Below are positions 1 through 64,000 of a stretch of 64,000 nucleotides of DNA, in pieces. The DNA is from Actinomyces sp. oral taxon 414 (GTDB lineage Bacteria; Actinomycetota; Actinomycetes; Actinomycetales; Actinomycetaceae). Both the position numbers and the translations under genes were made by a program. The notes under the pieces were generated by a model. The model saw nothing but the letters and a program-made list of their open reading frames with translations. It was not told the DNA's origin and did not search any database. The DNA is taken from contig NZ_CP012590.1 in assembly GCF_001278845.1 (NCBI RefSeq), positions 3,410,001-3,474,000 of the forward strand, in the 5' to 3' direction. Within the stretch, counting starts at the first letter, position 1, and every line of letters starts with the position of its first letter.

Positions 1-3000
1 GCGCGCGATCTCCACCGCCAGCGTGCGCAGGAGGTTGGAGCGCCCCGAGCGCGGGGCCCCGGCCACGCCCAGGTGACCGGCCCTGGTGTAGTCCCAGGTC
101 ATGGGCCGCTGGGCCTGCTCGCCCGGCAGGTCCTCCAGCCCGATGACCAGGGGCGGCAGGAACCCCGGGGCCCCGTCGGCGTCGGCGGTCGCATCATCGC
201 GGCCGCCGACCCGGTCGAGGGTGATCAGGGCGGGCAGCGGCTCGAGCCAGGGGCGGTGGGGGGCGGGCAGCCCGGTGGTCCGCCGGGCCTGGAGCATGGC
301 GTCGACCAGCGCGGCCAGGTCCGTGGGCACGGACACGTCCTCCTCGATCACCGGGCCCGACGGCGCGGGCCGGGACAGGCCCTCCAGGGTGACCGGCTCG
401 AGGCTCGGGGCGGCGGTGCGCACCGCCCCGGTCGGGCGCCCGCCCACGCGGGAGGCCTGGAAGGGCAGCAGGCGCCCGTGCCCCAATCGCGCGTAGGCCC
501 TTCCCGGAATCGACGGCGGGATGTGCGCCGAGGCGCCGGACTCCACCACGTCCTGGGAGTCGCCCTCGTCGGTCACCCGCAGCGCGATGCGCAGGTTCGT
601 GTTCGACTTGATCTCCGCCGAAACCACGCCCGCCGGCCGCTGGGTGGCCAGGACCAGGTGCACCCCCAGGGACCGGCCCCGGCGGGCGATGTCCACCAGG
701 CCGGTGACGAAGTCGGGGAGCTCGGCCACCAGGGCGGCGAACTCGTCGATGATGAGCATGAGGCGGGGCATGGGCTCGTCGCCCGGCCCCAGCGCCGCCG
801 TGTAGTCCTCGATGTCCTTGGCGTCGGCGCGGGCGAGCAGGCGCTCCCTGCGCCGCAGCTCCGCCCCCAGCGACTCCAGCGCCCGGCCGGTCAGGTGGCC
901 GTCCAGGTCGGTGACCATGCCCACCGTGTGGGGCAGGCGCGCGCAGTCCTTGAAGGCGGCCCCGCCCTTGTAGTCCACCAGCACGAAGGTCATCGACTCG
1001 GGCGTGTTGAGCGCGCACAGGGAGGCGATGAGGGTCTGCAGCAGCTCGGACTTGCCCGAACCGGTGGTCCCGGCCACCAGGGCGTGGGGCCCGTCCGCGC
1101 GCACATCCAGGGAGAACAGGCCCTCGGCGTCCTCGCCGATGACCGCCCGTGTGCTCGCCCGGCCCCCCTGCCAGCGGGAGAGCACCGCCGCCGCGTCCGG
1201 CTCCGGCATGCCGATGACGTCCAGCAGCCGCGAGGAGCGGGGGATCGCCCCCGCGTCCCCCTGGGCGGAGACGTCCCGCAGCGGCGCCAGGGCGCGCGCC
1301 ACCCGCTGCGCCCAGCCGGCGGGCACCAGGTCCAGGCTCACCTGCTCGATATCGTCCTTGTCGGTCTGCGACACGCCGGCCCAGGGCTCATCGGCCGCCA
1401 CCACAGCCCGGCACTCCTCCGGCAGGGACACCCGGTCCTCGTCCAGGCACAGCAGCCTGATGCCCGCCGCCGGGCCCTCGCGCAGAACCCGCACCATGCC
1501 CGGCACCAGGCGCAGGGCGCGGGCGCCGTCGAGCACCACCAGGGTGAACGCGCCCGGGGCCGCTCCGCCCGCGGCGCCGGCCGCCTCCTGGCGCCGCTCG
1601 ATCAGGGACACCAGGGCGCCCACCTGGCGGGCGATCGTGTCCTCGTCCATGGCGGCCCGCACCCGGGCCCCGGTCCCCTCGGGGGCCCGGGCGTGGGGGA
1701 GCCAGCAGGTCCACGCCCACTCTTCGCCCGCCCGCGCGCCCAGACCGGGATCCACGAGCACCATGAGGTCGAGCTCGGCCGGGGAGTGGAGCACGGCGCA
1801 CTGGGCGAGCATCCACCGGGCCGTCTCCCGGCGCTTCTCCCCGGCGATCCCGGCGACCCCCAGTCGGCCCAGCGGCACCGACACGGGCACGTCCGACGCC
1901 GACCAGGCGAACGGCTCCTCCCAGCCCGCCCGGTCGGGCAGCCTCAGCTCGACCTCGCTGGGCAGGTCCGCCGTCCCCACCCGCAGATCCAGCCAGTCGG
2001 GGTCGTGGATGCGCCTCTCCCACAGCCCCGCCCTCGGGCCCGTGGCCCGCAGCATGACCTCCGCCGCATCCGGGTGGTCGAGCCGGCGCGCGCGCCGCTC
2101 CTCCACCAGCGCCCTGAAGGCCGCCCTCTCCGCCTCGCGCTTCTGCTCCCGGAAGCGGGCCACCGCCTCGCGGTGCATCTTCTTGGCCCCCGAGCGCGTC
2201 GCCAGGCGGTTGCCGATCATCATGAGCGGGGACAGCAGCATGAACAGCAGCGACATGACGCGGTGCGTGATGAAGAAGGTCGCCCCGCCCATGACCAGCG
2301 GGGCCAGCAGCATGATCGGGGAGAACGGCTGCTTGCGGGGCGCGGTCGGCTCCTGCGGCACGGTGAACACCGCCGACCGGGCTGGCCGCGCCAGCCGCGG
2401 CGGACGGTTGAAGTCCAGGGTCGGCGCCCCCCGGCTCGCCGTGACGACGGCGTCGGCCGCGGGCACCGGCCCGATCATGAGCTGGGTGCGCCCCAGGCTC
2501 AGGACGGCCTCCCGCGTCCAGGCGGCCGGCTCCGACAGCGCCCGGCGGTCCAGCTCGACCAGCCTGCGGGGGGCGTCCGGATCCAGCTCCTCATGATCCG
2601 GCAGCGCGACTCGACCAGCCGCGCCGCGCCGATCCCGCCGTGCGCGCCGTCGCCCGCCCCGCGCGCGCCTCCCCCCGCGCGCGCCGTCGTGCCCCGAAGG
2701 GGTCTCCTCCTCCGCCCCGGCCTCCTCGGCCCCCCGACGGCGCAGGACCAGGGGGCCGGGCAGCGCCCGGGCCCGCACCGGACGCGCGGGCGCCTTCAGA
2801 TCTGCCGCGCCCTCCATCGCCTCCACCCTCACGCGGGCCCCGGCCTCCACCCGCACCCGCACCAGGGGCCGGTCCGCCCCGGGGATCACGACGTCGCAGC
2901 CGGCGCCCCCCACGGTGTACTCGCCCAGGCCCAGCCGGTGCACGCACCCGGCGCCCGGACCGCCCACCACGCGCAGCTCCACCACCCCGTCGGGCTCATC

Positions 3001-3321
3001 GACGTCGGGCGCGGGCCCCTCAAGACCCACGAGCGCGCCGTCGCGCACCACCCCCTCCTCCAACCGGACCCCCGGATCCAGCAGCGCGTCGCCGACCCAC
3101 AGGGCCGGGGCCGGCGGGGCGCCCGTCGCCTTCCCACTGGCCCCCAGCGCCACCACCACCGGGTCCGGCGCGACAGGACCCGCAACGGCCCCGGCGCCCG
3201 CCAGCGCCCGGGCCAGATCCGCCACCGTGGCCCCCTCCTGTGCTCGGACCAGGACGTCCGTGCACTCCCCCGGCGCCGCACCCGGCCCGGCCACACCGAT
3301 CAGCAGCTCCACAACCAACAC
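1..3321 (-). CDS. Type VII secretion FtsK/SpoIIIE ATPase, EccC/EssC-like (3' end beyond window)
   Basis: Motor ATPase expected to drive WXG100-type substrates through a type VII secretion channel. The visible 1107 codons hold an FHA-like segment (LGEYTVGGAGCDVVIPG, about residue 127), an Arg/Gly-rich linker, two membrane segments near residues 340-385 (starting FSPIMLLAPLVMGG), and a first ATPase domain with Walker A GTTGSGKSELLQ (about residue 753) and Walker B RLMLIIDEFAALV (about 860). A second domain begins at the window edge with a degenerate P-loop, AGAPRSGRSNLL, where Arg replaces the usual Lys. The FHA-plus-two-TM front end is EssC-like. The start is GTG 3321, because an in-frame stop lies at 3334-3336 and GGGGAGA precedes it; GTG 3312 is an alternative. 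EccB, EccD and mycosin are not in this window. Confidence 0.9.
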   Translation of the reverse strand, partial: MLVVELLIGVAGPGAAPGECTDVLVRAQEGATVADLARALAGAGAVAGPVAPDPVVVALGASGKATGAPPAPALWVGDALLDPGVRLEEGVVRDGALVGLEGPAPDVDEPDGVVELRVVGGPGAGCVHRLGLGEYTVGGAGCDVVIPGADRPLVRVRVEAGARVRVEAMEGAADLKAPARPVRARALPGPLVLRRRGAEEAGAEEETPSGHDGARGGRRARGGRRRARRDRRGAAGRVALPDHEELDPDAPRRLVELDRRALSEPAAWTREAVLSLGRTQLMIGPVPAADAVVTASRGAPTLDFNRPPRLARPARSAVFTVPQEPTAPRKQPFSPIMLLAPLVMGGATFFITHRVMSLLFMLLSPLMMIGNRLATRSGAKKMHREAVARFREQKREAERAAFRALVEERRARRLDHPDAAEVMLRATGPRAGLWERRIHDPDWLDLRVGTADLPSEVELRLPDRAGWEEPFAWSASDVPVSVPLGRLGVAGIAGEKRRETARWMLAQCAVLHSPAELDLMVLVDPGLGARAGEEWAWTCWLPHARAPEGTGARVRAAMDEDTIARQVGALVSLIERRQEAAGAAGGAAPGAFTLVVLDGARALRLVPGMVRVLREGPAAGIRLLCLDEDRVSLPEECRAVVAADEPWAGVSQTDKDDIEQVSLDLVPAGWAQRVARALAPLRDVSAQGDAGAIPRSSRLLDVIGMPEPDAAAVLSRWQGGRASTRAVIGEDAEGLFSLDVRADGPHALVAGTTGSGKSELLQTLIASLCALNTPESMTFVLVDYKGGAAFKDCARLPHTVGMVTDLDGHLTGRALESLGAELRRRERLLARADAKDIEDYTAALGPGDEPMPRLMLIIDEFAALVAELPDFVTGLVDIARRGRSLGVHLVLATQRPAGVVSAEIKSNTNLRIALRVTDEGDSQDVVESGASAHIPPSIPGRAYARLGHGRLLPFQASRVGGRPTGAVRTAAPSLEPVTLEGLSRPAPSGPVIEEDVSVPTDLAALVDAMLQARRTTGLPAPHRPWLEPLPALITLDRVGGRDDATADADGAPGFLPPLVIGLEDLPGEQAQRPMTWDYTRAGHLGVAGAPRSGRSNLLRTLAVEIAR

Positions 3322-3516
3322 TCTCCCCAGGGACTAGGACGCGCATCACGCTACCAGCCGCAGCCGGTCGACGGAAGAACCCCCGATGAAGGCCGACAAA
3401 ACCGGCCACGGCGATCACGGCGGGCGCCCCGTTCGGCCGCGACGACCACTTCGACAACCGCGGCGGCCCCGCGCGGAAGCGAAGCGCCGCCGCGGGCCCC
3501 GCACGGAAACGTCCCG

Positions 3517-3594
3517 GCCCGCGAGAACGTACCTCTAGCAGACGTTCTCGTGGGTTAAGTGACGTTCTCGCGGGTCGCCCGGCGATCTCGTGGG
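3517..3594. promoter_or_regulatory. Repeated GACGTTCTCGYGGG boxes upstream of the EccC-like gene
   Basis: The box occurs at 3541-3554 and 3561-3574, with a weaker copy at 3581-3594, at exactly 20-bp spacing (two helical turns). An inverted copy lies at 3517-3530. The cluster sits 200-270 bp upstream of the GTG at 3321, in a stretch (3322-3641) with no other gene. This is the geometry of a cooperative operator. Which protein binds is unknown. Confidence 0.4.
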
Positions 3595-3641
3595 CCGGGC
3601 TGCGTCACGACATGCGAGACGCCGTCCCATTTATTCCGGCA

Positions 3642-4379
3642 TCAGGTGGCGGCCGGAACTCTGGTGTAGCGCTGATCGGGTCCAGCGGCGATCGGGGGGA
3701 CGGAGGGGACGACGACGGCAGCGAGAGCACGCATTCCCTCCACGGCGTCCTCCCCGTAACCCTGGTTTGGCTTTTCGACGAATAGTTGAAATTGCAAGAC
3801 ATGGCTGTCGGGGTAGAGCCACACAAATTGAATATCCGTGATGACTCCTGTGCCGGTGGAGTCGGTAGACCAGATATATCCTCTCCCCTCTACATCATTC
3901 AGCACCAATGGGTCGTATCCTTCTTCATCCAGATCGTCAAAAGACTGTCTTCCATGAATGTCCACATATCCGCCGGGCCTGTAGGAAATGTGAAACACGC
4001 TCAGCATAAGGTCCCCCGAACCGCCCATCCCGCGGATCCTGCAGTCAAAATCGTCCTGACCGGGCCTGCCCGAATAACTGCTGTGCGAGTATTCATAGTC
4101 GGTGGGTCGGAAGGAGAAGGCGTCCCGGACGAGTTGCGCGGGTACGACACCACACAGGCTCTCGTCGTTCAGGAACGTGGTGAGCGGGGACGGGGACGGA
4201 AACAACGCAACGACCCGGCCAGCGACGCCGCGGGCGCATTTTACCAGCACCACGACCAGCACCGCGCACACCAGCGCGCGCATCATCCACTGCATCAGAC
4301 GGAGCAGGACCGGGACGCCACGGTTTCTCCGTACACTCCCGCGCCCGCATCTTCGCGCAGGCGCACCATCATTGCCCAT
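3642..4379 (-). CDS. Membrane-anchored exported protein of the local YPD lipoprotein family
   Basis: A 245-residue protein with no assigned function. It has an Arg-rich N-terminus, one hydrophobic segment (MMRALVCAVLVVVLVKC, about residues 30-46) and an extracytoplasmic domain. Shared with three other proteins in this window (17.8-20.3 kb) are a first Cys motif (SLCGVVP), a second Cys (DFDCRIRG), an aromatic-Tyr-Pro-Asp motif (WLYPDSHVLQF) and a Pro-rich tail. I chose ATG 4379 because AAAGGA lies at good spacing; an ATG at 4499 in the same frame would add 40 residues but lacks a clear site. The proximity of secretion genes suggests a surface role, which is inference only. Confidence 0.6.
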   Translation of the reverse strand: MGNDGAPARRCGRGSVRRNRGVPVLLRLMQWMMRALVCAVLVVVLVKCARGVAGRVVALFPSPSPLTTFLNDESLCGVVPAQLVRDAFSFRPTDYEYSHSSYSGRPGQDDFDCRIRGMGGSGDLMLSVFHISYRPGGYVDIHGRQSFDDLDEEGYDPLVLNDVEGRGYIWSTDSTGTGVITDIQFVWLYPDSHVLQFQLFVEKPNQGYGEDAVEGMRALAAVVVPSVPPIAAGPDQRYTRVPAAT

Positions 4380-4521
4380 TCTTATCATCCTTTTAATTGT
4401 CCTTACGGCGGGGGCCGTCTTTGCTGCTGCTCTCGTGAGCATGCTCATATCCGTGGGATTGCCCAGTCGAAACAGCATCTTCGAGTTTGCCGAGTACATC
4501 GAGATCGTCCTCGTTCGTCAC

Positions 4522-4700
4522 TGAGCCTTTCTCACCAGGAACGGCGGCCCAGGGCCGGGGATCGGCGCGGTGGTGCGGGAAGGACGGGCGCGGAGTGGGG
4601 TGGTGCGCACGGAGACACAGTCCTGCGTCGCTCCCGGCCCTCCCGCGTCATCAGGCCGATCTCGGCCAATTCGGGGGGTCTTTCTGGTGAGAAGGGTTCA
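4522..4700. mobile_element. MITE-like repeat, copy 1 (TIR TGAGCCTTTCTCACCAGGA)
   Basis: A 179-bp non-coding element with 19-20 bp imperfect terminal inverted repeats: TGAGCCTTTCTCACCAGGA on the left and the reverse complement of TGAACCCTTCTCACCAGAAA on the right. The interior is homologous to 19322-19503 in opposite orientation. No transposase is encoded. Confidence 0.6.
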
Positions 4701-4811
4701 ATGCGACTCTCCTGACGTAGTCGACGTACGTCCTACTCCTGCACTCCGGATGCCTGACGGAGCCGTCCCGTTGGTCGGCGTTCGTGTTCGGGTACAGGGG
4801 TATGTCACCGA

Positions 4812-5030
4812 TTATCGCCCGTACTGGGGCGTCGGGCACGCCCGGGCGAGTGAAGGCGGCGGTGGCGGGGCCACGGTGGCGGGAGCGGCGGTGGCGGGAC
4901 CCACGGCGGGAGCGGCGGCGATGGGCACGAGCCGAGGACCTGCGGCCGGAACCGTGCACCCGACCGCCAACAGACCCACCATGACCACCATGACGATCCC
5001 GCGCCCCCGTGCGAACCGCATTCGCCGCAT
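4812..5030 (-). CDS. Small lipoprotein at the end of the Tad operon
   Basis: A 72-residue peptide with an Arg-rich start, hydrophobic core and lipobox (GLLAVGC, Cys near residue 24), then an Ala/Pro-rich tail. It starts at ATG 5030, overlapping the stop of the preceding gene by one base (TGATG), so it is probably translationally coupled to the Tad operon. The tail (VAPPPPPSLARA) has no recognisable domain. A pilus-associated lipoprotein is possible, as is a truncated remnant of a longer one. Confidence 0.55.
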   Translation of the reverse strand: MRRMRFARGRGIVMVVMVGLLAVGCTVPAAGPRLVPIAAAPAVGPATAAPATVAPPPPPSLARACPTPQYGR

Positions 5031-7726
5031 CAACCCACTTCACGACGACGAACCCCCAGGCCCCGGCCCGGCGCGAGATCCTCCACGAGCGCGGCCGTGC
5101 CCGGACTGACGTGGCGCAGGTCGTCGGCCCCGGCCGTATCCAGCAGGGCGCCCACGCGCTCGGTGAGCCGCTCGTGGCCGCGCATCGCCGCCAGGCGCAG
5201 GTCCGCCTGCCACAGGCGCTGGTCCAGCTCGACCACGCCCAGCCCCACCGCGATCGCCGCGGCGGCGCCCTCGGGGTCGTCCCGGCCGAGCAGCGCCGCC
5301 ACGCGCAGCGCGGAGTCGGTGATGAGGGCCTCGGAGTCGTGGGCGGTGCGCAGGCGCGCCAGCCACGCGTAGCGCCCCGGCTCGGCGCCCTCGCACACGC
5401 GCCCGCGCACGAGCCGGAGCGCCTCCTGGAGCAGGCGGAGCTCCTCCGCCCGCGGCGAGCGCCGGGCCGCGGCCGCGAGCGCGCGTAGCACGTCCCAGTC
5501 CACGACGACGTCCGGACCGAGCACGAGCCGGCCCTCCTCGTCCTCGCGCAGCCGGGTCGCCCCCGTCTCGTCGTCGCCCAGCCAGACGCGCAGCCGCTCG
5601 ATGGACGCGGTCACGACGTCGCCGGTGACGCCCAGCGGCCAGATCATGGAGGCGAGCACCCGCGGGTGGAGGCCGTCGCGGTTCAGGGCCAGGCACGCGA
5701 CCGCCTCGGTGAGGAGGGGCAGGCGCTCCGGCTCCACCGCCCCGGGGGCCATGACGGTGGCCGGTCCGAGGACCTGGACGCGCACGGGGGCGCTGCGCAG
5801 GGCCGCCGTCGTGACGGGGGGTCGTGGCGGATCGGGGGCGTCGGGGCGCCCGCTGCTCCGCTCGGAGGCGAAGAGTTCGCGCAGGCAGGCCAGGTCGTGC
5901 TCGGTGGCGCGGGTGACTCGCACGCCCACGCCCAGCGGCTCGACGCGCGCCGTACCCGCCGTGTCCACCTCGATCCGCCACCGGGCGCCGCCGCCGGTGC
6001 GCACGAGCACGGTCTCGCGGCTGTGGGGGGAGACCGCCTCCTGCTGGCCGGTCGCCAGGACGACGCGCCGGGGGCCGGAGCGCCGGCGCCGGCCGGTGAG
6101 GACGTCGGCCGGCTCCGGGGCGCCCAGGGCGGCGGCGAGGTCGTCGGCGCGTTCCAGGCGCCTGCCGCACAGTTCGTGCAGGGTCTGGGGCAGGCCGACC
6201 CCGGTGACCCGGATCCGGGCCGACCAGGGGTTGATGCACAGCTCCAGGGCGAGGGCCGCGATCACCTCGGCGGCCATGGACGGCGCGCCGTTGACGGCGA
6301 CGTCGCCGTCCACCAGGCTCAGGTCGATGAGGACGTCCGTCCCGCGCTCGTCGCGGCCCAGGGTGACCAGGCCGGTGCCCACGCGCGCGGGCTCGTCCGG
6401 GGCGGTGATGACGGCGTCGCGGGCGAGGGCCCAGATCCACCCCTCGCGCCGCGCCCGCCAGGGCTGCGGGGCCTGCGGCATCGGGCGGGAGAGGAACAGG
6501 GTCACGGCCTCGTCGTCGACCCCGGCGGCGTAGGGGGCGGGTGGGGCGCTCAGGGCGGACAGGGAGCGCAGCGCCGTATCGAGGCGCTCGGCGCGGTCGG
6601 GGTCCGCCCCGATCCTCAGCAGCCGCTCCAGTTCGCCGGCGTCGGGTCGGGGCAGCAGCCAGGAGCCGTAGCGGCGCCGTCGGACGAGCAGGGAGAGCAC
6701 GGCGGCGCCGGTCAGCGCGCCGAGGGCCGGGGCCTGCGTCGGGGCGACGTCGGCCATGCGCTCGGCGGCGGTCGTGGCCGACCCCCCGGTGAGGCCGTCG
6801 GCGCCGGTCGCGGCGGTCTGCCGGGCGGGGGCGGGCGCCGGGGTCGGGGTGTCGGGGGCCGGGGCGGGGGAGACCGCCTCGACGCGGGGGATGTCGGCGG
6901 CCTCCTCGGGCATAATGAGGTACCAGTTCGGCTGGATGAGGCGGGCGAGTTCCAGGGCGCGCCCGTCGGGCTGGACGCGGCCGGCGTTGAGGTCGTAGAT
7001 CTGCTGGTAGGCGCGCCCGTCGCCCAGCGAGCGCTCGGCGATGTCCCAGAGGTTGTCGTGGTAGTGGCCCTGGGGCGGCTGGACGACGTAGACGCGCCGC
7101 CCCACGAGCTGGGCCCCCACTTCCGGGTCGAGCACCGCATCGCCCAGCCTGTAGGTGACGTCCCCGGCCTCCTGCGCCGCCTCTCCGGCGACCGCGGCGT
7201 CGTCCTCCTGCGCCGTCTGTGCCGCCTGCGGCGACTGGTCCGCCTGTGCCCCGTCCTCGGCCTGCACGGCGGCGACCGGCTCGGAGGCGGGCGCCAGGAC
7301 GACGGGCGCCGCGGTCGCCGGGGAGGCGGCAGTGGTCACGAGCAGCGCCGCGATGACCAGGCGCCGCGCGAGGGTCTGCATGCCCCCGGACAGCGGCACG
7401 TGCCGGGGCAGGCCATTGCCCCGCAGCGCGGAGACCGCCTCCACCGCCGCGCACACGGTGAACTGGAGCCACGCCAGCCACAGCACCCAGATGAGTACGC
7501 CCAGGAGGGCGTTCACGCTCACGGCGCCGGTGAGGACGGCGAGGGACAAACCGGAGGGGATGGGCGGCGGGCCGAGGGTGAGCAGGAGCAGGGCCGGCAT
7601 TCCCAGGACGACGGCGAGCAGCGCCAGGCCGGCTCCCGCCGAGCGCCACGCCGAGGAGCGCTCGGAGGCCGTCGGGGCGCGGAACCGCTGGGGGCCGAGC
7701 GCGGCGGCGGACGAACGGGGCGCCAT
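5030..7726 (-). CDS. LysM and BTAD (SARP-like) domain membrane protein of the Tad locus
   Basis: An 898-residue protein. The first 140 residues carry three hydrophobic segments (for example LALLAVVLGMPALLLLTLGP). A LysM-like domain near residues 190-260 (YVVQPPQGHYHDNLWDIAERS) follows an Ala/Gln-rich stretch, then another membrane segment near 325 (ALTGAAVLSLLV). The last 260 residues resemble the winged-helix plus bacterial transcriptional activator domain of SARP proteins (VQVLGPATV, then TPR-like helices). This architecture recurs at actinobacterial Tad loci; its role is unknown, perhaps linking cell-wall state to pilus output. The start is ATG 7726, 2 bp after the tadG-like stop. Confidence 0.8.
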   Translation of the reverse strand: MAPRSSAAALGPQRFRAPTASERSSAWRSAGAGLALLAVVLGMPALLLLTLGPPPIPSGLSLAVLTGAVSVNALLGVLIWVLWLAWLQFTVCAAVEAVSALRGNGLPRHVPLSGGMQTLARRLVIAALLVTTAASPATAAPVVLAPASEPVAAVQAEDGAQADQSPQAAQTAQEDDAAVAGEAAQEAGDVTYRLGDAVLDPEVGAQLVGRRVYVVQPPQGHYHDNLWDIAERSLGDGRAYQQIYDLNAGRVQPDGRALELARLIQPNWYLIMPEEAADIPRVEAVSPAPAPDTPTPAPAPARQTAATGADGLTGGSATTAAERMADVAPTQAPALGALTGAAVLSLLVRRRRYGSWLLPRPDAGELERLLRIGADPDRAERLDTALRSLSALSAPPAPYAAGVDDEAVTLFLSRPMPQAPQPWRARREGWIWALARDAVITAPDEPARVGTGLVTLGRDERGTDVLIDLSLVDGDVAVNGAPSMAAEVIAALALELCINPWSARIRVTGVGLPQTLHELCGRRLERADDLAAALGAPEPADVLTGRRRRSGPRRVVLATGQQEAVSPHSRETVLVRTGGGARWRIEVDTAGTARVEPLGVGVRVTRATEHDLACLRELFASERSSGRPDAPDPPRPPVTTAALRSAPVRVQVLGPATVMAPGAVEPERLPLLTEAVACLALNRDGLHPRVLASMIWPLGVTGDVVTASIERLRVWLGDDETGATRLREDEEGRLVLGPDVVVDWDVLRALAAAARRSPRAEELRLLQEALRLVRGRVCEGAEPGRYAWLARLRTAHDSEALITDSALRVAALLGRDDPEGAAAAIAVGLGVVELDQRLWQADLRLAAMRGHERLTERVGALLDTAGADDLRHVSPGTAALVEDLAPGRGLGVRRREVG

Positions 7727-7728
7727 GG

Positions 7729-8196
7729 TCACAGGCCCCCCGCAATGCCCGACTCCGCCTCGGCGGTGCCCGACACGGTCACGGTCACGGACCTCATGCC
7801 CAGCATGGAGAGCATGAGGGTGGGGACCTGCTGGTGGGCGGTGACGGTCACCGTATTGCCCGAGGTGGTCACGCTCACCCCGCCGAGGTCCATGTCCGTC
7901 GTCGAGGCGAGGTAGGTGCGGGCCGCCGTCCGCGCCGCGCCGGGATCGAGCACGACGTCGAGCGAGCCGCGCAGCCCCTCGGTCAGGACCTCCTGGGCGC
8001 CGGCGCGCGCCGCCTGCTCGCACACGTCGGTCAGGGTGGTCCGGGCGTTGAGGACGCGTCCGCCGTCGATGCACAGGCCGGCCAGCAGCATGAGAACGGC
8101 GACGACGCAGACGGCGAAGACGGAGGTGGAGCCGCGCTCCGGGCGGTCGGGGCGGGCCGGTGAGCGGGCGGGGCGATTGCCCGTGCGGGGCTTCAT
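7729..8196 (-). CDS. TadG-like pilus assembly protein (Rv3660c/TadE-G family)
   Basis: A 155-residue protein with a basic N-terminus, then a pseudopilin-like helix (RGSTSVFAVCVVAVLMLLAG) and an extracellular domain rich in Val/Thr. It matches the short TadG-like/Flp-assembly proteins that follow TadE in actinobacteria, probably a minor pilin or pilus-anchoring subunit at the membrane. Its start overlaps the upstream TadE stop as ATGA (8193-8196). Confidence 0.75.
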   Translation of the reverse strand: MKPRTGNRPARSPARPDRPERGSTSVFAVCVVAVLMLLAGLCIDGGRVLNARTTLTDVCEQAARAGAQEVLTEGLRGSLDVVLDPGAARTAARTYLASTTDMDLGGVSVTTSGNTVTVTAHQQVPTLMLSMLGMRSVTVTVSGTAEAESGIAGGL

Positions 8197-8618
8197 GCGG
8201 TTCCTCTCATGGTGTCGACCGGTGAGCTCGCCTCCGCGGTGATCGTCGTCGTCCCGGGCAGGAGGACGAGTCCGAGGTCGGCGAGTTCGACCTGGCAGCT
8301 GACCCGGACGGTGACGCTGCCGCCGGCGCGGAAGTCGGCCGTCGAGGTGGTCGCGGTGCAGTCGGCGGAGGCCGTCTGGGCCCGGGCCAGCGCCGCGGAG
8401 GCCGCCGCCGCGGCGCTGGGGGCGGAGCGCTCCAGGGAGGCGGCGCGGGCGGCGTCGCGCGCCGCGGCCCGCGTCATGCCCTCCGCGGAGACGTAGCGGC
8501 CGCCGGCGACGGCGATGAGGACGACCATGAGCAGGACGGGCACCAGGACGACCATCTCCACCGACATGGAGCCGTGCTCGCGGTCCGGCCGCGGGGCGGC
8601 CCGGCGGGTGCGCTTCAC
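8193..8618 (-). CDS. TadE-like minor pseudopilin (second copy)
   Basis: A 141-residue protein with the TadE signature: a short basic leader, then EHGSMSVEMVVLVPVLLMVV, a hydrophobic helix with the conserved Glu, and 'TRAAARDAARAASL'. A C-terminal beta-rich domain follows. The start is GTG 8618, overlapping the previous stop as GTGA and preceded by GGGGGAA. It probably forms a minor pseudopilin with the neighbouring TadE-like protein. Confidence 0.8.
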   Translation of the reverse strand: MKRTRRAAPRPDREHGSMSVEMVVLVPVLLMVVLIAVAGGRYVSAEGMTRAAARDAARAASLERSAPSAAAAASAALARAQTASADCTATTSTADFRAGGSVTVRVSCQVELADLGLVLLPGTTTITAEASSPVDTMRGTA

Positions 8619-9016
8619 GAGTTCCCCCGGAATTCCTCGATGGGCGAGGTGACGGTGGCCCTCACCCGGGGCGTCAGCCCCCCGAAGACGTCCATGGCGC
8701 TGCCCGTGACGGTCACGGTCACGGCGCCGCCGTCCACCGAGGCCTCGACGACGACGTCGGTCAGGCCCGAGCCGGCTAGGTTCTGCGCGTAGGCGGCGGC
8801 GTCGGCCCGCGCCGCGGCGAGCGCGGCGTCGTCGTGGGCGCCGGTGCGCAGCGTGCGCGCGGCCTCCCGGGCGGTCGTCATGGCCACCTCGTTGCCGTAC
8901 CAGGACAGCCCGGTCTGGACGGCCAGGAGGATGATGAGCAGCAGCAGCGGGAAGAAGACGAGGAGTTCGACCGAGGACGCCCCCGCCTCCCCGCGCAGAT
9001 GACGCAACCGTTTCAT
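8615..9016 (-). CDS. tadE: TadE-like minor pseudopilin (first copy)
   Basis: A 133-residue protein: MKRLRHLRGEAGASSVELLV begins with a basic leader, a type IV prepilin-like processing site and the conserved Glu, followed by a hydrophobic helix (FFPLLLLIILLAVQTGL) and AMTTAREAARTLRTG typical of TadE. ATG 9016 was chosen because the leader fits it; an in-frame upstream extension lacks pilin character. It lies between flp and the second tadE. Confidence 0.8.
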   Translation of the reverse strand: MKRLRHLRGEAGASSVELLVFFPLLLLIILLAVQTGLSWYGNEVAMTTAREAARTLRTGAHDDAALAAARADAAAYAQNLAGSGLTDVVVEASVDGGAVTVTVTGSAMDVFGGLTPRVRATVTSPIEEFRGNS

Positions 9017-9048
9017 CGGCGGTTCTCCGCGGACGGCGACCGGCCCGC

Positions 9049-9261
9049 TCAGGGCCCGATGGACGGCACCTTGAGCTTGTCGCCGGCGTCCTGGACCAGT
9101 CCGTAGATGATCCGTCCGACGACCGCCGCCAGGACGATGAGGAAGCCGGTGATAATGACCCACTCGACGGTGGAGGCCCCCTCCTCCCGGCGCAGGCGCG
9201 CACCCGCCCGGTCGCGGATCTGGGCGGCGACGATCTGAAGCGTGCACAGTAGGGACAACAT
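9049..9261 (-). CDS. flp: Flp-type major pilin
   Basis: A 70-residue prepilin, the probable major subunit of the pilus. The leader ends in RREEGASTVEWVIITGFLIV, a Flp-type processing site (Gly-Ala followed by a Glu at about +5), then a hydrophobic helix and a short polar tail (QDAGDKLKVPSIGP). The size is normal for Flp pilins. The prepilin peptidase (TadV) is not in this window and must be encoded elsewhere. A 61-bp gap separates it from tadC, the largest gap in the operon, allowing an internal promoter. Confidence 0.85.
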   Translation of the reverse strand: MLSLLCTLQIVAAQIRDRAGARLRREEGASTVEWVIITGFLIVLAAVVGRIIYGLVQDAGDKLKVPSIGP

Positions 9262-9322
9262 GCGGGATTCTCCTTGTGTGAGGGTTCGAGGGACGAGTTC
9301 GTAGGGAGGCGGGTGCGGACGG

Positions 9323-10243
9323 CTACCCTCCCCCCATGATCCCGGACAGGGCCGGGTAGACGAGGAAGACGATGAACCCGATGGCGATGACCAGCTGGGC
9401 CACGAGCATGGACTCGGAGTTCTCCCCGGCCCTGCCCTCGGCGTCGGCCAGTTCGCGGCGCCGCATCGAGGTGGCGCGCGCGGACAGGGACTCGCGGATC
9501 TTGGCGCCGTCCTCGGCCACGAGGGCCAGGGCCGCGGACAGGTCCCGCAGCTCGTCGATGCGCAGGGTCGTGCCCAGGCGCCCCATGGCCGCCCAGGGCG
9601 TCTCGCCGCGCAGCCGGGCCGCGGCCAGGGCGTCGCGGATCCGGGCCATGGCGGGGTCGTCGGACAGGGTGGAGGCGGCGTCGAGGGCCTCGGGCACGCC
9701 CCGCCCGGCGCCCAGCGACATGGACACCAGGTCCAGGAAGGAGCCGACGACGTGCCGGAAGTCCCGGCGGGCCTGCGCCGCCTGGGAGCGCAGCCTCACC
9801 GTGGGCAGGGCCGCCATGGCGGCGCCCAGGACCAGGCAGGCCAGGAGCGGCAGGGAGCCCGTGGGCCGGCCCGCCAGGGCGCCCAGGGCCGTAATGAGCA
9901 GGGGCGCGCCGAAGCCGAGCAGGCCCAGGAGCAGGGAGGTGACGAGGTGGCGCTCCAGGGAGCGCCCCAGGACCGACAGGTCGCTGGTCAGGGCCCCCAG
10001 GTCGATCCCGGTGCGGCGCAGGAGTGCGGCGGCCCGGTAGCCCAGGGCGTCGAGCCAGTCGGGCAGGGCGCGCTCCCGGGGGTTGAGCCTGCGGGCCTCC
10101 TGGCGCAGGCGCCGCTCGTCGCGCTGGGAGTCGAGCTCGGCCAGGGCGGCGGCGGGCTGGACCGCCGGGGGCGCCAGAATGAGGACGAGCATGAGGACGC
10201 CCGCTCCGCTCAGGGCGCCCCCCAGGAGGATCCACGTGATCAC
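9323..10243 (-). CDS. tadC: Tad pilus inner-membrane platform protein TadC
   Basis: A 306-residue type II secretion F-domain protein. Hydrophobic segments sit at residues about 2-25, 100-140 and the C-terminus (LVAQLVIAIGFIVFLVYPAL). The F-domain core is VVGSFLDLVSMSLGAGRGVP through REDG-like helices. It pairs with TadB as the membrane platform turned by TadA. The start is GTG 10243 with GGGAGGGG upstream, overlapping the tadB stop as GTGA. Confidence 0.9.
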   Translation of the reverse strand: MITWILLGGALSGAGVLMLVLILAPPAVQPAAALAELDSQRDERRLRQEARRLNPRERALPDWLDALGYRAAALLRRTGIDLGALTSDLSVLGRSLERHLVTSLLLGLLGFGAPLLITALGALAGRPTGSLPLLACLVLGAAMAALPTVRLRSQAAQARRDFRHVVGSFLDLVSMSLGAGRGVPEALDAASTLSDDPAMARIRDALAAARLRGETPWAAMGRLGTTLRIDELRDLSAALALVAEDGAKIRESLSARATSMRRRELADAEGRAGENSESMLVAQLVIAIGFIVFLVYPALSGIMGGG

Positions 10244-11115
10244 GATGTCCGCCCCTCCCCGCCGGGGGCGGCGTGCGCGGTGAGGAAACGCCGCGGCAGG
10301 CTGACTCCGGCCAGGCGGCGCATCCACAGCAGCCCCATGGTGAACAGGGCCATGACCACCAGGAGCACCAGCTGCCCCGTGAGCGAGTTGTAGGGGGCGA
10401 CGAAGGACCGGTTGAAGACCGCCAGCCCCAGAATGACCACGATGGAGAAGATGACGACGATCTGGGCCGAGCGCCTGGTCCCGGCGCGCGAGGCGGATAC
10501 GCGCTGGCGCATGTCCAGCTCGGCCCGGGCGGTGGCCGCCAGACCGCTCAGGAGCTGGCGCAGGCCCGGGCCGCGCAGCCGGGAGTTCATCATGAGCGCC
10601 GCGATAATGAGATCGGCGGTGGGGTCGTCGAGGTCGTCGGCGAATTGGCGCAGCGCCTGGGGCAGCGGCACGCGCACCCGCATGCGGTCCGCCAGCAGGG
10701 CCAGGTCGGAGCGGATGACCGGCGAGGCCGCGTAGACCGTGGAGGGGATCGCCTGCTCCAGGCCGACGGCGCCGGCGATCGTGTCGCGCAGGGACTCCGC
10801 CCAGGTGGCCAGCGCCTCGATCCGGGCCGCGGCCTCCTTCTCCTGGCGCGTGCCGCCGAACAGCATGGGCCACACGAGCACCAGGGCCGCGGCCGCGGCG
10901 GTCAGGACGACCCACCGCGTCACCAGCAGGACCAGGAGGGCGACGATCCCCGCCGCCACGAGGCGCCTGCTCGCGACCCTCAGGAGCCGGCCGTGGTCCT
11001 GGCGGCGGGCGGGCAGGACGTCCGCGCCCAGCAGGAAGGCGATGAGCAGGAACAGGCCGCCGCCCACCAGGGCGCCCGCCAGGATCATGATCGGCAGCGT
11101 GGTCCGGGCGATCAC
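10240..11115 (-). CDS. tadB: Tad pilus inner-membrane platform protein TadB
   Basis: A 291-residue type II secretion F-domain protein, with hydrophobic segments near the start (IMILAGALVGGGLFLLIAFL), around residues 55-90 and at the C-terminus. The cytoplasmic F-domain is ATWAESLRDTIAGAVGLEQA, typical of TadB. Membrane platform partner of TadC. The start is GTG 11115, overlapping the tadA stop as GTGA. Confidence 0.9.
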   Translation of the reverse strand: MIARTTLPIMILAGALVGGGLFLLIAFLLGADVLPARRQDHGRLLRVASRRLVAAGIVALLVLLVTRWVVLTAAAAALVLVWPMLFGGTRQEKEAAARIEALATWAESLRDTIAGAVGLEQAIPSTVYAASPVIRSDLALLADRMRVRVPLPQALRQFADDLDDPTADLIIAALMMNSRLRGPGLRQLLSGLAATARAELDMRQRVSASRAGTRRSAQIVVIFSIVVILGLAVFNRSFVAPYNSLTGQLVLLVVMALFTMGLLWMRRLAGVSLPRRFLTAHAAPGGEGRTS

Positions 11116-12434
11116 GGCGCGCCTCGCGGGGCGGCGTAGGAGGCGATGGGGTCGTAGCCCGCCTCGACGAGGTCGTCGACGCAGGCGATCGGGGCGGCCG
11201 GGCGGGCGTGGCCGGTGCCGTCGTCGGCGAAGACCTCGGAGGACAGGACCCGCCCGTCCACGCCGTTGACCTCGCGCACGGAGGCGATGTAGCGGCGCAT
11301 GGTGCCGCCCTGGGCGAAGCGGTTCTCCCGGGTGAGGAAGATGACGAAGTCGATGGCGCCGGCGATGAGGAGGTTGGTGGCCTCCTGCGGGAGGCGCTCG
11401 TGGGACTGGATGGCGTAGGTGGCGATGCGGTTGAAGACCTCGGAGGAGGAGTTGGCGTGGATGGTGGACAGCGAGCCGTCGTTGCCCTGGCTCATGGCGT
11501 TGAGCATGGTGACGATCTCGTCGCCCAGCACCTCGCCGACAATGACCCGGGAGGGGTTCATGCGCAGGGACCGGCGCACCAGGTCCGCCATGGTGATGGC
11601 CCCGGCCCCCTCGGAGTTGGGCAGGCGCTCTTCGAAGGCGACGACGTTGGGGTGCAGGTCGGAGAACTCCCCCAGCCCCAGCTCCAGGGCCCTCTCGACC
11701 GTGATGAGGCGCTCCGACGGCGGGATCTCGTTGGCCAGCGCCCGCAGGAAGGTGGTCTTGCCCGCGTTGGTGGCGCCGGCGATCATAATGTTCTTGCGGG
11801 CGCGCACGGCGGCCGAGCAGAAGGCCGCCAGGCGGGGGCTGAGCGTGTCGAGCCCGATGAGCTCGTCCAGGCCCACCTTGTCCAGCCTCGCCCGCCGCAG
11901 CGACAGGGCGGGGCGGGCGCACACGTCCATAATGGCGGACAGGCGCGAGCCGTCGGGCAGTCGCAGGTCCAACTGGGGGTTGGCCGAGTCGAAGGGGCGC
12001 GAGACCAGGCCGGAGTAGGAGCCCAGGACCTGGACCAGCTCGACCAGCTCGTCGTCGGAGTCCGCCACGGGGGCGCCGCGCTCCTCGCGCCCGTCGGCGT
12101 ACTGGATGAAGACGTTGTCGTAGCCGTTGATGTCGATGTTCTCGACGTCGGGGTCCTCCAGGAGCGGCTGGAGGCGGCCGACGCCGAAGAGCGCGGCGTG
12201 GATGCCCTGGGCGACCTCCTCCTCTTCCTGGGAGGTCATGGGGGTGCGCCCCGCGGCTATCTCCTCGCGGGCGTGCTGGTCGAGCACGCGGCTGATCAGG
12301 GCCCGGGCGAACTGGCGCTCGTCCTCCGCGCTCATGGGCGGGATGCCGCTGGTGGAGTCGTCGTGGCGCTGCTGGGCCAGCAGGTCCGCGACCTCCTCCC
12401 GCAGCCGGCGCACCAGGTTCTGATCCGTGCTCAT
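11112..12434 (-). CDS. tadA: Tad pilus assembly ATPase TadA (CpaF family)
   Basis: A 440-residue secretion ATPase that powers pilus assembly from the cytoplasm. It shows the CpaF N-terminal domain (DPDVENIDINGYDNVFIQYA), Walker A GATNAGKTTFLRALANEIP, an Asp box (ITVERALELGL), and Walker B/His box (VIVGEVLGDEIVTMLNAM and LSTIHANSS). All catalytic motifs look intact, so it is likely the only fully competent NTPase of the operon, since the neighbouring TadZ P-loop is degenerate. ATG 12434 overlaps the previous stop as ATGA. Confidence 0.93.
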   Translation of the reverse strand: MSTDQNLVRRLREEVADLLAQQRHDDSTSGIPPMSAEDERQFARALISRVLDQHAREEIAAGRTPMTSQEEEEVAQGIHAALFGVGRLQPLLEDPDVENIDINGYDNVFIQYADGREERGAPVADSDDELVELVQVLGSYSGLVSRPFDSANPQLDLRLPDGSRLSAIMDVCARPALSLRRARLDKVGLDELIGLDTLSPRLAAFCSAAVRARKNIMIAGATNAGKTTFLRALANEIPPSERLITVERALELGLGEFSDLHPNVVAFEERLPNSEGAGAITMADLVRRSLRMNPSRVIVGEVLGDEIVTMLNAMSQGNDGSLSTIHANSSSEVFNRIATYAIQSHERLPQEATNLLIAGAIDFVIFLTRENRFAQGGTMRRYIASVREVNGVDGRVLSSEVFADDGTGHARPAAPIACVDDLVEAGYDPIASYAAPRGAP

Positions 12435-13198
12435 CGCGCGCCTCCCTCGGGTCGTGGGCGGGGGCCGCCGTGCAGGGCGGCGGCGAGGGAGCGGGCGGAG
12501 CGCACCAGGAGGGTGCGGCCCAGCGGCCGCGGGCGCCTGCCGGCCAGTGAGTCGGCGGCGCCCGGGTCGTGGGCCAGGGTCCCGACCACGGGCGCCTCGA
12601 CGTCGCCGGACCTCAGCAGCCTGGCGAGGTCGTCGGCCTCGTGGCGCTGCTTCCAGGGCGCGATGAGGACGACGCCGAGCCCGGGGCGCTCGGCGCGGTG
12701 CGCGGTCTCCTCGATAATCCACCGCAGCCGGTCCCGCAGGTGCCCGTAGGCGTCGACCCCCGGGCGGGTGACGAACAGGAGGAGGTCGGAGGCCAGGGCG
12801 ATGGACAGGCTCGCCACGCCGGGGGCGAGCCGCCCCACGTCGCACAGGACGTCGCGGTCGGTGCGCAGTCGCGCCGCAATCGCGCCCCAGTTGGAGGCAA
12901 TGGCCGCGGCCTGCTCGGGACGGGGCATGCCCAGCAGGACGTCGAGTCCGCCGTCGACCGTGGTGGTGTGCTCCGAGAGATCGGCGTCGGGGCTGCGGCG
13001 CACCTGCGCGGCCAGTGAGAGCAGGCCGCGCTCGGCGTCCAGGGGGAGCCCCGCGGAGCTGCGCAGCCGGTAGATCAGGTCCGAGCCGAACGGGTCGGCG
13101 TCGGCGAGGATCACGGGGGCCGGCCACACCGCCGCCAGGACGTGGGCGCTCGTCGTCGTGCCGGGCGCCCCCTTGGCGGAGGCCAGAGAGACGAGCAT
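12431..13198 (-). CDS. tadZ: TadZ/CpaE-like ParA-family localisation protein with degenerate P-loop
   Basis: A 255-residue protein of the MinD/ParA fold, expected to place the Tad machine at the membrane or pole. The deviant Walker A region reads SAKGAPGTTTSAHVLA: the KGGxGK(T/S) lysine before the Thr pair is replaced by Gly-Thr, while the signature lysine after Ala is kept. 'DADPFGSDL' matches the conserved Asp segment. ATP binding may survive but hydrolysis is doubtful. It is coupled to cpaB (TGATG) and tadA (ATGA). Confidence 0.8.
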   Translation of the reverse strand: MLVSLASAKGAPGTTTSAHVLAAVWPAPVILADADPFGSDLIYRLRSSAGLPLDAERGLLSLAAQVRRSPDADLSEHTTTVDGGLDVLLGMPRPEQAAAIASNWGAIAARLRTDRDVLCDVGRLAPGVASLSIALASDLLLFVTRPGVDAYGHLRDRLRWIIEETAHRAERPGLGVVLIAPWKQRHEADDLARLLRSGDVEAPVVGTLAHDPGAADSLAGRRPRPLGRTLLVRSARSLAAALHGGPRPRPEGGAR

Positions 13199-13911
13199 CA
13201 GCCGCCCCCGATCGGCTGGTGCGTGGCGGTGACGACGACGGCGGCGTTGCCGGCGGCCCCCAGCGTCGCCGTGCTGCCCGCCTCCTCCTGGGGGACGAGG
13301 AGCGAGACGATGGCCCCGGAGCTCCAGTCGCCCGCGGTGCCGGAGGAGGGCGCGGCCTCCAGGACCTGGGCGCGAGTGACCGCCGAGGAGCCGTCCTTAA
13401 TGTCGATGATGGTGACGACGTCGCCGGCCGACAGCCCGCCGGCCGGGAAGCGCCCGGCCTCCAGGGAGATCCCGACGAGCGTCCTCCCGTCGCCCACGGG
13501 GGAGGTCTCCGACAACTGGGTGGTCTGGATGAGCTCGCCCTTGGAGATCTGGACCCGGGCGGTCATGCCGACGACGGTATTGGCCCGGCTCGCGGGGATG
13601 AGGGCGCTGCCGGTCGCGGAGACGGGCGCCGAGACCAGGTCGGCCAGTTCGATCTCGTGCCCGGCCTCAATGGTGTCGGCCGCCATGAGCATCTCCTCGC
13701 GCTGGTCCATGCGCATGGCCAGGAGCCCGGCGATGAGGGCCCCGCCGACGATGAGGATGACGGCGAGGGCCGCCAGCAGCGGGCGGCGCTCCCGCGGCGC
13801 CGCCGGCAGTCGGTCGCGGGCGGCGTCCCGCTTGCGGGAGCGCGTCGAGGCGGTGCCGCGGGCATCGCGATCGCGACGGCGGGCGGTGCGGGCGTCGGTT
13901 GGTGCTGACAT
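13198..13911 (-). CDS. cpaB: CpaB/RcpC-like SAF-domain protein, first gene of the Tad operon
   Basis: A 237-residue protein with an Arg-rich cytoplasmic start, one membrane helix (LLAALAVILIVGGALIAGLL, residues about 45-65) and a SAF domain (TIEAGHEIELADLVSA through RVQISKGELIQTTQL). CpaB proteins in Gram-positive bacteria are thought to work at the cell envelope beside the pilus. It is the promoter-proximal gene; the upstream 225 bp (13912-14136) are shared with a divergent WXG100 gene. Confidence 0.8.
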   Translation of the reverse strand: MSAPTDARTARRRDRDARGTASTRSRKRDAARDRLPAAPRERRPLLAALAVILIVGGALIAGLLAMRMDQREEMLMAADTIEAGHEIELADLVSAPVSATGSALIPASRANTVVGMTARVQISKGELIQTTQLSETSPVGDGRTLVGISLEAGRFPAGGLSAGDVVTIIDIKDGSSAVTRAQVLEAAPSSGTAGDWSSGAIVSLLVPQEEAGSTATLGAAGNAAVVVTATHQPIGGG

Positions 13912-14136
13912 CTCGGCTCGGGGAGAAGATGGACAGGGACGCCCTTAAGATACCGAACCGGTCACGATTCGCCAGAGGGATGGTGCTCACCCCCAGCGAA
14001 CACCGTAGATTTATGTTTTTCTCTTGATCTGACCGCCGGAACGTGCAAGCGTGGCCCCGTCGGCCGCATCGTCCACGCGGCCCGTGAGCCTGATGTCGGA
14101 CGGTCCGTCATCCCTTGAATGAACTGAGGAACCTCC
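13912..14136. promoter_or_regulatory. Divergent promoter region between Tad operon and WXG100 gene
   Basis: A 225-bp non-coding gap between divergent starts. It contains an AT-rich patch at about 14003-14032 (ATTTATGTTTTTCTC), unusual in this GC-rich DNA, and a good ribosome site (GAGGA, 14126-14130) for the plus-strand gene. No certain -35/-10 pair can be assigned by eye. Confidence 0.45.
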
Positions 14137-14442
14137 ATGCCACTGTCATCCGATCTGAGCACCCTCGAGGCCCTGTACAACACCCTCAAGAACGATGTCG
14201 ACTACGCGCACTCGATCGTGTCCGAGACCGGCACGTCCCTCGACGCGGCCGTGTGGGAGAGCCCGAACGCAGACGCCTTCCGGGCGGCCTGGGACGAGTT
14301 CCGCCCCAAGCTGGTGCAGTTCGAGGTCGCCCTCGCGGCAGCGGCCACCGACGTGGCGAACAACCACAACAACAACGCCCTGGTTAACGGCGTGACCGAC
14401 GCCCCGGAGCTTTCGTCCGTCGAGCCCTACGAGGCGGCCTGA
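14137..14442 (+). CDS. WXG100-family (ESAT-6-like) type VII secretion substrate
   Basis: A 101-residue helical-hairpin protein. The turn region reads AVWESPNADAFRAAWDEF, a WXG variant in which Glu-Ser follows Trp and the Gly is lost, flanked by two amphipathic helices. The length matches WXG100 proteins exported as dimers by EccC/EssC. The C-terminus (SVEPYEAA) may carry part of a secretion signal. ATG 14137 has GAGGA at proper spacing. It lies about 11 kb from the EccC-like gene, and a hairpin follows. Confidence 0.8.
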   Translation: MPLSSDLSTLEALYNTLKNDVDYAHSIVSETGTSLDAAVWESPNADAFRAAWDEFRPKLVQFEVALAAAATDVANNHNNNALVNGVTDAPELSSVEPYEAA

Positions 14443-14465
14443 GTTTCCGGGGCCGGGGGCCGCGT

Positions 14466-14530
14466 CCAGCGCGATAAGCGCTGGCAATAAGTGTTGCGGG
14501 GTCGGAAAGGCGAGGTTATTCCGACCCCGC
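14466..14530 (+). terminator. Two hairpins after the WXG100 gene
   Basis: First hairpin: CCAGCGC (14466-14472) and GCGCTGG (14478-14484), 5-nt loop. Second: an 11-bp perfect stem, GCGGGGTCGGA (14496-14506) pairing with TCCGACCCCGC (14520-14530), 13-nt loop. There is no T-tract, as is common in high-GC actinobacteria. They probably end or stabilise the short abundant WXG100 transcript. Confidence 0.55.
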
Positions 14531-14608
14531 GACAATGCCCTCTGCTGCAATCGTTCGGCGTTCTTCCGCCGGTCTCCCAATCGTCCGGCGTCCTCACCGC
14601 TGATTCGG

Positions 14609-15488
14609 TGAGCCTTTCTCACCGGAGACGGCGGTGCGGGGCCGGGTTCGATCGTGGCGTCCGTCGGCGCGCCGTCCGCCTGAGTTCCGCTCCCCGGGGA
14701 GTCGGGGTGCGGCCCGGAGTCTGGCGCGCCGTTCGCCCGTCCCCACCCCTGGGGGAGTTGTTTTGGTGATGTCACCTGGGCTCGCATTGCGCCAGGTGGG
14801 CTCGCGCGGATCGAGCGCAGGCGGATTATGTCGCGCTGGGCTCGCACGGCGCGAGGAGAGGTGGACTGCGTCGCGCTGAGCTCGCATTGCGCAAGCCGGG
14901 TCCGGGTCCTCCCCGGCTGGTCCGCACCGCCCCGGGCCCGTCGCGGACCGGCCCGGGCTTCAGCTCGGGGTCGTCGCGAACCTGGTCCCGGTCCCTGCCC
15001 CATCCCATCCTGCCTCCGGCCGGGTCCGCAAGATCACCGTCCGAGCCCGCGGGGCTGCTCCCTCGGCGGCCCGGCGCGGCGGCGTGGACGAGGGGCGAGG
15101 CGGTGTCCGGACTCCCGCCGGGATCCGGCCCGGGGACTCTCCCACCGGCACCCGCGGGTCGGGGTGCACCCGGCCCCCGCCCGCAAGACCGACGCGAACA
15201 AGATCGCCAGCGCCGGGACGAGGATCCGCACGGCTACAGCGACGAGGCTCGGCCGCGCCCCGGCGGCGAGGACGACAACGAACCCGCGACCTGGGGCGTC
15301 TGCGCGGACCGCATGGACGACCGCTCCTGGGAGCGGGGACGTGCAGAGCGATCGTGCCAGTGCCGGGGCGGGTGAAGGCTCCTTCTGAGAGCAGGGACGC
15401 GCGCAGAACCCGGACCCGGCCGACCCCGAAGCCCCTCACCGGGAGCCGCGGCCGGAAGGCCCGGGGCCCTCCCGGTGAGAAGGGCCCG
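14609..15488. repeat. Non-coding repeat-rich block bounded by MITE-type ends
   Basis: An 880-bp stretch with no credible gene. The left end is TGAGCCTTTCTCACCGGA; the right end (15470-15488) is the inverted TCCCGGTGAGAAGGGCCCG, so the bounds match the TIRs of the short elements at 4522 and 19322. Inside, 14755-14900 carries three spaced copies of GGCTCGCATTGCGC-like sequence that reappear inverted at 47280-47395. It could be the decayed parent of the short copies. Confidence 0.4.
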
Positions 15489-15541
15489 GTATGTGGGGGC
15501 CGTGTCCGCATCGGCCGCTGCTGCGTCGAGCGCAGAAGGGC

Positions 15542-16570
15542 TCAGTGTGTGGGGGCGGGTTTGTTGATGGTTTGGATTTCGGCGACGGGCAGGTCGATGG
15601 TGGTCGTGGTGGTCAGGGCCTCCAGGGTCCCACTGGTCCCGTTGGTGGAGGTCCAGGCGATGTCGTAGGTGGCGGAGACGGTCAGGGGCACGCGGGCGGC
15701 CGAGCGGGTGAACACGACGACGCAGTCGCTGTCGCCCTCCCGGCTGGCCCCCTCCCGCCAGGGCTCGCCCCACCCGGTGCACCGGGTCCTGGCCCTGGGG
15801 GCGGACAGGGACAGCCCGCCGGCGTCGGCCGACACGCTCACCGAGGTGGACCCGGCCGTGGCCCTCACCTCGACATGAGAAGGAGTGTCGGAGGCGGCCC
15901 ACACCCAGGTGTCCACCCCCACCACCGCCGCCCCCTCCACGCCGTCATCGGTGGTGATCCTGGGGTTGGTCTCCACACTCGGCGCCGGGATCGCCGCCGC
16001 CTCCAGGGCCGCCCGAGCCAGAGTCACCGGATCCACCACCGGCTCCGGAGCAGCCCGCTGCCCGTCGGGCTCCCACACCCATATTCTCTCGGCCAGCGAC
16101 AGCTCCGTCAGCTGGTTCTGGCCCTCCTTGGTAGACGTGTCGCACTTCGCCTGATACCACATGCCATTGCCGTCGTCGGCGTGGGCCGCGTAGTCCATCC
16201 TCGTCGTCACCCACACCCCACCCTTCCAATCGGCGGGAGGCCTCTCGCTCCTCGATTTCCTGTGATCTTTACGCATCTGGGTGGCGAGCTCCACGCCCGT
16301 GCCCCGGGGCTCGTACCAGCACGCCGGCCGCACGTACGCCCCGCCCGACGACGACGAGGTGGTGGTGGTCCCCCCGTCCACCCCGCCCGAGGCCGACGTC
16401 GTGGTCACCTCGAACGAGAACGCCACCACCTGACCACCACCCGACCCATCAGACTGCACACCACCACCAGACGGGGGATTACCCCATTCCGCTAAGGCGC
16501 GGGGCGCCGGTCCCAGCGACCCGACGACCAGAACGACGGCGAGCCCGACCCGCCACACGCCCTTCAGCAC
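15542..16570 (-). CDS. Secreted protein of unknown function, PxTxG-type Trp-rich
   Basis: A 342-residue protein with a Sec signal peptide (VWRVGLAVVLVVGSLGP, cleavage likely after ALA at residue 27). The mature part starts with a Gly/Ser/Thr-rich linker, then Cys/Trp-containing segments (VRPACWYEPRG, RIWVWEPDGQ) and a beta-rich Thr-rich C-terminus. Similar secreted proteins occur beside type VII secretion genes in actinomycetes. The start overlaps the upstream lipoprotein stop by 7 bp, so the two are probably co-expressed. Function unknown. Confidence 0.65.
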   Translation of the reverse strand: MLKGVWRVGLAVVLVVGSLGPAPRALAEWGNPPSGGGVQSDGSGGGQVVAFSFEVTTTSASGGVDGGTTTTSSSSGGAYVRPACWYEPRGTGVELATQMRKDHRKSRSERPPADWKGGVWVTTRMDYAAHADDGNGMWYQAKCDTSTKEGQNQLTELSLAERIWVWEPDGQRAAPEPVVDPVTLARAALEAAAIPAPSVETNPRITTDDGVEGAAVVGVDTWVWAASDTPSHVEVRATAGSTSVSVSADAGGLSLSAPRARTRCTGWGEPWREGASREGDSDCVVVFTRSAARVPLTVSATYDIAWTSTNGTSGTLEALTTTTTIDLPVAEIQTINKPAPTH

Positions 16571-17412
16571 TGGTCCGCCCCTCCCATCTGCTCGTCGGAC
16601 ACCACCATCCAGGACCCCGACGACCTGTCCAACGTCGCCATGTACGAGTAGTTGTGCTGAAGGTCCTCGCCGACGGAGGTCCCGTCCGCCTTCACCAAGT
16701 CAGTGGTGTGCTGGTCCACACAGGTGAACACGACCGCGATGTTCGAGGACGCCTCGCCCACTTTGACCGTCTGAATCGTCACCCGGTAGACGCCGCTGGC
16801 ATGAAGGCCCTGGCTGGTCCAACGCGTGTAGTTGTTCTGGAATTTCGCGAGGGCGTCGCCGCCGGTGGTGGCCTGCACGGCGGAGTAATCCCCGTCCATG
16901 GCCCGGTAGGCCCGCCACGTCGCCCGGTCGTGGGCGACGTAGGCCACCACGACCTCCCTCTGAGTCTGGTCCAGGTCCTCGGGAATGGACACCACGAAGT
17001 GATCCGAGTCCGGATCCGACAGCGACTCCGCCGTCACCTCCCCCGGCACGGTCGGCACACCCGTCGGTGCACCCGACACCGGGGCCGACGGCGCGGAAGA
17101 CGACGAGACCGCCGCAGACGGACCCACCGACGCCTCACCGGGCGCGCGGGGCGGCACACTCACCGACGAGGCCGGCCCGCCCCCGCCCGAGCACGCCACC
17201 GCCCCGCACGCCACCACCAGCGCCAAAGCGCCCCACCCGGCGCGCCACCACCGCCGACCGCGCCCCCGACCCGACGAACCGGACGACGACGCCGAACCGC
17301 ACGACGCCGACGAACCCGGCGACTCGCCGGACGACACCGACGAACCCGGCGACCCGCCGCACGACGCTGATGGCGACTCACCGGACGACAGAACAACAGG
17401 GAACCACGACAC
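16564..17412 (-). CDS. Membrane-anchored lipoprotein-like protein with Ser/Gly-rich cytoplasmic head
   Basis: A 282-residue protein. Its unusual N-terminus is a Ser-Gly-Glu-Pro repeat (SSGESPGSS units, residues 9-47) before an Arg stretch and a hydrophobic segment ending in a lipobox-like VACGAVACSGG. The external domain (about 130-282, from VVVAYVAHDRATWRAYRAMD) looks like a small alpha/beta cone or SnoaL-like fold. GTG 17412 is supported by GGAGGAG seven bases upstream, so the odd head is probably translated. No function assigned. Confidence 0.6.
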   Translation of the reverse strand: MSWFPVVLSSGESPSASCGGSPGSSVSSGESPGSSASCGSASSSGSSGRGRGRRWWRAGWGALALVVACGAVACSGGGGPASSVSVPPRAPGEASVGPSAAVSSSSAPSAPVSGAPTGVPTVPGEVTAESLSDPDSDHFVVSIPEDLDQTQREVVVAYVAHDRATWRAYRAMDGDYSAVQATTGGDALAKFQNNYTRWTSQGLHASGVYRVTIQTVKVGEASSNIAVVFTCVDQHTTDLVKADGTSVGEDLQHNYSYMATLDRSSGSWMVVSDEQMGGADQC

Positions 17413-17791
17413 GGAGGAACTCCTCCCACAGGGACCATGACCCCCACCACGCTACCAGCCCCCACCAACCAGAGGAAGACCCACCGGCGAGACTCATCGG
17501 GGATGCCCGCGAAGGGGGCTCGGCGCCTCACGCGGGACTGGAGTGAGGGGCAGGCGCAACCTGGGACGGGGCGCCGTCGGCATCATCACCCTCATCGGGG
17601 ACCTGGGCCTACGGCGAGCGGCCCGTCCCGGGGGCCACCGCCACCAGCCCCGTCAACAGGATGTAGCCCACCGCCCACACCGACTCCGACTGAGACCGTC
17701 GAATGCGGGAGCCGACCCCCCGAGGGGCGAGGGGTCCGGGTGTCTCCCGCGCCCGTCGTCCCGGGGTTTTGGCGGTGTTCGGCGGGTGGGG
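17413..17791. other. Intergenic stretch without recognisable gene
   Basis: 379 bp between the stop of the frameshifted lipoprotein gene and the start of the Ser/Gly-headed protein. It contains the GGAGGAG site for the latter (around 17420-17426). No gene, repeat or clear terminator was recognised in the rest. Confidence 0.5.
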
Positions 17792-18482
17792 TCAGGGTGT
17801 GGGGGAGGTGTGCATGGTGTTCACGGAGGGGCTGGAGGCTGCTACTGGGGGGACGTTGGCGATGATGACGGCGGCGACGGTGCGCAGGGCCCGCTGCTGG
17901 TCGGCGTCGGGTTTGGCGCCGTTCGCCCTTCTCAGGCGCACGTATAGGGAGTGGCCGTCGGGGTAGAGCCAGAAGACGTAGGCGGCGTTGTTGATGGCCC
18001 AGGCCCATCCCTGTCCGTCCTGGCCGTCGATGTTCACGGGTTCGGCGTTGGGGAAGCTCTCGGGCACCCGGTCGAATTCGACCGATCCGATCTTGGGCCC
18101 GAACTCTGTCTGGTGGGGGATGGTGTCGTCGGGTTCGTAGTGGATCTCCAGCATCGACCAGGTCGTGTAGTCGGACTGGAGCATGCATACGTTAGGAGTA
18201 GCCGGGGTGGTCGTAGCCGCCCCCGGATATTGGGTTATGGTAGTAGGCGTAGGTGTAGGAGTCGAAGCCGAGGGTGTTGGACAGCAGGTCGGTGGGCAGG
18301 ACGTCGCACAGCACCCCGTCGAGCGGGGTGGGCGCCATCGCTGTGGGAGTGGTGGGGCCGTCACCGCCGCAAGCCGACAGGCCCACGACCAGGGCGGCGC
18401 ACACCACGACGGCGGACAGGCGGACCCCGACCGCGGACCGGACACGACGACGATGCACTGTCGACGCCCTCTCTCGGATCAT
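17792..18482 (-). pseudogene. Frameshifted lipoprotein of the YPD family
   Basis: The N-terminal half starts at ATG 18482 (overlapping the upstream stop as ATGA) and shows an Arg-rich start, a lipobox (LVVGLSACGGDG) and the family Cys motif (DGVLCDVLPTDLLSNTLGF), then stops at 18192. The C-terminal half continues in another frame from about 18190 to 17792 with NVCMLQSDY, YVFWLYPDGHSLYV and a Pro/Ser tail. One extra base near 18190-18200 explains the break. Either this is a genuine pseudogene or a sequencing/assembly error. Confidence 0.6.
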
Positions 18483-19143
18483 GGTGTGACCTGTTCGGTG
18501 GGTGCGGTGGTGGCCCACGGGGGGCGGACCTGCTCCATGGTCTGGCCCAGCCCGGGGATGGGCTGGTCCTGGCACAGCCAGGGCAGGGCGGATTGGGTGA
18601 GGTTGATCAGGTTGGCTCGTACGTCGCCGCGGGTGAGGGAGAACTCGTCAACGTTCAGGACCAGGTAGTGGTCCTCGCAGGTGAAGACGGTGGTGCCGTA
18701 GTGGGCGTCCGGGCCGGTGTCGATTCTGGCCTCCCCGAAGCCGTCGACGTCGGGGAAGGAGAAGGTCGAATGGGTGTTGCCCAACGCCACCATGTTACTG
18801 GTCCACGGATCGCGGTCCTTGTAGATGTATCCGATGGCGCTGTAGAAGATCAGACTTTTCCGCTCGGGAACCCTCACCCAGCATTCCGAGCCCTTGAAGA
18901 AAGCACCGGTGCGGGGAGTCGAGATGGTCGCTTCTTGACCGAACATGGCCTCCAGGGCCTTATCGGGCCCGGGCAGGTGTAGTCGTGCGGGTCGGAGGGG
19001 GCGGTGGCGGCGACCACCGCCGTTGCGGTGGGAGTGGTGGTGGTGGGGGCGCCGGCCCGCCAGGGGGCCGAGCAGGCCGCCAGCGCCAGGCACACCACCG
19101 CACACCATCCCACCACCCGCAGCGCGCGCCAAGATGACATCAT
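18479..19143 (-). pseudogene. Second frameshifted lipoprotein of the same locus
   Basis: ATG 19143 opens a lipoprotein (WCAVVCLALAACSAPW, lipobox Cys at residue 24) with a Thr-rich linker to DPHDYTCPGP. At about 18960-18970, in the GC tract CCCGGGCCCG, the frame is lost; the adjacent frame carries on directly as DKALEAMFGQEATISTP to GSECWVRVPERK and the C-terminus at 18479. One base missing restores a protein of about 220 residues. It belongs with the neighbouring Cys-containing exported family but lacks the YPD motif. Confidence 0.55.
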
Positions 19144-19321
19144 TCTGCTCTCTCACGACCGGCTTCTTCGATTCCAGTGAATGCAGTTTTCACTCTGGGA
19201 CTGACGTTATTTTAGGACGGTTCTTCGGTAATTTTGGTAGAGTTCATGAGAGTCACTGCTGCTGCTCTTTGCGAGGATCGTGAGTGAAGGCCTAGACAGT
19301 AGTGGTCACCATCGAACAGAT

Positions 19322-19503
19322 TGAGCCTTTCTCACCAGGAAGACCCCCGGACTGGCCAGGATCGACGTGATGGCGCGAGAAGGTCCGAGGCAGTGCAGGG
19401 CGGTGCGGCCCCCATGCGCGCCACACCCACTCCGCGCCCATCCTTCCCGCACCGTCGCGCCGATCCCCGCCCCTGAGTCGCCGGTTCTGGTGAGAAAGGC
19501 TCA
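19322..19503. mobile_element. MITE-like repeat, copy 2
   Basis: A 182-bp element with terminal inverted repeats TGAGCCTTTCTCACCAGGA and TTCTGGTGAGAAAGGCTCA. The interior read in reverse complement is closely similar to 4522-4700, including GCGGGAAGGA and GCGCGGAGTGGG blocks. It lies between a frameshifted lipoprotein gene and the intact paralogue at 19617-20333. Confidence 0.6.
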
Positions 19504-19616
19504 TTACCGCTTACTCTATCGTTATGATGTTTTGTTCATGGATTCGTGGTGGCTCGGGGTGCCGCTGGGTGGTCGTCCGTGCCGGTGGTGTTCCGTTTGG
19601 GTGTTGTGCCGGGTGT

Positions 19617-20333
19617 TCAGGGCGTGGGTGTGGCGGGCGGGGTTGTGGGGCGGGGCGGGTAGACGGTCTCGCCCTGGGGCGGGCCGGAGGCCGCGGCGTG
19701 GACGGTGGTCGTGATGCGCTGCAGCAGGGGGATCAGGAACGTGTCGGTGGGGTCCTCGGGCGAGGCGATGTGGGTTTTGTCCATGCGGAATTTGATCGTG
19801 TATCCGTCGGGGTAGCGCCATATGAGCCCGTAGTTGGATGAGAACTCGTAGGCGGCCCCCTCGCCCTCCAGGCCGTGGGCCGTCACGGGGCGCGCGTTGC
19901 TCACGCCGTCGAAGGCGTTGACCTCCTCCATGAGTTCCCGCTCCCTCGCCCGGGTGTCGTACATGATTTCGAGGGTGTTGGTGGGGAAGGACTCGTAGGG
20001 CGTTCCAGCTGTGAGTCTGAGGTAGCAGCTGAGTGCGACTCTGCCCTCGTCGTAGGTGTGGCGGCTGAAGGTGATGGTTTCGAGTTGTTGGCCCAGGATG
20101 GCCTCCATGTCTCCGGCGCTCATGAGGCCGCAGACGTCGACATCGTCGGGCACGATGTTCCGCAGTCTTTCGTACCAGGCGGCGTCGGCGGCCGAGGCCG
20201 AGGCGGCGGCAGCGGCCGAGGCCCGTGCCTCGCGCCACTGGCGCACGCGCGCGCACCCGCACGCCGGCCACAACGCCAGCACCACCACCAGCGCCGCCGC
20301 CACCCGACGACCTGCGACTCCCCCCACCATCAC
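19617..20333 (-). CDS. Exported lipoprotein-like protein, intact YPD family member
   Basis: A 238-residue protein with an N-terminal hydrophobic segment and lipobox-like end (VVVLALWPACGCA, Cys near 25), an Ala/Ser-rich helical linker, the family Cys motif (VDVCGLMSAGDMEAILG), a second Cys in VALSCYLRLT, the signature LIWRYPDGYTIKFRM, and a Pro/Thr tail. Together with 3642-4379 it is one of two intact members among four. A decayed IS element starts 20 bp beyond its start codon, so its native promoter may have been replaced. Confidence 0.65.
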   Translation of the reverse strand: MMVGGVAGRRVAAALVVVLALWPACGCARVRQWREARASAAAAASASAADAAWYERLRNIVPDDVDVCGLMSAGDMEAILGQQLETITFSRHTYDEGRVALSCYLRLTAGTPYESFPTNTLEIMYDTRARERELMEEVNAFDGVSNARPVTAHGLEGEGAAYEFSSNYGLIWRYPDGYTIKFRMDKTHIASPEDPTDTFLIPLLQRITTTVHAAASGPPQGETVYPPRPTTPPATPTP

Positions 20334-20353
20334 GACTCAGCCCTCCGTACTGT

Positions 20354-20865
20354 AAAGCTTATTCAGAGGGTGGTTTTGAAGACGTAGAGTGAGAGTGCGG
20401 CGGTGATGGTCTGTTCGGATGTGTGCAGGGGGCGGCGGTAGTCGGTGCGAGTGGATTCTCCAGGCCTTGATGGGGGCGATGGTCTGCTCGACCACTTGGC
20501 GGATCCGGTTGATGCTCTTGTTGGCCTCTTGGGCGGCTTCGCTCAGTTCGCTGTTGGGGGGCTTCTTGTGCGGGGTGATCATTCCCTTGCCGATGTATCC
20601 CTTGTCGGCGATCCATCCGGAGGGGTCCAGCCCCAGGGAGTCCCTCAGCCCCATGCTCGGCGGATACCCCTCGACGCCCTCCGCGCGCAGACGGATGAGC
20701 AGATTGGCGAACTCGGCGGCGGGCAGCCCCGTGGCATAATCCATGACGATGATCCGTTTCTCATGAGGTCGTCGACGATACTCACCAGTTATTATACCTC
20801 ATGGAGGCGGATCATCATAATATCATTTCCCGGAAATGCACGCAGACACCCACTGAATAGGCTTC
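20354..20865 (-). mobile_element. Internally deleted and frameshifted IS5-type element
   Basis: A 512-bp relic of the same IS as 21308-22185, in opposite orientation. Its reading frame (start 20744) matches the intact transposase to GLRDSL, then jumps to GLDPSGWIADKG, an in-frame loss of about 113 codons that removes the first catalytic Asp regions. A later frameshift after KAWRI ruins the C-terminus. Both IS ends remain (AAAGCTTATTCAG and the inverted CTGAATAGGCTTC), so it could still be moved in trans. Confidence 0.75.
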
Positions 20866-20891
20866 TTTGAATAATCTCACGGGAAGCAATA

Positions 20892-21010
20892 TTGAGCCTT
20901 ATCCCACCAGAACAGGCGGTTCAATGCCCGGATCGACGCGGCGTGGGGGATGGGCAGGCGCGGGATAGTGCTGGTGGGGCTCCTGGGGACTCCTGGGACA
21001 GCCCGGGGCG
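20892..21010. repeat. Degenerate MITE-like copy
   Basis: It begins TGAGCCTTATCCCACCAGAA, a variant of the TIR seen at 4522 and 19322. The interior segment GTGCTGGTGGGGCTCCTGGG (about 20970-20989) is identical to one inside the copy at 61377-61581. No clear right end is preserved. Confidence 0.4.
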
Positions 21011-21108
21011 GGGGCGTGTCCGAATCTATTGCAAAGGCGCCCCGGCGAGCGAACGGGACCCGCGGGCCGTGGTGCCGATCTTCCCGGACGACCCCTGACG
21101 CCGAGACG

Positions 21109-21172
21109 TGCACTTCACCCTCGAGCGTGCAGTTCCAGCCGTCGTTCTCGAGTGCAAAATACACCTCTCGAC
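21109..21172. repeat. Degenerate copy of the GTGCACTTC palindromic element
   Basis: It starts ACGTGCACTTCACCCTCGAG and ends in an inverted arm with CTCGAGTGCAAAATACAC. It is homologous to the perfect palindrome at 50399-50459, including a GGCTGGAAC-type loop in the other orientation. Here the arms carry several mismatches. Confidence 0.5.
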
Positions 21173-21307
21173 GAAGAGGCGGGCCGACCACGGCCGCCGT
21201 GAACCGCGGTGACGACCGCCCTGGAGCATCCCCGGTGATCCGACGAGAAGGACTCACCGCCTACTACGCCTCTTCACCCTCTGCTACGCCCCCTTTTCTC
21301 GTACAGT

Positions 21308-22185
21308 GAAGCTTATTCAGCGGGCGTCTTGGTGCATTTCCGGGAAGCAATATTATGATGGTCCGTTCTCATGAGGTACAATGGGTGTTGAAATAAGTTC
21401 CACGACCTCACGAGAAACGGACCATCGTCATGAAGTATACCACGGGACTGCCCACCCCCAAGTTCGCCGATCTGCTCATCCGTCTGCGCGAGGAGGGGAT
21501 CGAGGGGTATCCGCCGAGCCTGGGGCTGAGGGACTCCCTGAGGGCGGCGCTGATCTACATGCGTCACAATGTGATACAGGCGGCGATCGGCGAGCAGCTG
21601 GGCGTGTCCCAGCCCACTGTCTCGCGGGCCATCGGGGTCATGACCGAGGCGATCGTCCGGGCCCTGAAGGACATGCTGCTCACCGCGGAGGAGGTGCCCG
21701 AGGGCTGCGACTACGTGCTCGACGGCACCCTCTTCCCCTGCTGGAGTTGGCGCGCTCACCGCGAATTGTGGTCGGGCAAGCATGGGACGACCGGCATGAA
21801 CGTCCAGATCCTGGTCCTGCCCGGCGGCAGGCTGGTGTGGGCCTCCGATCCCTACCCCGGCTCCATGCACGACGTGGCCGCACTGGACGCCTCCGGACTG
21901 CTCGACGGGCTGGACCCCTCCGGATGGATCGCCGACAAGGGATACGTCGGCAGGGGAATGATCACCCCGCACAAGAAGCCCCCCAACGGCGAACTGAGCG
22001 AAGCCGCCCAGGAGGCCAACAAGAGCGTCAATCAGATCCGCCAGGTGGTCGAGCAGACCATCGCCCACATCAAGGCCTGGAGAATCCTCCACACCGACTA
22101 CCGCCGCCCCCTGCACACATTCGAACAGACCATCACCGCCGCACTCTCACTCTACGTATTCAAAACCACCCTCTGAATAAGCTTC
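21308..22185 (+). mobile_element. Intact IS5-family (IS1031-like) insertion sequence
   Basis: An 878-bp element with terminal inverted repeats GAAGCTTATTCAG, flanked by the direct repeat AGT (21305-21307 and 22186-22188), a probable 3-bp target duplication. It carries one transposase gene. It sits inside a hairpin-like repeat whose uninterrupted relative is at 51868-51985: the GTAC and GAGGGT...GAGCGTAGC arms are split by the insertion. Likely still mobile. Confidence 0.8.
21430..22176 (+). CDS. IS5-family DDE transposase
   Basis: A 248-residue transposase. The N-terminal helix-turn-helix is AAIGEQLGVSQPTVSRAIG (about residues 55-75). The DDE domain shows the first Asp in CDYVLDGTLFPCWSW, the second in SDPYPGSMHDVAAL, and the probable Glu in QVVEQTIAHIKAW. 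The length and single frame fit IS1031-group elements without programmed frameshift. It ends 9 bp inside the right IS terminus. Confidence 0.88.
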   Translation: MKYTTGLPTPKFADLLIRLREEGIEGYPPSLGLRDSLRAALIYMRHNVIQAAIGEQLGVSQPTVSRAIGVMTEAIVRALKDMLLTAEEVPEGCDYVLDGTLFPCWSWRAHRELWSGKHGTTGMNVQILVLPGGRLVWASDPYPGSMHDVAALDASGLLDGLDPSGWIADKGYVGRGMITPHKKPPNGELSEAAQEANKSVNQIRQVVEQTIAHIKAWRILHTDYRRPLHTFEQTITAALSLYVFKTTL

Positions 22186-22433
22186 AGTGGAGGGTAAAAG
22201 AGCGTAGCAGATGGAAAAGAGCGCAGCAGACGTGGCCGGGCCGGCGGGCGGGGCGCTGGCGCACGCGTGAAATTAATAGGGGATGCGAGGAAGGTTGTTC
22301 TGGGTGTCGGGGGACGGGGACAGGGGACGAATACCGGCCTCCGCCGACGTCACGACGGCGAACCGGCACACCCGGCCGCCGCGCCGAGTGGCCCCTCCCG
22401 CCGATGGACGGGAGAGGAGCCGGAGACCTGGTC

Positions 22434-22730
22434 TCAGCGCTTCATCTGCCGGCCGAGGTCGCGATCGGCCTCCTCCGACGTCGAGGCGATCTTCTCCAGG
22501 TTCCTCGAGAGCGCGTCCAGCGAGTCGATGGTTCGCGCGCCCGAGGCGGTGAACTCGCGGTAGGAGGCCTGGAAGGTGTCCGAGGCCGAGTCGATGACGA
22601 AGCCCGAGGAGACGAGGTTGTCGACCTGCTGGCGGGCCGCGGTCAGCGACTGGTTAATCGTGTCGCGGGTGGCGCGCAGCTGACGCGCCCGGCTGCGCAT
22701 ATCCTCGTAGGAGGCGGAGATATTGGCCAT
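22434..22730 (-). CDS. WXG100-like small helical protein lacking the Trp
   Basis: A 98-residue protein with two helices (RSRARQLRATRDTINQSL and ARTIDSLDALSRNLEKIA) around a turn LVSSGFVIDSASDTFQASY. This matches the actinobacterial WXG100-like group in which SGF replaces WxG. A substrate or chaperone-like partner of type VII secretion is likely. ATG 22730 has GGAG seven bases upstream. It is followed on the same strand by nothing for 250 bp and preceded by the PP2C gene 190 bp away. Confidence 0.75.
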   Translation of the reverse strand: MANISASYEDMRSRARQLRATRDTINQSLTAARQQVDNLVSSGFVIDSASDTFQASYREFTASGARTIDSLDALSRNLEKIASTSEEADRDLGRQMKR

Positions 22731-22919
22731 AATGTGCTCCTTCCATGTGGCCCGGCCCCGGGTGGCCCGAACCCGGCCCGGTGCTGTGATGCCGTCTGCG
22801 GGCGGTGTTCCCGTGAGCGGCCTCTCGCCCGAACAGGTCCAGGGCTGCGAGGCCGAGGTCGACCGCACCCCCGCGCACGGCGACCGGAATCCGACCGGGG
22901 CTCATCCGAGGTACGGGAC

Positions 22920-23843
22920 TCATGAGGGATCCTTCACACGGGGGGCGGGCCGGGTCGGGCGCAGCACCGCGCTCCCGTCGATGACGAAACGGTGGCGCGG
23001 CAGGGTGTCCTCCGAGGCGCGGTGCTGGAGCGGCAGGGTCTCGTCGTCGACGTCGACGCTCTCCCAGGTGGGGTGCACGTCAATGATATCGACAATGAGC
23101 ACCGTCACATTATCCGTTCCGCCGGCGGCCAGGGCCCGGTCGACCAGCTCCCGGGCGACCTGCCGGGGAGGGCGGGCGGAGTGCACGACGGCCTCTATGA
23201 CCGGCTCGGACACGAGGGCGCTCAGCCCGTCCGAGCAGATGACGAAGCGGTCCCCCGCCTGGGCGGGCAGGAGGAAGCGGTCCACGGGCACGACCGGGCC
23301 CGCGCCCGCGCCCAGCGCCCGGGTGATGACATTGCGCCGCGCGCTCGTACGGGCCTGGCTCAGGGTGAGGCGACCGGCGTCGATGAGCTCCTGGACCTCG
23401 GAATGATCGCGGGTGACCAATGAGAAGACGCCCCGGGTGAAGTGGTAGGTGCGCGAGTCCCCCACATTGACCACGTGCAGGCAGGGCAGGTCCCCCTGGA
23501 GGGACAGGACGAGTCCGGTCAGGGTGCAACCGGGGGCGCCGACGTCGTCGCCGAGCCGGGCCACGTCGGCGGCGGCCCGCGCCAGCGCGGCGTCGAGCTG
23601 GCCGGAGGTGACGAACTCCTGGCCGACCAGGTCGGTGAAGGCGTCAAGGGCGGCGCGGGCGGCGACGTCACCGGCGCGGTGCCCGCCCATGCCGTCCGCG
23701 ACGAGGAAGACGGGCGGTTCGGCGAGGAAGGCGTCCTCGTTGACGGCCCGCAGCAGGCCGATATCGGTCAGTCCGCCGTGGGCGACGCGGAGCCGGGGGG
23801 CCCGCTTCGGCTCCTGCTCGGTTTCATAGCTGTGCCTGCCCAT
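22920..23843 (-). CDS. PP2C-type Ser/Thr protein phosphatase
   Basis: A 307-residue cytoplasmic phosphatase of the PstP/Stp type. Metal-binding motifs are intact: TDIGLLRAVNEDAF, VADGMGGHRAGDVAA, VNVGDSRTYHF, ICSDGLSALV and GGTDNVTVLIV. No membrane segment is present; the C-terminal 45 residues are a polar tail (LPRHRFVIDGSAVL). It is preceded by the RDD-FHA gene 7 bp away. The pairing suggests FHA-phosphothreonine signalling controlling secretion, although no kinase is in the window. Confidence 0.9.
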   Translation of the reverse strand: MGRHSYETEQEPKRAPRLRVAHGGLTDIGLLRAVNEDAFLAEPPVFLVADGMGGHRAGDVAARAALDAFTDLVGQEFVTSGQLDAALARAAADVARLGDDVGAPGCTLTGLVLSLQGDLPCLHVVNVGDSRTYHFTRGVFSLVTRDHSEVQELIDAGRLTLSQARTSARRNVITRALGAGAGPVVPVDRFLLPAQAGDRFVICSDGLSALVSEPVIEAVVHSARPPRQVARELVDRALAAGGTDNVTVLIVDIIDVHPTWESVDVDDETLPLQHRASEDTLPRHRFVIDGSAVLRPTRPAPRVKDPS

Positions 23844-23850
23844 GGCGGCC

Positions 23851-24939
23851 TCAGCGCTCCACCGTGAAGGAGCGGTCGCCCAGTTCGATGCGCGCGCCGT
23901 CGGGCACGACGACGTCCTGCCCCATGAGCAGGGTTGTGCGCGCGCCGTCCGCACCGACCACGGCCGAGCCGTTGGTCGATCCGAGCTCGCGCACGCTGAG
24001 CCGGTCGCCGTCGAGGAGGACGGCGAGGTGGGTCTTGGAGATGGAACGGTCGGGATCGGTCACGGGCACAGTATCGGCCTCCTCCCACGGGGCGACGGCA
24101 ACGGGGGCGCGACCCAGGAGAGTGCGGGGCGCCACCAGGGCGATGCGCTGGCCGGTGTCCATGACCAGGGTCGCGGCCGGGGCGGGTGCGGGACCGGCTG
24201 GCGCCGGGGACGGGGCGAAGAGCGGGCCGACCCCGGTGGGCTCCGTCACGGCGATGGCGGCGGAGGAGAAGGCGGCGGGAGCGGCGAAGGGCCCGTCGGC
24301 CGCTCCGGCGGCGGCGGCCGCGCCGAGCCGGTCCCGCAGCTGGGAGGCGGTCAGGGCCGGCTGCTCCTGCGTGTCCTCGACGAAGGCGGGCGCCGGACCC
24401 GATGCGCCGCCCGCCGCCCGCGGAGCCGCGCCGCCCGCCGCCCGCGGGGCCGCCGGCCCGTCCGGGCGCGCGGCGACCACGACGGTGCCGCAGACGCGGT
24501 CGATCCAGTTGCGCCCCTGCGGATCCGTGATCAGGAGGGTGAGGATTGTGGCGACGCCTAAGGTGGGGGGCCCGATGAGAACGGCCAGGATGTACCAGCC
24601 GACGCTCCGGGCGCCGGCGGACCCCGCCCCGTCCTGCGCCGCCCAGCGCAGGCCGAGCAGGCGGTGGCCGGGCGTGCGGCCGCGGGCCCATAGCCAGGCC
24701 GTCATGGCGGCGGCGAGGGCGATGGCGCACAGGCCGGAGACTACCGTCGTCGCCATCGGCGCCTGAACCGAGCCCAGGGGGAGCCCCGCGGCGAGGCCGA
24801 CGGCGGTGGCGCCGCAGTAAACGACAGCGATGAGGACGACGTCGATGAGGAGCGCGCCCAGGCGCCTGGCTCCCGACGCGGGCGCGGCCCCGACCGGACG
24901 CGGGGGCGCCGGGGCCGTCTGTGCTGGTGTGGTCGTCAT
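23851..24939 (-). CDS. RDD and FHA domain membrane protein
   Basis: A 362-residue protein. The N-terminal RDD domain (residues about 20-150) holds GARRLGALLIDVVLIAVVY, further hydrophobic segments and 'ARGRTPGHRLLGLR'. A long Ala/Pro linker leads to a C-terminal FHA domain (about 265-362) with TLLGRAP, SISKTHLAV and ELGSTNGSAV, keeping the phosphothreonine-binding Arg, Ser and Asn. It probably tethers phosphorylated partners to the membrane. Neighbours are the PP2C gene and a small coupled gene. Confidence 0.85.
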   Translation of the reverse strand: MTTTPAQTAPAPPRPVGAAPASGARRLGALLIDVVLIAVVYCGATAVGLAAGLPLGSVQAPMATTVVSGLCAIALAAAMTAWLWARGRTPGHRLLGLRWAAQDGAGSAGARSVGWYILAVLIGPPTLGVATILTLLITDPQGRNWIDRVCGTVVVAARPDGPAAPRAAGGAAPRAAGGASGPAPAFVEDTQEQPALTASQLRDRLGAAAAAGAADGPFAAPAAFSSAAIAVTEPTGVGPLFAPSPAPAGPAPAPAATLVMDTGQRIALVAPRTLLGRAPVAVAPWEEADTVPVTDPDRSISKTHLAVLLDGDRLSVRELGSTNGSAVVGADGARTTLLMGQDVVVPDGARIELGDRSFTVER

Positions 24940-25385
24940 GACTGTTCTCCTCGGGTTCGGGCCGCGCGGACGGCGGGCTGCCTCCGCCCCGCCCGGACGG
25001 CGGCGCGGCTACGGCGCGAAGCGGCCCGGCCGGGGCGCACGCCGAAGGAGACGAATACCGCCCCGGCGCTCCGGTCGACGTCGAACCGGGCGTCTCCGGC
25101 GCGGGTGTCGGGGATCTGGGCGGGACGGTTGAGGCGGGCGGTGGGACGGGAGGTCCCATTGGCGATCCGGATCCCGCCGTCGTCGAGGTCGACCTCCTGC
25201 GTCACCGCCGGGTGGATGAGCGCCGTCGCCATGACGGTCGCCGGAAGCAGCCCGGCGGGGCCGCCGAGGGCGGTACGCATCATGGAGAACAGGCGCACGG
25301 GCAGCTCCTGACGAGGGTCCAACCGGTGCGGGGACACCGTGATGGTGCTGGGAACGGGGTCGCCTCCTGGGGGAGACGCAGTCAT
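24936..25385 (-). CDS. Hypothetical protein translationally coupled to the RDD-FHA gene
   Basis: A 149-residue protein that I do not recognise. Its stop overlaps the RDD-FHA start as ATGA. It has a weakly hydrophobic middle (GLLPATVMATALIHPAVT), a beta-rich segment (QEVDLDDGGIRIANGTS, DARFDVDRSAGAVFVSFGV) and a very Arg-rich tail. The start is uncertain: ATG 25385 was chosen, while ATG 25424 and 25484 in the same frame also lack good ribosome sites. Confidence 0.5.
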   Translation of the reverse strand: MTASPPGGDPVPSTITVSPHRLDPRQELPVRLFSMMRTALGGPAGLLPATVMATALIHPAVTQEVDLDDGGIRIANGTSRPTARLNRPAQIPDTRAGDARFDVDRSAGAVFVSFGVRPGRAASRRSRAAVRAGRRQPAVRAARTRGEQS

Positions 25386-25533
25386 GATCGCAGTCGCCCG
25401 GCGATTCGGCAACAAGCGCTCCATCTCACAATTGAGGCGGGAGTCTCTGTCAAGGCCAGGAAAAGCCCGGCATTCCGCCGTCACCCGGTCCAGGTCACAG
25501 TTCTGTAACCCCGCGGCCGCGCCGCGGTCGGTC

Positions 25534-26712
25534 TCAGCGCTCCTCGCCTTCCACAGCGCGCACGCCGTGCTGGGGATCGGCCGCGCCCACGCCGTCGCCG
25601 TCCAGATCCATCTCCTCGAGGACCTCGGGCTCGATCTCGTCGGGCGCGCGCACCGGGGCGTCGCCGGCCGACAGGAAGATGCTCACCCAGCGTGAGCGCG
25701 GGTCGGAGTCGATGAGCAGGGCCTTGACGAACAGGGTGAGCGGGATGGCGAGGATAGTGCCCAAGGCGCCGATGACCTCGGCCCAGAACAGGAGGGACAG
25801 GAAGGTCGTCGTCGTATTGAGGCCGACGGCGTCCCCGGTGAACTTGGGCTGGATGAGGGTCTGGATGACGAAGTTGAGGGCCGCGTAGGCCACGACGACC
25901 CACAGCGCCGTCCACGGCCCGCTGTCCACCAGGGCCAGCAGGGCCGGCGGGATGAGGCCGATGAAGAAGCCGATATTGGGGATGTAGTTCGTAATGAAGG
26001 ACAGCACGCCCCAGGTCACCGCCATGGGCACGCCCAGGAGCCCCAGCGCGACGACGTCCAGGACCGCGACGATGAGGCCGAAGATGGTGGAGACCAGCCA
26101 GTAGGAGCGCACCGCCTTGGCGAAGCCCGCCAGCGCCGCGGCGATCTCCGGCTTGAGAATCATCAGGGCCCGGGCGCGCAGCTCGATGCGGGACATGTCG
26201 AACATGAGGAAGACGACGGTCAGCGCCATGACCATGAGGACCGACCCGAAAGAGGTCACCTGGGAGAGCATCCCCTGGGCCAGGGTCACGATCCTGGAGG
26301 TGTCGAGCATCCCGGAGACCTGGTTCATGAGCGTGGACTGGTCGATCCCGAAGCGGCCCAGCAGCGCCTGGAGCTGTGTCCAGATGGCCTCGAATTTCGC
26401 GCTGTAGTCCGGGAGGGTCTCGACGAGCTGGGCGATGGCCACGCCCAGGGCCGCGAACAGGCCGATGACGAAGGTGTAGATGAGGATGATGGCCCCGACG
26501 GCGGAGATGGGCCGGGGCACGTGGTAGCGCGAGGCCAGGGCCACGAGCGGGCGCACGGTGATGACGAGCGTGAGGGCGAAGAAGGCGGGGGCCAGCAGGC
26601 CGTGCAGCATGTAGATGCCCGTGCAGCCGACGACGATCGCCGCCACCGTCAGGATGATCGTCTCACCCTGGGTCCGCTGCCGGTCGGTCCTGTGGACGGG
26701 GGTTTCGCTCAT
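25534..26712 (-). CDS. AI-2E family (PerM/TqsA-like) transporter
   Basis: A 392-residue integral membrane protein with seven to eight helices. The family core includes LVETLPDYSAKFEAIWTQLQ (periplasmic loop with the usual Pro-Tyr), ALTVVFLMFDMSR, FITNYIPNIGFFIGLIPPAL and the closing FWAEVIGALGTILAIPLTLF. The acidic C-terminal tail (EIEPEVLEEMDLDGDG) is cytoplasmic. Members export small molecules or act as Na+/H+ antiporters; the substrate cannot be told. Separate transcription unit. Confidence 0.88.
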   Translation of the reverse strand: MSETPVHRTDRQRTQGETIILTVAAIVVGCTGIYMLHGLLAPAFFALTLVITVRPLVALASRYHVPRPISAVGAIILIYTFVIGLFAALGVAIAQLVETLPDYSAKFEAIWTQLQALLGRFGIDQSTLMNQVSGMLDTSRIVTLAQGMLSQVTSFGSVLMVMALTVVFLMFDMSRIELRARALMILKPEIAAALAGFAKAVRSYWLVSTIFGLIVAVLDVVALGLLGVPMAVTWGVLSFITNYIPNIGFFIGLIPPALLALVDSGPWTALWVVVAYAALNFVIQTLIQPKFTGDAVGLNTTTTFLSLLFWAEVIGALGTILAIPLTLFVKALLIDSDPRSRWVSIFLSAGDAPVRAPDEIEPEVLEEMDLDGDGVGAADPQHGVRAVEGEER

Positions 26713-26874
26713 GCGCCCATCCTGTCACGGGCGCGCCGGACGCCGCGCGCCGCCCCTCCCGGCGAGGGCGGGGGCGCGCGGCGCCCGGGTGGAGGATGCT
26801 CTCCGACGGCGCCGGTCGCCGCGAGGGCGCGGGGGCGCGCCGGGCCCCCGCGCGGCCCAAGGCTTCACGTAACC

Positions 26875-27060
26875 CTACCGGCATCCTCCTAGAGTTAGGA
26901 TGAAACCACCATAATTGAAGCACCCAGGCGCCCGTGCCGGCAGTTGATGCGCGACCACGGCCCGGTGCTCGACGACGGACGGCGACGCCGGGGCGGACAT
27001 CGGACACAGGAGCAGGGCGCCGCACAGGAGCAGGGCCGATGAGCGAAACGGAAGGACCAT
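26875..27060 (-). CDS. Small secreted peptide with C-terminal two-cysteine loop
   Basis: A 61-residue precursor not recognised from known families. A Sec signal peptide (SSALLLCGALLLCPMSAPAS, cleavage likely near residue 27) precedes a mature part of about 34 residues ending PGCFNYGGFILTLGGCR. The two cysteines, 12 residues apart, could close a disulfide loop. ATG 27060 has a strong ribosome site (GAAGGAG, six bases upstream), the best evidence that it is real. A TATACT -10-like box lies at 27132-27137. It lies 115 bp downstream of the histidine kinase gene; a pheromone or bacteriocin role is speculation. Confidence 0.6.
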   Translation of the reverse strand: MVLPFRSSALLLCGALLLCPMSAPASPSVVEHRAVVAHQLPARAPGCFNYGGFILTLGGCR

Positions 27061-27174
27061 GATTCTCCTTCGAAGAGGTTCCAACCACTGACAATCATGC
27101 ACCGCGCCGGACAGAAGGAGTATCCGACGAAAGTATAAAACCTCTACATCCTCCGAGAGACGGAGTGAGATACC

Positions 27175-28368
27175 TCATAGCGCTTCTTGGGCGGACTGTT
27201 CGGCCACCCGCTCCTGAAGCGGTATGGTGAAAAGCGATATCCACCTGTTGTCCTTCCGCCTTGACATGAAGGATCCGCCCAGCAATTCGATCCGACGACG
27301 CACCCCTTTCAGTCCCAGCCCCGAGCTGAGCGCCGTATCCGCCGCCGGGGGGTCGCCATCGATCGAGTTGGTGATCAGGCATCGGAGCACGGCGGCATCG
27401 ATCTCCAGGAAAACCGTAACATCTCCGGGGGAGGAGACATACTTGACCGCATTGCCGATGAGCTCCTCGAAGATCCTGGCGGCCTGCTGACGCGTCCCCG
27501 CAATAATATCCTCCCCCGCAAGAATATCTATACCCTCCACCTGAATCCGACTCCCTCGTTCCTCGAGCGAGCGGCGGGCCTCTTCGACAACCTCCTGAAC
27601 CGGTCGCGGCTCGGAAATACGGAGGGGGAGTCCTTCATCGCCATTGGATTCGCTGATCATGATCAGAGCCCTTCGCAGTTGTCCAACCGATCTGCGCACC
27701 TGGGTGATAATAGCGTCAAACTCGTGAACCGGAACCCCGTTGTCCGAGTGAGCGGTCTTCGCGTGCTGAGCGGCCATGACCGCATGGGTGAGATCCCGCA
27801 CCACGGTGTCGTGAAGCTCCGAAGTGATGAGACGGCGCTGACGCTCGAAGTTCTGCTCGCGTTGCCGCAGAAGGGAATCCGTCTGCTCACGATGGTAACG
27901 GATCGCTTCGCCGAGCACCATACAGGGCGATCCCACTAATACGGGCCAAGTTAAAGCAATGATCCAGGTGGAATCATATAATCCGAGCAGCAGCACTGCG
28001 CAGGAGAATGAGTACACCACATAACGGGGCAGGCCGCGAGTCAGGAGAATCGCAGCCACGACCCAGCAGGCGGACGGAGCGATCGCACCCACATCATACG
28101 GAACGACTTGCGCACCCCACGTGACAATGAAACTCGCGATCGCACCGGCAATCGGCAGGAAGGAGGTGAGGGGGAGGCACACCAGGGCGAGTGCGGTCGC
28201 AATGACCGCGGGCGCCTCCCGCGGAGTCGACGTGCTGGTGAATGAGATGAAGCCCAGGAACAGGGCGATGCCGACGTGCAGCAGGTGCGTACGACGAGTC
28301 GGCGCCCATGTCTCGAAGGCGCTGGCGCGGGAAGCGACGTGGAAACGGTTGAGGAGGTTGAGGAACAT
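27175..28368 (-). CDS. NarL-type sensor histidine kinase (HisKA_3)
   Basis: A 397-residue kinase with five or six membrane helices in the first 150 residues and almost no external sensor loops. HisKA_3 dimerisation segment: RRLITSELHDTVVRDLTHAV, His is the phosphorylation site. The HATPase domain shows IFEELIGNAVKYV and GLGLKGVRRRIELLGG. The start is uncertain; ATG 28368 is favoured, and ATG 28413 or 28455 would add a non-hydrophobic tail. It is divergent from its likely partner regulator at 28640 and sits next to the defensin operon. Confidence 0.85.
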   Translation of the reverse strand: MFLNLLNRFHVASRASAFETWAPTRRTHLLHVGIALFLGFISFTSTSTPREAPAVIATALALVCLPLTSFLPIAGAIASFIVTWGAQVVPYDVGAIAPSACWVVAAILLTRGLPRYVVYSFSCAVLLLGLYDSTWIIALTWPVLVGSPCMVLGEAIRYHREQTDSLLRQREQNFERQRRLITSELHDTVVRDLTHAVMAAQHAKTAHSDNGVPVHEFDAIITQVRRSVGQLRRALIMISESNGDEGLPLRISEPRPVQEVVEEARRSLEERGSRIQVEGIDILAGEDIIAGTRQQAARIFEELIGNAVKYVSSPGDVTVFLEIDAAVLRCLITNSIDGDPPAADTALSSGLGLKGVRRRIELLGGSFMSRRKDNRWISLFTIPLQERVAEQSAQEAL

Positions 28369-28639
28369 GGCAGCGGCTCTCACTGAGAAGCGGCAGGGCG
28401 AGTGATGTCCCATCAGTGGGAACGACCCCGGCTTCTCGGGGCGGCCCCGCCTCACGGATCGGCCGACCGTCCCCGACGGTCAGTAGGGTACCCCAACCCA
28501 CCCGGAACGGTGAAGGTGGACCAAAGTCCCAAACGTCGCTGGGGAGCGACGTCTCACGCAGTCCCAACCAGGCCGAGATCAGATGACCGTCCCATCGTCC
28601 CCCTGCCCCCGCACAACCGGACTCGCTAGGATCATCCCC
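28369..28639. promoter_or_regulatory. Divergent promoter region of the kinase/regulator pair
   Basis: 271 bp between the divergent starts of the kinase (28368) and regulator (28640). It contains no convincing gene; the AGGA at 28628-28631 serves the regulator. Autoregulation by the LuxR-type regulator would place its sites here. No palindrome is obvious by eye. Confidence 0.4.
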
Positions 28640-29320
28640 ATGTCTCTCGATACCGACCTCCCCCCTGACGGAGCGGATGAGCACCCTATTCGCGTGTCCA
28701 TTGTCGACGACGATTCATTCGCCTTGCGCATGCTGAGATCCTACCTGGATTCCTCACCGCGGATCGAAGTGCTCAGCACGTTCACATCGGCTTCGGATGC
28801 GCTCCCGTTCCTCAGACGGATGCGGCATGACGTACTCATCACGGACATGCGCATGCCCGGCATGGACGGCCTCGAACTCCTCACCCGGGTGAAAAAGGAA
28901 TCACCCGAAGTCGCCGTGATCGTACTGACCTCGTTCGATGACGACTCCACAATGCTGAACGCCCTCGCACAGCACGCCAGCGGCTTCCTCCTCAAGGACG
29001 CCTCACCCGACGAGGTGGTCCGCGCCGTCATCGCCGCGCACAGGGGCGGGACCACGATCTCACCGACCTCCACCTCGCGTCTGATATCCCAGCATCTGCG
29101 CCCGCCGCGGAGCGGGGCCGGACCGGACCTGACCGAGACGGAGGAGAAAGTCCTGAGCCTGCTGTGCGACGGCCTGTCCAATGCCGATATAGCTAAATCA
29201 CTCACCATCTCGGAATCCACGGTCAAAGTCCACATGTCGCACCTTCTGAAGAAGTACGGGGCATCCTCCCGGCTCGAACTCGTCGTCATGGTCTATAAGC
29301 GAGAGGGTCCCCCCTCCTGA
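28640..29320 (+). CDS. NarL/LuxR-type response regulator
   Basis: A 226-residue regulator. Receiver domain with acidic pair (VSIVDDDSFALRML), phosphoacceptor Asp in DVLITDMRMPGMDG, Thr in VIVLTSFDDDS and Lys in FLLKDASPDEV. C-terminal LuxR helix-turn-helix: NADIAKSLTISESTVKVHMS. ATG 28640 is preferred over an in-frame ATG at 28583 because AGGAT precedes it and the receiver begins right after. It is convergent with the defensin operon and is the nearest candidate for its control. Confidence 0.9.
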   Translation: MSLDTDLPPDGADEHPIRVSIVDDDSFALRMLRSYLDSSPRIEVLSTFTSASDALPFLRRMRHDVLITDMRMPGMDGLELLTRVKKESPEVAVIVLTSFDDDSTMLNALAQHASGFLLKDASPDEVVRAVIAAHRGGTTISPTSTSRLISQHLRPPRSGAGPDLTETEEKVLSLLCDGLSNADIAKSLTISESTVKVHMSHLLKKYGASSRLELVVMVYKREGPPS

Positions 29321-29364
29321 TCTCCTCCCGTCACGAAGAAGACGCCGATGACCCCGATGGCCCG

Positions 29365-29440
29365 GCGCCGCCCGCGTCCGGCCCGCTTGAGGCCGATCCT
29401 CCCGCCGATCAGGGCGACGAGGGGAAGACGCGGGCGGCGC
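29365..29440. terminator. Long inverted repeat between convergent genes
   Basis: GCGCCGCCCGCGTC (29365-29378) pairs perfectly with GACGCGGGCGGCGC (29427-29440) across a 48-nt loop. It lies between the plus-strand regulator and the minus-strand subtilisin, so it could stop transcription from both sides. No T-tract. Confidence 0.4.
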
Positions 29441-29521
29441 GGCGGGTGGGCCGCGGGACCACGCTGAAATAAGGGGATGAGGAGCGCACCCGATCCCGGC
29501 CCGATGACGGGCGGATCGGCG

Positions 29522-30817
29522 TCACTCGCGCGGGAGCCTGAGCGCCCCGTGACCGTACCAGGTGTTCGTCCCCGTCGACGTCGTCGCGCAGGGGAGTTTC
29601 GCGTTCTCAGCGGGGCACTGGACGGGGGACGCGAGTGCCGTCAGCTCCTGCCCCACCCGACTGGGGGGCACGCCCCGGGCCAGAAGGATCGCGGCGGCGG
29701 CCGCCACCTGCGGGGCCGCGTACGATGTCCCGCTCTCGTACCAGTAGTACCGGCACAGATCGACGCCCTCGGAGCAGTCCGACTGGGTTCCGGGGGCCAG
29801 GGGGGTCCCGTCATCGGCGAGCATCCCGAAATCTCTAAGGAGCTCTGCGGGGACTGTTGTGAGTATGGCGGAATCGAGGCCGTGGGGAGCATTGCCCTGG
29901 TCGTACCAGACGGGCTCGCCGCCGGGGGCCGCGATGTCAATGGCGGTTCCGACGTTCGAGTAGTCGGCGCGGACGCCGGACGCGTCCAGCGACCCGACCG
30001 TGATGACGTGCTCCGACTGCGCCGGCAGAGTGACGCAGCTGCCGTCGACGCTCCGCCCCCTGCTTCTCGCATGGCCCGCGCTGTAACCGTCCGTCGTGCC
30101 GCCGTCGAGGTCGTAGCTCTCGTTCCCGGCCGCCGCGACCATGACCACGCCCCTGTCGGAGGCGTACTGCAGGGCCGACTCGACCTTCGCGCGATCCTCC
30201 CGCTGCCGGGCCCGCTCCTCATCGGTGTCCCCCGGGGCGTTGTCGCAGTAGCGGAACCACGGATCGACCGTGAAGCTCATGACGAGGACGTCCAGGCCGG
30301 CGTCGGCGCCGTACCGGATCGCCCGGCTGACCGCGTCGGCGGAGAAGTAGCCGGAGGCGTCGCCGGCCTTCAGGCTGACAAGGTCCGCGCCGGGCGCCGC
30401 CCCGCCAATGCCGTGACCGTCGAGCGCCGCCGCGATAATGCCCGCGACCGCGGTGCCGTGACCGAGCAGGTCGCGGCCGGGATCGGTGCAGTACGGGTCC
30501 CGGCTGCACCGGTCCTCGACGAACGAGCGGCTGAGGGCGGCGTCGTAGGCGTCATCCAGGTCGGGATGGGTGGAGTCGATCCCGGTGTCAATGACCCCCA
30601 CGACTGCTCCCCTCCCGTCCCCCGACGAGGTGCCGCCCTCCTTCCAGGACAGGTACCACTGCTGCGGCCCGAGGGGGTCCGAGCCCGGGGACGGGTCGGC
30701 GGCCGAGGCCGTCGGGGGCGCGAGGATCGTCAGAGCCAGCGCGAGCACGACCGCGACGACCGCGCGACTCGCCCGTCCGCGGGCGGTCCCGGGGCCCTCA
30801 GGACCCCACATCCTCAC
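29522..30817 (-). CDS. Secreted subtilisin-like (S8) serine protease, last gene of the defensin operon
   Basis: A 431-residue protease with a signal peptide (RAVVAVVLALALTILAPPTA, cleavage after ASA) and an intact catalytic triad: Asp in VVGVIDTGIDSTHPDL, His in LLGHGTAVAGII, Ser in YESGTSYAAPQVAA, with oxyanion Asn in VAAAGNESYD. Several Cys residues suggest disulfides. No C-terminal membrane anchor, unlike mycosins. GTG 30817 overlaps the preceding stop as GTGA; ATG 30811 is also possible. Placed in the operon, it is a good candidate to remove the defensin leader outside the cell. Confidence 0.88.
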   Translation of the reverse strand: MRMWGPEGPGTARGRASRAVVAVVLALALTILAPPTASAADPSPGSDPLGPQQWYLSWKEGGTSSGDGRGAVVGVIDTGIDSTHPDLDDAYDAALSRSFVEDRCSRDPYCTDPGRDLLGHGTAVAGIIAAALDGHGIGGAAPGADLVSLKAGDASGYFSADAVSRAIRYGADAGLDVLVMSFTVDPWFRYCDNAPGDTDEERARQREDRAKVESALQYASDRGVVMVAAAGNESYDLDGGTTDGYSAGHARSRGRSVDGSCVTLPAQSEHVITVGSLDASGVRADYSNVGTAIDIAAPGGEPVWYDQGNAPHGLDSAILTTVPAELLRDFGMLADDGTPLAPGTQSDCSEGVDLCRYYWYESGTSYAAPQVAAAAAILLARGVPPSRVGQELTALASPVQCPAENAKLPCATTSTGTNTWYGHGALRLPRE

Positions 30818-31200
30818 CACCGCGCCACCTCCTCGTAGAGCTGGCGCACGGGCGCCGTCGTCAGCAGAACCGAGCCGTTGTGCTCGACCCAGGACAGGAA
30901 ACCCGCCTCCTCGCCGTAGGGCGCCCGCTCCCTGCCGACGACCAGGTCGACGCAGTGCCCCCGGCGCCGGGCGGCCAGGACAATGGCGGCGTCCTTCTCC
31001 ACATCGCCGGTGAGGGCGCCCCCCTCCTTGGCCAGCAGACCGCGCAGCTGAAGCAGCACGGCCTCGACCTGCTCGTCGGACTCCCGGACGTCCGGTTCCA
31101 CTCGGCGCGGAAGCCACTCGTCCATCCCTCCCTCGCGGGAGGACAGGACGGTTCGCACCGATTTCCTGAGGTCGCTGCGCATGGAACGGCTCATGATCAT
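30814..31200 (-). CDS. Lasso B2-like (transglutaminase-fold) protein, apparently degenerate
   Basis: A 128-residue protein. Its C-terminal half, AAIVLAARRRGHCVDLVVG then GFLSWVEHNGSVLL, aligns by eye with the LLRRRG...AHAWVE core of lasso-peptide B2 leader peptidases. The catalytic Cys that normally precedes the Arg-rich helix is absent (Gly-Asp-Val at that place) and the His of the HAWVE motif is Ser. A structural or leader-binding role is more likely than proteolysis. ATG 31200 overlaps the preceding stop as ATGA. The family call is inference. Confidence 0.5.
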   Translation of the reverse strand: MIMSRSMRSDLRKSVRTVLSSREGGMDEWLPRRVEPDVRESDEQVEAVLLQLRGLLAKEGGALTGDVEKDAAIVLAARRRGHCVDLVVGRERAPYGEEAGFLSWVEHNGSVLLTTAPVRQLYEEVARW

Positions 31201-33224
31201 GTCCCTTCTGTCTGGGTGGAGTCGGAGCGGCAGGAGGATCGCGAGCGCATCCACTCGTCCTCGAGGTCGCGGCGCTCCAGGATCGCCCGCCGCGACTCGA
31301 ATGAATGCCCCTCACCGGGGAACACGGCCAATGTGGCGTCCGCATCGCACAGGGCGAGGTTCTCATAGAGGGTCAGCGACTGCTGCGGCGTCGTGGCGGA
31401 GTTCTCGTCGGAATCCCCGCACGTGATCAGGAACGGGATCCCCCGATGCGCATGGGCCTCGGGGAGAACGGTCATGGCGCTGTACAGGTCGGGGGCGGAG
31501 GCCACGGTGCGATTGTCGTGCTCGAATCCCCCCGGCGTGGTGTACCTGTCATACGCTCCGCTCCGCAGCAGCACCCCGGTCGGCGAGGCCGCGCGGCGGA
31601 GCGCGGCCACGGCGGCCAGCGCCGCCCCGAAGCTGTGCCCGCCGAGGAAGGGCGCGGCGGACGACTCCGGAAGCTCCTCGGCGATGACGCCCAGAGCGGC
31701 GTCCCACGCCCGGCGCAGTTGCGCGAGGAGCTCCTCGACGTCCGCGTGCGACAGCGCCTCGTAATCGATGCCGACCCGCACCACCGGGCGCGAGGCCGCG
31801 TGGCACCACTCGACACCGCCGGGGCAGCGGGATCCGAGGTCGACGCCGGCCAATCCGATGAGTTGAATCGGCAGCGTCCGGGAGGAATCGAACCAGACCA
31901 GCGGGACGGCGCCCAGCACCGACTCGGTGAGGACGAGTTCGACGACATGCCCCGAAAGAACCCGGGTGGCGGTGAAGGCGGATCGCCCGGAGACGGGGTC
32001 GTCCGCCGTCGGGCACCAGAGGACGCGGTCCCGGGGGCAGGGCGCATCGGCGGCGGGATCGGAATCGGGATCGGGCTCGGGGCCGGGGTCGGGGGGAATC
32101 TCGGTGAGGGGGACCGGCGCGGGACCGGCGGCGGTCATGACCTCGACGCCGCCCGCGCCGTTACCGGGGCGAAGGCCCTCAATGACGCCGTCGGCCTCCC
32201 ACGAGCCGCCCTCCCACCGCAGGAGGCGCGGCCGTCCGCGCTCCACCCACGCGCCGCTCCGGCCGGGCACGCCCGTGTAGTGATCGACGCCGTCGTCGAC
32301 GACGGCGATAACCGATCCGTCCTCGACCGCGTAGGAGGTGGTCCTGTCCGCCAGCCGCTCGGTGTACACCGGCGTGGAGCGCCCATCGAGCACCCGGTTG
32401 GCGACCGAGCCCCGTGGAAGGTCGCCCACCGTCGAGACCCGCGGTGGGGCCTGCGCACCGGCCGGGGCGAGCAGGTGGTGGGCGACGTGGTCCTCGCGGA
32501 GGAAGGCGGCGAGTTCCTCCGGCGTCGCCGCCAGGCCGACGATGAGCGACTCCCCCGCGTCGAGGTGGACGACGGCGCCGGGGGGCAGGCCGGGAACGGG
32601 CGCGTCATCGAGCATGAGGGTGCACAGGGCGGAGAAGAAGAGGTCCTCCACCAGGGCCCGCGGCCACGGCTCGGCGTCGTCGCGGCGCAGGGGGACGGTG
32701 TGGCGGTGCCCGTGCTCCTGGCGGAGCCACACCGCGCGGTCTCCGAGCGACCACAGGCGAGCGCCTTCAAGGGCACTCGGTCGGAGTCCGAGCAGGGACC
32801 GCGTGCTCGTCCCCCACCGCGTCCGGTCAGCACCGGCCTCCCGGCACGAGTCGACGGCGACGCGGCCGTCGTCGTCCACATGGGCGAAGGCCCAGCCGCG
32901 CGCTCCGCGGGGAACGGGCGGGCCGGCGGCGCGATCCGTAAGGAGCGCGGGTTCCCCGGCCTCGACAACCCCCAGGTATCCGCACGGCACCATGGAGGGG
33001 ACGGTGTCGCCGCCGAGGCGGTCGTAGGCGACTGCCCGGTACCTGAGCAGGTCCATGCGGGCCCGGGGGAAGGTGCGGTGGGCGGGTGCCTCGAGCACGG
33101 CCCGCGCACCGCTGCCGGGGTGCACAAGCGTACGGATATGTACAGCGTTCAGGCCGCTTCGCAGCCGCCGGGGCGAAGGGTCCGCCGCCGGGGCCTCCCG
33201 GATTGTCCGGAGTTCTTGCGTCAT
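31197..33224 (-). CDS. S9 prolyl-oligopeptidase-like alpha/beta hydrolase of the defensin operon
   Basis: A 675-residue cytoplasmic protein (no signal peptide). A long N-terminal domain with repeated beta-rich segments (EDGSVIAVVDDGVD, RPRLLRWEGGSW) precedes a hydrolase domain from about residue 450. Nucleophile elbow AAPFLGGHSFGAALAA (Ser near 532), acidic loop TCGDSDENS, and catalytic His in FPGEGHSFESR: the triad looks complete. S9 relatives include oligopeptidases and lasso isopeptidases. It could trim or degrade the precursor. Coupled on both sides by 4-bp overlaps. Confidence 0.75.
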   Translation of the reverse strand: MTQELRTIREAPAADPSPRRLRSGLNAVHIRTLVHPGSGARAVLEAPAHRTFPRARMDLLRYRAVAYDRLGGDTVPSMVPCGYLGVVEAGEPALLTDRAAGPPVPRGARGWAFAHVDDDGRVAVDSCREAGADRTRWGTSTRSLLGLRPSALEGARLWSLGDRAVWLRQEHGHRHTVPLRRDDAEPWPRALVEDLFFSALCTLMLDDAPVPGLPPGAVVHLDAGESLIVGLAATPEELAAFLREDHVAHHLLAPAGAQAPPRVSTVGDLPRGSVANRVLDGRSTPVYTERLADRTTSYAVEDGSVIAVVDDGVDHYTGVPGRSGAWVERGRPRLLRWEGGSWEADGVIEGLRPGNGAGGVEVMTAAGPAPVPLTEIPPDPGPEPDPDSDPAADAPCPRDRVLWCPTADDPVSGRSAFTATRVLSGHVVELVLTESVLGAVPLVWFDSSRTLPIQLIGLAGVDLGSRCPGGVEWCHAASRPVVRVGIDYEALSHADVEELLAQLRRAWDAALGVIAEELPESSAAPFLGGHSFGAALAAVAALRRAASPTGVLLRSGAYDRYTTPGGFEHDNRTVASAPDLYSAMTVLPEAHAHRGIPFLITCGDSDENSATTPQQSLTLYENLALCDADATLAVFPGEGHSFESRRAILERRDLEDEWMRSRSSCRSDSTQTEGT

Positions 33225-35014
33225 GATGGCCGTCCTTCCGCCCCGGCCAGGGCGGGGGACCGGGGAGGGCGCGGCGACCGGAGGAATCGGGAGGAGCGGA
33301 GGGAGCGCATGGGCGTGAGCCGGCCGTCCTCCATGCGATAGCTGCGGTCAATGACCGGGATGAGTCGTGCGTCATGGGTCGTGAGCACAATACAGTGGTC
33401 GCGCCGCAGGTCGTTCAGAATCGCAATGAGCCGATCGGACGACTCGTCGTCGAGCGCGGCGGTGGGCTCGTCGAAAAGGAGGACGCACGGGTCGAGGGCG
33501 AGCATGCGCGCGATCGCCAGGCGGGCGCGCTCCCCGCCGCTGATGCGCATGCCGTGCTCGCCGAGCATGGTGCTCGTCCCCGAGCGCTCCCCGAGCTGCG
33601 ACAGATCGAGGCCCACCCTCTCGCAGAGCTCCTCGACCCGGGCCTCGTCGATGCCCGGTCTGACGAGCTCGAAGTTCTCCAGCAGAGTCCCGGAGCGGAA
33701 GAAGGCGTCCTGGGGGCAGAGCTGGACGATTCCGTTCCACGTCGCCGTGCCGGTGTCGGCGGGGGATATTCCGCCGAAGGTGATGCGGCCCCCCGTGGGG
33801 CGGTTCGCCCCCGCGATGAGGCTGAGCAGGGTCGATTTCCCGGAGCCGGACGGGCCCACGACGGCGACGATCTCCCCGGAGCGGGCGGTGAGGTTGACCG
33901 AATGGAGCAGCGTGGCCTCGCCCGTCTGGGAGGGAACCCTGTAGTCGACGTCCCGGACGATGAGCGCCCCGCCGATGAGGATGTCGGCGGGCACGCGCGG
34001 CTGCTCGTACCACTCCTCGTCCGACTCGAGGAACTCGTGGACCCGGGACAGCGCCGCCCAGGACGTGGCCAGGCCCGTGCGCATGCCCGAGGCGCCCAGG
34101 AGCGGCTCGTAGAGCTGGGGGGCCAGGGCGGCGAGGGCCGCCAGGGCGCCCACCGTCATCCTCCCCTCGATGACGTAGTACCCGCCGACGACGAGGATGA
34201 CGACGGTTCCCAGCGCCCCGATGAGGCTCAACGAGGAGGAGAAGATGCTGTTGACGGTGATCATGCGGGTGTAGGAGCGGCTGACCTCGGCGGCCGTCCG
34301 CTCCGCACGGCGCTGGTCCGAGGCGATGTCCGCGGCCGTGCGAGAGAAGAGGTGGCCGGTCACGCCGACGCGCTCGACGACGGTGCCGCTGAAGTCGGAC
34401 ATGGCTTCGAGCATGCGGTCGGTGGCCGCATTGAGACGCCGGGAGACTTTCTCGGTGGGCAGGACGAGGAGCAGGGCGAGGCCCAGCACGGTCAGGGTGA
34501 TGACGTAGGACCGGGTCCACATGACGCCGACGAGGACGCCCAGGCGGACGACGAGCCCGAAGCTCTGAGGCAGGACGCTCGAGACGAAGGACTGGGCCTG
34601 CCCGGTGTCATTGGTGATGCGCGAGAGCATGGCGCCGCCCGGAGCGGAGCCGACGGCGGACGACGGGAGTCGGGTGAGCTTGCCGAGCATGAGAACCCGG
34701 AGTCGCTCCTGGAAGCGCTGGCCGGTAGAGACGGTCATCTGCTGCACCGCCACGCCGACCGCCGCACCGGCGAGGGCTGCCGCCGCGGCCAGGAGACCCG
34801 GGATGACAATGGCCGACGTCGAGGCTCCGGGCCCCGCGCCGTCGATAATGCGCTGGAGCATGAGCGGCGAGACGGCGGTCAGGCCAGCCTGCGCGGCGTA
34901 CAGGAGGGAGACGACGACAATAGCGGGGGCCGTGGCGCGCAGCGCCCGTCCGGTGCTGGACGGCAGGAGGCTGCGCACCGTCATGGCCGGGGGACGAGGC
35001 GACGGGTCCGCCAT
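33221..35014 (-). CDS. ABC exporter (fused membrane and ATPase domains) for the defensin
   Basis: A 597-residue half-transporter. Six membrane helices lie in residues about 30-320 (SLLYAAQAGLTAVSPLMLQR opens TM1). ATPase: Walker A VVGPSGSGKSTLLSL, signature RISGGERARLAIARM, Walker B CVLLFDEPTAALDD, and H-loop LTTHDARL. There is no N-terminal C39 peptidase, so leader removal must be done by another protein. ATG 35014 has GGAGG nine bases upstream; ATG 34984 would make an ATGA overlap with the previous stop. Homodimer expected, similar to lasso D transporters. Confidence 0.87.
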   Translation of the reverse strand: MADPSPRPPAMTVRSLLPSSTGRALRATAPAIVVVSLLYAAQAGLTAVSPLMLQRIIDGAGPGASTSAIVIPGLLAAAAALAGAAVGVAVQQMTVSTGQRFQERLRVLMLGKLTRLPSSAVGSAPGGAMLSRITNDTGQAQSFVSSVLPQSFGLVVRLGVLVGVMWTRSYVITLTVLGLALLLVLPTEKVSRRLNAATDRMLEAMSDFSGTVVERVGVTGHLFSRTAADIASDQRRAERTAAEVSRSYTRMITVNSIFSSSLSLIGALGTVVILVVGGYYVIEGRMTVGALAALAALAPQLYEPLLGASGMRTGLATSWAALSRVHEFLESDEEWYEQPRVPADILIGGALIVRDVDYRVPSQTGEATLLHSVNLTARSGEIVAVVGPSGSGKSTLLSLIAGANRPTGGRITFGGISPADTGTATWNGIVQLCPQDAFFRSGTLLENFELVRPGIDEARVEELCERVGLDLSQLGERSGTSTMLGEHGMRISGGERARLAIARMLALDPCVLLFDEPTAALDDESSDRLIAILNDLRRDHCIVLTTHDARLIPVIDRSYRMEDGRLTPMRSLRSSRFLRSPRPPRSPALAGAEGRPS

Positions 35015-35784
35015 GACTGGAGCACCTCCCTGCACTCGCGCAGTCCGGACTCGACCCGCGCGCCGGTCGGGTCGCCGGTGGCGACGGAGACGACGGCGGG
35101 GTAGCCGGAGATCTCGACGCCCGCCTCGCGCAGGGAGGCGGCCTGTGCGGAGTCGCGATCGACCCATTGGATGGCGCCATCCAGCTCGGCGTCGTTGACC
35201 TCGTGCTTCTCCATGATCTTGAGCGCGGAGCAGGCGCTGCAGGTCGGGGAGAGCACGACGAGGAGGCGGTCGTAGTCCTCGCCCTCGCCGGCCCGTGTCG
35301 CGTGCGCCGCGCGCCGGCTGCCCCACAGCTGCGCGGCGAGCACGATGGCCGCCGCCAGCAGGACGGCCAGGGCGATGCGCCCCGGGCGGGGCGCGGCCGC
35401 GCTGCCGCCCACCAGGGCGACCAGCGCGAGGAGCGCGGAGGCGAGGGCGCAGCCGCCGATGTGGACGGGGCCCACCGTCATGCCGTCAATGCCGAAGCAG
35501 CCGCACTCCTGCCCCCTGAGCGTCGTGGCTCCGACCACGAAGGCGGCGTAGACGAGGGCTAGGACGAGGCAGGCCGGGCGGGCGCTCGGCAGCGCGAGCG
35601 CAATGGCGGCGGTGACGATCTCGACGGCGATGACGAATCCGCTCGACAGGTGGAGGCGGAGGAAGTTGGCCCCCTGGGGCCAGGCCAGGCGCGTGTGCGC
35701 GGCGGCCTGGATCTTGGCGCCCGCGGTCCCCAGGAGAATTCCCGCGGACGCGCCGATGAGCAGGGTGATGAGCAGAGCTGTCAT
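34981..35784 (-). CDS. MauE/DoxX-like membrane protein fused to a thioredoxin-like domain
   Basis: A 267-residue protein with four or five helices (residues about 1-170) of the MauE type, carrying a Cys pair in ATTLRGQECGCFGIDG, followed by a thioredoxin-like domain with the redox motif SPTCSACSALKIM (about 179-187) and a cis-Pro-like ISGYPAVV. MauE proteins support disulfide formation in methylamine dehydrogenase. Here it probably oxidises the six-cysteine defensin at the membrane. AAGGAG eight bases upstream of ATG 35784. Confidence 0.8.
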   Translation of the reverse strand: MTALLITLLIGASAGILLGTAGAKIQAAAHTRLAWPQGANFLRLHLSSGFVIAVEIVTAAIALALPSARPACLVLALVYAAFVVGATTLRGQECGCFGIDGMTVGPVHIGGCALASALLALVALVGGSAAAPRPGRIALAVLLAAAIVLAAQLWGSRRAAHATRAGEGEDYDRLLVVLSPTCSACSALKIMEKHEVNDAELDGAIQWVDRDSAQAASLREAGVEISGYPAVVSVATGDPTGARVESGLRECREVLQSWRTRRLVPRP

Positions 35785-35796
35785 GGTTGCGTCTCC

Positions 35797-36069
35797 TTAC
35801 GTGTTCTCGTCGGTTTCGCCGTCGTGTTCCGGGCCGGGTGCGGGATCGGCCGTGGGGCCGACGAGCAGTCCGGCCTCCACGGCGGCCTGAAGGTCGGGGG
35901 AGGACGGGGGCGAGTCCTTCAGCGCGTGGTGGATGAGAGCGCCCTTGTCCTCGTCCAGTTCGTAGACGGATAGTCGGCGCAGGTCCGCTATCGTCCAGCC
36001 CCCGTTCTCCAGGTGCGTCAGGCTCAGTCCGTCAGCGAGCCGCCAGCGTCCAGCCACGATGTCACCCAC
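35797..36069 (-). CDS. PqqD-like / lasso B1-like RiPP recognition element protein
   Basis: A 90-residue protein. Its pattern LSLTHLENGGWTIADLRRLS, then VYELDEDKGALIHHAL and EAGLLVG, matches the three-strand, three-helix PqqD-type fold (strands, 'Y-x-L-N/D-x-x-G', helix, 'GLL'). Such domains bind the leader peptides of RiPP precursors. The C-terminal 18 residues are acidic and disordered. GTG 36069 overlaps the previous gene by 46 bp; GTG 36057 is an equally plausible start with GGTGGG upstream. The family call is inference. Confidence 0.6.
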   Translation of the reverse strand: MGDIVAGRWRLADGLSLTHLENGGWTIADLRRLSVYELDEDKGALIHHALKDSPPSSPDLQAAVEAGLLVGPTADPAPGPEHDGETDENT

Positions 36070-37178
36070 CTTTCCGTCTCAACGGTCCTCTTGATGTCGT
36101 AGGCGTACCTCTGCCGCAGGAACGGGTCCCGGCCGATGGCGGCCAGGCCCTCGGCGTTGATGAGCCCGCGCGCGGCGAGGGCGCCGTCGGCGAGCTCCTC
36201 CTGCCAGGCGTCCCAGGCCCCGGCGGCCTCGCGCACCGCCCGGAGCCGGGCGGCGGCGTGATCGTCAACGGGGTCCCGCCCGTAACGGCGGCACAGGACG
36301 GCGTCATGGGTGCGCACGCCGGGGCGGATCGCGGCCGCGCGCTCCTCGTAGGGCACGGCCGCGAAGGCGGCGATGACGTCGGGGTCGTGGGCGGGCCGGT
36401 AGGGGCCGCCGGGCGAGGCGGCGGAGTCGTCGGCCGCGGTCCACAGCAGCTGGCAGACCCGCGGCGGAAGTCCCCGGAGGGCCTCCTCCCAGGAGGAGAG
36501 CGAGACGATCCGGGCGACGTCGATCAGCTTAATGGCGTCAACGGCGAGCCACTGCGGGGCGGCCACGACCCGGTGCTCGGCATGAGCCGGATCCTCCGAC
36601 TGCCCGGGTCTTCCGCCCCTCCGCGCGAGGAGTCGGTGGAGGAACCCGTGCCGGGACTGTTCATCGGCGGCGCCCCCATCCGTGTTCCCACCTGCTTCGG
36701 CCTCGATGGCGCCCACGAGGTCGCGGAGCCCGCGGGCGTCAATGGGGGCGCCCGGGCCGGGCTCGGAGACCTGGTCCGAGTCATCGGATGAGGCGAGGTC
36801 CTCAAGGTAGCGGGTGATGATCTCATCAACGGGGAACGCCGGGAGGATGCCGCCAGCGGCGCCGTGCCGGAGCAGGGCCTCGGTGAGGATGCGCTCCGCC
36901 CGCTCAAGGCCGTGGGTCTCGGTGCGGTACCGCTCCGGCGCCAGGGGCGCAACAGTCCCGTTGGTCAGAGTCGTTCCGGGGACGTGGTGGAGCACGCCGG
37001 TGAAGAGGGACTGGCCCAGGGGCGGGCGGATGCCGCCTATGCGGGCGAGGACGAACATTATGTCGGCGGAGGTGTGCTCACTGGCGAGGGTCTTCTCGTC
37101 GATCGGGCTCCAGGCGCCGTCCTCTTCGCGCAGGAGCGTGCCCGCATCCGCCCAGGGGGGAGTATGATGAGTACTCAT
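36024..37178 (-). CDS. Degenerate asparagine-synthetase / lasso-cyclase-like protein
   Basis: A 384-residue protein. By eye, SLFTGVLHHVPGTTL (residues 57-71) matches the lasso-cyclase segment '(T)LYxGVRRLPPGHxL'. AERILTEALLRHGAAGG is followed by ILPAFPVDEIITRYL, exactly where the ATP-pyrophosphatase loop SGGLDS should be; here it reads AFPVDE. The C-terminal RGLINAEGLAAIGRDP and ETERWVTSW match cyclase C-termini. The nucleotide chemistry is therefore probably lost. It may serve as a scaffold or precursor chaperone. AGG nine bases upstream of ATG 37178. Confidence 0.6.
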   Translation of the reverse strand: MSTHHTPPWADAGTLLREEDGAWSPIDEKTLASEHTSADIMFVLARIGGIRPPLGQSLFTGVLHHVPGTTLTNGTVAPLAPERYRTETHGLERAERILTEALLRHGAAGGILPAFPVDEIITRYLEDLASSDDSDQVSEPGPGAPIDARGLRDLVGAIEAEAGGNTDGGAADEQSRHGFLHRLLARRGGRPGQSEDPAHAEHRVVAAPQWLAVDAIKLIDVARIVSLSSWEEALRGLPPRVCQLLWTAADDSAASPGGPYRPAHDPDVIAAFAAVPYEERAAAIRPGVRTHDAVLCRRYGRDPVDDHAAARLRAVREAAGAWDAWQEELADGALAARGLINAEGLAAIGRDPFLRQRYAYDIKRTVETERWVTSWLDAGGSLTD

Positions 37179-37216
37179 TGGTGTGGACCTCGACTGTGGT
37201 TGTGATGAGAGGTTCA

Positions 37217-37264
37217 GGCTCCGGGCCCGTTCCGCGCCGTGGCAGCGGCACGGAACGGGCCCGG
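37217..37264 (-). terminator. Strong hairpin between the defensin gene and the rest of its operon
   Basis: A perfect 16-bp stem, CTCCGGGCCCGTTCCG (37217-37232) with CGGAACGGGCCCGGAG (37249-37264), with a 16-nt loop, starting 20 bp after the defensin stop. No U-tract follows on the minus strand. It probably acts as a partial terminator or 3' stabiliser, giving more defensin mRNA than processing-gene mRNA. Confidence 0.75.
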
Positions 37265-37283
37265 AGTGTTGCTACTCAGTCCG

Positions 37284-37487
37284 TCAGTAGCAGGTGCAGA
37301 CGATCCCCCACGCGCAGTAACCGCCCCGGTACCCGATGTACCGGCAGTGCTCCGTGCACTGGTAGTCGGAACTGAGGGGGCTGCAGCCGTAGCCCTCGGC
37401 GCCCTCGAGGGGGGCCCGGGTCTCGGAGTGGAGCGCCTGCGTGAAGCTGACGTCGGTCAGGTTGTTGCTGCGGCGGATGAACTTCAT
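37284..37487 (-). CDS. Actifensin-like bacterial defensin precursor (CS-alpha-beta peptide)
   Basis: A 67-residue precursor. Leader of about 31 residues (MKFIRRSNNLTDVSFTQALH...) has no hydrophobic Sec core. The core, residues 32-67, has six cysteines at 35, 44, 48, 58, 64 and 66: GYGC, DYQCTEHC, GYRGGYC and the terminal VCTCY. CxxxC, GxC and CxC spacing fits the cysteine-stabilised alpha-beta fold with expected pairs 35-58, 44-64 and 48-66. It strongly resembles fungal plectasin and actifensin of Actinomyces ruminicola, antibacterial peptides; plectasin binds lipid II. AAGGA eight bases upstream of ATG 37487. Cleavage after Glu31 is inferred. Confidence 0.93.
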   Translation of the reverse strand: MKFIRRSNNLTDVSFTQALHSETRAPLEGAEGYGCSPLSSDYQCTEHCRYIGYRGGYCAWGIVCTCY

Positions 37488-37508
37488 GGTGTGGTTCCTT
37501 CTCTGTGC

Positions 37509-37578
37509 TCCCAGGCGGATCCCGCCTGGGATTGTGTGGTGTGCGGAGGTGTCCGCGCACCTTCCCCGAATGGGGAAG
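37509..37578 (-). promoter_or_regulatory. Two hairpins in the leader upstream of the defensin gene
   Basis: TCCCAGGCGG (37509-37518) pairs with CCGCCTGGGA (37522-37531), loop of 3. CTTCCCC (37561-37567) pairs with GGGGAAG (37572-37578), loop of 4. They fill the 110 bp between the ABC permease stop and the defensin ribosome site. They may terminate the upstream operon, protect the defensin transcript's 5' end, or attenuate read-through. No clear promoter is seen within the gap. Confidence 0.5.
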
Positions 37579-37597
37579 TCTGGAAAATTCTGTTGCG

Positions 37598-40075
37598 TCA
37601 GTCGGCGGCCAGGGCGGTGATGGGTGTGACGGCGGCGGCCCGGCCGGCGGGTCGCAGTGAGGCGGCGACGCCGATCAGGAGGGTGACGGCCAGGAGCCCG
37701 GCCAGGGGGAGCCAGGGGAGGGCGACTTCAATGCCGAAGTTGTTGCCCAGAGCAGCAAGTCCCACTTTGCCCAGTGCGGTTCCGACAATGATGCCCAGAA
37801 CCCCGCCGACAAGGGCCAGGAGGGCGGCCTCGGTGGTGATGAGGCGGCGGATCTGGGGGCGGGTGGTGCCGGTGGCGCGCAGGACTCCGATCTCACGGGT
37901 GCGCTCCAGGACGGAGATGTCGGTGGTGTTGGCCAAGCCGCTCAGGGAGATGACCAGGGCGGCGGCCATGACCAGGCAGACAGTGAGCACGGTGCGGTGA
38001 AGCAGATTCACGAATGCGTCGCGCCCCTGAGCACTTCCCACGACCATGAGCTCCTGGCCGCGGACGGCCTGGCGCACGGCGTCCTCGACGCCCTGGGAGG
38101 AGCCGTTCCCGGTGGTACGCACCCACATCATGGCGTCGGTGGGGGCGCCGCCGGTCAGGCGCTCGGCGGCGGCGGGAGTGATGACGGCGGCCGCAAAGTT
38201 ACTCCTCACCCGGGCGGTCAGGGTGGTGCTGCCGGCCGGTCCGGTGAGGGTGACGGGAGCGCCGTCGGGGATGTCATGGAGCGCGCCGACGATGAGGGTG
38301 TTGTTGTCCAGACCCTCGAATTCTTCGGTGGAGTGCACGACGGGGGCGATGGCGGCGGTGTCGATGGACAGGACGTCGATCGGCCTGGTCTTGCCGTCCA
38401 CGGTCTGGGTCAGGTCGAGGCTGGGGACGAGGACGGTGTCCTGCACGCCGTTGACGGCCCTGATGGTGGAGGTCAGGGCGGCGGCGTCGGTCTGCGGCGT
38501 CACCCCGAGGACCGTGATATCTATGGCTGACGAGTTCCGGTTCACAATGCTCTGGTAGGAGGAGGTGATGGAGAACAGGCCCACGAACAGGGTCGAGCCG
38601 ACCAGGGCGCATACGAACAGGGTGGCGGCGTTGGCCGCGGAGCGGCCGGGGTTGCGCTCCAGGTTGCGGGCGGCCAGGTGGAGGATCGGACGGCGCTCGG
38701 CGTCCCCGAGGCGTCCGATCAGGCCGACGGCGCCGCTCACCAGCAGAGACAGGGTCAGAAGGATCCCGAGGGCGACGACGACACCCCCTCCTGCCACCAG
38801 ATAGGGCTCTTGGCCGGTGGCGCCCATAACGGTGACAACGGTGCCGGCCAGGGCGATGACTGCTCCGGCGATGGCGGCCCATCGCCGGGCCCTGCCGGCC
38901 TGTTTGGCGCCGGTGGTCTGTCCGGTGATGGCCACCAGGGGTGAGACGCGGGAGGCGCGGCGGGCCGGGAGCAGGACGGCGATGAGGGTGACCAGGGTGC
39001 CCACGGCGATGGTGACGACCAGGGACAGGGGGGTGATGGTGAGCTGGTCGGCGTCCAGGTCCTCGATGACGCCGGAGCGCACAAGGAGCGCGGCGGCCCC
39101 GGCCCCGAGTCCGGCGCCGAGGACGGAGCCGATCACCCCGGTGAGGGCGGCGGTGCGCAGCACGGCGCCCATGACCTGGCGGCGGGTGGCGCCGATGCAG
39201 CGCAGCAGGCCGGTGGTGCGGGTCTGGCGGGCCACCAGGGCGGCGAAGGTGGTGGCGATGACGATGGCGGCCACCACTGCGCACACCGGGGCCAGCAGGT
39301 TCATGACCATGGTGATCATGGTGCCGCCCGACTGGGAGGCGGCGGCCCGCTGGGCCACGGCGGCATCGGCGTCCACCACGGAGGCGGCGGGCTGAACGGC
39401 GTGCACCACCCGCTCAACCTCGCTCACGAGGTCACCGGTGCTCACCCCCGGCTTGGCGTCCACGTACAGGCGGTAGTAGGCGGTGCTCGCCCCCATGGCG
39501 GCCAGCTGATCGACCGTGGCGTAAACGACGCTCAGGTTGTCGTCGAGGCCCGCGTCGGGGCCCGGGGAGACAATACCCACCACGGTCGGGCCGGTGCGGA
39601 TATCGCCACTCTCATTGTTCTTCAGGCGGATGACGTCCCCCACGCCGAGCTCCCACTTCTCGGCCAGGCTGGTGTCGATGGCCACCTCCCCGGCCCCCTG
39701 CGGCAGGCGCCCGGCCGTCAGAGTCGTGCGCTCACTGAGCGCGGGCACGTCCCGAACCACGATCGCACCCACGGCATTGGCCAGTTGTCTGGGCAAGTCG
39801 GAATAGATGATGTCCCAGTGTTCCCCGCGCACGGAGGCCACGCCGTCCAGGTCGGACAGCTGTGCGATGACGGCGTCGTCCAGGGGTCCGCCGCCCTCGG
39901 AGGGGCGGGCGGGCACGACGACGGCGTCGGCCCCGCCCAGGGACAGGCGGGCATCGGCCCGCATCCTGGTGGTGTAGGAGTCGGAGACGATGAAGGCGAA
40001 GGCGATCAGGGCCGCGCTCAGGGCCACCGCGATGAGGGCCGCGATGGTGCGGCGCACATCCAGCAGGGAGGGCAT
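37598..40075 (-). CDS. MacB/FtsX-type ABC transporter permease
   Basis: An 825-residue permease with two FtsX units. A first membrane helix (IAALIAVALSAALIAFAFIV), a large extracytoplasmic domain, three helices near 260-370 (AAIVIATTFAALVARQTRTT), a mid pair near 400-450, a second external domain, and three closing helices with NTTDISVLERTREIGVLRATG. The architecture fits ATP-driven mechanotransmission exporters such as MacB, BceB or LolCE types. It starts 1 bp after the ATPase stop. Position beside the defensin gene suggests self-protection, not proven. Confidence 0.88.
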   Translation of the reverse strand: MPSLLDVRRTIAALIAVALSAALIAFAFIVSDSYTTRMRADARLSLGGADAVVVPARPSEGGGPLDDAVIAQLSDLDGVASVRGEHWDIIYSDLPRQLANAVGAIVVRDVPALSERTTLTAGRLPQGAGEVAIDTSLAEKWELGVGDVIRLKNNESGDIRTGPTVVGIVSPGPDAGLDDNLSVVYATVDQLAAMGASTAYYRLYVDAKPGVSTGDLVSEVERVVHAVQPAASVVDADAAVAQRAAASQSGGTMITMVMNLLAPVCAVVAAIVIATTFAALVARQTRTTGLLRCIGATRRQVMGAVLRTAALTGVIGSVLGAGLGAGAAALLVRSGVIEDLDADQLTITPLSLVVTIAVGTLVTLIAVLLPARRASRVSPLVAITGQTTGAKQAGRARRWAAIAGAVIALAGTVVTVMGATGQEPYLVAGGGVVVALGILLTLSLLVSGAVGLIGRLGDAERRPILHLAARNLERNPGRSAANAATLFVCALVGSTLFVGLFSITSSYQSIVNRNSSAIDITVLGVTPQTDAAALTSTIRAVNGVQDTVLVPSLDLTQTVDGKTRPIDVLSIDTAAIAPVVHSTEEFEGLDNNTLIVGALHDIPDGAPVTLTGPAGSTTLTARVRSNFAAAVITPAAAERLTGGAPTDAMMWVRTTGNGSSQGVEDAVRQAVRGQELMVVGSAQGRDAFVNLLHRTVLTVCLVMAAALVISLSGLANTTDISVLERTREIGVLRATGTTRPQIRRLITTEAALLALVGGVLGIIVGTALGKVGLAALGNNFGIEVALPWLPLAGLLAVTLLIGVAASLRPAGRAAAVTPITALAAD

Positions 40076-40076
40076 G

Positions 40077-41249
40077 TCAGCGCACCCCCCTGGTCTGAAG
40101 GGGACCAGTCGTCCCGGCCGGGCGGGTCAAGGAGGCCGGGAAGTAGGAGGCGGCGACTGGGCGACCCGGCGCTGTGGTGTGGGTGGTACTGGGGGTGCGG
40201 GTGGGCCTGCGCACCGGCGCGCCAGTGCGGGTCGGCGGGGCAGGAACCAATCGCGCACTCGCACCTCCGTCCGGGCCGGCCGGCGGCTGGGTGGGGCGGC
40301 CTCCTCGGGTGGTGGGTCTGCGTGTGGGCACGGGGATAGTGGCCTGGAAGTCCCCGGTCGGGGCGGCGGGCGCGGTCGGAGGCACGGGCGCGGCAGTCGG
40401 GGCGCTGCGGTGGGCACCGTGGCGCGCGGCCGGGGCGGGACCACTGCCGGGCACGGCCGGGGGCTCCGGAGCAGGGCGGGTGCCGGCTGGGGTTGCGTGG
40501 TGGGCGGGTGCGCCGTGGTGGGTGGGGTTGTCGGTGGTGATGTGTCCGTCGCGCAGGCGGATAATGCGGTCGGTGGTGGCGGCGGCGTTCTCGTCGTGGG
40601 TGACCATGACCACGGTCTGACCCAGGTTGTGGCACATGCCCGCCAGAGCCTGAAGCAGTGAGGCGGCCGAGGCGGTGTCCAGGGCCCCGGTGGGCTCGTC
40701 GGCGAAGACCACCTCGGGGCGCCCGGCCAGGGCCCGGGCCACGGCCACCCTCTGCTGCTGACCGCCCGACAGCTGGTTGGGCCGGTGGTCGAGGCGGTCG
40801 GCGATACCCAGGGCGTTAATGACCGCCTCATACCACTGCTCGTCGGGCTTGCGGTGGGCCAGGCGCAGAGGCAGCAGAATGTTCTCCTTCGCACTCAGGG
40901 TGGGCAGGAGGTTGAAGGCCTGGAACACGAAGCCGAGCCTGTCGCGCCGCACGGCGGTCAACTGCTTGTCGCCCATGCCCGCCAGGTCCTGCCCCGCGAT
41001 GAGCACCGACCCCGAGGTGGGCGAGTCCAATCCGGCCAGGCAGTGCAGCAGAGTGGACTTGCCCGACCCCGACGGGCCCATAATGGCCACGAACTGGCCG
41101 CGCCCCACACTCAGACTCACCCCGCCCAGAGCCACCACCCGCGCCTCACCAGACCCATACACCCGCACCACATCACGCGCCTCCACAACAACATCAGCGC
41201 CACGAGTGGTCTGGGACCACTCGGCGGCAGTATCCGGAACACCGCTCAT
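40077..41249 (-). CDS. MacB/LolD-type ABC ATPase with Pro-rich tail
   Basis: A 390-residue protein. The ATPase (residues about 20-245) has Walker A IMGPSGSGKSTLLHCLAG, Q-loop FVFQAFNLLP, signature LSGGQQQRVAVARAL and Walker B VVFADEPTGALD, as in MacB/LolD. A C-terminal extension of about 145 residues is Pro/Thr/Arg-rich and disordered (TRRPTTRGGRPTQPP), which is unusual; the homologue at 55192-56499 has it too. It ends in LQTRGVR, 1 bp from the permease start. Confidence 0.9.
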   Translation of the reverse strand: MSGVPDTAAEWSQTTRGADVVVEARDVVRVYGSGEARVVALGGVSLSVGRGQFVAIMGPSGSGKSTLLHCLAGLDSPTSGSVLIAGQDLAGMGDKQLTAVRRDRLGFVFQAFNLLPTLSAKENILLPLRLAHRKPDEQWYEAVINALGIADRLDHRPNQLSGGQQQRVAVARALAGRPEVVFADEPTGALDTASAASLLQALAGMCHNLGQTVVMVTHDENAAATTDRIIRLRDGHITTDNPTHHGAPAHHATPAGTRPAPEPPAVPGSGPAPAARHGAHRSAPTAAPVPPTAPAAPTGDFQATIPVPTRRPTTRGGRPTQPPAGPDGGASARLVPAPPTRTGAPVRRPTRTPSTTHTTAPGRPVAASYFPASLTRPAGTTGPLQTRGVR

Positions 41250-41328
41250 GAGGTCCTCCTTCTTCCATATCCGTTCGACCTATCAACTTGATGGCACTGA
41301 CTCTAAGAGCGACCCCGAAGTGGCGGAA

Positions 41329-41370
41329 TACGACCAAAGACCACACTTCGACCCCCGCCTACGACCAAAG
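41329..41370. promoter_or_regulatory. TACGACCAAAG direct repeats upstream of the ABC ATPase gene
   Basis: TACGACCAAAG occurs at 41329-41339 and again at 41360-41370, 31 bp apart (three helical turns), 80-120 bp upstream of ATG 41249. A similar pair precedes the homologous ATPase gene (56583-56623). The conserved spacing and position suggest binding sites for a shared activator, for example one of the LuxR-type regulators here. Confidence 0.5.
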
Positions 41371-41458
41371 GCCAGCACCCCTCCGCCCTTGTCGCCGGCC
41401 CGCTCGAGAAGTGACACTTGACCCCATTAAGTGCAAGAACCGAGCGGACCGGTGACAG

Positions 41459-42670
41459 ATGAGCGAGAACGGGTGGCCGAGGCCGGGCCGCGAGACGCTG
41501 CCCTGGACCTCGCGCATGGCCGAGTTCCTCACGCCCCGCCAGCGCGTCCTCCTCCCCTCCACCTACGAGGCCGCCGTCGTCCCCGAGATCGCCGACGCCG
41601 CCCTGACCCTCTCCACGCGCCTCGCCGCCGCCGAGGCCGACGCCGTCGCCGCGGTCTCGCGCTTCGACTCCGACGCCGCCAGCGCGCTCCTGCCGTTCAC
41701 ACCCCTGCTCCTGCGCAGCGAGTCCAGCGCCTCCTCGAGGATCGAACAACTCACCGTCTCCGCCCGCAGACTCATGGAGGCCGAGCTCTTCGGGGCGGGC
41801 CGCGGCAACGCCGCGCTCGTCGTCGCCAATACCCGGGCCATGACGGCCGCCGCCTCGATCCGCCCGCCGCTGAGCCTCGACTCCCTGCTGTCCATGCACC
41901 GCGCCCTCCTGGAGTCCAGCGCCCCCGACGACGCCGGGGCGCTGCGCCGCGAGCCCGTGTGGATCGGCGGATCCGAGCTCTCCCCCGCGGGCGCGCTCTT
42001 CGTCCCTCCCCGGCACGAACGGGTGCCCGAAGCGCTGGAGGACCTCTTCGCCTTCACCCGCCGCACGGATCTGCCGCCCCTGACCAGGACCGCCATCGCC
42101 CACGCCCACTTCGAGACGATCCACCCCTTCGTCGACGGCAACGGCCGCACGGGGCGCGCCCTCATCCACGTCCTGCTCTCCTGGGCGGGGCTGACCCCGC
42201 ACGCCCCGCTGCCCCTGTCCGCCGTGCTGCTCGCCGACGTCGACTCCTACTTCCGCTCCCTGGACGCCTACCGCCGCGGCGAGCCGCTCGTCATCGTCGA
42301 GCTCTTCATCGGGGCCGCGGCGCGGGCCGCAGCGCTCGGGCGCAGCGCGGGGCGACGGATCGGCCGGACCGTGGAGGCCATGCTCGAACGCTCCCCCGGG
42401 CGCGCGGGCACGCCGGACCGCGCCATTATTGAGCTGCTCGCCCGCCGACCGGTCCTCGACGCGGGTTCCGCGGCGACCGCCGTCGGGGTCTCCGAGGCCG
42501 CGGCGCGCCGCTCCCTGGAGCGGCTCGAAGCCGCCGGCCTGCTTCGCGGGTACCTCATCGGCCCGCACCGGAGGGCGTGGCGCAGTCCCGAGATCCTCGA
42601 TCTCATGGACGACGTCGCCTCCGCTCTGGGACGCCGGGCGCGACCCGGAACGCGCCGAGAAATGCCATAG
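41459..42670 (+). CDS. Fic-domain protein (probable AMP-transferase)
   Basis: A 403-residue protein. N-terminal inhibitory-type helix with RSESSASSRIEQLTVSARR, the Fic core motif AHAHFETIHPFVDGNGRTGR (catalytic His, Mg-binding Asp and P-loop Arg all present), and a C-terminal winged helix (GVSEAAARRSLERLEAAGLL). Fic proteins usually transfer AMP to a hydroxyl of a target protein, and this helix-containing class is self-restrained through the Ser...Glu motif. It starts 19 bp after a minus-strand intergenic region and is followed 8 bp later by a histidine kinase gene. Confidence 0.9.
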   Translation: MSENGWPRPGRETLPWTSRMAEFLTPRQRVLLPSTYEAAVVPEIADAALTLSTRLAAAEADAVAAVSRFDSDAASALLPFTPLLLRSESSASSRIEQLTVSARRLMEAELFGAGRGNAALVVANTRAMTAAASIRPPLSLDSLLSMHRALLESSAPDDAGALRREPVWIGGSELSPAGALFVPPRHERVPEALEDLFAFTRRTDLPPLTRTAIAHAHFETIHPFVDGNGRTGRALIHVLLSWAGLTPHAPLPLSAVLLADVDSYFRSLDAYRRGEPLVIVELFIGAAARAAALGRSAGRRIGRTVEAMLERSPGRAGTPDRAIIELLARRPVLDAGSAATAVGVSEAAARRSLERLEAAGLLRGYLIGPHRRAWRSPEILDLMDDVASALGRRARPGTRREMP

Positions 42671-42678
42671 TTGGGGCC

Positions 42679-44292
42679 ATGGTCAGGCGGCGCAGACCCA
42701 CCGGACTCCGGTACCTGCAGATACTCGGGGTCGTCGCGCTGGCGCTCGTGTCGATCGGCGGCACCTGGGCGGGTACCCGCTCCTGGGGGCTCACGGCCGG
42801 GGCGGCGCTGGCCCTGATCGCCCTGCGGTGGTGCGGGCGCCACGCCGACGCCGTCCTCGGCGTCCACGGCCTCCTGTGCGCGGTCCAGATCATTGTCACG
42901 GACTCCGTCCTGCCCGCAGATCTGCCAATGACCGTGTCCCTCTACGCGGTGGGACGACGGGGCAGGCGGGAGCTCACGCCCCTGTGGACCGCGGCAGTGG
43001 TCATCGGGGCCGCGCTGGGCTCCTGGGACTGGAGCCGGGACAAGCTGGGCTTCCCCACCTACTACCGCCAGAGTCTGCTCATGAGCTTCGCCATACCCAT
43101 ATGCGTATCCGCCATCTCCTGGGGCCTGGGCAGGTCGGAGAGGCAGCACCAGGAACTGGCCGCCAGCCGCGTGGTCGAGGCCGAGGCCCTGGCCGCGGAG
43201 GCCCGCGCCCGCCAGGCGGAGTCGGCGGCCCGCCTGGCGGAGGAGGAGCAGCGGCACGCGGCGCGCGACGCGGCCCTGCGCACCGAGATCGCCCGGGAGG
43301 TCCACGACGTCGTGGGGCACGCCCTGGCCCTCATCGCGGTCCAGGCCGAGGCGGGCCACTACCTGGCGTCGAGCTCCGACGACATCGACGTTTCGCCGCC
43401 CCAGCGCCTGGAGCAGGCGGCGCAGGCGCTGGGGACGATACGGAGGACCGCCCGCTCGGCCCTGGCCGACACCCGCGGTCTGACCCGCACCCTGACCTCC
43501 TCGTCCTCCTCCCCGGAGTCGGGCGGGCCGCTGCGCCCGGTTCCGGGACTCTCCGACCTGCCGCGACTCGTCAACGACGTCCGCGCCGCCGGGCTGCCGG
43601 TCGAATTGAGGATCGACGACCCGCCGCCGGGCCGCCCCGCCCTCGGGACACAGGCCGGGCTCGCCCTCTACCGCACGGCCCAGGAGTCGCTGACCAATGT
43701 GCTCAAGCACGCGGGGCCGGCCTCCGTCGATATAACGGTGGAGCACCGCGACGACGACGTCGTCCTGACCGTCACGGACCGTCCCGACGACGGCCCCGGC
43801 GCTGACCCCGACCCCGCCGCCGACGCGCCGTCTCCCGGGGTGGCCGGGGCGGCCGGAGTCTCCCGCGCCGATGCGGCGGAGGGCACCGTCCGATCCGTCG
43901 CGGACGGCGACCCGGCCGGAGTCTCCCGCGCCGATGCCGCGGAGGGCCCGCCGCGCGGCGGGTGCCCGGGCGACCCCGGCGAACGGAACGGCCACGAGGA
44001 GCGGGGCGAGCGCGGCGGGCAGGGCCTGGCGAATCTGCGCCGTCGTCTCGAAGCGGTCGGCGGGGACCTGAAGGCCGGGCCGCGACCCGGCGGCGGATTC
44101 GCCGTGCGCGCCCGCATCCCCGCGACCACGGCCGCGGAGCGGGACGTCGCGGCGCCGTCCACTGCGCAGCCCGCCTCTTCCCCCGCGGAACGGAATGCCG
44201 TGGCGCCACCCGCCGCGCAGCCCGCCTCTTCCCCCGCGGTCCCCGAGGAGCGGGACGCCGCAGCCGCGCATTTGAGGGATGAGGCGCCGTGA
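42679..44292 (+). CDS. NarL-type sensor histidine kinase with repeat insertion in the ATPase domain
   Basis: A 537-residue kinase. Four or five membrane helices in residues 1-150, a long coiled coil (VEAEALAAEARARQAESAAR), then the HisKA_3 box EIAREVHDVVGHALALIAVQ and N-box ALYRTAQESLTNVLKHAGP. Between the N-box and the G-box (GGQGLANLRRRLEAVGGDL) lies an insertion of about 60 residues with the repeated unit AGVSRADAAEG. The C-terminus has another repeat (AAQPASSPA). These low-complexity insertions are unusual. ATG 42679 chosen as the first after the Fic stop. Overlaps its regulator by 4 bp. Confidence 0.87.
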   Translation: MVRRRRPTGLRYLQILGVVALALVSIGGTWAGTRSWGLTAGAALALIALRWCGRHADAVLGVHGLLCAVQIIVTDSVLPADLPMTVSLYAVGRRGRRELTPLWTAAVVIGAALGSWDWSRDKLGFPTYYRQSLLMSFAIPICVSAISWGLGRSERQHQELAASRVVEAEALAAEARARQAESAARLAEEEQRHAARDAALRTEIAREVHDVVGHALALIAVQAEAGHYLASSSDDIDVSPPQRLEQAAQALGTIRRTARSALADTRGLTRTLTSSSSSPESGGPLRPVPGLSDLPRLVNDVRAAGLPVELRIDDPPPGRPALGTQAGLALYRTAQESLTNVLKHAGPASVDITVEHRDDDVVLTVTDRPDDGPGADPDPAADAPSPGVAGAAGVSRADAAEGTVRSVADGDPAGVSRADAAEGPPRGGCPGDPGERNGHEERGERGGQGLANLRRRLEAVGGDLKAGPRPGGGFAVRARIPATTAAERDVAAPSTAQPASSPAERNAVAPPAAQPASSPAVPEERDAAAAHLRDEAP

Positions 44293-45116
44293 GCCGGCCA
44301 CTGCGCATCGCGCTGGTGGACGACCAGGACCTGGTCCGCACCGGCTTCCGCATGATCCTCGACGCCCAGAGGGACATGTGCGTCGTCGGGCAGGCCTCCG
44401 ACGGCGTCGGCGCCCTGTCCATGGTCAGGACGACCCGGCCCGACGTCGTGCTCATGGACATTCGAATGCCCGCCCTGGACGGCATCGCCGCCACCCGGGC
44501 CGTCCTGGAGGCCGATCCCGGGATCAAGGTGATCGTGCTGACCACCTTCGACCTGGACGACTACCTCGTGGCCGCCATGCGGGCCGGGGCCTCGGGCTTC
44601 CTGCTCAAGGACACCACGGCCCCCGAGCTGATCGCCGGGATCCGGGCCGTGGCGCGGGGCGACTCGGTCGTGGCCCCCTCGGCCACCCGCCGACTGCTGG
44701 AGCGCTGGTTCGCGCCGCCCGCCTCCGCCGATTCCCCGGGGGCCGGCGCGGCGCGCCCCATCGACTCCCCGGGACTCGGCGCGCGCCCCGCCGACCCCCC
44801 AGAGCACAGCGCGCGGGCCGCCGACTCCCCAGAGCACAGCGTGCGGGCCGGACGAGCAGGCCTCCTCGCGGTCCTGTCCGACCGGGAGAAGGAGATCCTC
44901 ACCCTGGTGGGACGGGCCATGAACAACAGAGAGATAGCCGGCGACCTCTTCCTGGCCGAGTCGACGATCAAGTCCCACATCAACCGCATGCTGCGCAAGC
45001 TGAGCTTGCGGGACCGCGCCCAGCTCATTGTGCTGGCGTACGAGAGCGGGCTCGTGCGCGCGGGCGAGGGGCCGGAGCCGGTCGGGACCGATCATCCGGA
45101 CCGCCCATCCCAGTGA
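44289..45116 (+). CDS. NarL/LuxR-type response regulator
   Basis: A 275-residue regulator. Receiver: ALVDDQDLVRTGFRMIL, phosphoacceptor Asp in DVVLMDIRMPALDG, Thr in IVLTTFDLDDY and Lys in FLLKDTTAPEL. A linker of about 50 residues holds a duplicated SPEHSxRA unit (PEHSARAADSPEHSVRA). LuxR-type helix-turn-helix: NNREIAGDLFLAESTIKSHI. GTG 44289 overlaps the kinase stop (GTGA). Its target may be one of the MacB-like ABC operons; this is inference. Confidence 0.9.
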   Translation: MSRPLRIALVDDQDLVRTGFRMILDAQRDMCVVGQASDGVGALSMVRTTRPDVVLMDIRMPALDGIAATRAVLEADPGIKVIVLTTFDLDDYLVAAMRAGASGFLLKDTTAPELIAGIRAVARGDSVVAPSATRRLLERWFAPPASADSPGAGAARPIDSPGLGARPADPPEHSARAADSPEHSVRAGRAGLLAVLSDREKEILTLVGRAMNNREIAGDLFLAESTIKSHINRMLRKLSLRDRAQLIVLAYESGLVRAGEGPEPVGTDHPDRPSQ

Positions 45117-45142
45117 GTTCGGCGCGGGTAGCCCCGGTGCCC

Positions 45143-45229
45143 CGGATCTCCTCCCGCCACGGGCTGACGCACCGCCCATTTCCAGGCCGACGCGACCGGG
45201 TACGGATCTCCTCCCGCCACGGGCTGACG
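45143..45229. repeat. 27-bp direct repeat
   Basis: The 27-bp sequence beginning CGGATCTCCTCCCGCCACGG and ending GGGCTGACG occurs at 45143-45169 and 45203-45229, 60 bp apart, just after the regulator's stop. The spacing (60) equals that of another repeat pair at 52300-52383. Confidence 0.6.
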
Positions 45230-45311
45230 GCAGGTGCCGGGATGCGCCCAATGAGCCTTTAAAGTTATTCGGTGTGATTTTGAATGACCGCCCTTGGTGA
45301 CGAATAGTGTT

Positions 45312-45950
45312 TTAGTCGCTCCGCTCCGCGACGTTATTCCGGTGACATTGTTCGAAAATCGTTTTTATACCGCTCCTGAGCATGTACAGTGACACCAGCA
45401 CGGAACCAACGGTGTCCAGATGTGATGAAATTCTGGAGTCGGGGAATACCAGTATTACAGCAAGCACAATGGTTACGCACACGTCGACACCCGATTTTGC
45501 TTTGAACAACCTCGCCTGTACACCCAGGATGGAATTTCCCTGCTTTTTGTGAAGAAATGCATACCGGCGCCAGAAGAATATGTTGGTGGCCGCGCCGAGA
45601 ATCGCGATCGCAAGTGCAGGAACGACGTTCCCCTTGTCTTCCCTGCCTGACAGGACTGTCAGGAGGATCATGCTCATCCCGCTCACGCACATGATCACGC
45701 CGACGAAACTGTTTCCTCTTCTCTCCAGCGCATGTTTCCGCTTCTCGTCCATCTTTCGTCTGTTCGTCACCGTGTACACGGCGAAGGCGACGATGAGCGC
45801 CAAGAACTCTGCCGTTCGCCTGGTGAAGTCGGAGAGTTGTGTGGAGCTGTGACCAACAGTGAGGCCCAGGCCCAGGACCAGCGGTCCGGGTGAGCTCAGT
45901 AGCATTGAGGTCAGGAGGGTTCGGTAACCGCTTTTCTTATCTTGATCCAT
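45312..45950 (-). CDS. CDF-like membrane protein with degenerate metal sites
   Basis: A 212-residue membrane protein with five or six helices. It follows the pattern of cation diffusion facilitators: AVYTVTNRRKMDEKRKHALE sits where the family's first cytoplasmic loop lies, NSILGVQARLFKAKSGVDVC matches the helix-5 segment 'S-ALRADALHxxSDV', and TVGSVLVSLYMLRSGIKTI matches helix 6. The His/Asp ligands of both conserved metal motifs are missing, and the C-terminal domain is absent. Lower GC than the surroundings. Paired with the kinase-like gene upstream. Family call is inference. Confidence 0.55.
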   Translation of the reverse strand: MDQDKKSGYRTLLTSMLLSSPGPLVLGLGLTVGHSSTQLSDFTRRTAEFLALIVAFAVYTVTNRRKMDEKRKHALERRGNSFVGVIMCVSGMSMILLTVLSGREDKGNVVPALAIAILGAATNIFFWRRYAFLHKKQGNSILGVQARLFKAKSGVDVCVTIVLAVILVFPDSRISSHLDTVGSVLVSLYMLRSGIKTIFEQCHRNNVAERSD

Positions 45951-45992
45951 GAGTTCTCCTGAATTAGATTGCGAGATTGATGCGAAAGAAAG

Positions 45993-46736
45993 CTACTGGA
46001 ACAGAAGATGTGCCGGACACAGAATCAGCATGGCCGCCGCTGGGCAGAAGAAAGTATCAAGCCCGTTGGACGTTGCCAGCTCGGCGGCCGTGGTGACCGT
46101 CGCCATCAGAGCGGATACCAGGAGGGCCTGCTCCGAGGAGAAGGTGTCATTCCATGAAAGAACCGCGAAAACGCTCACCCAGGAGAGTACAAGCATGGCG
46201 AGCGTGCCCTCCAAGGATTTTCTCCGCATTTTTCCGATATTATTCTTCCCGTACCGTTTCCCGACCAGCGCGGCGGCCGCGTCCCCTGGCCCCCAGGCGA
46301 AGATGCTGGCAAGGGCGAGGTTCCTGTCCCCGAGCCAGCCCCAGCAGACGCCTACTGCCAACATGAACATGAGGTAAGAGGCGCTCAGGCTCTTGTGCAG
46401 TTCTCCGGGACTTCTTTCAGATGATATATTTGAAAGAGAGGAGGCGGTGGGCCGATCTTTTATAGACCGATCCTTTATCGAGAGAAGAAGGAGAAGGATC
46501 GGGTGCGCCGCGACGGCGAACACCACTATTGTGACTTCCGTGATCCTCCAGTCGGCAAAAGCGTACAGCCATACCGTTAGAACAATAATTGCGGAGATAT
46601 GCAGGAGCTTCCTGGACACTTCTGGAGGCACTGAGACTATTTTGCGAATGAAAAGCACGGATGAAGCGCACAGAAAATATGCGCCGACGACGTAGAGCAG
46701 ACCCTGCAGTATTCTTATGGGGACCACGACTGGCAT
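45993..46736 (-). CDS. Phytol/dolichol-kinase-like (VTE5/SEC59 family) membrane protein
   Basis: A 247-residue protein with seven or so helices. Motifs match CTP-dependent polyprenol kinases: SRKLLHISAIIVLTVW at the second helix, WGPGDAAAALVGKRYGK (nucleotide-binding Gly-Asp), then RRKSLEGTLAMLVLSW and TAAELATSNGLDTFFCP near the C-terminus. It probably phosphorylates an isoprenoid alcohol. ATG 46736 has AGAAGG eight bases upstream, and that site lies inside a MITE-end sequence (46739-46756). Followed 42 bp later by the CDF-like gene, likely one transcript. Confidence 0.65.
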   Translation of the reverse strand: MPVVVPIRILQGLLYVVGAYFLCASSVLFIRKIVSVPPEVSRKLLHISAIIVLTVWLYAFADWRITEVTIVVFAVAAHPILLLLLSIKDRSIKDRPTASSLSNISSERSPGELHKSLSASYLMFMLAVGVCWGWLGDRNLALASIFAWGPGDAAAALVGKRYGKNNIGKMRRKSLEGTLAMLVLSWVSVFAVLSWNDTFSSEQALLVSALMATVTTAAELATSNGLDTFFCPAAAMLILCPAHLLFQ

Positions 46737-47086
46737 GTTGAACCCTTCTCATCGGAGTTGCTGGCGATGGTGGTGGTGCCCGGTCGGGCTCGGCTCGGCC
46801 CAATAGCGCGCCCGCCGGCAGAGGGAACGAGATTGGACGCCTCAACCGTTTTGCGTCATGAGGCTGCAGACGTCGGATCCTGACGGGGCAGCGGAGTCCA
46901 TCAGAGTCGGGATGGGTGGCGCTGAGTCATCCGATCCGGCATCGAAGATCCTCACCACCACGATTCACTATAGCACCCCGAAGGGCCTTGGTGAAGTCGA
47001 CGGAGATTGTCCGGTGTTCGGAGTTCTCGGCGTATTGGCGGGGCTGCGGCGCGGCCCCGCCGGGACGATTGTGTGATGTTGGTTCA

Positions 47087-47217
47087 CAAAGGTTATTCAG
47101 GGTGTGATTTCGAACACGTAGAGCGCGAGGACGGCGGTGATTGTCCGATCGAATATGTGCAGGGCTTTCTCGCAGGCGGTGCGAATGGATTATTCAGGAC
47201 TTGATGTTGGCGGTGGA
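47087..47217. mobile_element. Remnant of an IS5-type element end
   Basis: About 130 bp beginning AAAGGTTATTCAGGGTGTGA and continuing with GAACACGTAGAGCGCGAGGA and CGGCGGTGATTGTCCGATCG, clearly related to the 3' end of the IS at 20354 and 21308 (reverse strand). The rest of the element is gone. A shorter match (AAAGTTATTCGGTGTGATTT) occurs at 45261-45280. Confidence 0.65.
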
Positions 47218-47279
47218 CTCGTCGGGAGAGCCGCCGGGCGGGGGCCCGCAGAGATCGCCACCACGCTAAGGAACATGCC

Positions 47280-47395
47280 CGGCCCGGCTTGCGTCATGCG
47301 AGCCCAGCGCGACGGAATCCACCCCAGCTCGATCCGTGCCGGCCCATCTCGCACAATGCGAGCCCAGCTGACATCACCAAAACGACACCCCGGTG
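47280..47395. repeat. Interspersed repeat related to 14755-14900
   Basis: Two copies of a GCGAGCCCAGC-containing unit (CATGCGAGCCCAGCGCGACG and ACAATGCGAGCCCAGCTGAC) match, inverted, the units GGCTCGCATTGCGCCAGG and GGCTCGCACGGCGCGAGG at 14770-14900, including the flanking GATGTCACC/TGACATCACC. It lies in the 640-bp non-coding stretch before the orphan ABC permease. Confidence 0.5.
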
Positions 47396-47770
47396 GCGGG
47401 GGCATCGTGGAAGGCAGCCGCGAGCAGGACCGCCGGGATGACGACGCCCCCGGGAGGCGGGGCCCACCGGCACGCTCTTCCAGCGCCGGCTGGCCACGGC
47501 CTGACGCCCCCGAGGCGGGGCTCACCGACGGACGGCGCACCGGATCCCGGGCCGCACCCCGACTCCCCCGGGGCAGACGCGCAGACGGACGGCGCGACCG
47601 GCGCGACCGACACGACCGGACCCGGTCTCGCCCCAGCCCCGCGACCGAGACGTCCCCCTTTAGTCGGAGACGGGGTCGGCAAGCCGTCTTTCGGCGCATT
47701 CCCCCGGATCTCGGCCCGCTTCTACCGTGGGTGCCATCAGTTGATGGATCGAACAGGGAGAAGATTCCCA

Positions 47771-47850
47771 TGAGCCGAGCTCCTCACCCCGCCCGAAGCG
47801 ACCGCCCCCAGCCCCCAGCCGGCTCCTCCCAGGCCAGGGGGGTGCGTTGA
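47771..47850 (+). pseudogene. C-terminal scrap of an ABC ATPase gene
   Basis: A frame of 26 codons (ATG 47771) that is Pro/Arg-rich and ends in SSQARGVR followed directly by the permease start. The complete ATPase homologues end in LQTRGVR and LQTRRVR at the same distance from their permeases. The whole nucleotide-binding domain is missing. The same sequence may simply be translated as a short leader peptide. Confidence 0.55.
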
Positions 47851-47851
47851 T

Positions 47852-50338
47852 ATGCCCTCCCTGCTCGACGCCCGCCGCACCGCCGCGGCCCTGGTCGCCG
47901 TGGCCCTGAGCGCGGCCCTGATCGCCTTCGCCTTCATCGTCTCCGACTCCTTCACCGCCCAGCTCACCGCCGCCGCCCGCGCCTCGGTGGGCGACGCCGA
48001 CGTCGTCGTCCTGCCCCAGCGCGGCGAGGACCTGCCCGAGAGCACCGCGCAGAACATCGCCGCCGCGTCCGGGGTGGCCGGCGTGCGCCCCTACATCGAG
48101 GGCATGACCTACCTCGATCGGCCCGGCACCGCCTACGACGAGCACGTCTTCGTCCTGGACGTGCCGACCCTGACCAGTACCACCCGTCTGAGCGCCGGGC
48201 GCCTGCCCGAGGCGGCCGGGGAGGTCGCGGTCTCCTCGTTGTTCGCGCAGAACCAGAACCTGGGGGTCGGCGACGCGGCCTCCTTCATCAAGGACCCGAC
48301 CGACGACGCCGCCTCCCCCACCACCGCCACCATCGTGGGCATTATCGAGCCCGGGGCCGAAGCGACCCGGCAGAGCCCGCAGGACTCCTACGTCTTCGCC
48401 ACCGCCGACGAGCGCGCCGCCCTGGGCGTGAGCGAAACGCCCGTCGTCCTGTACGTCACCGCACGGGACGGGGTCTCCGCCGGCGACCTCCTGGACTCGG
48501 TGACGAGGGCGGCCGGCGGCGCCCAGGTCTACACCGCCGACGACATCGTCACCATGCGCGCCGCGAACAGCGGCAGCAGCACCTCGGCGACGCTGCTCCT
48601 GCTGGGTGTGCTCGGGCCGGTGTGCGCGGTGGTGGCGGCCATCGTCATCGCCACGACCTTCGCCACCCTGGTGGCCCGCCAGACCCGCACCACCGGACTG
48701 CTTCGCTGCGTGGGGGCCTCGCGCCGCCAGGTCATGGGCGCCGTGCTGCGCACCGCCGCCCTCACCGGGGTTCTCGGCTCCGTTCTCGGCGCCGGGATCG
48801 GGGCCGGAGCCGGGGCCGCCCTCATCCGCTCCGGCGTCGTCGACGGCCTCGGGTCGCAGTACCTGACCATCACCCCCGCCTCCCTGGCCCTGGCCGTCGG
48901 GACGTCCACCCTGGTCACCCTCGTCGCGGCCCTGTGGCCCGCCCGCCGCGCCGCCCGCATCTCGCCCCTGGTCGCCCTGACCGGCGTCGTCGCCGACGAC
49001 CGCACCCTGGGCCGACGCCGCCTGGCCGCCGCCATCGCGGGCGCCGTCATCGCCGCCGCCGGCTCCGCCGTCATGTTCCTGGCGGTCAGGGCCCGCATTC
49101 TGGAGTTCACGGCGGCCGGCGCCGTCGTGCTCGTCCTGGGCGTGCTGGTCGCCCTGCCGCTGCTGGTGGTCGGCGCCTCCCGGCTCATCGGGCGCCTGGC
49201 GGGCGCCGAGCGCCACCCCGTCCTCCACCTGGCAACCCGCAACCTGGAGCGCAACCCGGGGCGGGCGAGCGCGACCACCGCCGCCCTGCTCGTCTCCGTG
49301 GGCGTGGCCGCCACCATGGTCACCGGCCTGACCAGCGTCGCGGCCTCCACGGACAGCTACCTCAGCTCCGGCGCCCCCATCGACATCCGCGTCCAGGGCA
49401 CGACGGCGCAGCAGGACATCGACTCGCTCACCGCGCAGGTCAAGGGCGTCGACGGCGTCCAGACCGTCGTGGCGGTCCCCGAGCTGAGCCTGCGCCTGAC
49501 CCCCGAGAACAAGGACGCCTACTCCGACACCAGGGGCGACGACGACTTCACCGTGCACGCGGTGGACGAGGCCGCGGTGGCCCCCGTCATCCGCTCCCAC
49601 CACGGCCTGGAGGGACTGGACGACGGCACTCTCATCGTCGGCGGCATCTACCACCTGGCCGAGGGCTCGAAGGTGACCCTCACCGGACCGGCGGGCAGCG
49701 CCGAGCTCACGGTCCACGTCGAGGAGGGCGGCTTCGGCCCGGTCATCACCCCCGCCGTCGCCCACCGGCTCGTCGGGGACGCCCCCACCGCCCACGCCCT
49801 GTGGGCGCGCACCAGCGGCGACGGCTCCGACGCCGCCCCGGCCGTCCGCGTCCGCCAGGCCCTGCGCGGCACCGGGCTGCTCGTGAGCGGCTCGGCCGAC
49901 GGGCGCACCGCCTTCTCCCAGCAGATCCAGCGGGTGACGGTGGTCATTGGAGCTGTCCTCGGCCTGACCCTGCTCATCACCCTGTCCGGCCTGGCCAACA
50001 CCACCGACGTGTCCGTCCTGGAGCGCACCCGCGAGATCGGCGTCCTGCGGGCCACCGGCACCGGGCGCGCGCAGGTGCGGGGCCTGTTCCTCGCCGAGGC
50101 CGTCCTCACCGCCCTCCTGGGCGGCCTCATCGGCGTCGCCCTGGGGGCGGCCATCGGACTGGCGGGCGTGGCCGCCCTCATGGGCACGCAAGCCGGCTCG
50201 GGCCTCAACCTGCAACTCCCCTGGCTGGCACTGATCGGAATCCTCCTGGCCTCTGCCGCCGTCGGCGTCCTCGCCTCCCTGCGACCCGCGGGCCGGGCCG
50301 CCGCCATCGCCCCCGTCGCCGCCCTGGCCACCGACTGA
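47852..50338 (+). CDS. MacB/FtsX-type ABC permease without its ATPase
   Basis: An 828-residue permease of the same family as 37598-40075 and 52737-55190, closest to the latter (shared ASVGDADVVVLPQRGEDLPE and LVVGASRLIGRLAGAERHP). Two FtsX units, large external domains and NTTDVSVLERTREIGVLRAT are intact. Upstream, only the tail of the ATPase gene is left, followed by MITE/IS debris. It may borrow the ATPase of a paralogous pair or be functionless. No frameshift is seen. Confidence 0.85.
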   Translation: MPSLLDARRTAAALVAVALSAALIAFAFIVSDSFTAQLTAAARASVGDADVVVLPQRGEDLPESTAQNIAAASGVAGVRPYIEGMTYLDRPGTAYDEHVFVLDVPTLTSTTRLSAGRLPEAAGEVAVSSLFAQNQNLGVGDAASFIKDPTDDAASPTTATIVGIIEPGAEATRQSPQDSYVFATADERAALGVSETPVVLYVTARDGVSAGDLLDSVTRAAGGAQVYTADDIVTMRAANSGSSTSATLLLLGVLGPVCAVVAAIVIATTFATLVARQTRTTGLLRCVGASRRQVMGAVLRTAALTGVLGSVLGAGIGAGAGAALIRSGVVDGLGSQYLTITPASLALAVGTSTLVTLVAALWPARRAARISPLVALTGVVADDRTLGRRRLAAAIAGAVIAAAGSAVMFLAVRARILEFTAAGAVVLVLGVLVALPLLVVGASRLIGRLAGAERHPVLHLATRNLERNPGRASATTAALLVSVGVAATMVTGLTSVAASTDSYLSSGAPIDIRVQGTTAQQDIDSLTAQVKGVDGVQTVVAVPELSLRLTPENKDAYSDTRGDDDFTVHAVDEAAVAPVIRSHHGLEGLDDGTLIVGGIYHLAEGSKVTLTGPAGSAELTVHVEEGGFGPVITPAVAHRLVGDAPTAHALWARTSGDGSDAAPAVRVRQALRGTGLLVSGSADGRTAFSQQIQRVTVVIGAVLGLTLLITLSGLANTTDVSVLERTREIGVLRATGTGRAQVRGLFLAEAVLTALLGGLIGVALGAAIGLAGVAALMGTQAGSGLNLQLPWLALIGILLASAAVGVLASLRPAGRAAAIAPVAALATD

Positions 50339-50398
50339 CCACCGCCCGGCCCCGGGACGCCCCGGCGAACCACGCGCAGCGGCCCCTCGACGCCAAGA

Positions 50399-50459
50399 CG
50401 TGCACTTCGCACTCGAGAACAACGGCTGGAACCGCCCACTCGAGTGCGAAGTGCACGTT
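50399..50459. repeat. Perfect palindromic element (20-bp arms)
   Basis: ACGTGCACTTCGCACTCGAG and its exact complement CTCGAGTGCGAAGTGCACGT flank a 21-nt loop containing GGCTGGAAC. A degenerate copy is at 21109-21172. It follows the permease stop by about 60 bp and could terminate transcription, but recurrence elsewhere suggests a mobile REP-like unit. Confidence 0.7.
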
Positions 50460-50621
50460 TCGGCGGGAGGGGCCGCCCGCCCATCGGGTGACGCGCCCGC
50501 AGGCGGGGCGGACCCGGCGTTGCCACCCTCGGGTGGCAACGCTCCCGCGGCCTTGCAACCCGGGGTGGAAAATCGGTCCGGACCGGTGTAACCGACGCCG
50601 TCGGCGCCTACGGTCAACACC

Positions 50622-51743
50622 ATGAGCACCTCCACCGCCCCCATCCGATTCCATTTCCTCGACGCCCTGCGCGGTTTCGCCATTGCGGGCATTCTCCTGG
50701 TCAATACCGCCGACATTATGCATCTGGGGCGTCACGGCCCCGTCCTGGTCCACCCCGTGATCCCGCCGGCCGCCAACGCCCTGTACTTCCTCGTGGCGAC
50801 CCGATTCGTCCCGATCTTCTCCTTCATGTTCGGCATGAGCATGGGATTCGTCATCGACTCCGCCGTCCGGCGCGGCGAGGCCGGTTGGAAGATCCTGCTG
50901 CGCCGCCTGGGCGCCCTGGTCATCATCGGGCTTCTCAACTCCATCCTCTACCCCGACGAGATCCTGCTCGCGTACGCCATTATGGGAATCCTCGCCCTGC
51001 CCGTCGTCCTCGCAATGCCGCGCTCCTGGCGCCTGGGACTCGGCCTGGCGGCCACCATCGGCGCCTACGCCGTGGCGGGAGGAGGCAACCTGTCCCTGCC
51101 CGGGCTGCTCCTCCTCGGTTCGGCCGCCCAGGCCTACGGTCTGCCCGCCCTGCTCGAGCGCGCCGACCGGCGCGTCGGAGCGGCGGCGCTGCTGTTCGCC
51201 GCGGCCACCGCGGCCGCGATCCCCTGGCAGGCCGGGGAGCCCGGCGACCCCAGGTTCTTCGTGGCCGGCGGGGTCGCCGGGGGCGTCATGGCCTGCCTGT
51301 ACGTCTGCCTCCTGGCGCTGCTGTGGCGCACTCCTGTGCGCCGGGTCCTCAGGGCGGCGTTCGAGCCCCTGGGGCGCATGGCCCTGACCTGCTATGTCAC
51401 CGCGACGTTCGTCATGGTGCCCGCGGGGATGATGCTTCACGCGGAGTCGAGGTCGGCCTTTGACGTGGTGCCCGGGCTCGTCGTCGCCGTGGCCGTCCTG
51501 GCCGTCCAGTGGATCGCGTGCCGCCTGTGGCTGTCCCGCTTCTCCTACGGTCCCCTGGAGTGGGCGTGGCGGTGCGCGACCTGGTGGCGGATCGTCCCGC
51601 TGCGGGCCGGGCGGCCCGTCGCAACCCCGGCCTCCCGCGACTCGGCCACCCCGCCGCGGTTCGGTCAACCCGTCACGGCTCGGCCGGCCTCCCACGACTC
51701 GACCGTCCCGCTGCGGCCCGGCCGACCCGTCACAGCCGGCTGA
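50622..51743 (+). CDS. DUF418-type polytopic membrane protein
   Basis: A 373-residue protein with about eight helices. The N-terminal RFHFLDALRGFAIAGILLVN (with 'D-x-L-R-G-x-A-x-x-G-I-L'), FVPIFSFMFGMSMGF and the C-terminal RFSYGPLEWAWRCATWW are hallmarks of DUF418/YeiB proteins of unknown function. After the conserved Trp-rich end comes a Pro/Arg tail with a repeated unit (GxPVTARPAS, GRPVTA), not typical. Own transcription unit between the palindromic repeat and non-coding DNA. Confidence 0.87.
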   Translation: MSTSTAPIRFHFLDALRGFAIAGILLVNTADIMHLGRHGPVLVHPVIPPAANALYFLVATRFVPIFSFMFGMSMGFVIDSAVRRGEAGWKILLRRLGALVIIGLLNSILYPDEILLAYAIMGILALPVVLAMPRSWRLGLGLAATIGAYAVAGGGNLSLPGLLLLGSAAQAYGLPALLERADRRVGAAALLFAAATAAAIPWQAGEPGDPRFFVAGGVAGGVMACLYVCLLALLWRTPVRRVLRAAFEPLGRMALTCYVTATFVMVPAGMMLHAESRSAFDVVPGLVVAVAVLAVQWIACRLWLSRFSYGPLEWAWRCATWWRIVPLRAGRPVATPASRDSATPPRFGQPVTARPASHDSTVPLRPGRPVTAG

Positions 51744-51867
51744 TCGCAGGCTGAATCGCGCGACGACGAATACGATGCCGGGCCCGGGGTCACTGCGGTG
51801 ATCCCGGGCCCGGAAGTTATTCAACGGGCGGTAATGCGGGTGCAGGCGGCCCGGCGGCACTCGCGTC

Positions 51868-51985
51868 TACTACGCCCTTCTTCCTCTGCTACGCTCCTTG
51901 ACCCTTCACTGTACGAGAAAAAGGAGCGTAGCGGAGGGTGAAGGAGCGCAGCGGACAGGAAAGCGCGTAGCAAACGACCCGACGC
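51868..51985. repeat. Hairpin repeat (GAGCGTAGC family), uninterrupted copy
   Basis: The left arm holds CTCTGCTACGCTCC and CCTTCACTGTACG; the right arm holds GAGCGTAGCGGAGGGTGAAGG and GAGCGCAGCGGA. Related sequence flanks both sides of the IS (21259-21307 and 22186-22232), showing that this element was the IS target there. Confidence 0.55.
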
Positions 51986-52299
51986 GCCCTCCGCGGCCCC
52001 CGGGGCGCCGGCCAGGACCCCGCGGCACAACCCACGCCAAGGGACTCACCCGAGGTCGGCGACCTTAACCAGCCCATCACCTCCGCCGCGGCGGGACCGG
52101 CGGCGAGAAGAAGCGCGGAATATCAACGATTCTCCTCCGGCGCCCCGGCGAGATCCAGGCCTTTGTGGCAAATTTGGACAACCTGCGCCGCCGCGGGCCC
52201 CGCACGGACGGCGGCCACGACGAGCACCCCGGCCCCCGGACCGGTCCGCGCTGCCCCCGGGCGCGCAGGAGCTGCCCCGCTTGGCGACTCGAAGGTGTC

Positions 52300-52383
52300 G
52301 CGCGACCCGATGACGCGGAGAAGACCCGCGTTGCCGCGGTTGCTGGCCAAGGGGGCGCCGCGCGACCCGATGACGCGGAGAAG
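52300..52383. repeat. 24-bp direct repeat with 60-bp period
   Basis: GCGCGACCCGATGACGCGGA plus GAAG occurs at 52300-52323 and 52360-52383 in non-coding DNA. Confidence 0.6.
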
Positions 52384-52736
52384 GCTCCCGCGGAGCCCGC
52401 TCGATGCGGGAAATGGCGCCCTGGGAAGATCGTTCGGGTCGGCACCCCGGATGCGCTCGGCGGTTCCCGCATGATTCCGCGGTTGTGTAGCCAACGCTGC
52501 GGGGTGCGGGGCGGAACGATCCTCCCAGAGCGCCAGAATCAGGACCCGATGGACCGCCGACCGCCCCGACCCACCCGCGAGAACCGACTCCGACGACCAC
52601 CCGACCAAGGACTCCATCGAACGCACCCGATGAGCCACCGACCGCACGCACCGCCCCCGGCCGGAACCCCCTCCGAATACGAAGCGCGCATCCCTGCGCC
52701 GGGGCGTCCCGGGGTCGGGCGCCGGTCAGTCGGCCG

Positions 52737-55190
52737 TCAGTCGGTGGCGAGGGCGGCGACGGGGGCGATGGCGGCGGCCCGGCCGGCGGGTCGCAGGGAG
52801 GCGAGGACGCCGACGGCGGCGGAGGCCAGGAGGATCCCCAGAACCTCCAGCCAGGGGATGGCGGGGGCGAGACTGGAGGCGCCCGCAGGCCCCATAAGAG
52901 CGGTCACACCCGCGATCCCGACCACCGCTCCCAGGGCGGTGCCGATGAGACCGCCCAGAACCGCGGTGAGGACGGCCTCGGTGAGGAACAGTCCCCGCAC
53001 CTGTGCGCGCCCGGTGCCGGTGGCGCGCAGGACTCCGATCTCGCGGGTGCGCTCCAGGACGGACACGTCGGTGGTGTTGGCCAGGCCGGACAGGGTGATG
53101 AGCAGGGTCAGACCGAGGACCGCGGCGGTGATGAGGGTGACGCGATGGATGAGGGTGACGAAGGCCGTCCGACCGTCGACCGAGGCGGTGACGACGAGGC
53201 CTGTGCCGCGCAGGGCCTCGCGGACGCGGGTGGCCGGGGCGGCGTCGGACCCGTCGCCGCTGGTGCGCGCCCACAGGGCGCGGGCGGTGGGGGCGTCCCC
53301 CGCGAGCCGGTGGGCGACGGCGGGGGTGATGACCGGGCCGAGACCGCTCTTCTCGACGTGGACGCTCAGAGTGACGGCACCCGCCGGTCCGGTGAGGGTG
53401 ACCTGGCTCCCTTCGGGCAGCTCGTTGGCCTCGCCGACGACGAGGGTGCCGTCGTTCAGCCCCTCCAGGCCCGCGTGGGAGCGGATGATGGGGGCGACGG
53501 CCGCCTCGTCGACCGCGTGGAGAATCAGGTCATCCGAACCGGCGGAGGAGTCGGCCCGGACGGTGAGCTCGGGGACGAGTACGGCTGTCCTGACGCCGTC
53601 GACCTGCTCGATCCTGCTGGTGAGCGCGGCCGCGTCGTCGTCGGGGGCAACGGACTGAACGGTAATGTCGACGGGGTTGCTGGAGGCCAGGTAGCCGCTC
53701 ATGGAGGCCGCCACGGTGGCCATGCCCACCACCATCGTGGTGGCGACGCCGACGGAGACGAGCAGGGCGGCCGTGGTCGCGCTCGCCCGGCCGGGGTTGC
53801 GCTCCAGGTTGCGGGCCGCGAGCTGGAGGACGGGGTGGCGCTCGGCGCCCGCCAGGCGCCCGATGAGCCGGGAGGCGCCGACCACCAGCAGCGGCAGGGC
53901 GGCGAGGATGCCCAGGGTCAGGACGACGGCGCCGACGGCCGTGATCTCGGGCACCCCTATGAGGACCGCGACGCCGGTCAGGGCGGCGCCGGCGAGAATG
54001 AGGAGGACTCCGAGTACCGCGGTGATGAGGCGGCGTCGGCCCAGGGTGCGGTCGTCGGCGACGACGCCGGTCAGGGCGACCAGGGGCGAGACGCGGGCTG
54101 CGCGGCGGGTCGGTCGGAGAACCGCGATGAGGGTGACCAGGGCGGACAGTCCGACGGCCAGGGCCAGGGAGGCGGGGGTGATGGTCAGGTACTGCGACCC
54201 GAGGCCGTCGACGACGCCGGAGCGCACAAGGAGCGCGGCGGCCCCGGTCCCGAGCCCGGCGCCGAGAACGGAGCCGAGAACCCCGGTGAGGGCGGCGGTG
54301 CGCAGGACGGCGCCCATGATCTGGCGGCGCGAGGCGCCGATGCAGCGCAGCAGTCCGGTGGTGCGGGTCTGGCGGGCCACCAGGGTGGTGAAGGTGGTGG
54401 CGATGACGATGGCCGCCACCACCGCGCACACCGGACCGAGGATCCCCAGCAGGGTCAATGTCGCCGAGACCCCCGACTGGCCGTTCGCGGCGCGCATGGC
54501 GACGATGTCGTCGGCGGTGTAGACCTGGGCGCCGCCGGCCGCCCTCGTCACCGAGTCCAGGAGGCCGGCGGCGGAGGTCCCGTCGCCGGTGACGTAGAGG
54601 ACGGCGGGGGTCGAGTTCAGGCCCAGGGCTGCGCGCTCGTCGGCGGTGGCGAAGACGTAGGAGTCCTGCGGGTCGTTGCGGGTCATGGCCGCCGTCGGCG
54701 CGATGACGCCCACGACGCTCGCCGTGACGGCGGAGGCGGACCGCCTGTCGGTTCCCAGGGACCTCAGGGGTATCGAGTCCCCGACGCTTATGCCCTCCGT
54801 CTGCGCGAGGGCGCTCGAGACGGCGATCTCGCCGGTCGAGGCGGGCAGGCGCCCCTCGGTGACGTTCGCACTCGCGCCCGGCGCGTCCAGGACGAAGACG
54901 TGGACGTCGCCGGCGCCGTTCCGGTCGAGGAACGCGTGCTCCTCGATATAGGGCCGCACGCTCTTAACGCCCGGTGCGGCGGCGATGTTCTGCGCGGTGC
55001 TCTCGGGCAGGTCCTCGCCGCGCTGGGGCAGGACGACGACGTCGGCGTCGCCCACCGAGGCGCGGGCGGCGGCGGTGAGCTGGGTGGTGAAGGAGTCGGA
55101 GACGATGAAGGCGAAGGCGATCAGGGCCGCGCTCAGGGCCACCGCCACCAGGGCGGCGGCGGTGCGGCGGGCGTCGAGCAGGGAGGGCAT
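52737..55190 (-). CDS. MacB/FtsX-type ABC permease
   Basis: An 817-residue permease, paralogue of 37598-40075 and 47852-50338. The start ARRTAAALVAVALSAALIAF, the middle helices with RQTRTTGLLRCIGASRRQIM and the end NTTDVSVLERTREIGVLRAT are shared. External domains differ most (for example around residues 70-200), suggesting different ligands. ATG 55190 sits 1 bp after the ATPase stop, so the pair is coupled. Confidence 0.88.
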   Translation of the reverse strand: MPSLLDARRTAAALVAVALSAALIAFAFIVSDSFTTQLTAAARASVGDADVVVLPQRGEDLPESTAQNIAAAPGVKSVRPYIEEHAFLDRNGAGDVHVFVLDAPGASANVTEGRLPASTGEIAVSSALAQTEGISVGDSIPLRSLGTDRRSASAVTASVVGVIAPTAAMTRNDPQDSYVFATADERAALGLNSTPAVLYVTGDGTSAAGLLDSVTRAAGGAQVYTADDIVAMRAANGQSGVSATLTLLGILGPVCAVVAAIVIATTFTTLVARQTRTTGLLRCIGASRRQIMGAVLRTAALTGVLGSVLGAGLGTGAAALLVRSGVVDGLGSQYLTITPASLALAVGLSALVTLIAVLRPTRRAARVSPLVALTGVVADDRTLGRRRLITAVLGVLLILAGAALTGVAVLIGVPEITAVGAVVLTLGILAALPLLVVGASRLIGRLAGAERHPVLQLAARNLERNPGRASATTAALLVSVGVATTMVVGMATVAASMSGYLASSNPVDITVQSVAPDDDAAALTSRIEQVDGVRTAVLVPELTVRADSSAGSDDLILHAVDEAAVAPIIRSHAGLEGLNDGTLVVGEANELPEGSQVTLTGPAGAVTLSVHVEKSGLGPVITPAVAHRLAGDAPTARALWARTSGDGSDAAPATRVREALRGTGLVVTASVDGRTAFVTLIHRVTLITAAVLGLTLLITLSGLANTTDVSVLERTREIGVLRATGTGRAQVRGLFLTEAVLTAVLGGLIGTALGAVVGIAGVTALMGPAGASSLAPAIPWLEVLGILLASAAVGVLASLRPAGRAAAIAPVAALATD

Positions 55191-55191
55191 G

Positions 55192-56499
55192 TCAGCGCAC
55201 CCTCCTGGTCTGGAGGGGGCCGGTGGTCGCGGCGCCGGCCCGGGGGGCCGGGAAGTAGGAGGCGGCGGGGCGGCCGGGTGCGGCGGGGTAGTGGGTGGCG
55301 CCGGGGGCGCGGGTGGTCCTGCGCACCGGCGGGGCGGTGCGCGCCGGCGGGGCGGGGGCCAGTCGCGCGGTCGCGCCGCCGACCGGGCCCCCGTCCGGGC
55401 CGGCCGGGGGCCGGGCGGTGCCGGTGCGCGGGGGAGTCGTGGCCACGGGCACGGTGAAGGCGCCCGGCGCCGCCGGGGACTGGGCGGTGCGGCCGCCTCG
55501 GGCGGCGGGTCTGCGCGTGGGTACGGGCACGGTGGCCCGGAAGTCCCCGTCCGGGCCGGGACCGGGGGCGGCCGCCGGCGCCGGGGGCTCGGCGGGGTCG
55601 GGCCCGGCCGCCGGGGCGGTCGGGCCGGGGGGTGCTGCGTGGTGGTGTGGGGCCGCGCCGCGGTGGTGGGTGGGGTTGTCGGTGGTGATGCGTCCGTCGC
55701 GCAGGCGGATGATGCGGTTGGTGGCGGCGGCGGCGTTCTCGTCGTGGGTGACCATGACCACGGTCTGGCCCAGGTTGGCGCACATGGCCGCCAGGGCGGA
55801 CAGGAGTGATGCTGCTGAGGCGGTGTCCAGGGCGCCGGTGGGCTCGTCGGCGAAGACCACCTCGGGGCGCCCGGCCAGGGCCCGGGCCACGGCCACCCTC
55901 TGCTGCTGGCCCCCCGACAGCTGGCTGGGCCGGTGGTCCAGGCGGTCGGCGATGCCCAGGGCGTCGATGACCGCCCGGTACCACTGCTCATCGGGCCTGC
56001 GCCGGGCCAGGCGCAACGGGAGCAGGATGTTCTCCTCGGCGCTCAGGGTGGGCAGGAGGTTGAAGGCCTGGAACACGAACCCCAGCCTGTCGCGCCGCAC
56101 CCGGGTCAACTGCTTGTCGTTCATGCCCGCCAGATCCTCACCCGCGATCAGAACACTGCCCGAGGTGGGCGAGTCCAATCCGGCCAGGCAGTGCAGCAGA
56201 GTCGACTTGCCCGACCCCGACGGGCCCATCACCGCCACGAACTGACCCCGCTCCACGCTCAGACTCACCCCGCCCAGAGCCACCACCCGAGCCTCACCGG
56301 CCCCGTACACCCGCACCACATCACGCGCCTCCACCACAACATCAGCGCGGGCGGCGTCGGGGGCGCCGGGGAACGGGGCGGGCCCAGCCCCGGCCGGCGG
56401 CCGGGCGGCGCCGGGCGCCGGCGCGGTGCGGGGGTCGCGGGCGCCGGGCGCCGGGGTGGGCCGGTGGTCGGGTGCGCCGGGTGCGCTGCGGTGGTGCAT
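55192..56499 (-). CDS. MacB/LolD-type ABC ATPase with Pro-rich tail and head
   Basis: A 435-residue protein. The ATPase core (about 55-280) has VMGPSGSGKSTLLHCLAG, LSGGQQQRVAVARAL and VVFADEPTGALD. Compared with 40077-41249 it has an additional 35-residue Pro/Ala/Arg-rich head and a longer disordered tail ending in LQTRRVR. An internal start near residue 47 (GTG/ATG region before VVVEARDVVRVYG) would remove the head. Upstream boxes at 56583-56623 resemble those of the paralogue. Confidence 0.88.
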   Translation of the reverse strand: MHHRSAPGAPDHRPTPAPGARDPRTAPAPGAARPPAGAGPAPFPGAPDAARADVVVEARDVVRVYGAGEARVVALGGVSLSVERGQFVAVMGPSGSGKSTLLHCLAGLDSPTSGSVLIAGEDLAGMNDKQLTRVRRDRLGFVFQAFNLLPTLSAEENILLPLRLARRRPDEQWYRAVIDALGIADRLDHRPSQLSGGQQQRVAVARALAGRPEVVFADEPTGALDTASAASLLSALAAMCANLGQTVVMVTHDENAAAATNRIIRLRDGRITTDNPTHHRGAAPHHHAAPPGPTAPAAGPDPAEPPAPAAAPGPGPDGDFRATVPVPTRRPAARGGRTAQSPAAPGAFTVPVATTPPRTGTARPPAGPDGGPVGGATARLAPAPPARTAPPVRRTTRAPGATHYPAAPGRPAASYFPAPRAGAATTGPLQTRRVR

Positions 56500-56582
56500 G
56501 ATGCCTTCTCCTCAAGACGGTGGTCCGGGCCCTTCGCCCGGGTGCTGATTCGACACTAGGAACCGGCGGCGCGCCGCCGGAA

Positions 56583-56623
56583 TACGACGAAGGAACCGAC
56601 CCGCACCCCGCCTCCACCAAAAG
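56583..56623. promoter_or_regulatory. TACGACGAAGG/TCCACCAAAAG boxes upstream of the second ABC ATPase gene
   Basis: TACGACGAAGG at 56583-56593 and TCCACCAAAAG at 56612-56622 match the repeated TACGACCAAAG pair at 41329-41370 in spacing (about 30 bp) and distance to the start codon. The surrounding GGAATACGAC is shared as well. Confidence 0.45.
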
Positions 56624-56916
56624 AAGGAGACGAAGCGGAACCAGCCGCCCCGATCGGGCTCCGGACTCAACCGGTCGCCTGGGGACGGAACCGAGTGGGG
56701 ACCTTCACGCCGTCGACCGTAGGGGGCGGCAGGACCGCTCACAACGACTCGGGCCGACTTTCCACCCTGGGTTGCAAGGCCGAGAAGCCATTGCCACCCG
56801 AAGGTGGATCCGGTCGGGGGCCTCGGGCGCCCTCCGGGGCGCGAGCGTCCACGACGTGGTCGGCCTGGAGCCGTCCGCAGACCGCTCCGGGGAATCGAAC
56901 AGACCCGGGGAATCGA

Positions 56917-57020
56917 GCAGAATCAGGAGCGCACATGATTCTCACCCGATTCATCACCCCCTCCTGGGAGGCGAGGGGCGCCCGCGTTCTGCTCGGGCCG
57001 ACCAGGCGGGTGAGTTCCGG
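56917..57020 (+). pseudogene. Truncated copy of the 5' end of the 61676 membrane-protein gene
   Basis: From AATCAGGAGCGCACATGATT onward this segment matches 61662-61755, including the ribosome site. It would encode MILTRFITPSWEARG and VLLGPTRRV, then similarity is lost near 57010 as the minus-strand flavin reductase gene begins. The rest of the gene has been deleted or replaced. Confidence 0.65.
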
Positions 57021-57036
57021 CTCCGCGTCGGCGGGT

Positions 57037-57594
57037 TCAGTCGGCCGGCGCGAGACCGGTCATGACACCGGGCTCGAGGAAGAAGCCGGGGGCCAGGAGA
57101 GCATAGGCCTCGCGCGTCGGCGCACCGACGACGCCGTCGTGCACGGCGAGGCGGGTGATCCGCCCCAGGACGAGAACCTCGTCCCCCTCGAGGGCGACCT
57201 CGCGGTAGAGCTCGCACTCGCAGTAGGCGGGGCATTCGCGCAGGTGGGCGACACCCCCCGACGTCGACTCCTCCGGACTCAGGCCGCTCACGGCCACCCG
57301 CTCGTCGCGAGGCGCGTCGGCGACCGCCCGGGCGAGGCGGGCCTGCTCGATCGTGGGGAAGCTGAGCGTGAACCGGCCCGTGCTCACGATGTTGTCGCGG
57401 GTGCGGTGTCTGCGCGAGCAGCCCAGGCTCAGAAGCGGGCCGCCGAAGCCGGCCATCTGGATCCAGCTCTTGGGGGCGACGTCGAGCTCGCCCTCCGCCG
57501 AACACGTGAGCGCGTAGACGACCTGGCCGGCGAGCGGCGACGGGTGCCACCGCCACTTGTCGAGCGGCAGGTCGATGAAGGGAACCGCAGCCAC
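57037..57594 (-). CDS. Flavin reductase-like FMN-binding protein
   Basis: A 185-residue protein of the flavin reductase/split-barrel type. Typical features: KSWIQMAGFGGPLLSLGCSR (FMN-phosphate region), RDNIVSTGRFTLSFPT (the 'N-x-x-x-x-G-x-F-x-x-x' segment) and CECELYREVALEGDEVLVLG, RITRLAVHDG near the C-terminus. It may catalyse NAD(P)H:flavin reduction or act as an oxidoreductase. The start is GTG 57594; no strong ribosome site is seen. Convergent context: MFS gene stops 117 bp upstream. Confidence 0.75.
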   Translation of the reverse strand: MAAVPFIDLPLDKWRWHPSPLAGQVVYALTCSAEGELDVAPKSWIQMAGFGGPLLSLGCSRRHRTRDNIVSTGRFTLSFPTIEQARLARAVADAPRDERVAVSGLSPEESTSGGVAHLRECPAYCECELYREVALEGDEVLVLGRITRLAVHDGVVGAPTREAYALLAPGFFLEPGVMTGLAPAD

Positions 57595-57710
57595 GGAGCC
57601 ATGCTAGGGCGTGTTGTGCAAGTCGTTCGAGCCGGTGGCCGACGACGGCGATGCGGGTGGTGGCCCGGTCGGCCCCGACCGGGATCGTGGCGCCGCACCG
57701 GCGGGGGCGC

Positions 57711-59309
57711 TCACCTCGGCGACCGCCCCCGTCGGGCGAGGCCGAGCGCGATGAGGGCCGACCCCGCGAGCGCCGCCCCGGTCAGTATCAGGCAGTTGAG
57801 GTGGAGGGCGGACAGGAACGCGTCGCCGGCCGCGGTGCGCAGCGCCGTCCGCTGGGCGGCCCCGGGGAGCGCGTCGGCGATCTGCTGCGCCGCCATGATC
57901 GAGTCGCCGGCCGCGGACGGCGCCCCGGAGGCCGTCTCCGCCATCCGACCGCGGTACACGTGGGTGAGGATCGAGCCCAGGACGGCGACGCCGATCGTGC
58001 CGCCGATCTCCCGGACGGAGTCGTTCACGCCCGAGGCGACGCCGATCTCGTCGCGGGGCGCGGCGGACAGGATGATGTCGGTGGCCGGCCCCTGGGCGAG
58101 CGCCAGCCCCGCCGCCATGAGGACCATGGCGGGCACCATGACCGCCCAGTACGGGTTGGAGGCGTCCGCGAACGACACGATCCAGAAGCCGACCCCCATG
58201 AGCGCGATGCCCAGGGGGATGCAGCGCCCGATTCCCAAGCGCCGGGCCAGCACCGGGGCGAGCGGGGAGCAGGCGCCCATGACGGCCGCGAACGGCAGGA
58301 TCGCCAGCCCCGCCCGCAGCGCGCTGTAGCCGCGCACCGCCTGGAAGTAGATCGTGATGGCGAAGGTGAAGCCGAACAGGCAGAAGAACGCCAGGCCGAT
58401 CGTCGCCGTGCACGTCGCCACGCCCGCCGCCCGGAACAGGCTCAGGTCCAGCAGGGGGCGGTCGACCCGCCTCTCCCGGGCGATGAAGGCCCCCGCCAGC
58501 GCCGCCGACGCCGTGAGGCCGCCCAGGATCGACGGCGTCGTCCAGCCGATCTGCGGGCCCTCGATGATCGAGCCGACGAGCAGTCCCAGGCAGGCGATGG
58601 CCAGCCCCATCCCGACCGCGTCGAACCGGCCCGGGTGGTCGTCCCTGGATTCGGGCACCAGGAGGGGCGAGGCGGCGGCGACGGGCAGCACGATGGCGAT
58701 GTTGATCCCGAACAGGGACGGCCAGGCGAAGTACTGCAGGAGCAGTCCGCCGACCACGGGGCCCAGCGCGATGCCCAGTCCCGCGGTCGCCGCCCACAGC
58801 CCCACGGCCAGGGCGTGGTGCCCGGTGCCGTTGAAGATGGTCGAGATGAGCGACAGGGTCGCCGGGAACACCATTGCGGCGCAGACGCCCAGCAGCGCCC
58901 TCAGCCCGATCAGCACCGCGATGCTGGTGGTCAGCGCGGAGGCGAGGGAGACGACGGCGAAGCCCAGCAGGCCGATGATCAGGACCCTGCGCCGGCCGAT
59001 CCGGTCGCCGAGGTGGCCGCCGGGCAGCATGAGCACCGCGAACACGAGGGTGTAGGCGTCGACGATCCACTGCAGCTGCGTGGTGGACGCGCTGAAGGCC
59101 CGGCCCAGAGTCGGGATGCCGACATTGATGATGGTGTTGTCCATCACGCCCACGAGTTCGGCCAGGCAGAGCACCGCCAGGGCGACGAACCCGCCCCGGG
59201 GGCGGGGCGGCGCCGGGGGTCGGGAGGGGGCGCCCGCTCGTGACCGAGTTCCTCGTACTGCTCGCCCGGGGGCGCCCGTCGCCGGGGAGGCGTCTGCTGT
59301 CAAGGACAT
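57711..59309 (-). CDS. DHA2-family (14-TM) MFS drug efflux transporter
   Basis: A 532-residue transporter. Motif D1 and A segments: LAELVGVMDNTIINVGIPTL, PGGHLGDRIGRRRVLIIGL, and motif C GLWAATAGLGIALGPVVGG, all typical of EmrB/QacA-type proton antiporters. About 14 helices can be counted. ATG 59309 was selected (ATG 59321 also possible) because the operator/promoter palindrome at 59372-59388 lies upstream of both, whereas an ATG at 59402 would be inside the control region. Divergent from a MerR regulator that probably senses the drug. Confidence 0.88.
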   Translation of the reverse strand: MSLTADASPATGAPGRAVRGTRSRAGAPSRPPAPPRPRGGFVALAVLCLAELVGVMDNTIINVGIPTLGRAFSASTTQLQWIVDAYTLVFAVLMLPGGHLGDRIGRRRVLIIGLLGFAVVSLASALTTSIAVLIGLRALLGVCAAMVFPATLSLISTIFNGTGHHALAVGLWAATAGLGIALGPVVGGLLLQYFAWPSLFGINIAIVLPVAAASPLLVPESRDDHPGRFDAVGMGLAIACLGLLVGSIIEGPQIGWTTPSILGGLTASAALAGAFIARERRVDRPLLDLSLFRAAGVATCTATIGLAFFCLFGFTFAITIYFQAVRGYSALRAGLAILPFAAVMGACSPLAPVLARRLGIGRCIPLGIALMGVGFWIVSFADASNPYWAVMVPAMVLMAAGLALAQGPATDIILSAAPRDEIGVASGVNDSVREIGGTIGVAVLGSILTHVYRGRMAETASGAPSAAGDSIMAAQQIADALPGAAQRTALRTAAGDAFLSALHLNCLILTGAALAGSALIALGLARRGRSPR

Positions 59310-59371
59310 TGTGGTTCCCATCGCTGTGGTCCGGTGGTGCCGGGATCGAGGCGGTCGCGGCCCGCACTTGT

Positions 59372-59441
59372 AGATAGTAGCACTATCTAAAGCGTATTTC
59401 ACCGAAAGTTTGCCACATACATGTGGATAGTACTACTATCT
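59372..59441. promoter_or_regulatory. Twin MerR-type operators and divergent promoters
   Basis: AGATAGT-AGC-ACTATCT (59372-59388) and GGATAGT-ACT-ACTATCT (59425-59441) are near-identical 17-bp palindromes, centres 53 bp apart. For the plus-strand gene, TTGCCA (59410-59415), an 18-bp spacer and TACTAT (59434-59439) form a promoter whose -10 lies in the operator and whose start would be at or near ATG 59446, a leaderless mRNA. The minus-strand palindrome also contains TACTAT. Confidence 0.75.
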
Positions 59442-59445
59442 GCCC

Positions 59446-60249
59446 ATGGCGATGAAAGAGACTCAGAAGGACAGGAAGGCCGCCGGGCGCCCCCGCGGCC
59501 GGGGCGCCGGCGCCCGGCGGGCCCGGGGTGGCGCGCGGGATGCGGAGGGCGCGCAGGCCGCGCCCGTCTCGGTGCTGTCGCGCAGATCCGGCGTCCCGGT
59601 CGCGACGATCAAGTACTACATCCGCGAGGGGCTGATCCGCTCCGATCAGGACCCCGGGGCGGAGGGCGCGCAGGCCGTCGTGGACCAGGTCCAGCTCATC
59701 CGGGGACTGGTGCACGTCGTCGGACTGTCGATCCGGCAGGTCCGCCAGATCCTGGCGCTGGTGCGCGACCCGGAACTGAGCCCGGCCGCCCTCATGACCG
59801 GCGCGACCGTGACCCTGCCGCTGACGGGGCCCCGGGCCGCCGACGTCGACGAGGCCGAGCTGGAGGGCGCCCGCGCGGCCCTGGCCGCCGTCGGGTTCGA
59901 CGATCTGCCCGACGCGCCGTACGCGACCCAGCTCCTGGCCGCGATCGCCCTGGCCGACGAGTGCGGCATCGGACTGGACGCCGAGCTCCTGGCCGCCTAC
60001 GCCGGTGCGGCGCGCGCGTGCGCCGCGGCCGACTTCGCCCACCTGCCGCTGGACTCCCCGAGCCGGCAGACGCAGGCCGCGGTGCTGGGCACCGTGATCT
60101 ACGAGCCCGTCCTCCTCGGGCTGCGGCGCCTGGCCCACCGCGAGCTCGCCGGCCGGCTCCCGTCCTCCAGCCCCCGGGAAGAGGCCCGGGAAGAAGATCA
60201 GAAGGAAACTCAGAAGGAAGAAGGCGCTCGTCATGCACAATCCGAATGA
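59446..60249 (+). CDS. MerR-family transcriptional regulator
   Basis: A 267-residue regulator with a basic, low-complexity head (about 40 residues), a MerR helix-turn-helix VSVLSRRSGVPVATIKYYIR, then EGLIRSDQ, a dimerisation coil (GLSIRQVRQILALVRDPE) and a C-terminal helical sensor domain of about 130 residues. The acidic Glu/Lys tail overlaps the next gene by 17 bp. No metal-binding Cys cluster is evident, so a drug or small-molecule ligand is more likely. Operators overlap its own promoter, implying autoregulation. Confidence 0.85.
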   Translation: MAMKETQKDRKAAGRPRGRGAGARRARGGARDAEGAQAAPVSVLSRRSGVPVATIKYYIREGLIRSDQDPGAEGAQAVVDQVQLIRGLVHVVGLSIRQVRQILALVRDPELSPAALMTGATVTLPLTGPRAADVDEAELEGARAALAAVGFDDLPDAPYATQLLAAIALADECGIGLDAELLAAYAGAARACAAADFAHLPLDSPSRQTQAAVLGTVIYEPVLLGLRRLAHRELAGRLPSSSPREEAREEDQKETQKEEGARHAQSE

Positions 60250-61216
60250 GGCCCCCGCCCCCGGGCCGGGCACGGTGCCCGCCGCGCAGTACCCGCGCTT
60301 CGGCCCGCCGGAGGTGCTGCGCGTCGTGGAGGTCCCCGCCCCGGCGCCCGGGCCGCACGACCTCGTGGTGGAGGTGGCGGCCGTCAGCGTCAACCGGATC
60401 GACACCGGCGCGCGGGCCGGCAGGAACAAGTTCCAGACCGGGCGCCGCCTGCCGCAGCCCACGGGCCTGGACTTCAGCGGGAAGGTGGCCGACGTCGGAG
60501 CGCAGGTCCGCGGCTTCGAACCTGGGCAGCGCGTGTGGGGGTTCCTCGGCACCGACCGCCTGGGCGAGCAGGGCACGGCGGCGGGCCGGATCGCGGTGGA
60601 CGCGGACCTGGTCGCACCGGCCCCCGCCTCGCAGGAGCTCGCCGACCTCGCCGCACTGCCCCTGGTCGGGCTCACCGCCTGGCAGGCGATGAAGGAGCTC
60701 GGCGTCGAAGAGGGCTCCCGACTGCTCATCGCGGGGGGCGCCGGGGGCGTGGGGAGCACCGCCGTCCAGGTGGCCCGGGCGCGCGGCGCGCTCGTGGACA
60801 CCATCAGCTCGGCGCGCCACGAGGAGCTGCTGAAGCGGCTGGGGGCCGGATCCCGGTTCGACCCGGACGCCGTGGACTGGCCGGCGCTGGCTGGCCGCTA
60901 CCGGGCGGTGCTCGACACCACCGGGAAGAACCTGCGGTCCCTGCGCCGCGCCGTCGCGCCCGGGGGGCGGCTGATCACCATCTCGCCGGCCGGCATCCCC
61001 GCGAGCCTGCTCACCAGGATCCTGCCCGGGCCCACCGTCTCCTTCATGTCGGTGCGCCCCAGCCGCGAGGGCCTGGAGGCCCTGGGGGACCTGGTCGAGC
61101 GCGGGCGGCTGACCCCGATCATCCGGAAGCGGTTCCCGCTGTCCCAGATCGCCCGGGCCCACGCCCTGGTCGAAACCGGGCACGGCCGGGGCAAGGTCGT
61201 CGTCGACATCGACTGA
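60233..61216 (+). CDS. Medium-chain quinone oxidoreductase (zeta-crystallin-like)
   Basis: A 327-residue NADPH-dependent oxidoreductase without structural zinc ligands. N-terminal catalytic domain: RFGPPEVLRVVEVPAP, VNRIDTGARAG and GLDFSGKVADVG. Rossmann motif: LLIAGGAGGVGSTAVQVARA. C-terminal QIARAHALVETGHGRGKVVV is the usual ending. AAGGAAGAAGG lies ahead of ATG 60233 within the MerR gene, so both are co-transcribed from the same promoter. It may detoxify quinones or aldehydes sensed by the regulator. Confidence 0.88.
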   Translation: MHNPNEAPAPGPGTVPAAQYPRFGPPEVLRVVEVPAPAPGPHDLVVEVAAVSVNRIDTGARAGRNKFQTGRRLPQPTGLDFSGKVADVGAQVRGFEPGQRVWGFLGTDRLGEQGTAAGRIAVDADLVAPAPASQELADLAALPLVGLTAWQAMKELGVEEGSRLLIAGGAGGVGSTAVQVARARGALVDTISSARHEELLKRLGAGSRFDPDAVDWPALAGRYRAVLDTTGKNLRSLRRAVAPGGRLITISPAGIPASLLTRILPGPTVSFMSVRPSREGLEALGDLVERGRLTPIIRKRFPLSQIARAHALVETGHGRGKVVVDID

Positions 61217-61376
61217 CCCTGGGGCCCCGCCGCCCCCGGCCGGCTGCGGGGCGCCGTCGCGGAATGCGTTCCGCGCATCGGCGGACCCCGAGGGAAGGAG
61301 ATGATCATTCATGTGGATCTTCGCCGGAGGAGTCCTGCTCTTCATCGGCCTCATGGGTATCTCATCACCCGCCTAC

Positions 61377-61581
61377 TGGGCCTTTCTCGCCGGGAGCGGC
61401 GGTCCGCGGGCCCGGATCGGCGCGGTGACAGGGGCGGGCGGGCACAGAGTGGTGCTGGTGGGGCTCCTGGGGCGGTCCGCGGCGACGGCCCCCGCACCAC
61501 CCCGCACACCCCGCGCCCATCCACCCGCGCCATCACGCCGATCCCGACCGGTCCGGGGAATCTTCTGGCGAGAAAGGCCCA
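61377..61581. mobile_element. MITE-like repeat, copy 3 (longer variant)
   Basis: A 205-bp element with ends TGGGCCTTTCTCGCCGGGAG and TTCTGGCGAGAAAGGCCCA, variants of the TIRs at 4522 and 19322. Internal GCGCGGTGACAGGGGCGGGC and GTGCTGGTGGGGCTCCTGGG blocks are shared with other copies. Confidence 0.55.
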
Positions 61582-61675
61582 CTGACGGCGAGACAGGCGC
61601 ACGGGCCGGGGGCCGCATGCATATTCTTGCCGCGTGCGGCGCCCCGGCCCGCGACGATCATGATCAGGAGCGCAC

Positions 61676-62713
61676 ATGATTCTCATCCGATTCATCACCT
61701 CCTCATGGGGGGCGAGGGGCACCGGCGTCCTGTTCGGGCCGACGACGAGGTCCATGTGCGCCGTCGCGGCCCTGCTCCTCGTCATGGCGGCGGTGAACCC
61801 GGTTCCCGTGCCCCCGGCGTGGAGCCTTCCCGCACCGCTGATCGCGGGGGCCGTCCTGGGCGCCGTCAACGCCTCAGCCGTCTGCAGGGACGTGACGGAC
61901 TCGCGATACGCCGCCCTGCGCTACTACGGATTCTCGGCGGGCGGGTTCATGGGGCTCTTCGCCCTCATGGCGCTGCCGTGCACGATCATCGAGACGGCGG
62001 CCTGCCTCATGCTCCTGGTGCTCCCTGAAGGATCTTCCGGACCCGCCCTCATTCTCATCGTCATATCAACATCCGCGACCACGGGGATATTCGCCCTGCT
62101 CCGGTGCGCCGCGCGCCGCGAACGCACCCCGTCGCACAGGCCCCTGCTCCCCATAATGCGAAGACTCCCGGCCGATCGGCGCGCGGCACTGCGCCTGCGC
62201 TATCTCGGCGAATGCCGCCGCCTGCCCGCCGTCATCGCCCTGGCCGAGGCCGCCTTCATCGCGTGCGCAATGGGGCGCTTCGGCATGTCGGTCGCGGGGG
62301 CGGTGCACATCGGGGGCGCCCTCGTCGCCTCGGCCTGCGTCTGCGCCGTCGGAGAGGCCGAGTCCACGCGGGCGGGGCGATTCTCGCGCAGGCGCTACGA
62401 GGTCGCCGATCCCGAACTCGTCCGCGCCGGCGCCCCAATGATTCTGATCCCCGTGTCGGCCGCACTGGCCCTGACGGGGATACTGGCGGCCGTGAACGGC
62501 GGCGCGGCGGACGCGCCGTCGATCGCGGCCGGCGCCGGGCACCAGCTCATCGCCGCGCCGCTCCTGCTGGCGGCAATGGTGCGATTCAGCGCGACCAGGA
62601 CGGTATCGCCGCTCGCCGAACTGATATTCCTCCTCATCATGCTGACCCCCGGTCTGGCCGTCCTCGCCGGGGCGGCGACGCTCATCCACCGGAGAGGACG
62701 GCGCCGTGCTTGA
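61676..62713 (+). CDS. Polytopic membrane protein, ABC-2-like permease partner
   Basis: A 345-residue protein with about eight helices, including CAVAALLLVMAAVNPVPVP, ALMALPCTIIETAACLMLLV and AELIFLLIMLTPGLAVLAGA. A cytoplasmic loop (residues about 140-190) is Arg-rich. No sequence motif identifies it, but it overlaps by 8 bp a downstream ATPase gene, so it is probably the membrane subunit of a two-gene ABC exporter. Its 5' end is duplicated at 56917-57020. Confidence 0.7.
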   Translation: MILIRFITSSWGARGTGVLFGPTTRSMCAVAALLLVMAAVNPVPVPPAWSLPAPLIAGAVLGAVNASAVCRDVTDSRYAALRYYGFSAGGFMGLFALMALPCTIIETAACLMLLVLPEGSSGPALILIVISTSATTGIFALLRCAARRERTPSHRPLLPIMRRLPADRRAALRLRYLGECRRLPAVIALAEAAFIACAMGRFGMSVAGAVHIGGALVASACVCAVGEAESTRAGRFSRRRYEVADPELVRAGAPMILIPVSAALALTGILAAVNGGAADAPSIAAGAGHQLIAAPLLLAAMVRFSATRTVSPLAELIFLLIMLTPGLAVLAGAATLIHRRGRRRA

Positions 62714-63449
62714 AATAGAAGGGCTGGTGCACCGGTACGCCAACGGCCGCGGGGTGGGCCCCGTGTCCCTGCGCGTCAGAGCGGGCGAGGCCCTGGGCGT
62801 CGTGGGCCCCAACGGCGCGGGCAAGAGCACGCTCTTCAACGGCCTGTGCGGCTCGGGCCCGCTGTCCGGGGGAGCCGTCAGGCTCAACGGCCGCGACACG
62901 GGGCGGCGCCTGCCCAGTGCGGCGGTGGGCTTCCTCCCCGAGACCTGCCGGCTCCTCCCCTCGATGACCGCCCTCCAGGCGGTCGCCTTCGAACGGGGCG
63001 TGCGGGGCCTGGCCGTGAGCGACTCCGGGCTGGCCGACGCGCTGGGCGCCATGGGGGTCGACGACGCCGGTGACGCGGCCGTCTCCGCCCTGTCCCAGGG
63101 GATGCGCCGGAGGGTCGGCATCGTCTGCGCATTCCTCGGATCGCCGCCGGTGGTGGTCGCCGACGAGCCCCTCAACGGCCTGGACGTCGACGGCGTCCTC
63201 CTCTTCCGCGATCTCCTGCGCGACTACCTCGCGCACGGCGGCGCGCTCCTCATCTCCAGCCACATCCTCGATCTCCTGGACGAGGTGTGCGCCCGCGTCC
63301 TGCTGCTGCGAGACGGCCTCGTCGTCGAGACGATCGACGCCGACGGCGGGCGCGTCGAGCAGGCCTACCGGCGACTGCGGGCCGAGTCGTCGGAGGCCGC
63401 GGAACCGCGGGCCGGCGCACGGGCCCACCGGCGGCCGCGGGCCGACTAG
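62706..63449 (+). CDS. ABC transporter ATPase (CcmA-type)
   Basis: A 247-residue ATPase. Walker A VVGPNGAGKSTLFNGLCGSG, Q-loop-like FLPETCRLLPSM, signature ALSQGMRRRVGI (LSxGM), Walker B VVVADEPLNGLDVDG, H-loop LISSHILDLL. These are the features of ABC-2 exporter ATPases (CcmA-like). The C-terminal 20 residues are Arg/Ala-rich. GTG 62706 sits within the previous gene (8-bp overlap). Confidence 0.9.
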   Translation: MLEIEGLVHRYANGRGVGPVSLRVRAGEALGVVGPNGAGKSTLFNGLCGSGPLSGGAVRLNGRDTGRRLPSAAVGFLPETCRLLPSMTALQAVAFERGVRGLAVSDSGLADALGAMGVDDAGDAAVSALSQGMRRRVGIVCAFLGSPPVVVADEPLNGLDVDGVLLFRDLLRDYLAHGGALLISSHILDLLDEVCARVLLLRDGLVVETIDADGGRVEQAYRRLRAESSEAAEPRAGARAHRRPRAD

Positions 63450-63540
63450 CGCGGAAGGCCCGGGCGGGACCCCGCCGCCCCGCGGCCGACTGCGGGGCCG
63501 CCCTCCTCCCGGGCGGCGAGCCCCCGCCGCCCCCGCTCGG

Positions 63541-63675
63541 CTCAGCGCAGCGCCGTCGGGTCCCGTGAGGAGCACGGCCGACGGGCCGCCGCCCCCGCTC
63601 GGCTCAGCGCAGCGCCGTCGGGTCCCGTGAGGAGCACGGCCGACGGGCCGCCGCCCCCGCTCGGCTCAGCGCAGC
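63541..63675. repeat. 62-bp tandem repeats at the 3' side of the response-regulator gene
   Basis: CTCAGCGCAGCGCCGTCGGG starts at 63541 and 63603, and the first part of a third unit starts at 63665 and includes the stop of the minus-strand regulator gene. Each unit contains CCGTCGG...CCGACGG and CCGTG...CACGG arms, so it can fold as a nested hairpin. Likely a duplicated terminator. Confidence 0.7.
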
Positions 63676-64000
63676 GCCTCCAGGGCGCGGGCGGCGTCCA
63701 GGGCCCGCAGGTGCGCCAGCGGGTCCAGGCCGGCCTCCAGGACGAAGTCGGTCAGCTGGGCGCGGACCACCTCCTGGAGCCGGGCGGCCCGCCAGGGCTT
63801 GGCGATGTAGTGGTCCAGCCCGGCCTCGTTGACGGCCCGGATCGTGTCCGCCTGGTCCGCCTGGCCGGTGACCAGCACCTTGCGCGCATCCGCCGTGCGC
63901 TCGTCGCCGGCCATCTCCACGAGCATGTCGACCCCGCTGCGCCCGGGCAGCCGGTGGTCGGCCAGGATGAGGGCGACGACGTCGCCGTCGCCGTCGATCT
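63666..64000 (-). CDS. Response regulator, C-terminal part (5' end beyond window)
   Basis: The visible 111 codons show a receiver domain: VVALILADHRLPGRSGVDML with the probable phosphoacceptor Asp, KVLVTGQADQADTIRAVNEA (Thr position) and DHYIAKPWRAARLQEVV (conserved Lys-Pro). The domain is followed by about 35 residues (FVLEAGLDPLAHLRALDAA), and no DNA-binding domain follows, so the protein has a receiver with an output domain upstream, or is a single-domain type. The start lies right of the window. Confidence 0.8.
   Translation of the reverse strand, partial: IDGDGDVVALILADHRLPGRSGVDMLVEMAGDERTADARKVLVTGQADQADTIRAVNEAGLDHYIAKPWRAARLQEVVRAQLTDFVLEAGLDPLAHLRALDAARALEALR

Follow-up and report, generated by a model that had tools for sequence, protein, structure and literature searches.

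Actifensin (AfnA) of Actinomyces ruminicola DPC 7226 is a bacteriocin of the defensin type. According to the accessible parts of the 2020 paper by Sugrue et al., it inhibits many Gram-positive bacteria, its N-terminus lies directly after GAE, and its mass of 4,091 corresponds to three disulfides and no other change (PMC6989792). These parts also describe the layout of the afn cluster, in which afnG-I were published as hypothetical genes. The GA motif was read as an ABC cleavage signal, and the proteases of the cluster were suggested to remove the extra Glu (PMC6989792). As far as the accessible text of a later study goes, actifensin binds both lipid I and lipid II, the latter with a Kd of 30 nM; the study produced it in Pichia from its mature sequence and picked the clone by inhibition zones (PMC12284004). 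Because Pichia made actifensin without the cluster proteins A and B, the activity of the final peptide does not require either of them.

CS-alpha-beta defensins have a helix-sheet fold with three disulfides, which connect cysteines 1-4, 2-5 and 3-6. The fungal defensin plectasin (PDB 1zfu) is such a CS-alpha-beta structure. Lasso peptide clusters encode an RRE (B1), a protease (B2), a cyclase (C), an exporter (D) and an S9 isopeptidase. Lasso peptides are isopeptide-bonded. Actifensin, the homologue of the peptide analysed here, is disulfide-bonded (PMC6989792). Actinomyces also has a defensin with a solved structure, Actinomycesin (AMSIN, PDB 2RU0) (PMC6989792).

The defensin gene and its peptide

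The window analysed here is the whole stretch of 64,000 nucleotides of DNA. Its defensin precursor gene (37284..37487, afnA-like) lies on the minus strand; read from 37487 to 37284, it opens with ATG and comprises exactly 67 codons before the stop. The 67 codons had been reported by the first-pass annotation, which gave no strand. No defensin peptide was found in the plus-strand reading of 37284-37487. The precursor comprises a 31-aa leader that ends in GAE, MKFIRRSNNLTDVSFTQALHSETRAPLEGAE, and a 36-aa core with six cysteines, GYGCSPLSSDYQCTEHCRYIGYRGGYCAWGIVCTCY, the cleavage point between them being placed by homology with actifensin. Core cysteines are at positions 4, 13, 17, 27, 33 and 35. 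This spacing (C4 x8 C13 x3 C17 x9 C27 x5 C33 x C35) fits the CS-alpha-beta pattern C-x(5-12)-C-x3-C-x(9-10)-C-x(4-5)-C-x-C, as given in the accessible text (PMC6989792). The 36-residue core and its six cysteines in CxxxC, GxC and CxC arrangement are thus as the first-pass annotation had described them. The leader is hydrophilic (GRAVY -0.60), which is consistent with the claimed lack of a Sec core, and carries the conserved pattern MxxFxRR...L......ETxxPxE. With three disulfides, the core has a calculated average mass of 4030.5 Da.

Searches against defensin models and structures, which had been proposed as a check, all gave matches. The actinodefensin model NF038042 matched residues 2-67 of the precursor with 98.1 bits and an E-value of 3.1e-28, 33 bits above its curated cut-off of 65. 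Pfam Defensin_2 scored 32.7 bits (cut-off 20.4), and a PDB search matched the precursor to plectasin chains (1zfu, E 7.6e-6). Actinomycesin 2RU0 aligned to precursor residues 32-67 as a weak match (E 0.19). One of the two outcomes that had been named as refuting the annotation, absence of a match to CS-alpha-beta defensins, did not occur. Judged from its sequence, it is near certain that 37284..37487 is a defensin gene of the actinodefensin type.

The core had been called nearly superimposable on actifensin and plectasin, a description that holds for sequence only. It has 22 identities over 36 core residues with plectasin and 13 to 21 with 22 other actinodefensins, some cores of this comparison being cut at an extra cysteine and hence longer than the true core. 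Going by alignment scores, L013, an actinodefensin, lies a little closer to the window core than plectasin does (118 versus 115). With actifensin, the window peptide shares the precursor layout, the junction between GAE and G, the six cysteines and the segment GYRGGYC. It differs from actifensin in its net neutral core, its C4-C5 loop of five residues and its N-loop, which has eight residues and starts with Ser-Pro. The C4-C5 loop has 7 or 8 residues in 22 other precursors. An N-loop of eight residues was also found in one of the 22, where the count in four copies with an extra cysteine begins at that cysteine. The window core also has a shifted Pro. In the accessible text, an eight-residue N-loop with Ser-Pro or Arg-Pro is noted for two strains (PMC6989792). 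At pH 7, the net charge of the window core is -0.2. Among ten cores including that of the window, which were collected with a stricter pattern, charge ranged from -0.2 to +4.9, and one other core also had -0.2. By the accessible part of another report, 80% of bacterial defensins are cationic (PMC8819291), so the potency of the net-neutral window peptide could be low.

Residues of plectasin that have been linked to lipid II binding, in the list available from the later study (PMC12284004), are largely kept. Plectasin F2, H18, K20, I22, Y25, K26, Y29 and Y40 align to Y, H, R, I, Y, R, Y and Y in the window core; only K23 falls at a gap, and the other listed residues are identical or conservative. 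Beyond the gap at Lys23, the window core differs from plectasin in having one Asp in place of the Asp-Glu-Asp-Asp patch. Furthermore, plectasin is a fungal product, whereas the window gene lies in a bacterial operon and encodes a hydrophilic leader. Since actifensin binds lipid II and the plectasin contact residues are kept, the window peptide is, by analogy, very probably a lipid II-binding bacteriocin.

The window's own genome, a single contig of 3.84 Mb, contains one defensin match. NF038042 was above its cut-off in 10 of 213 genomes of the family, all of one genus, and the same 10 have NF038043, the model of protein A, above its cut-off. Two or more defensin matches (E <= 0.001) were found in 8 of these 10 genomes. 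In a phylum-wide draw of 396 genomes, only the window's own genome had a defensin. The first-pass annotation considered bacterial defensins rare, which is overstated: 47 actifensin homologues in 19 strains had been published by 2020, according to the accessible text (PMC6989792), and another partly accessible report lists relatives in Corynebacterium and Micromonospora (PMC8819291). The window peptide is a single-copy, net-neutral addition to an already known kind, the actinodefensins. Partial or stop-bearing defensin matches were also observed beside intact copies in other genomes (G017:C1, G022:C7, G022:C11 and G024:C51), and the G017 copy carries TAA. These broken copies suggest birth and death of defensin copies.

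The surrounding cluster

Downstream of the defensin gene, the minus strand carries, in this order, the genes of protein A, protein B, a MauE-like protein, an ABC exporter, an S9-type protein, a small protein and a subtilase. Intergenic spaces from protein A to the subtilase are 12 bases or less; the genes of A and B overlap, as do those of the MauE-like protein and the exporter, and those of the exporter and the S9-type protein overlap by 4 bases. At the far end of the cluster lie a LuxR-type response regulator (28583..29320, plus strand, afnB position) and a divergent histidine kinase (27175..28455, minus strand), whose Pfam matches are just below cut-off. The associated proteins, ABC, alpha/beta hydrolase, subtilisin and LuxR gene follow the published order of the actifensin cluster, as set out in the accessible text (PMC6989792), in agreement with the operon context that had been claimed. 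The afn letters that we use for window genes are putative and follow from position. We identified no afnL counterpart; the next upstream genes encode a Fic protein and a two-component pair. By tblastn, A, B, the MauE-like protein, ABC, S9, the small protein and LuxR were collinear in 9 of 10 loci, with ABC, ATPase, LuxR and histidine kinase matches counted only from 100 bits, and the S8 gene was present in all 9 collinear loci. L051, a sub-threshold defensin match in another genus, had none of these neighbours among the tblastn matches listed. The S9 match is split over two frames in L045 and L047, and so is the ABC match of L047.

The leader had been expected to depend on the neighbouring exporter. 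An exporter gene is present (33221..35014, minus strand, afnF position), encoding fused transmembrane and ATPase domains by Pfam; the focus on the exporter, however, left out other neighbours of interest. No C39 peptidase domain was found among the exporter's Pfam matches, and an S8 or S9 enzyme would therefore be the likely leader peptidase. The S9/prolyl-oligopeptidase-type alpha/beta hydrolase (31197..33224, minus strand, afnE position) matches Pfam Peptidase_S9 with 31.9 bits (cut-off 22.6); a plant glutamyl endopeptidase is its top match in the PDB. GGHSFG, a G[DG][SD]D[EQ]N segment and EGH are present in 9 of 10 aligned frames, the tenth (L045) being a fragment. The subtilase (29522..30820, minus strand, afnC position) has an N-terminal hydrophobic segment and matches Peptidase_S8 with 150.4 bits; its best NCBIfam score, below cut-off, was that of mycosin. 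Between the two peptidase genes lies that of a small conserved protein of 126-128 aa (30814..31200, minus strand, afnD position), assigned by synteny.

MauE and MauD are needed for the disulfide-rich subunit of methylamine dehydrogenase. For this reason a disulfide role is considered for the MauE-like protein (34981..35784, minus strand, afnG position), in which a MauE-like part is followed by a part that bears CxxC. Pfam MauE scored 19.5 bits, below the cut-off of 27. The segments GQECGCFG and SPTCxACSAL are kept in 10 of 10 aligned MauE-like proteins, and CxxC is invariant in the same ten. Pfam matched no thioredoxin family in this protein; by eye, its C-terminal part appears thioredoxin-like. 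By analogy, it is a candidate disulfide catalyst.

Upstream of the defensin gene, the minus strand encodes an FtsX-type ABC permease (37598..40075, afnJ position, Pfam) and an ABC ATPase of the LolD/MacB type (40077..41249, afnK position, Pfam and NCBIfam). The permease is a candidate for self-immunity or efflux. L043, L045, L047, L048 and L049 each have another FtsX-type permease match, full or partial, beside their defensin genes. The gene of the ABC ATPase adjoins one on the plus strand (41459-42670) for a Fic/DOC-family protein that shows weak winged-helix matches towards the C-terminus. Beyond the upstream ABC genes is a second two-component pair, a histidine kinase and a LuxR-type regulator (42577-45116, plus strand), so that two-component pairs flank the defensin locus on both sides.

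In the gap that follows the defensin stop codon and precedes protein A, the minus strand contains a GC-rich hairpin (37219..37266); each of its two arms is 21 nt long, and a T-tract is absent. Of the 8 relatives examined, 7 have a hairpin here, as does the window; for the eighth (L047) only 35 bases were measured because the nearest defensin copy there is truncated, and L050 begins too late for this comparison. In an alignment of eight sequences, the hairpin shows covariation, 11 of 18 pairs being changed on both sides. Pairing was kept in 94.3% of cells, a figure that is favoured because the structure was derived from the same alignment, compared with 78.2% for shuffled sequences and at most 50.4% for slid structures. 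No Rfam family matched in the window. The hairpin probably acts as an mRNA stabiliser or as a partial terminator that limits read-through. The accessible text of the 2020 paper notes a terminator in afnE and mentions none at the gap between the defensin and A genes (PMC6989792). Just upstream of the defensin start, there is a perfect 10-bp inverted repeat, TCCCAGGCGG-N3-CCGCCTGGGA (37509..37531), which is possibly an operator or a 5' hairpin.

Proteins A and B compared with lasso peptide machinery

Actinodefensin-associated protein A (36024..37178, minus strand, afnI position) has 384 aa and matches NF038043 with 558.6 bits (cut-off 250). Sequence searches revealed no clear relative outside its own family. 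No link to Asn_synthase appeared in a Pfam scan of 29 members or in PDB profile searches, and a PF00733 search of the window's genome did not pick up protein A. By eye, A resembled the C-terminal part of asparagine synthetases, and it was therefore submitted to a profile-profile test. The alignment of A contained 28 of 94 homologues and the window's own sequence, and P0098, which looks frameshifted, was excluded. Compared by hhalign with 27 cyclase-like proteins, A gave Prob 91 and an E-value of 9.8e-7 over profile columns 203-377, near the C-terminal end of the cyclases; the E-value refers to a single pairwise comparison rather than to a library search, and it comes from one of six target sets with which A was compared. 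Reversed controls gave E-values of 0.53 and 0.63. As further controls, nine families that are unrelated but come from the same clusters gave 0.046-0.69 with this cyclase target; A itself gave 0.045-0.66 with ten other targets, namely these nine families and the RRE set. The 27 cyclases comprise 17 from 20 B2-bearing regions, 7 found near a PqqD match and 3 divergent PF00733 matches (L121-L123); five lack the exact ATP motif, and one is a 1290-aa frame. Four cyclases were scored in NCBIfam, and in each case the best score was one of two macrolactam/lasso cyclase models, below the curated cut-offs.

Other target sets gave higher E-values. These were 0.034 with 26 mostly AsnB-type proteins, 0.0021 with 11 proteins taken as lasso-type and 8.5e-4 with both, the first set including L076 and L078, which are also in the lasso-type set (L078 as L115). 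The corresponding reversed controls gave 0.23-0.85. Sets enlarged with further cyclase relatives, the larger without P0128, gave 2.0e-4 and 1.5e-4 (reversed 0.38-0.52). The N-terminal 156 residues of A alone aligned at a collinear place, before the ATP motif, with an E-value of 0.023 (reversed 0.45-0.48); across four target sets this match was weak, with 0.018-0.14. The AlphaFold model of A had a pLDDT of 46 and was unusable.

The SGGxDS ATP-binding motif is the PP-loop of the asparagine-synthetase/lasso-cyclase superfamily. SGGx[DN] occurs in 22 of the 27 cyclases, and in none of the 29 aligned A sequences and none of the 94 A homologues. Because the motif is absent from all 94 homologues and from the window copy, we read A as catalytically dead. 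Going by these profile comparisons, protein A is most likely a catalytically dead relative of lasso cyclases and asparagine synthetases.

Actinodefensin-associated protein B (35797..36069, minus strand, afnH position; 86-90 aa), whose start overlaps the end of A, matches NF038044 with 66.5 bits (cut-off 45). Neither a Pfam scan of 17 members nor PDB profile searches matched B to PqqD, and a PF05402 search of the window's genome did not pick it up. Compared with 46 distinct PqqD/RRE sequences, hhalign gave an E-value of 0.019 (controls 0.18 or worse); with 16 RREs from lasso loci only, the E-value was 0.10. A structure of B was modelled from 17 of 21 B homologues with the window's own sequence (the four others being P0101 and P0104, which were removed, and P0102 and P0103, which were unused), and the model was mediocre (pLDDT 66, pTM 0.45). 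In a Foldseek search of the PDB, none of 1487 matches reached an E-value of 0.001. The three with the lowest E-values were TbiB1 bound to a lasso leader, statistically weak at 0.07-0.19, with TM-scores of 0.28-0.44 and rmsd of 5.8-8.5. VIA-align placed WD40-type chains first and had no RRE among the 50 matches listed. From the hhalign and Foldseek comparisons, protein B is a candidate RRE, a PqqD-like leader-binding domain.

The defensin cluster resembles lasso clusters in that A is similar to the cyclase by profile and there are an ABC exporter and an S9-type hydrolase; B has a weak resemblance to an RRE. It is unlike them in that A lacks the ATP motif of the cyclase. The lasso B2 leader protease (PF13471) had no match in the window's genome; it is present in 58 of 246 genomes of the class (E <= 0.001). 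A literature search, which reached only a minority of subscription papers, found no publication on a lasso link of the defensin cluster.

A proposed maturation route and its alternatives

We lean towards a route in which a precursor of the actifensin type is matured by a scaffold derived from lasso machinery instead of being cyclised. The gene product would be the precursor of a CS-alpha-beta defensin bacteriocin of the actifensin type. Its conserved leader would be bound by the lasso-type RRE (B) and the dead lasso-cyclase-like protein (A), and A, which would no longer activate ATP, would serve as a scaffold or chaperone that presents the precursor. The precursor would then be handed to the ABC exporter, the three disulfides would be formed with the MauE/CxxC protein, and the leader would be cut by the S8 and/or S9 peptidase at the GAE/G junction. 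The resulting 36-residue peptide would bind lipid II of competing Gram-positive bacteria, and the upstream FtsX/ATPase pair would protect the producer. The hairpin would stabilise the defensin mRNA or limit read-through, yielding more precursor than enzyme. We infer the biochemical steps of A, B, the MauE-like protein and the peptidases, and likewise the activity of the window peptide. The broader claim, that the actinodefensin system is a RiPP-type pathway derived from lasso machinery in which disulfide knotting by the MauE/CxxC oxidase replaces macrolactam closure, stands in our estimate at even chances.

Alternatively, the locus may encode nothing more than an ordinary actifensin bacteriocin: A and B would be immunity or regulatory proteins without lasso ancestry, and the leader would simply be a double-glycine-like (GA) signal, cut by an ABC exporter or by an extracellular protease. 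We regard this as possible but rather doubtful. It agrees with the accessible text of Sugrue et al., where the GA motif is an ABC cleavage signal and afnG-I are hypothetical (PMC6989792), and with Pfam, where the main weak match of B, seen in 7 of 17 members with a best E-value of 0.065, is to the immunity family Imm53. Sequence searches, which gave no link between A and the cyclases, also speak for it; the hhalign match of A to the cyclases, with an E-value of about 1e-6 and clean controls, speaks against it. The best Foldseek matches of B, weak as they are, are lasso RREs, and cleavage by the exporter is at odds with its Pfam matches, in which there is no C39 peptidase domain.

Two further readings seem very unlikely to us. 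In one of them, A would have kept its activity as a ligase or amidotransferase and would modify the peptide, for instance in a transient way, or at a residue that did not show up in actifensin. In its favour, A is strongly conserved, with a mean column identity of 65%, and an invariant Val-Asp lies near the place of the ATP motif in an alignment of low confidence. That none of the 29 aligned sequences and none of the 94 homologues has SGGx[DN] argues against activity, as does the mass of actifensin, which three disulfides alone explain in the accessible text (PMC6989792). We give equally little credence to a decayed or silent locus with a single diverged neutral core. One copy here against two or more in 8 of 10 positive genomes, the core charge of -0.2, the shifted Pro and the C4-C5 loop of 5 instead of 7 or 8 residues would fit decay. 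The helper genes, however, are open frames in conserved order, the pairing of the hairpin is kept, and so are the contact residues of the plectasin type.

The defensin gene itself is of a known kind; what is new is the proposed lasso-like ancestry of the helpers, which would make follow-up worthwhile if confirmed. The window peptide offers a plectasin-like, net-neutral variant for structure-activity work in a small family of bacterial lipid II binders. Assignment of a leader-binding RRE, a dead cyclase and a disulfide catalyst would help bacterial production of these peptides and would link the biosynthesis of defensins with the lineage of lasso peptides. If the proposal is true, bacteria would have reached a eukaryote-like defensin with lasso tools.
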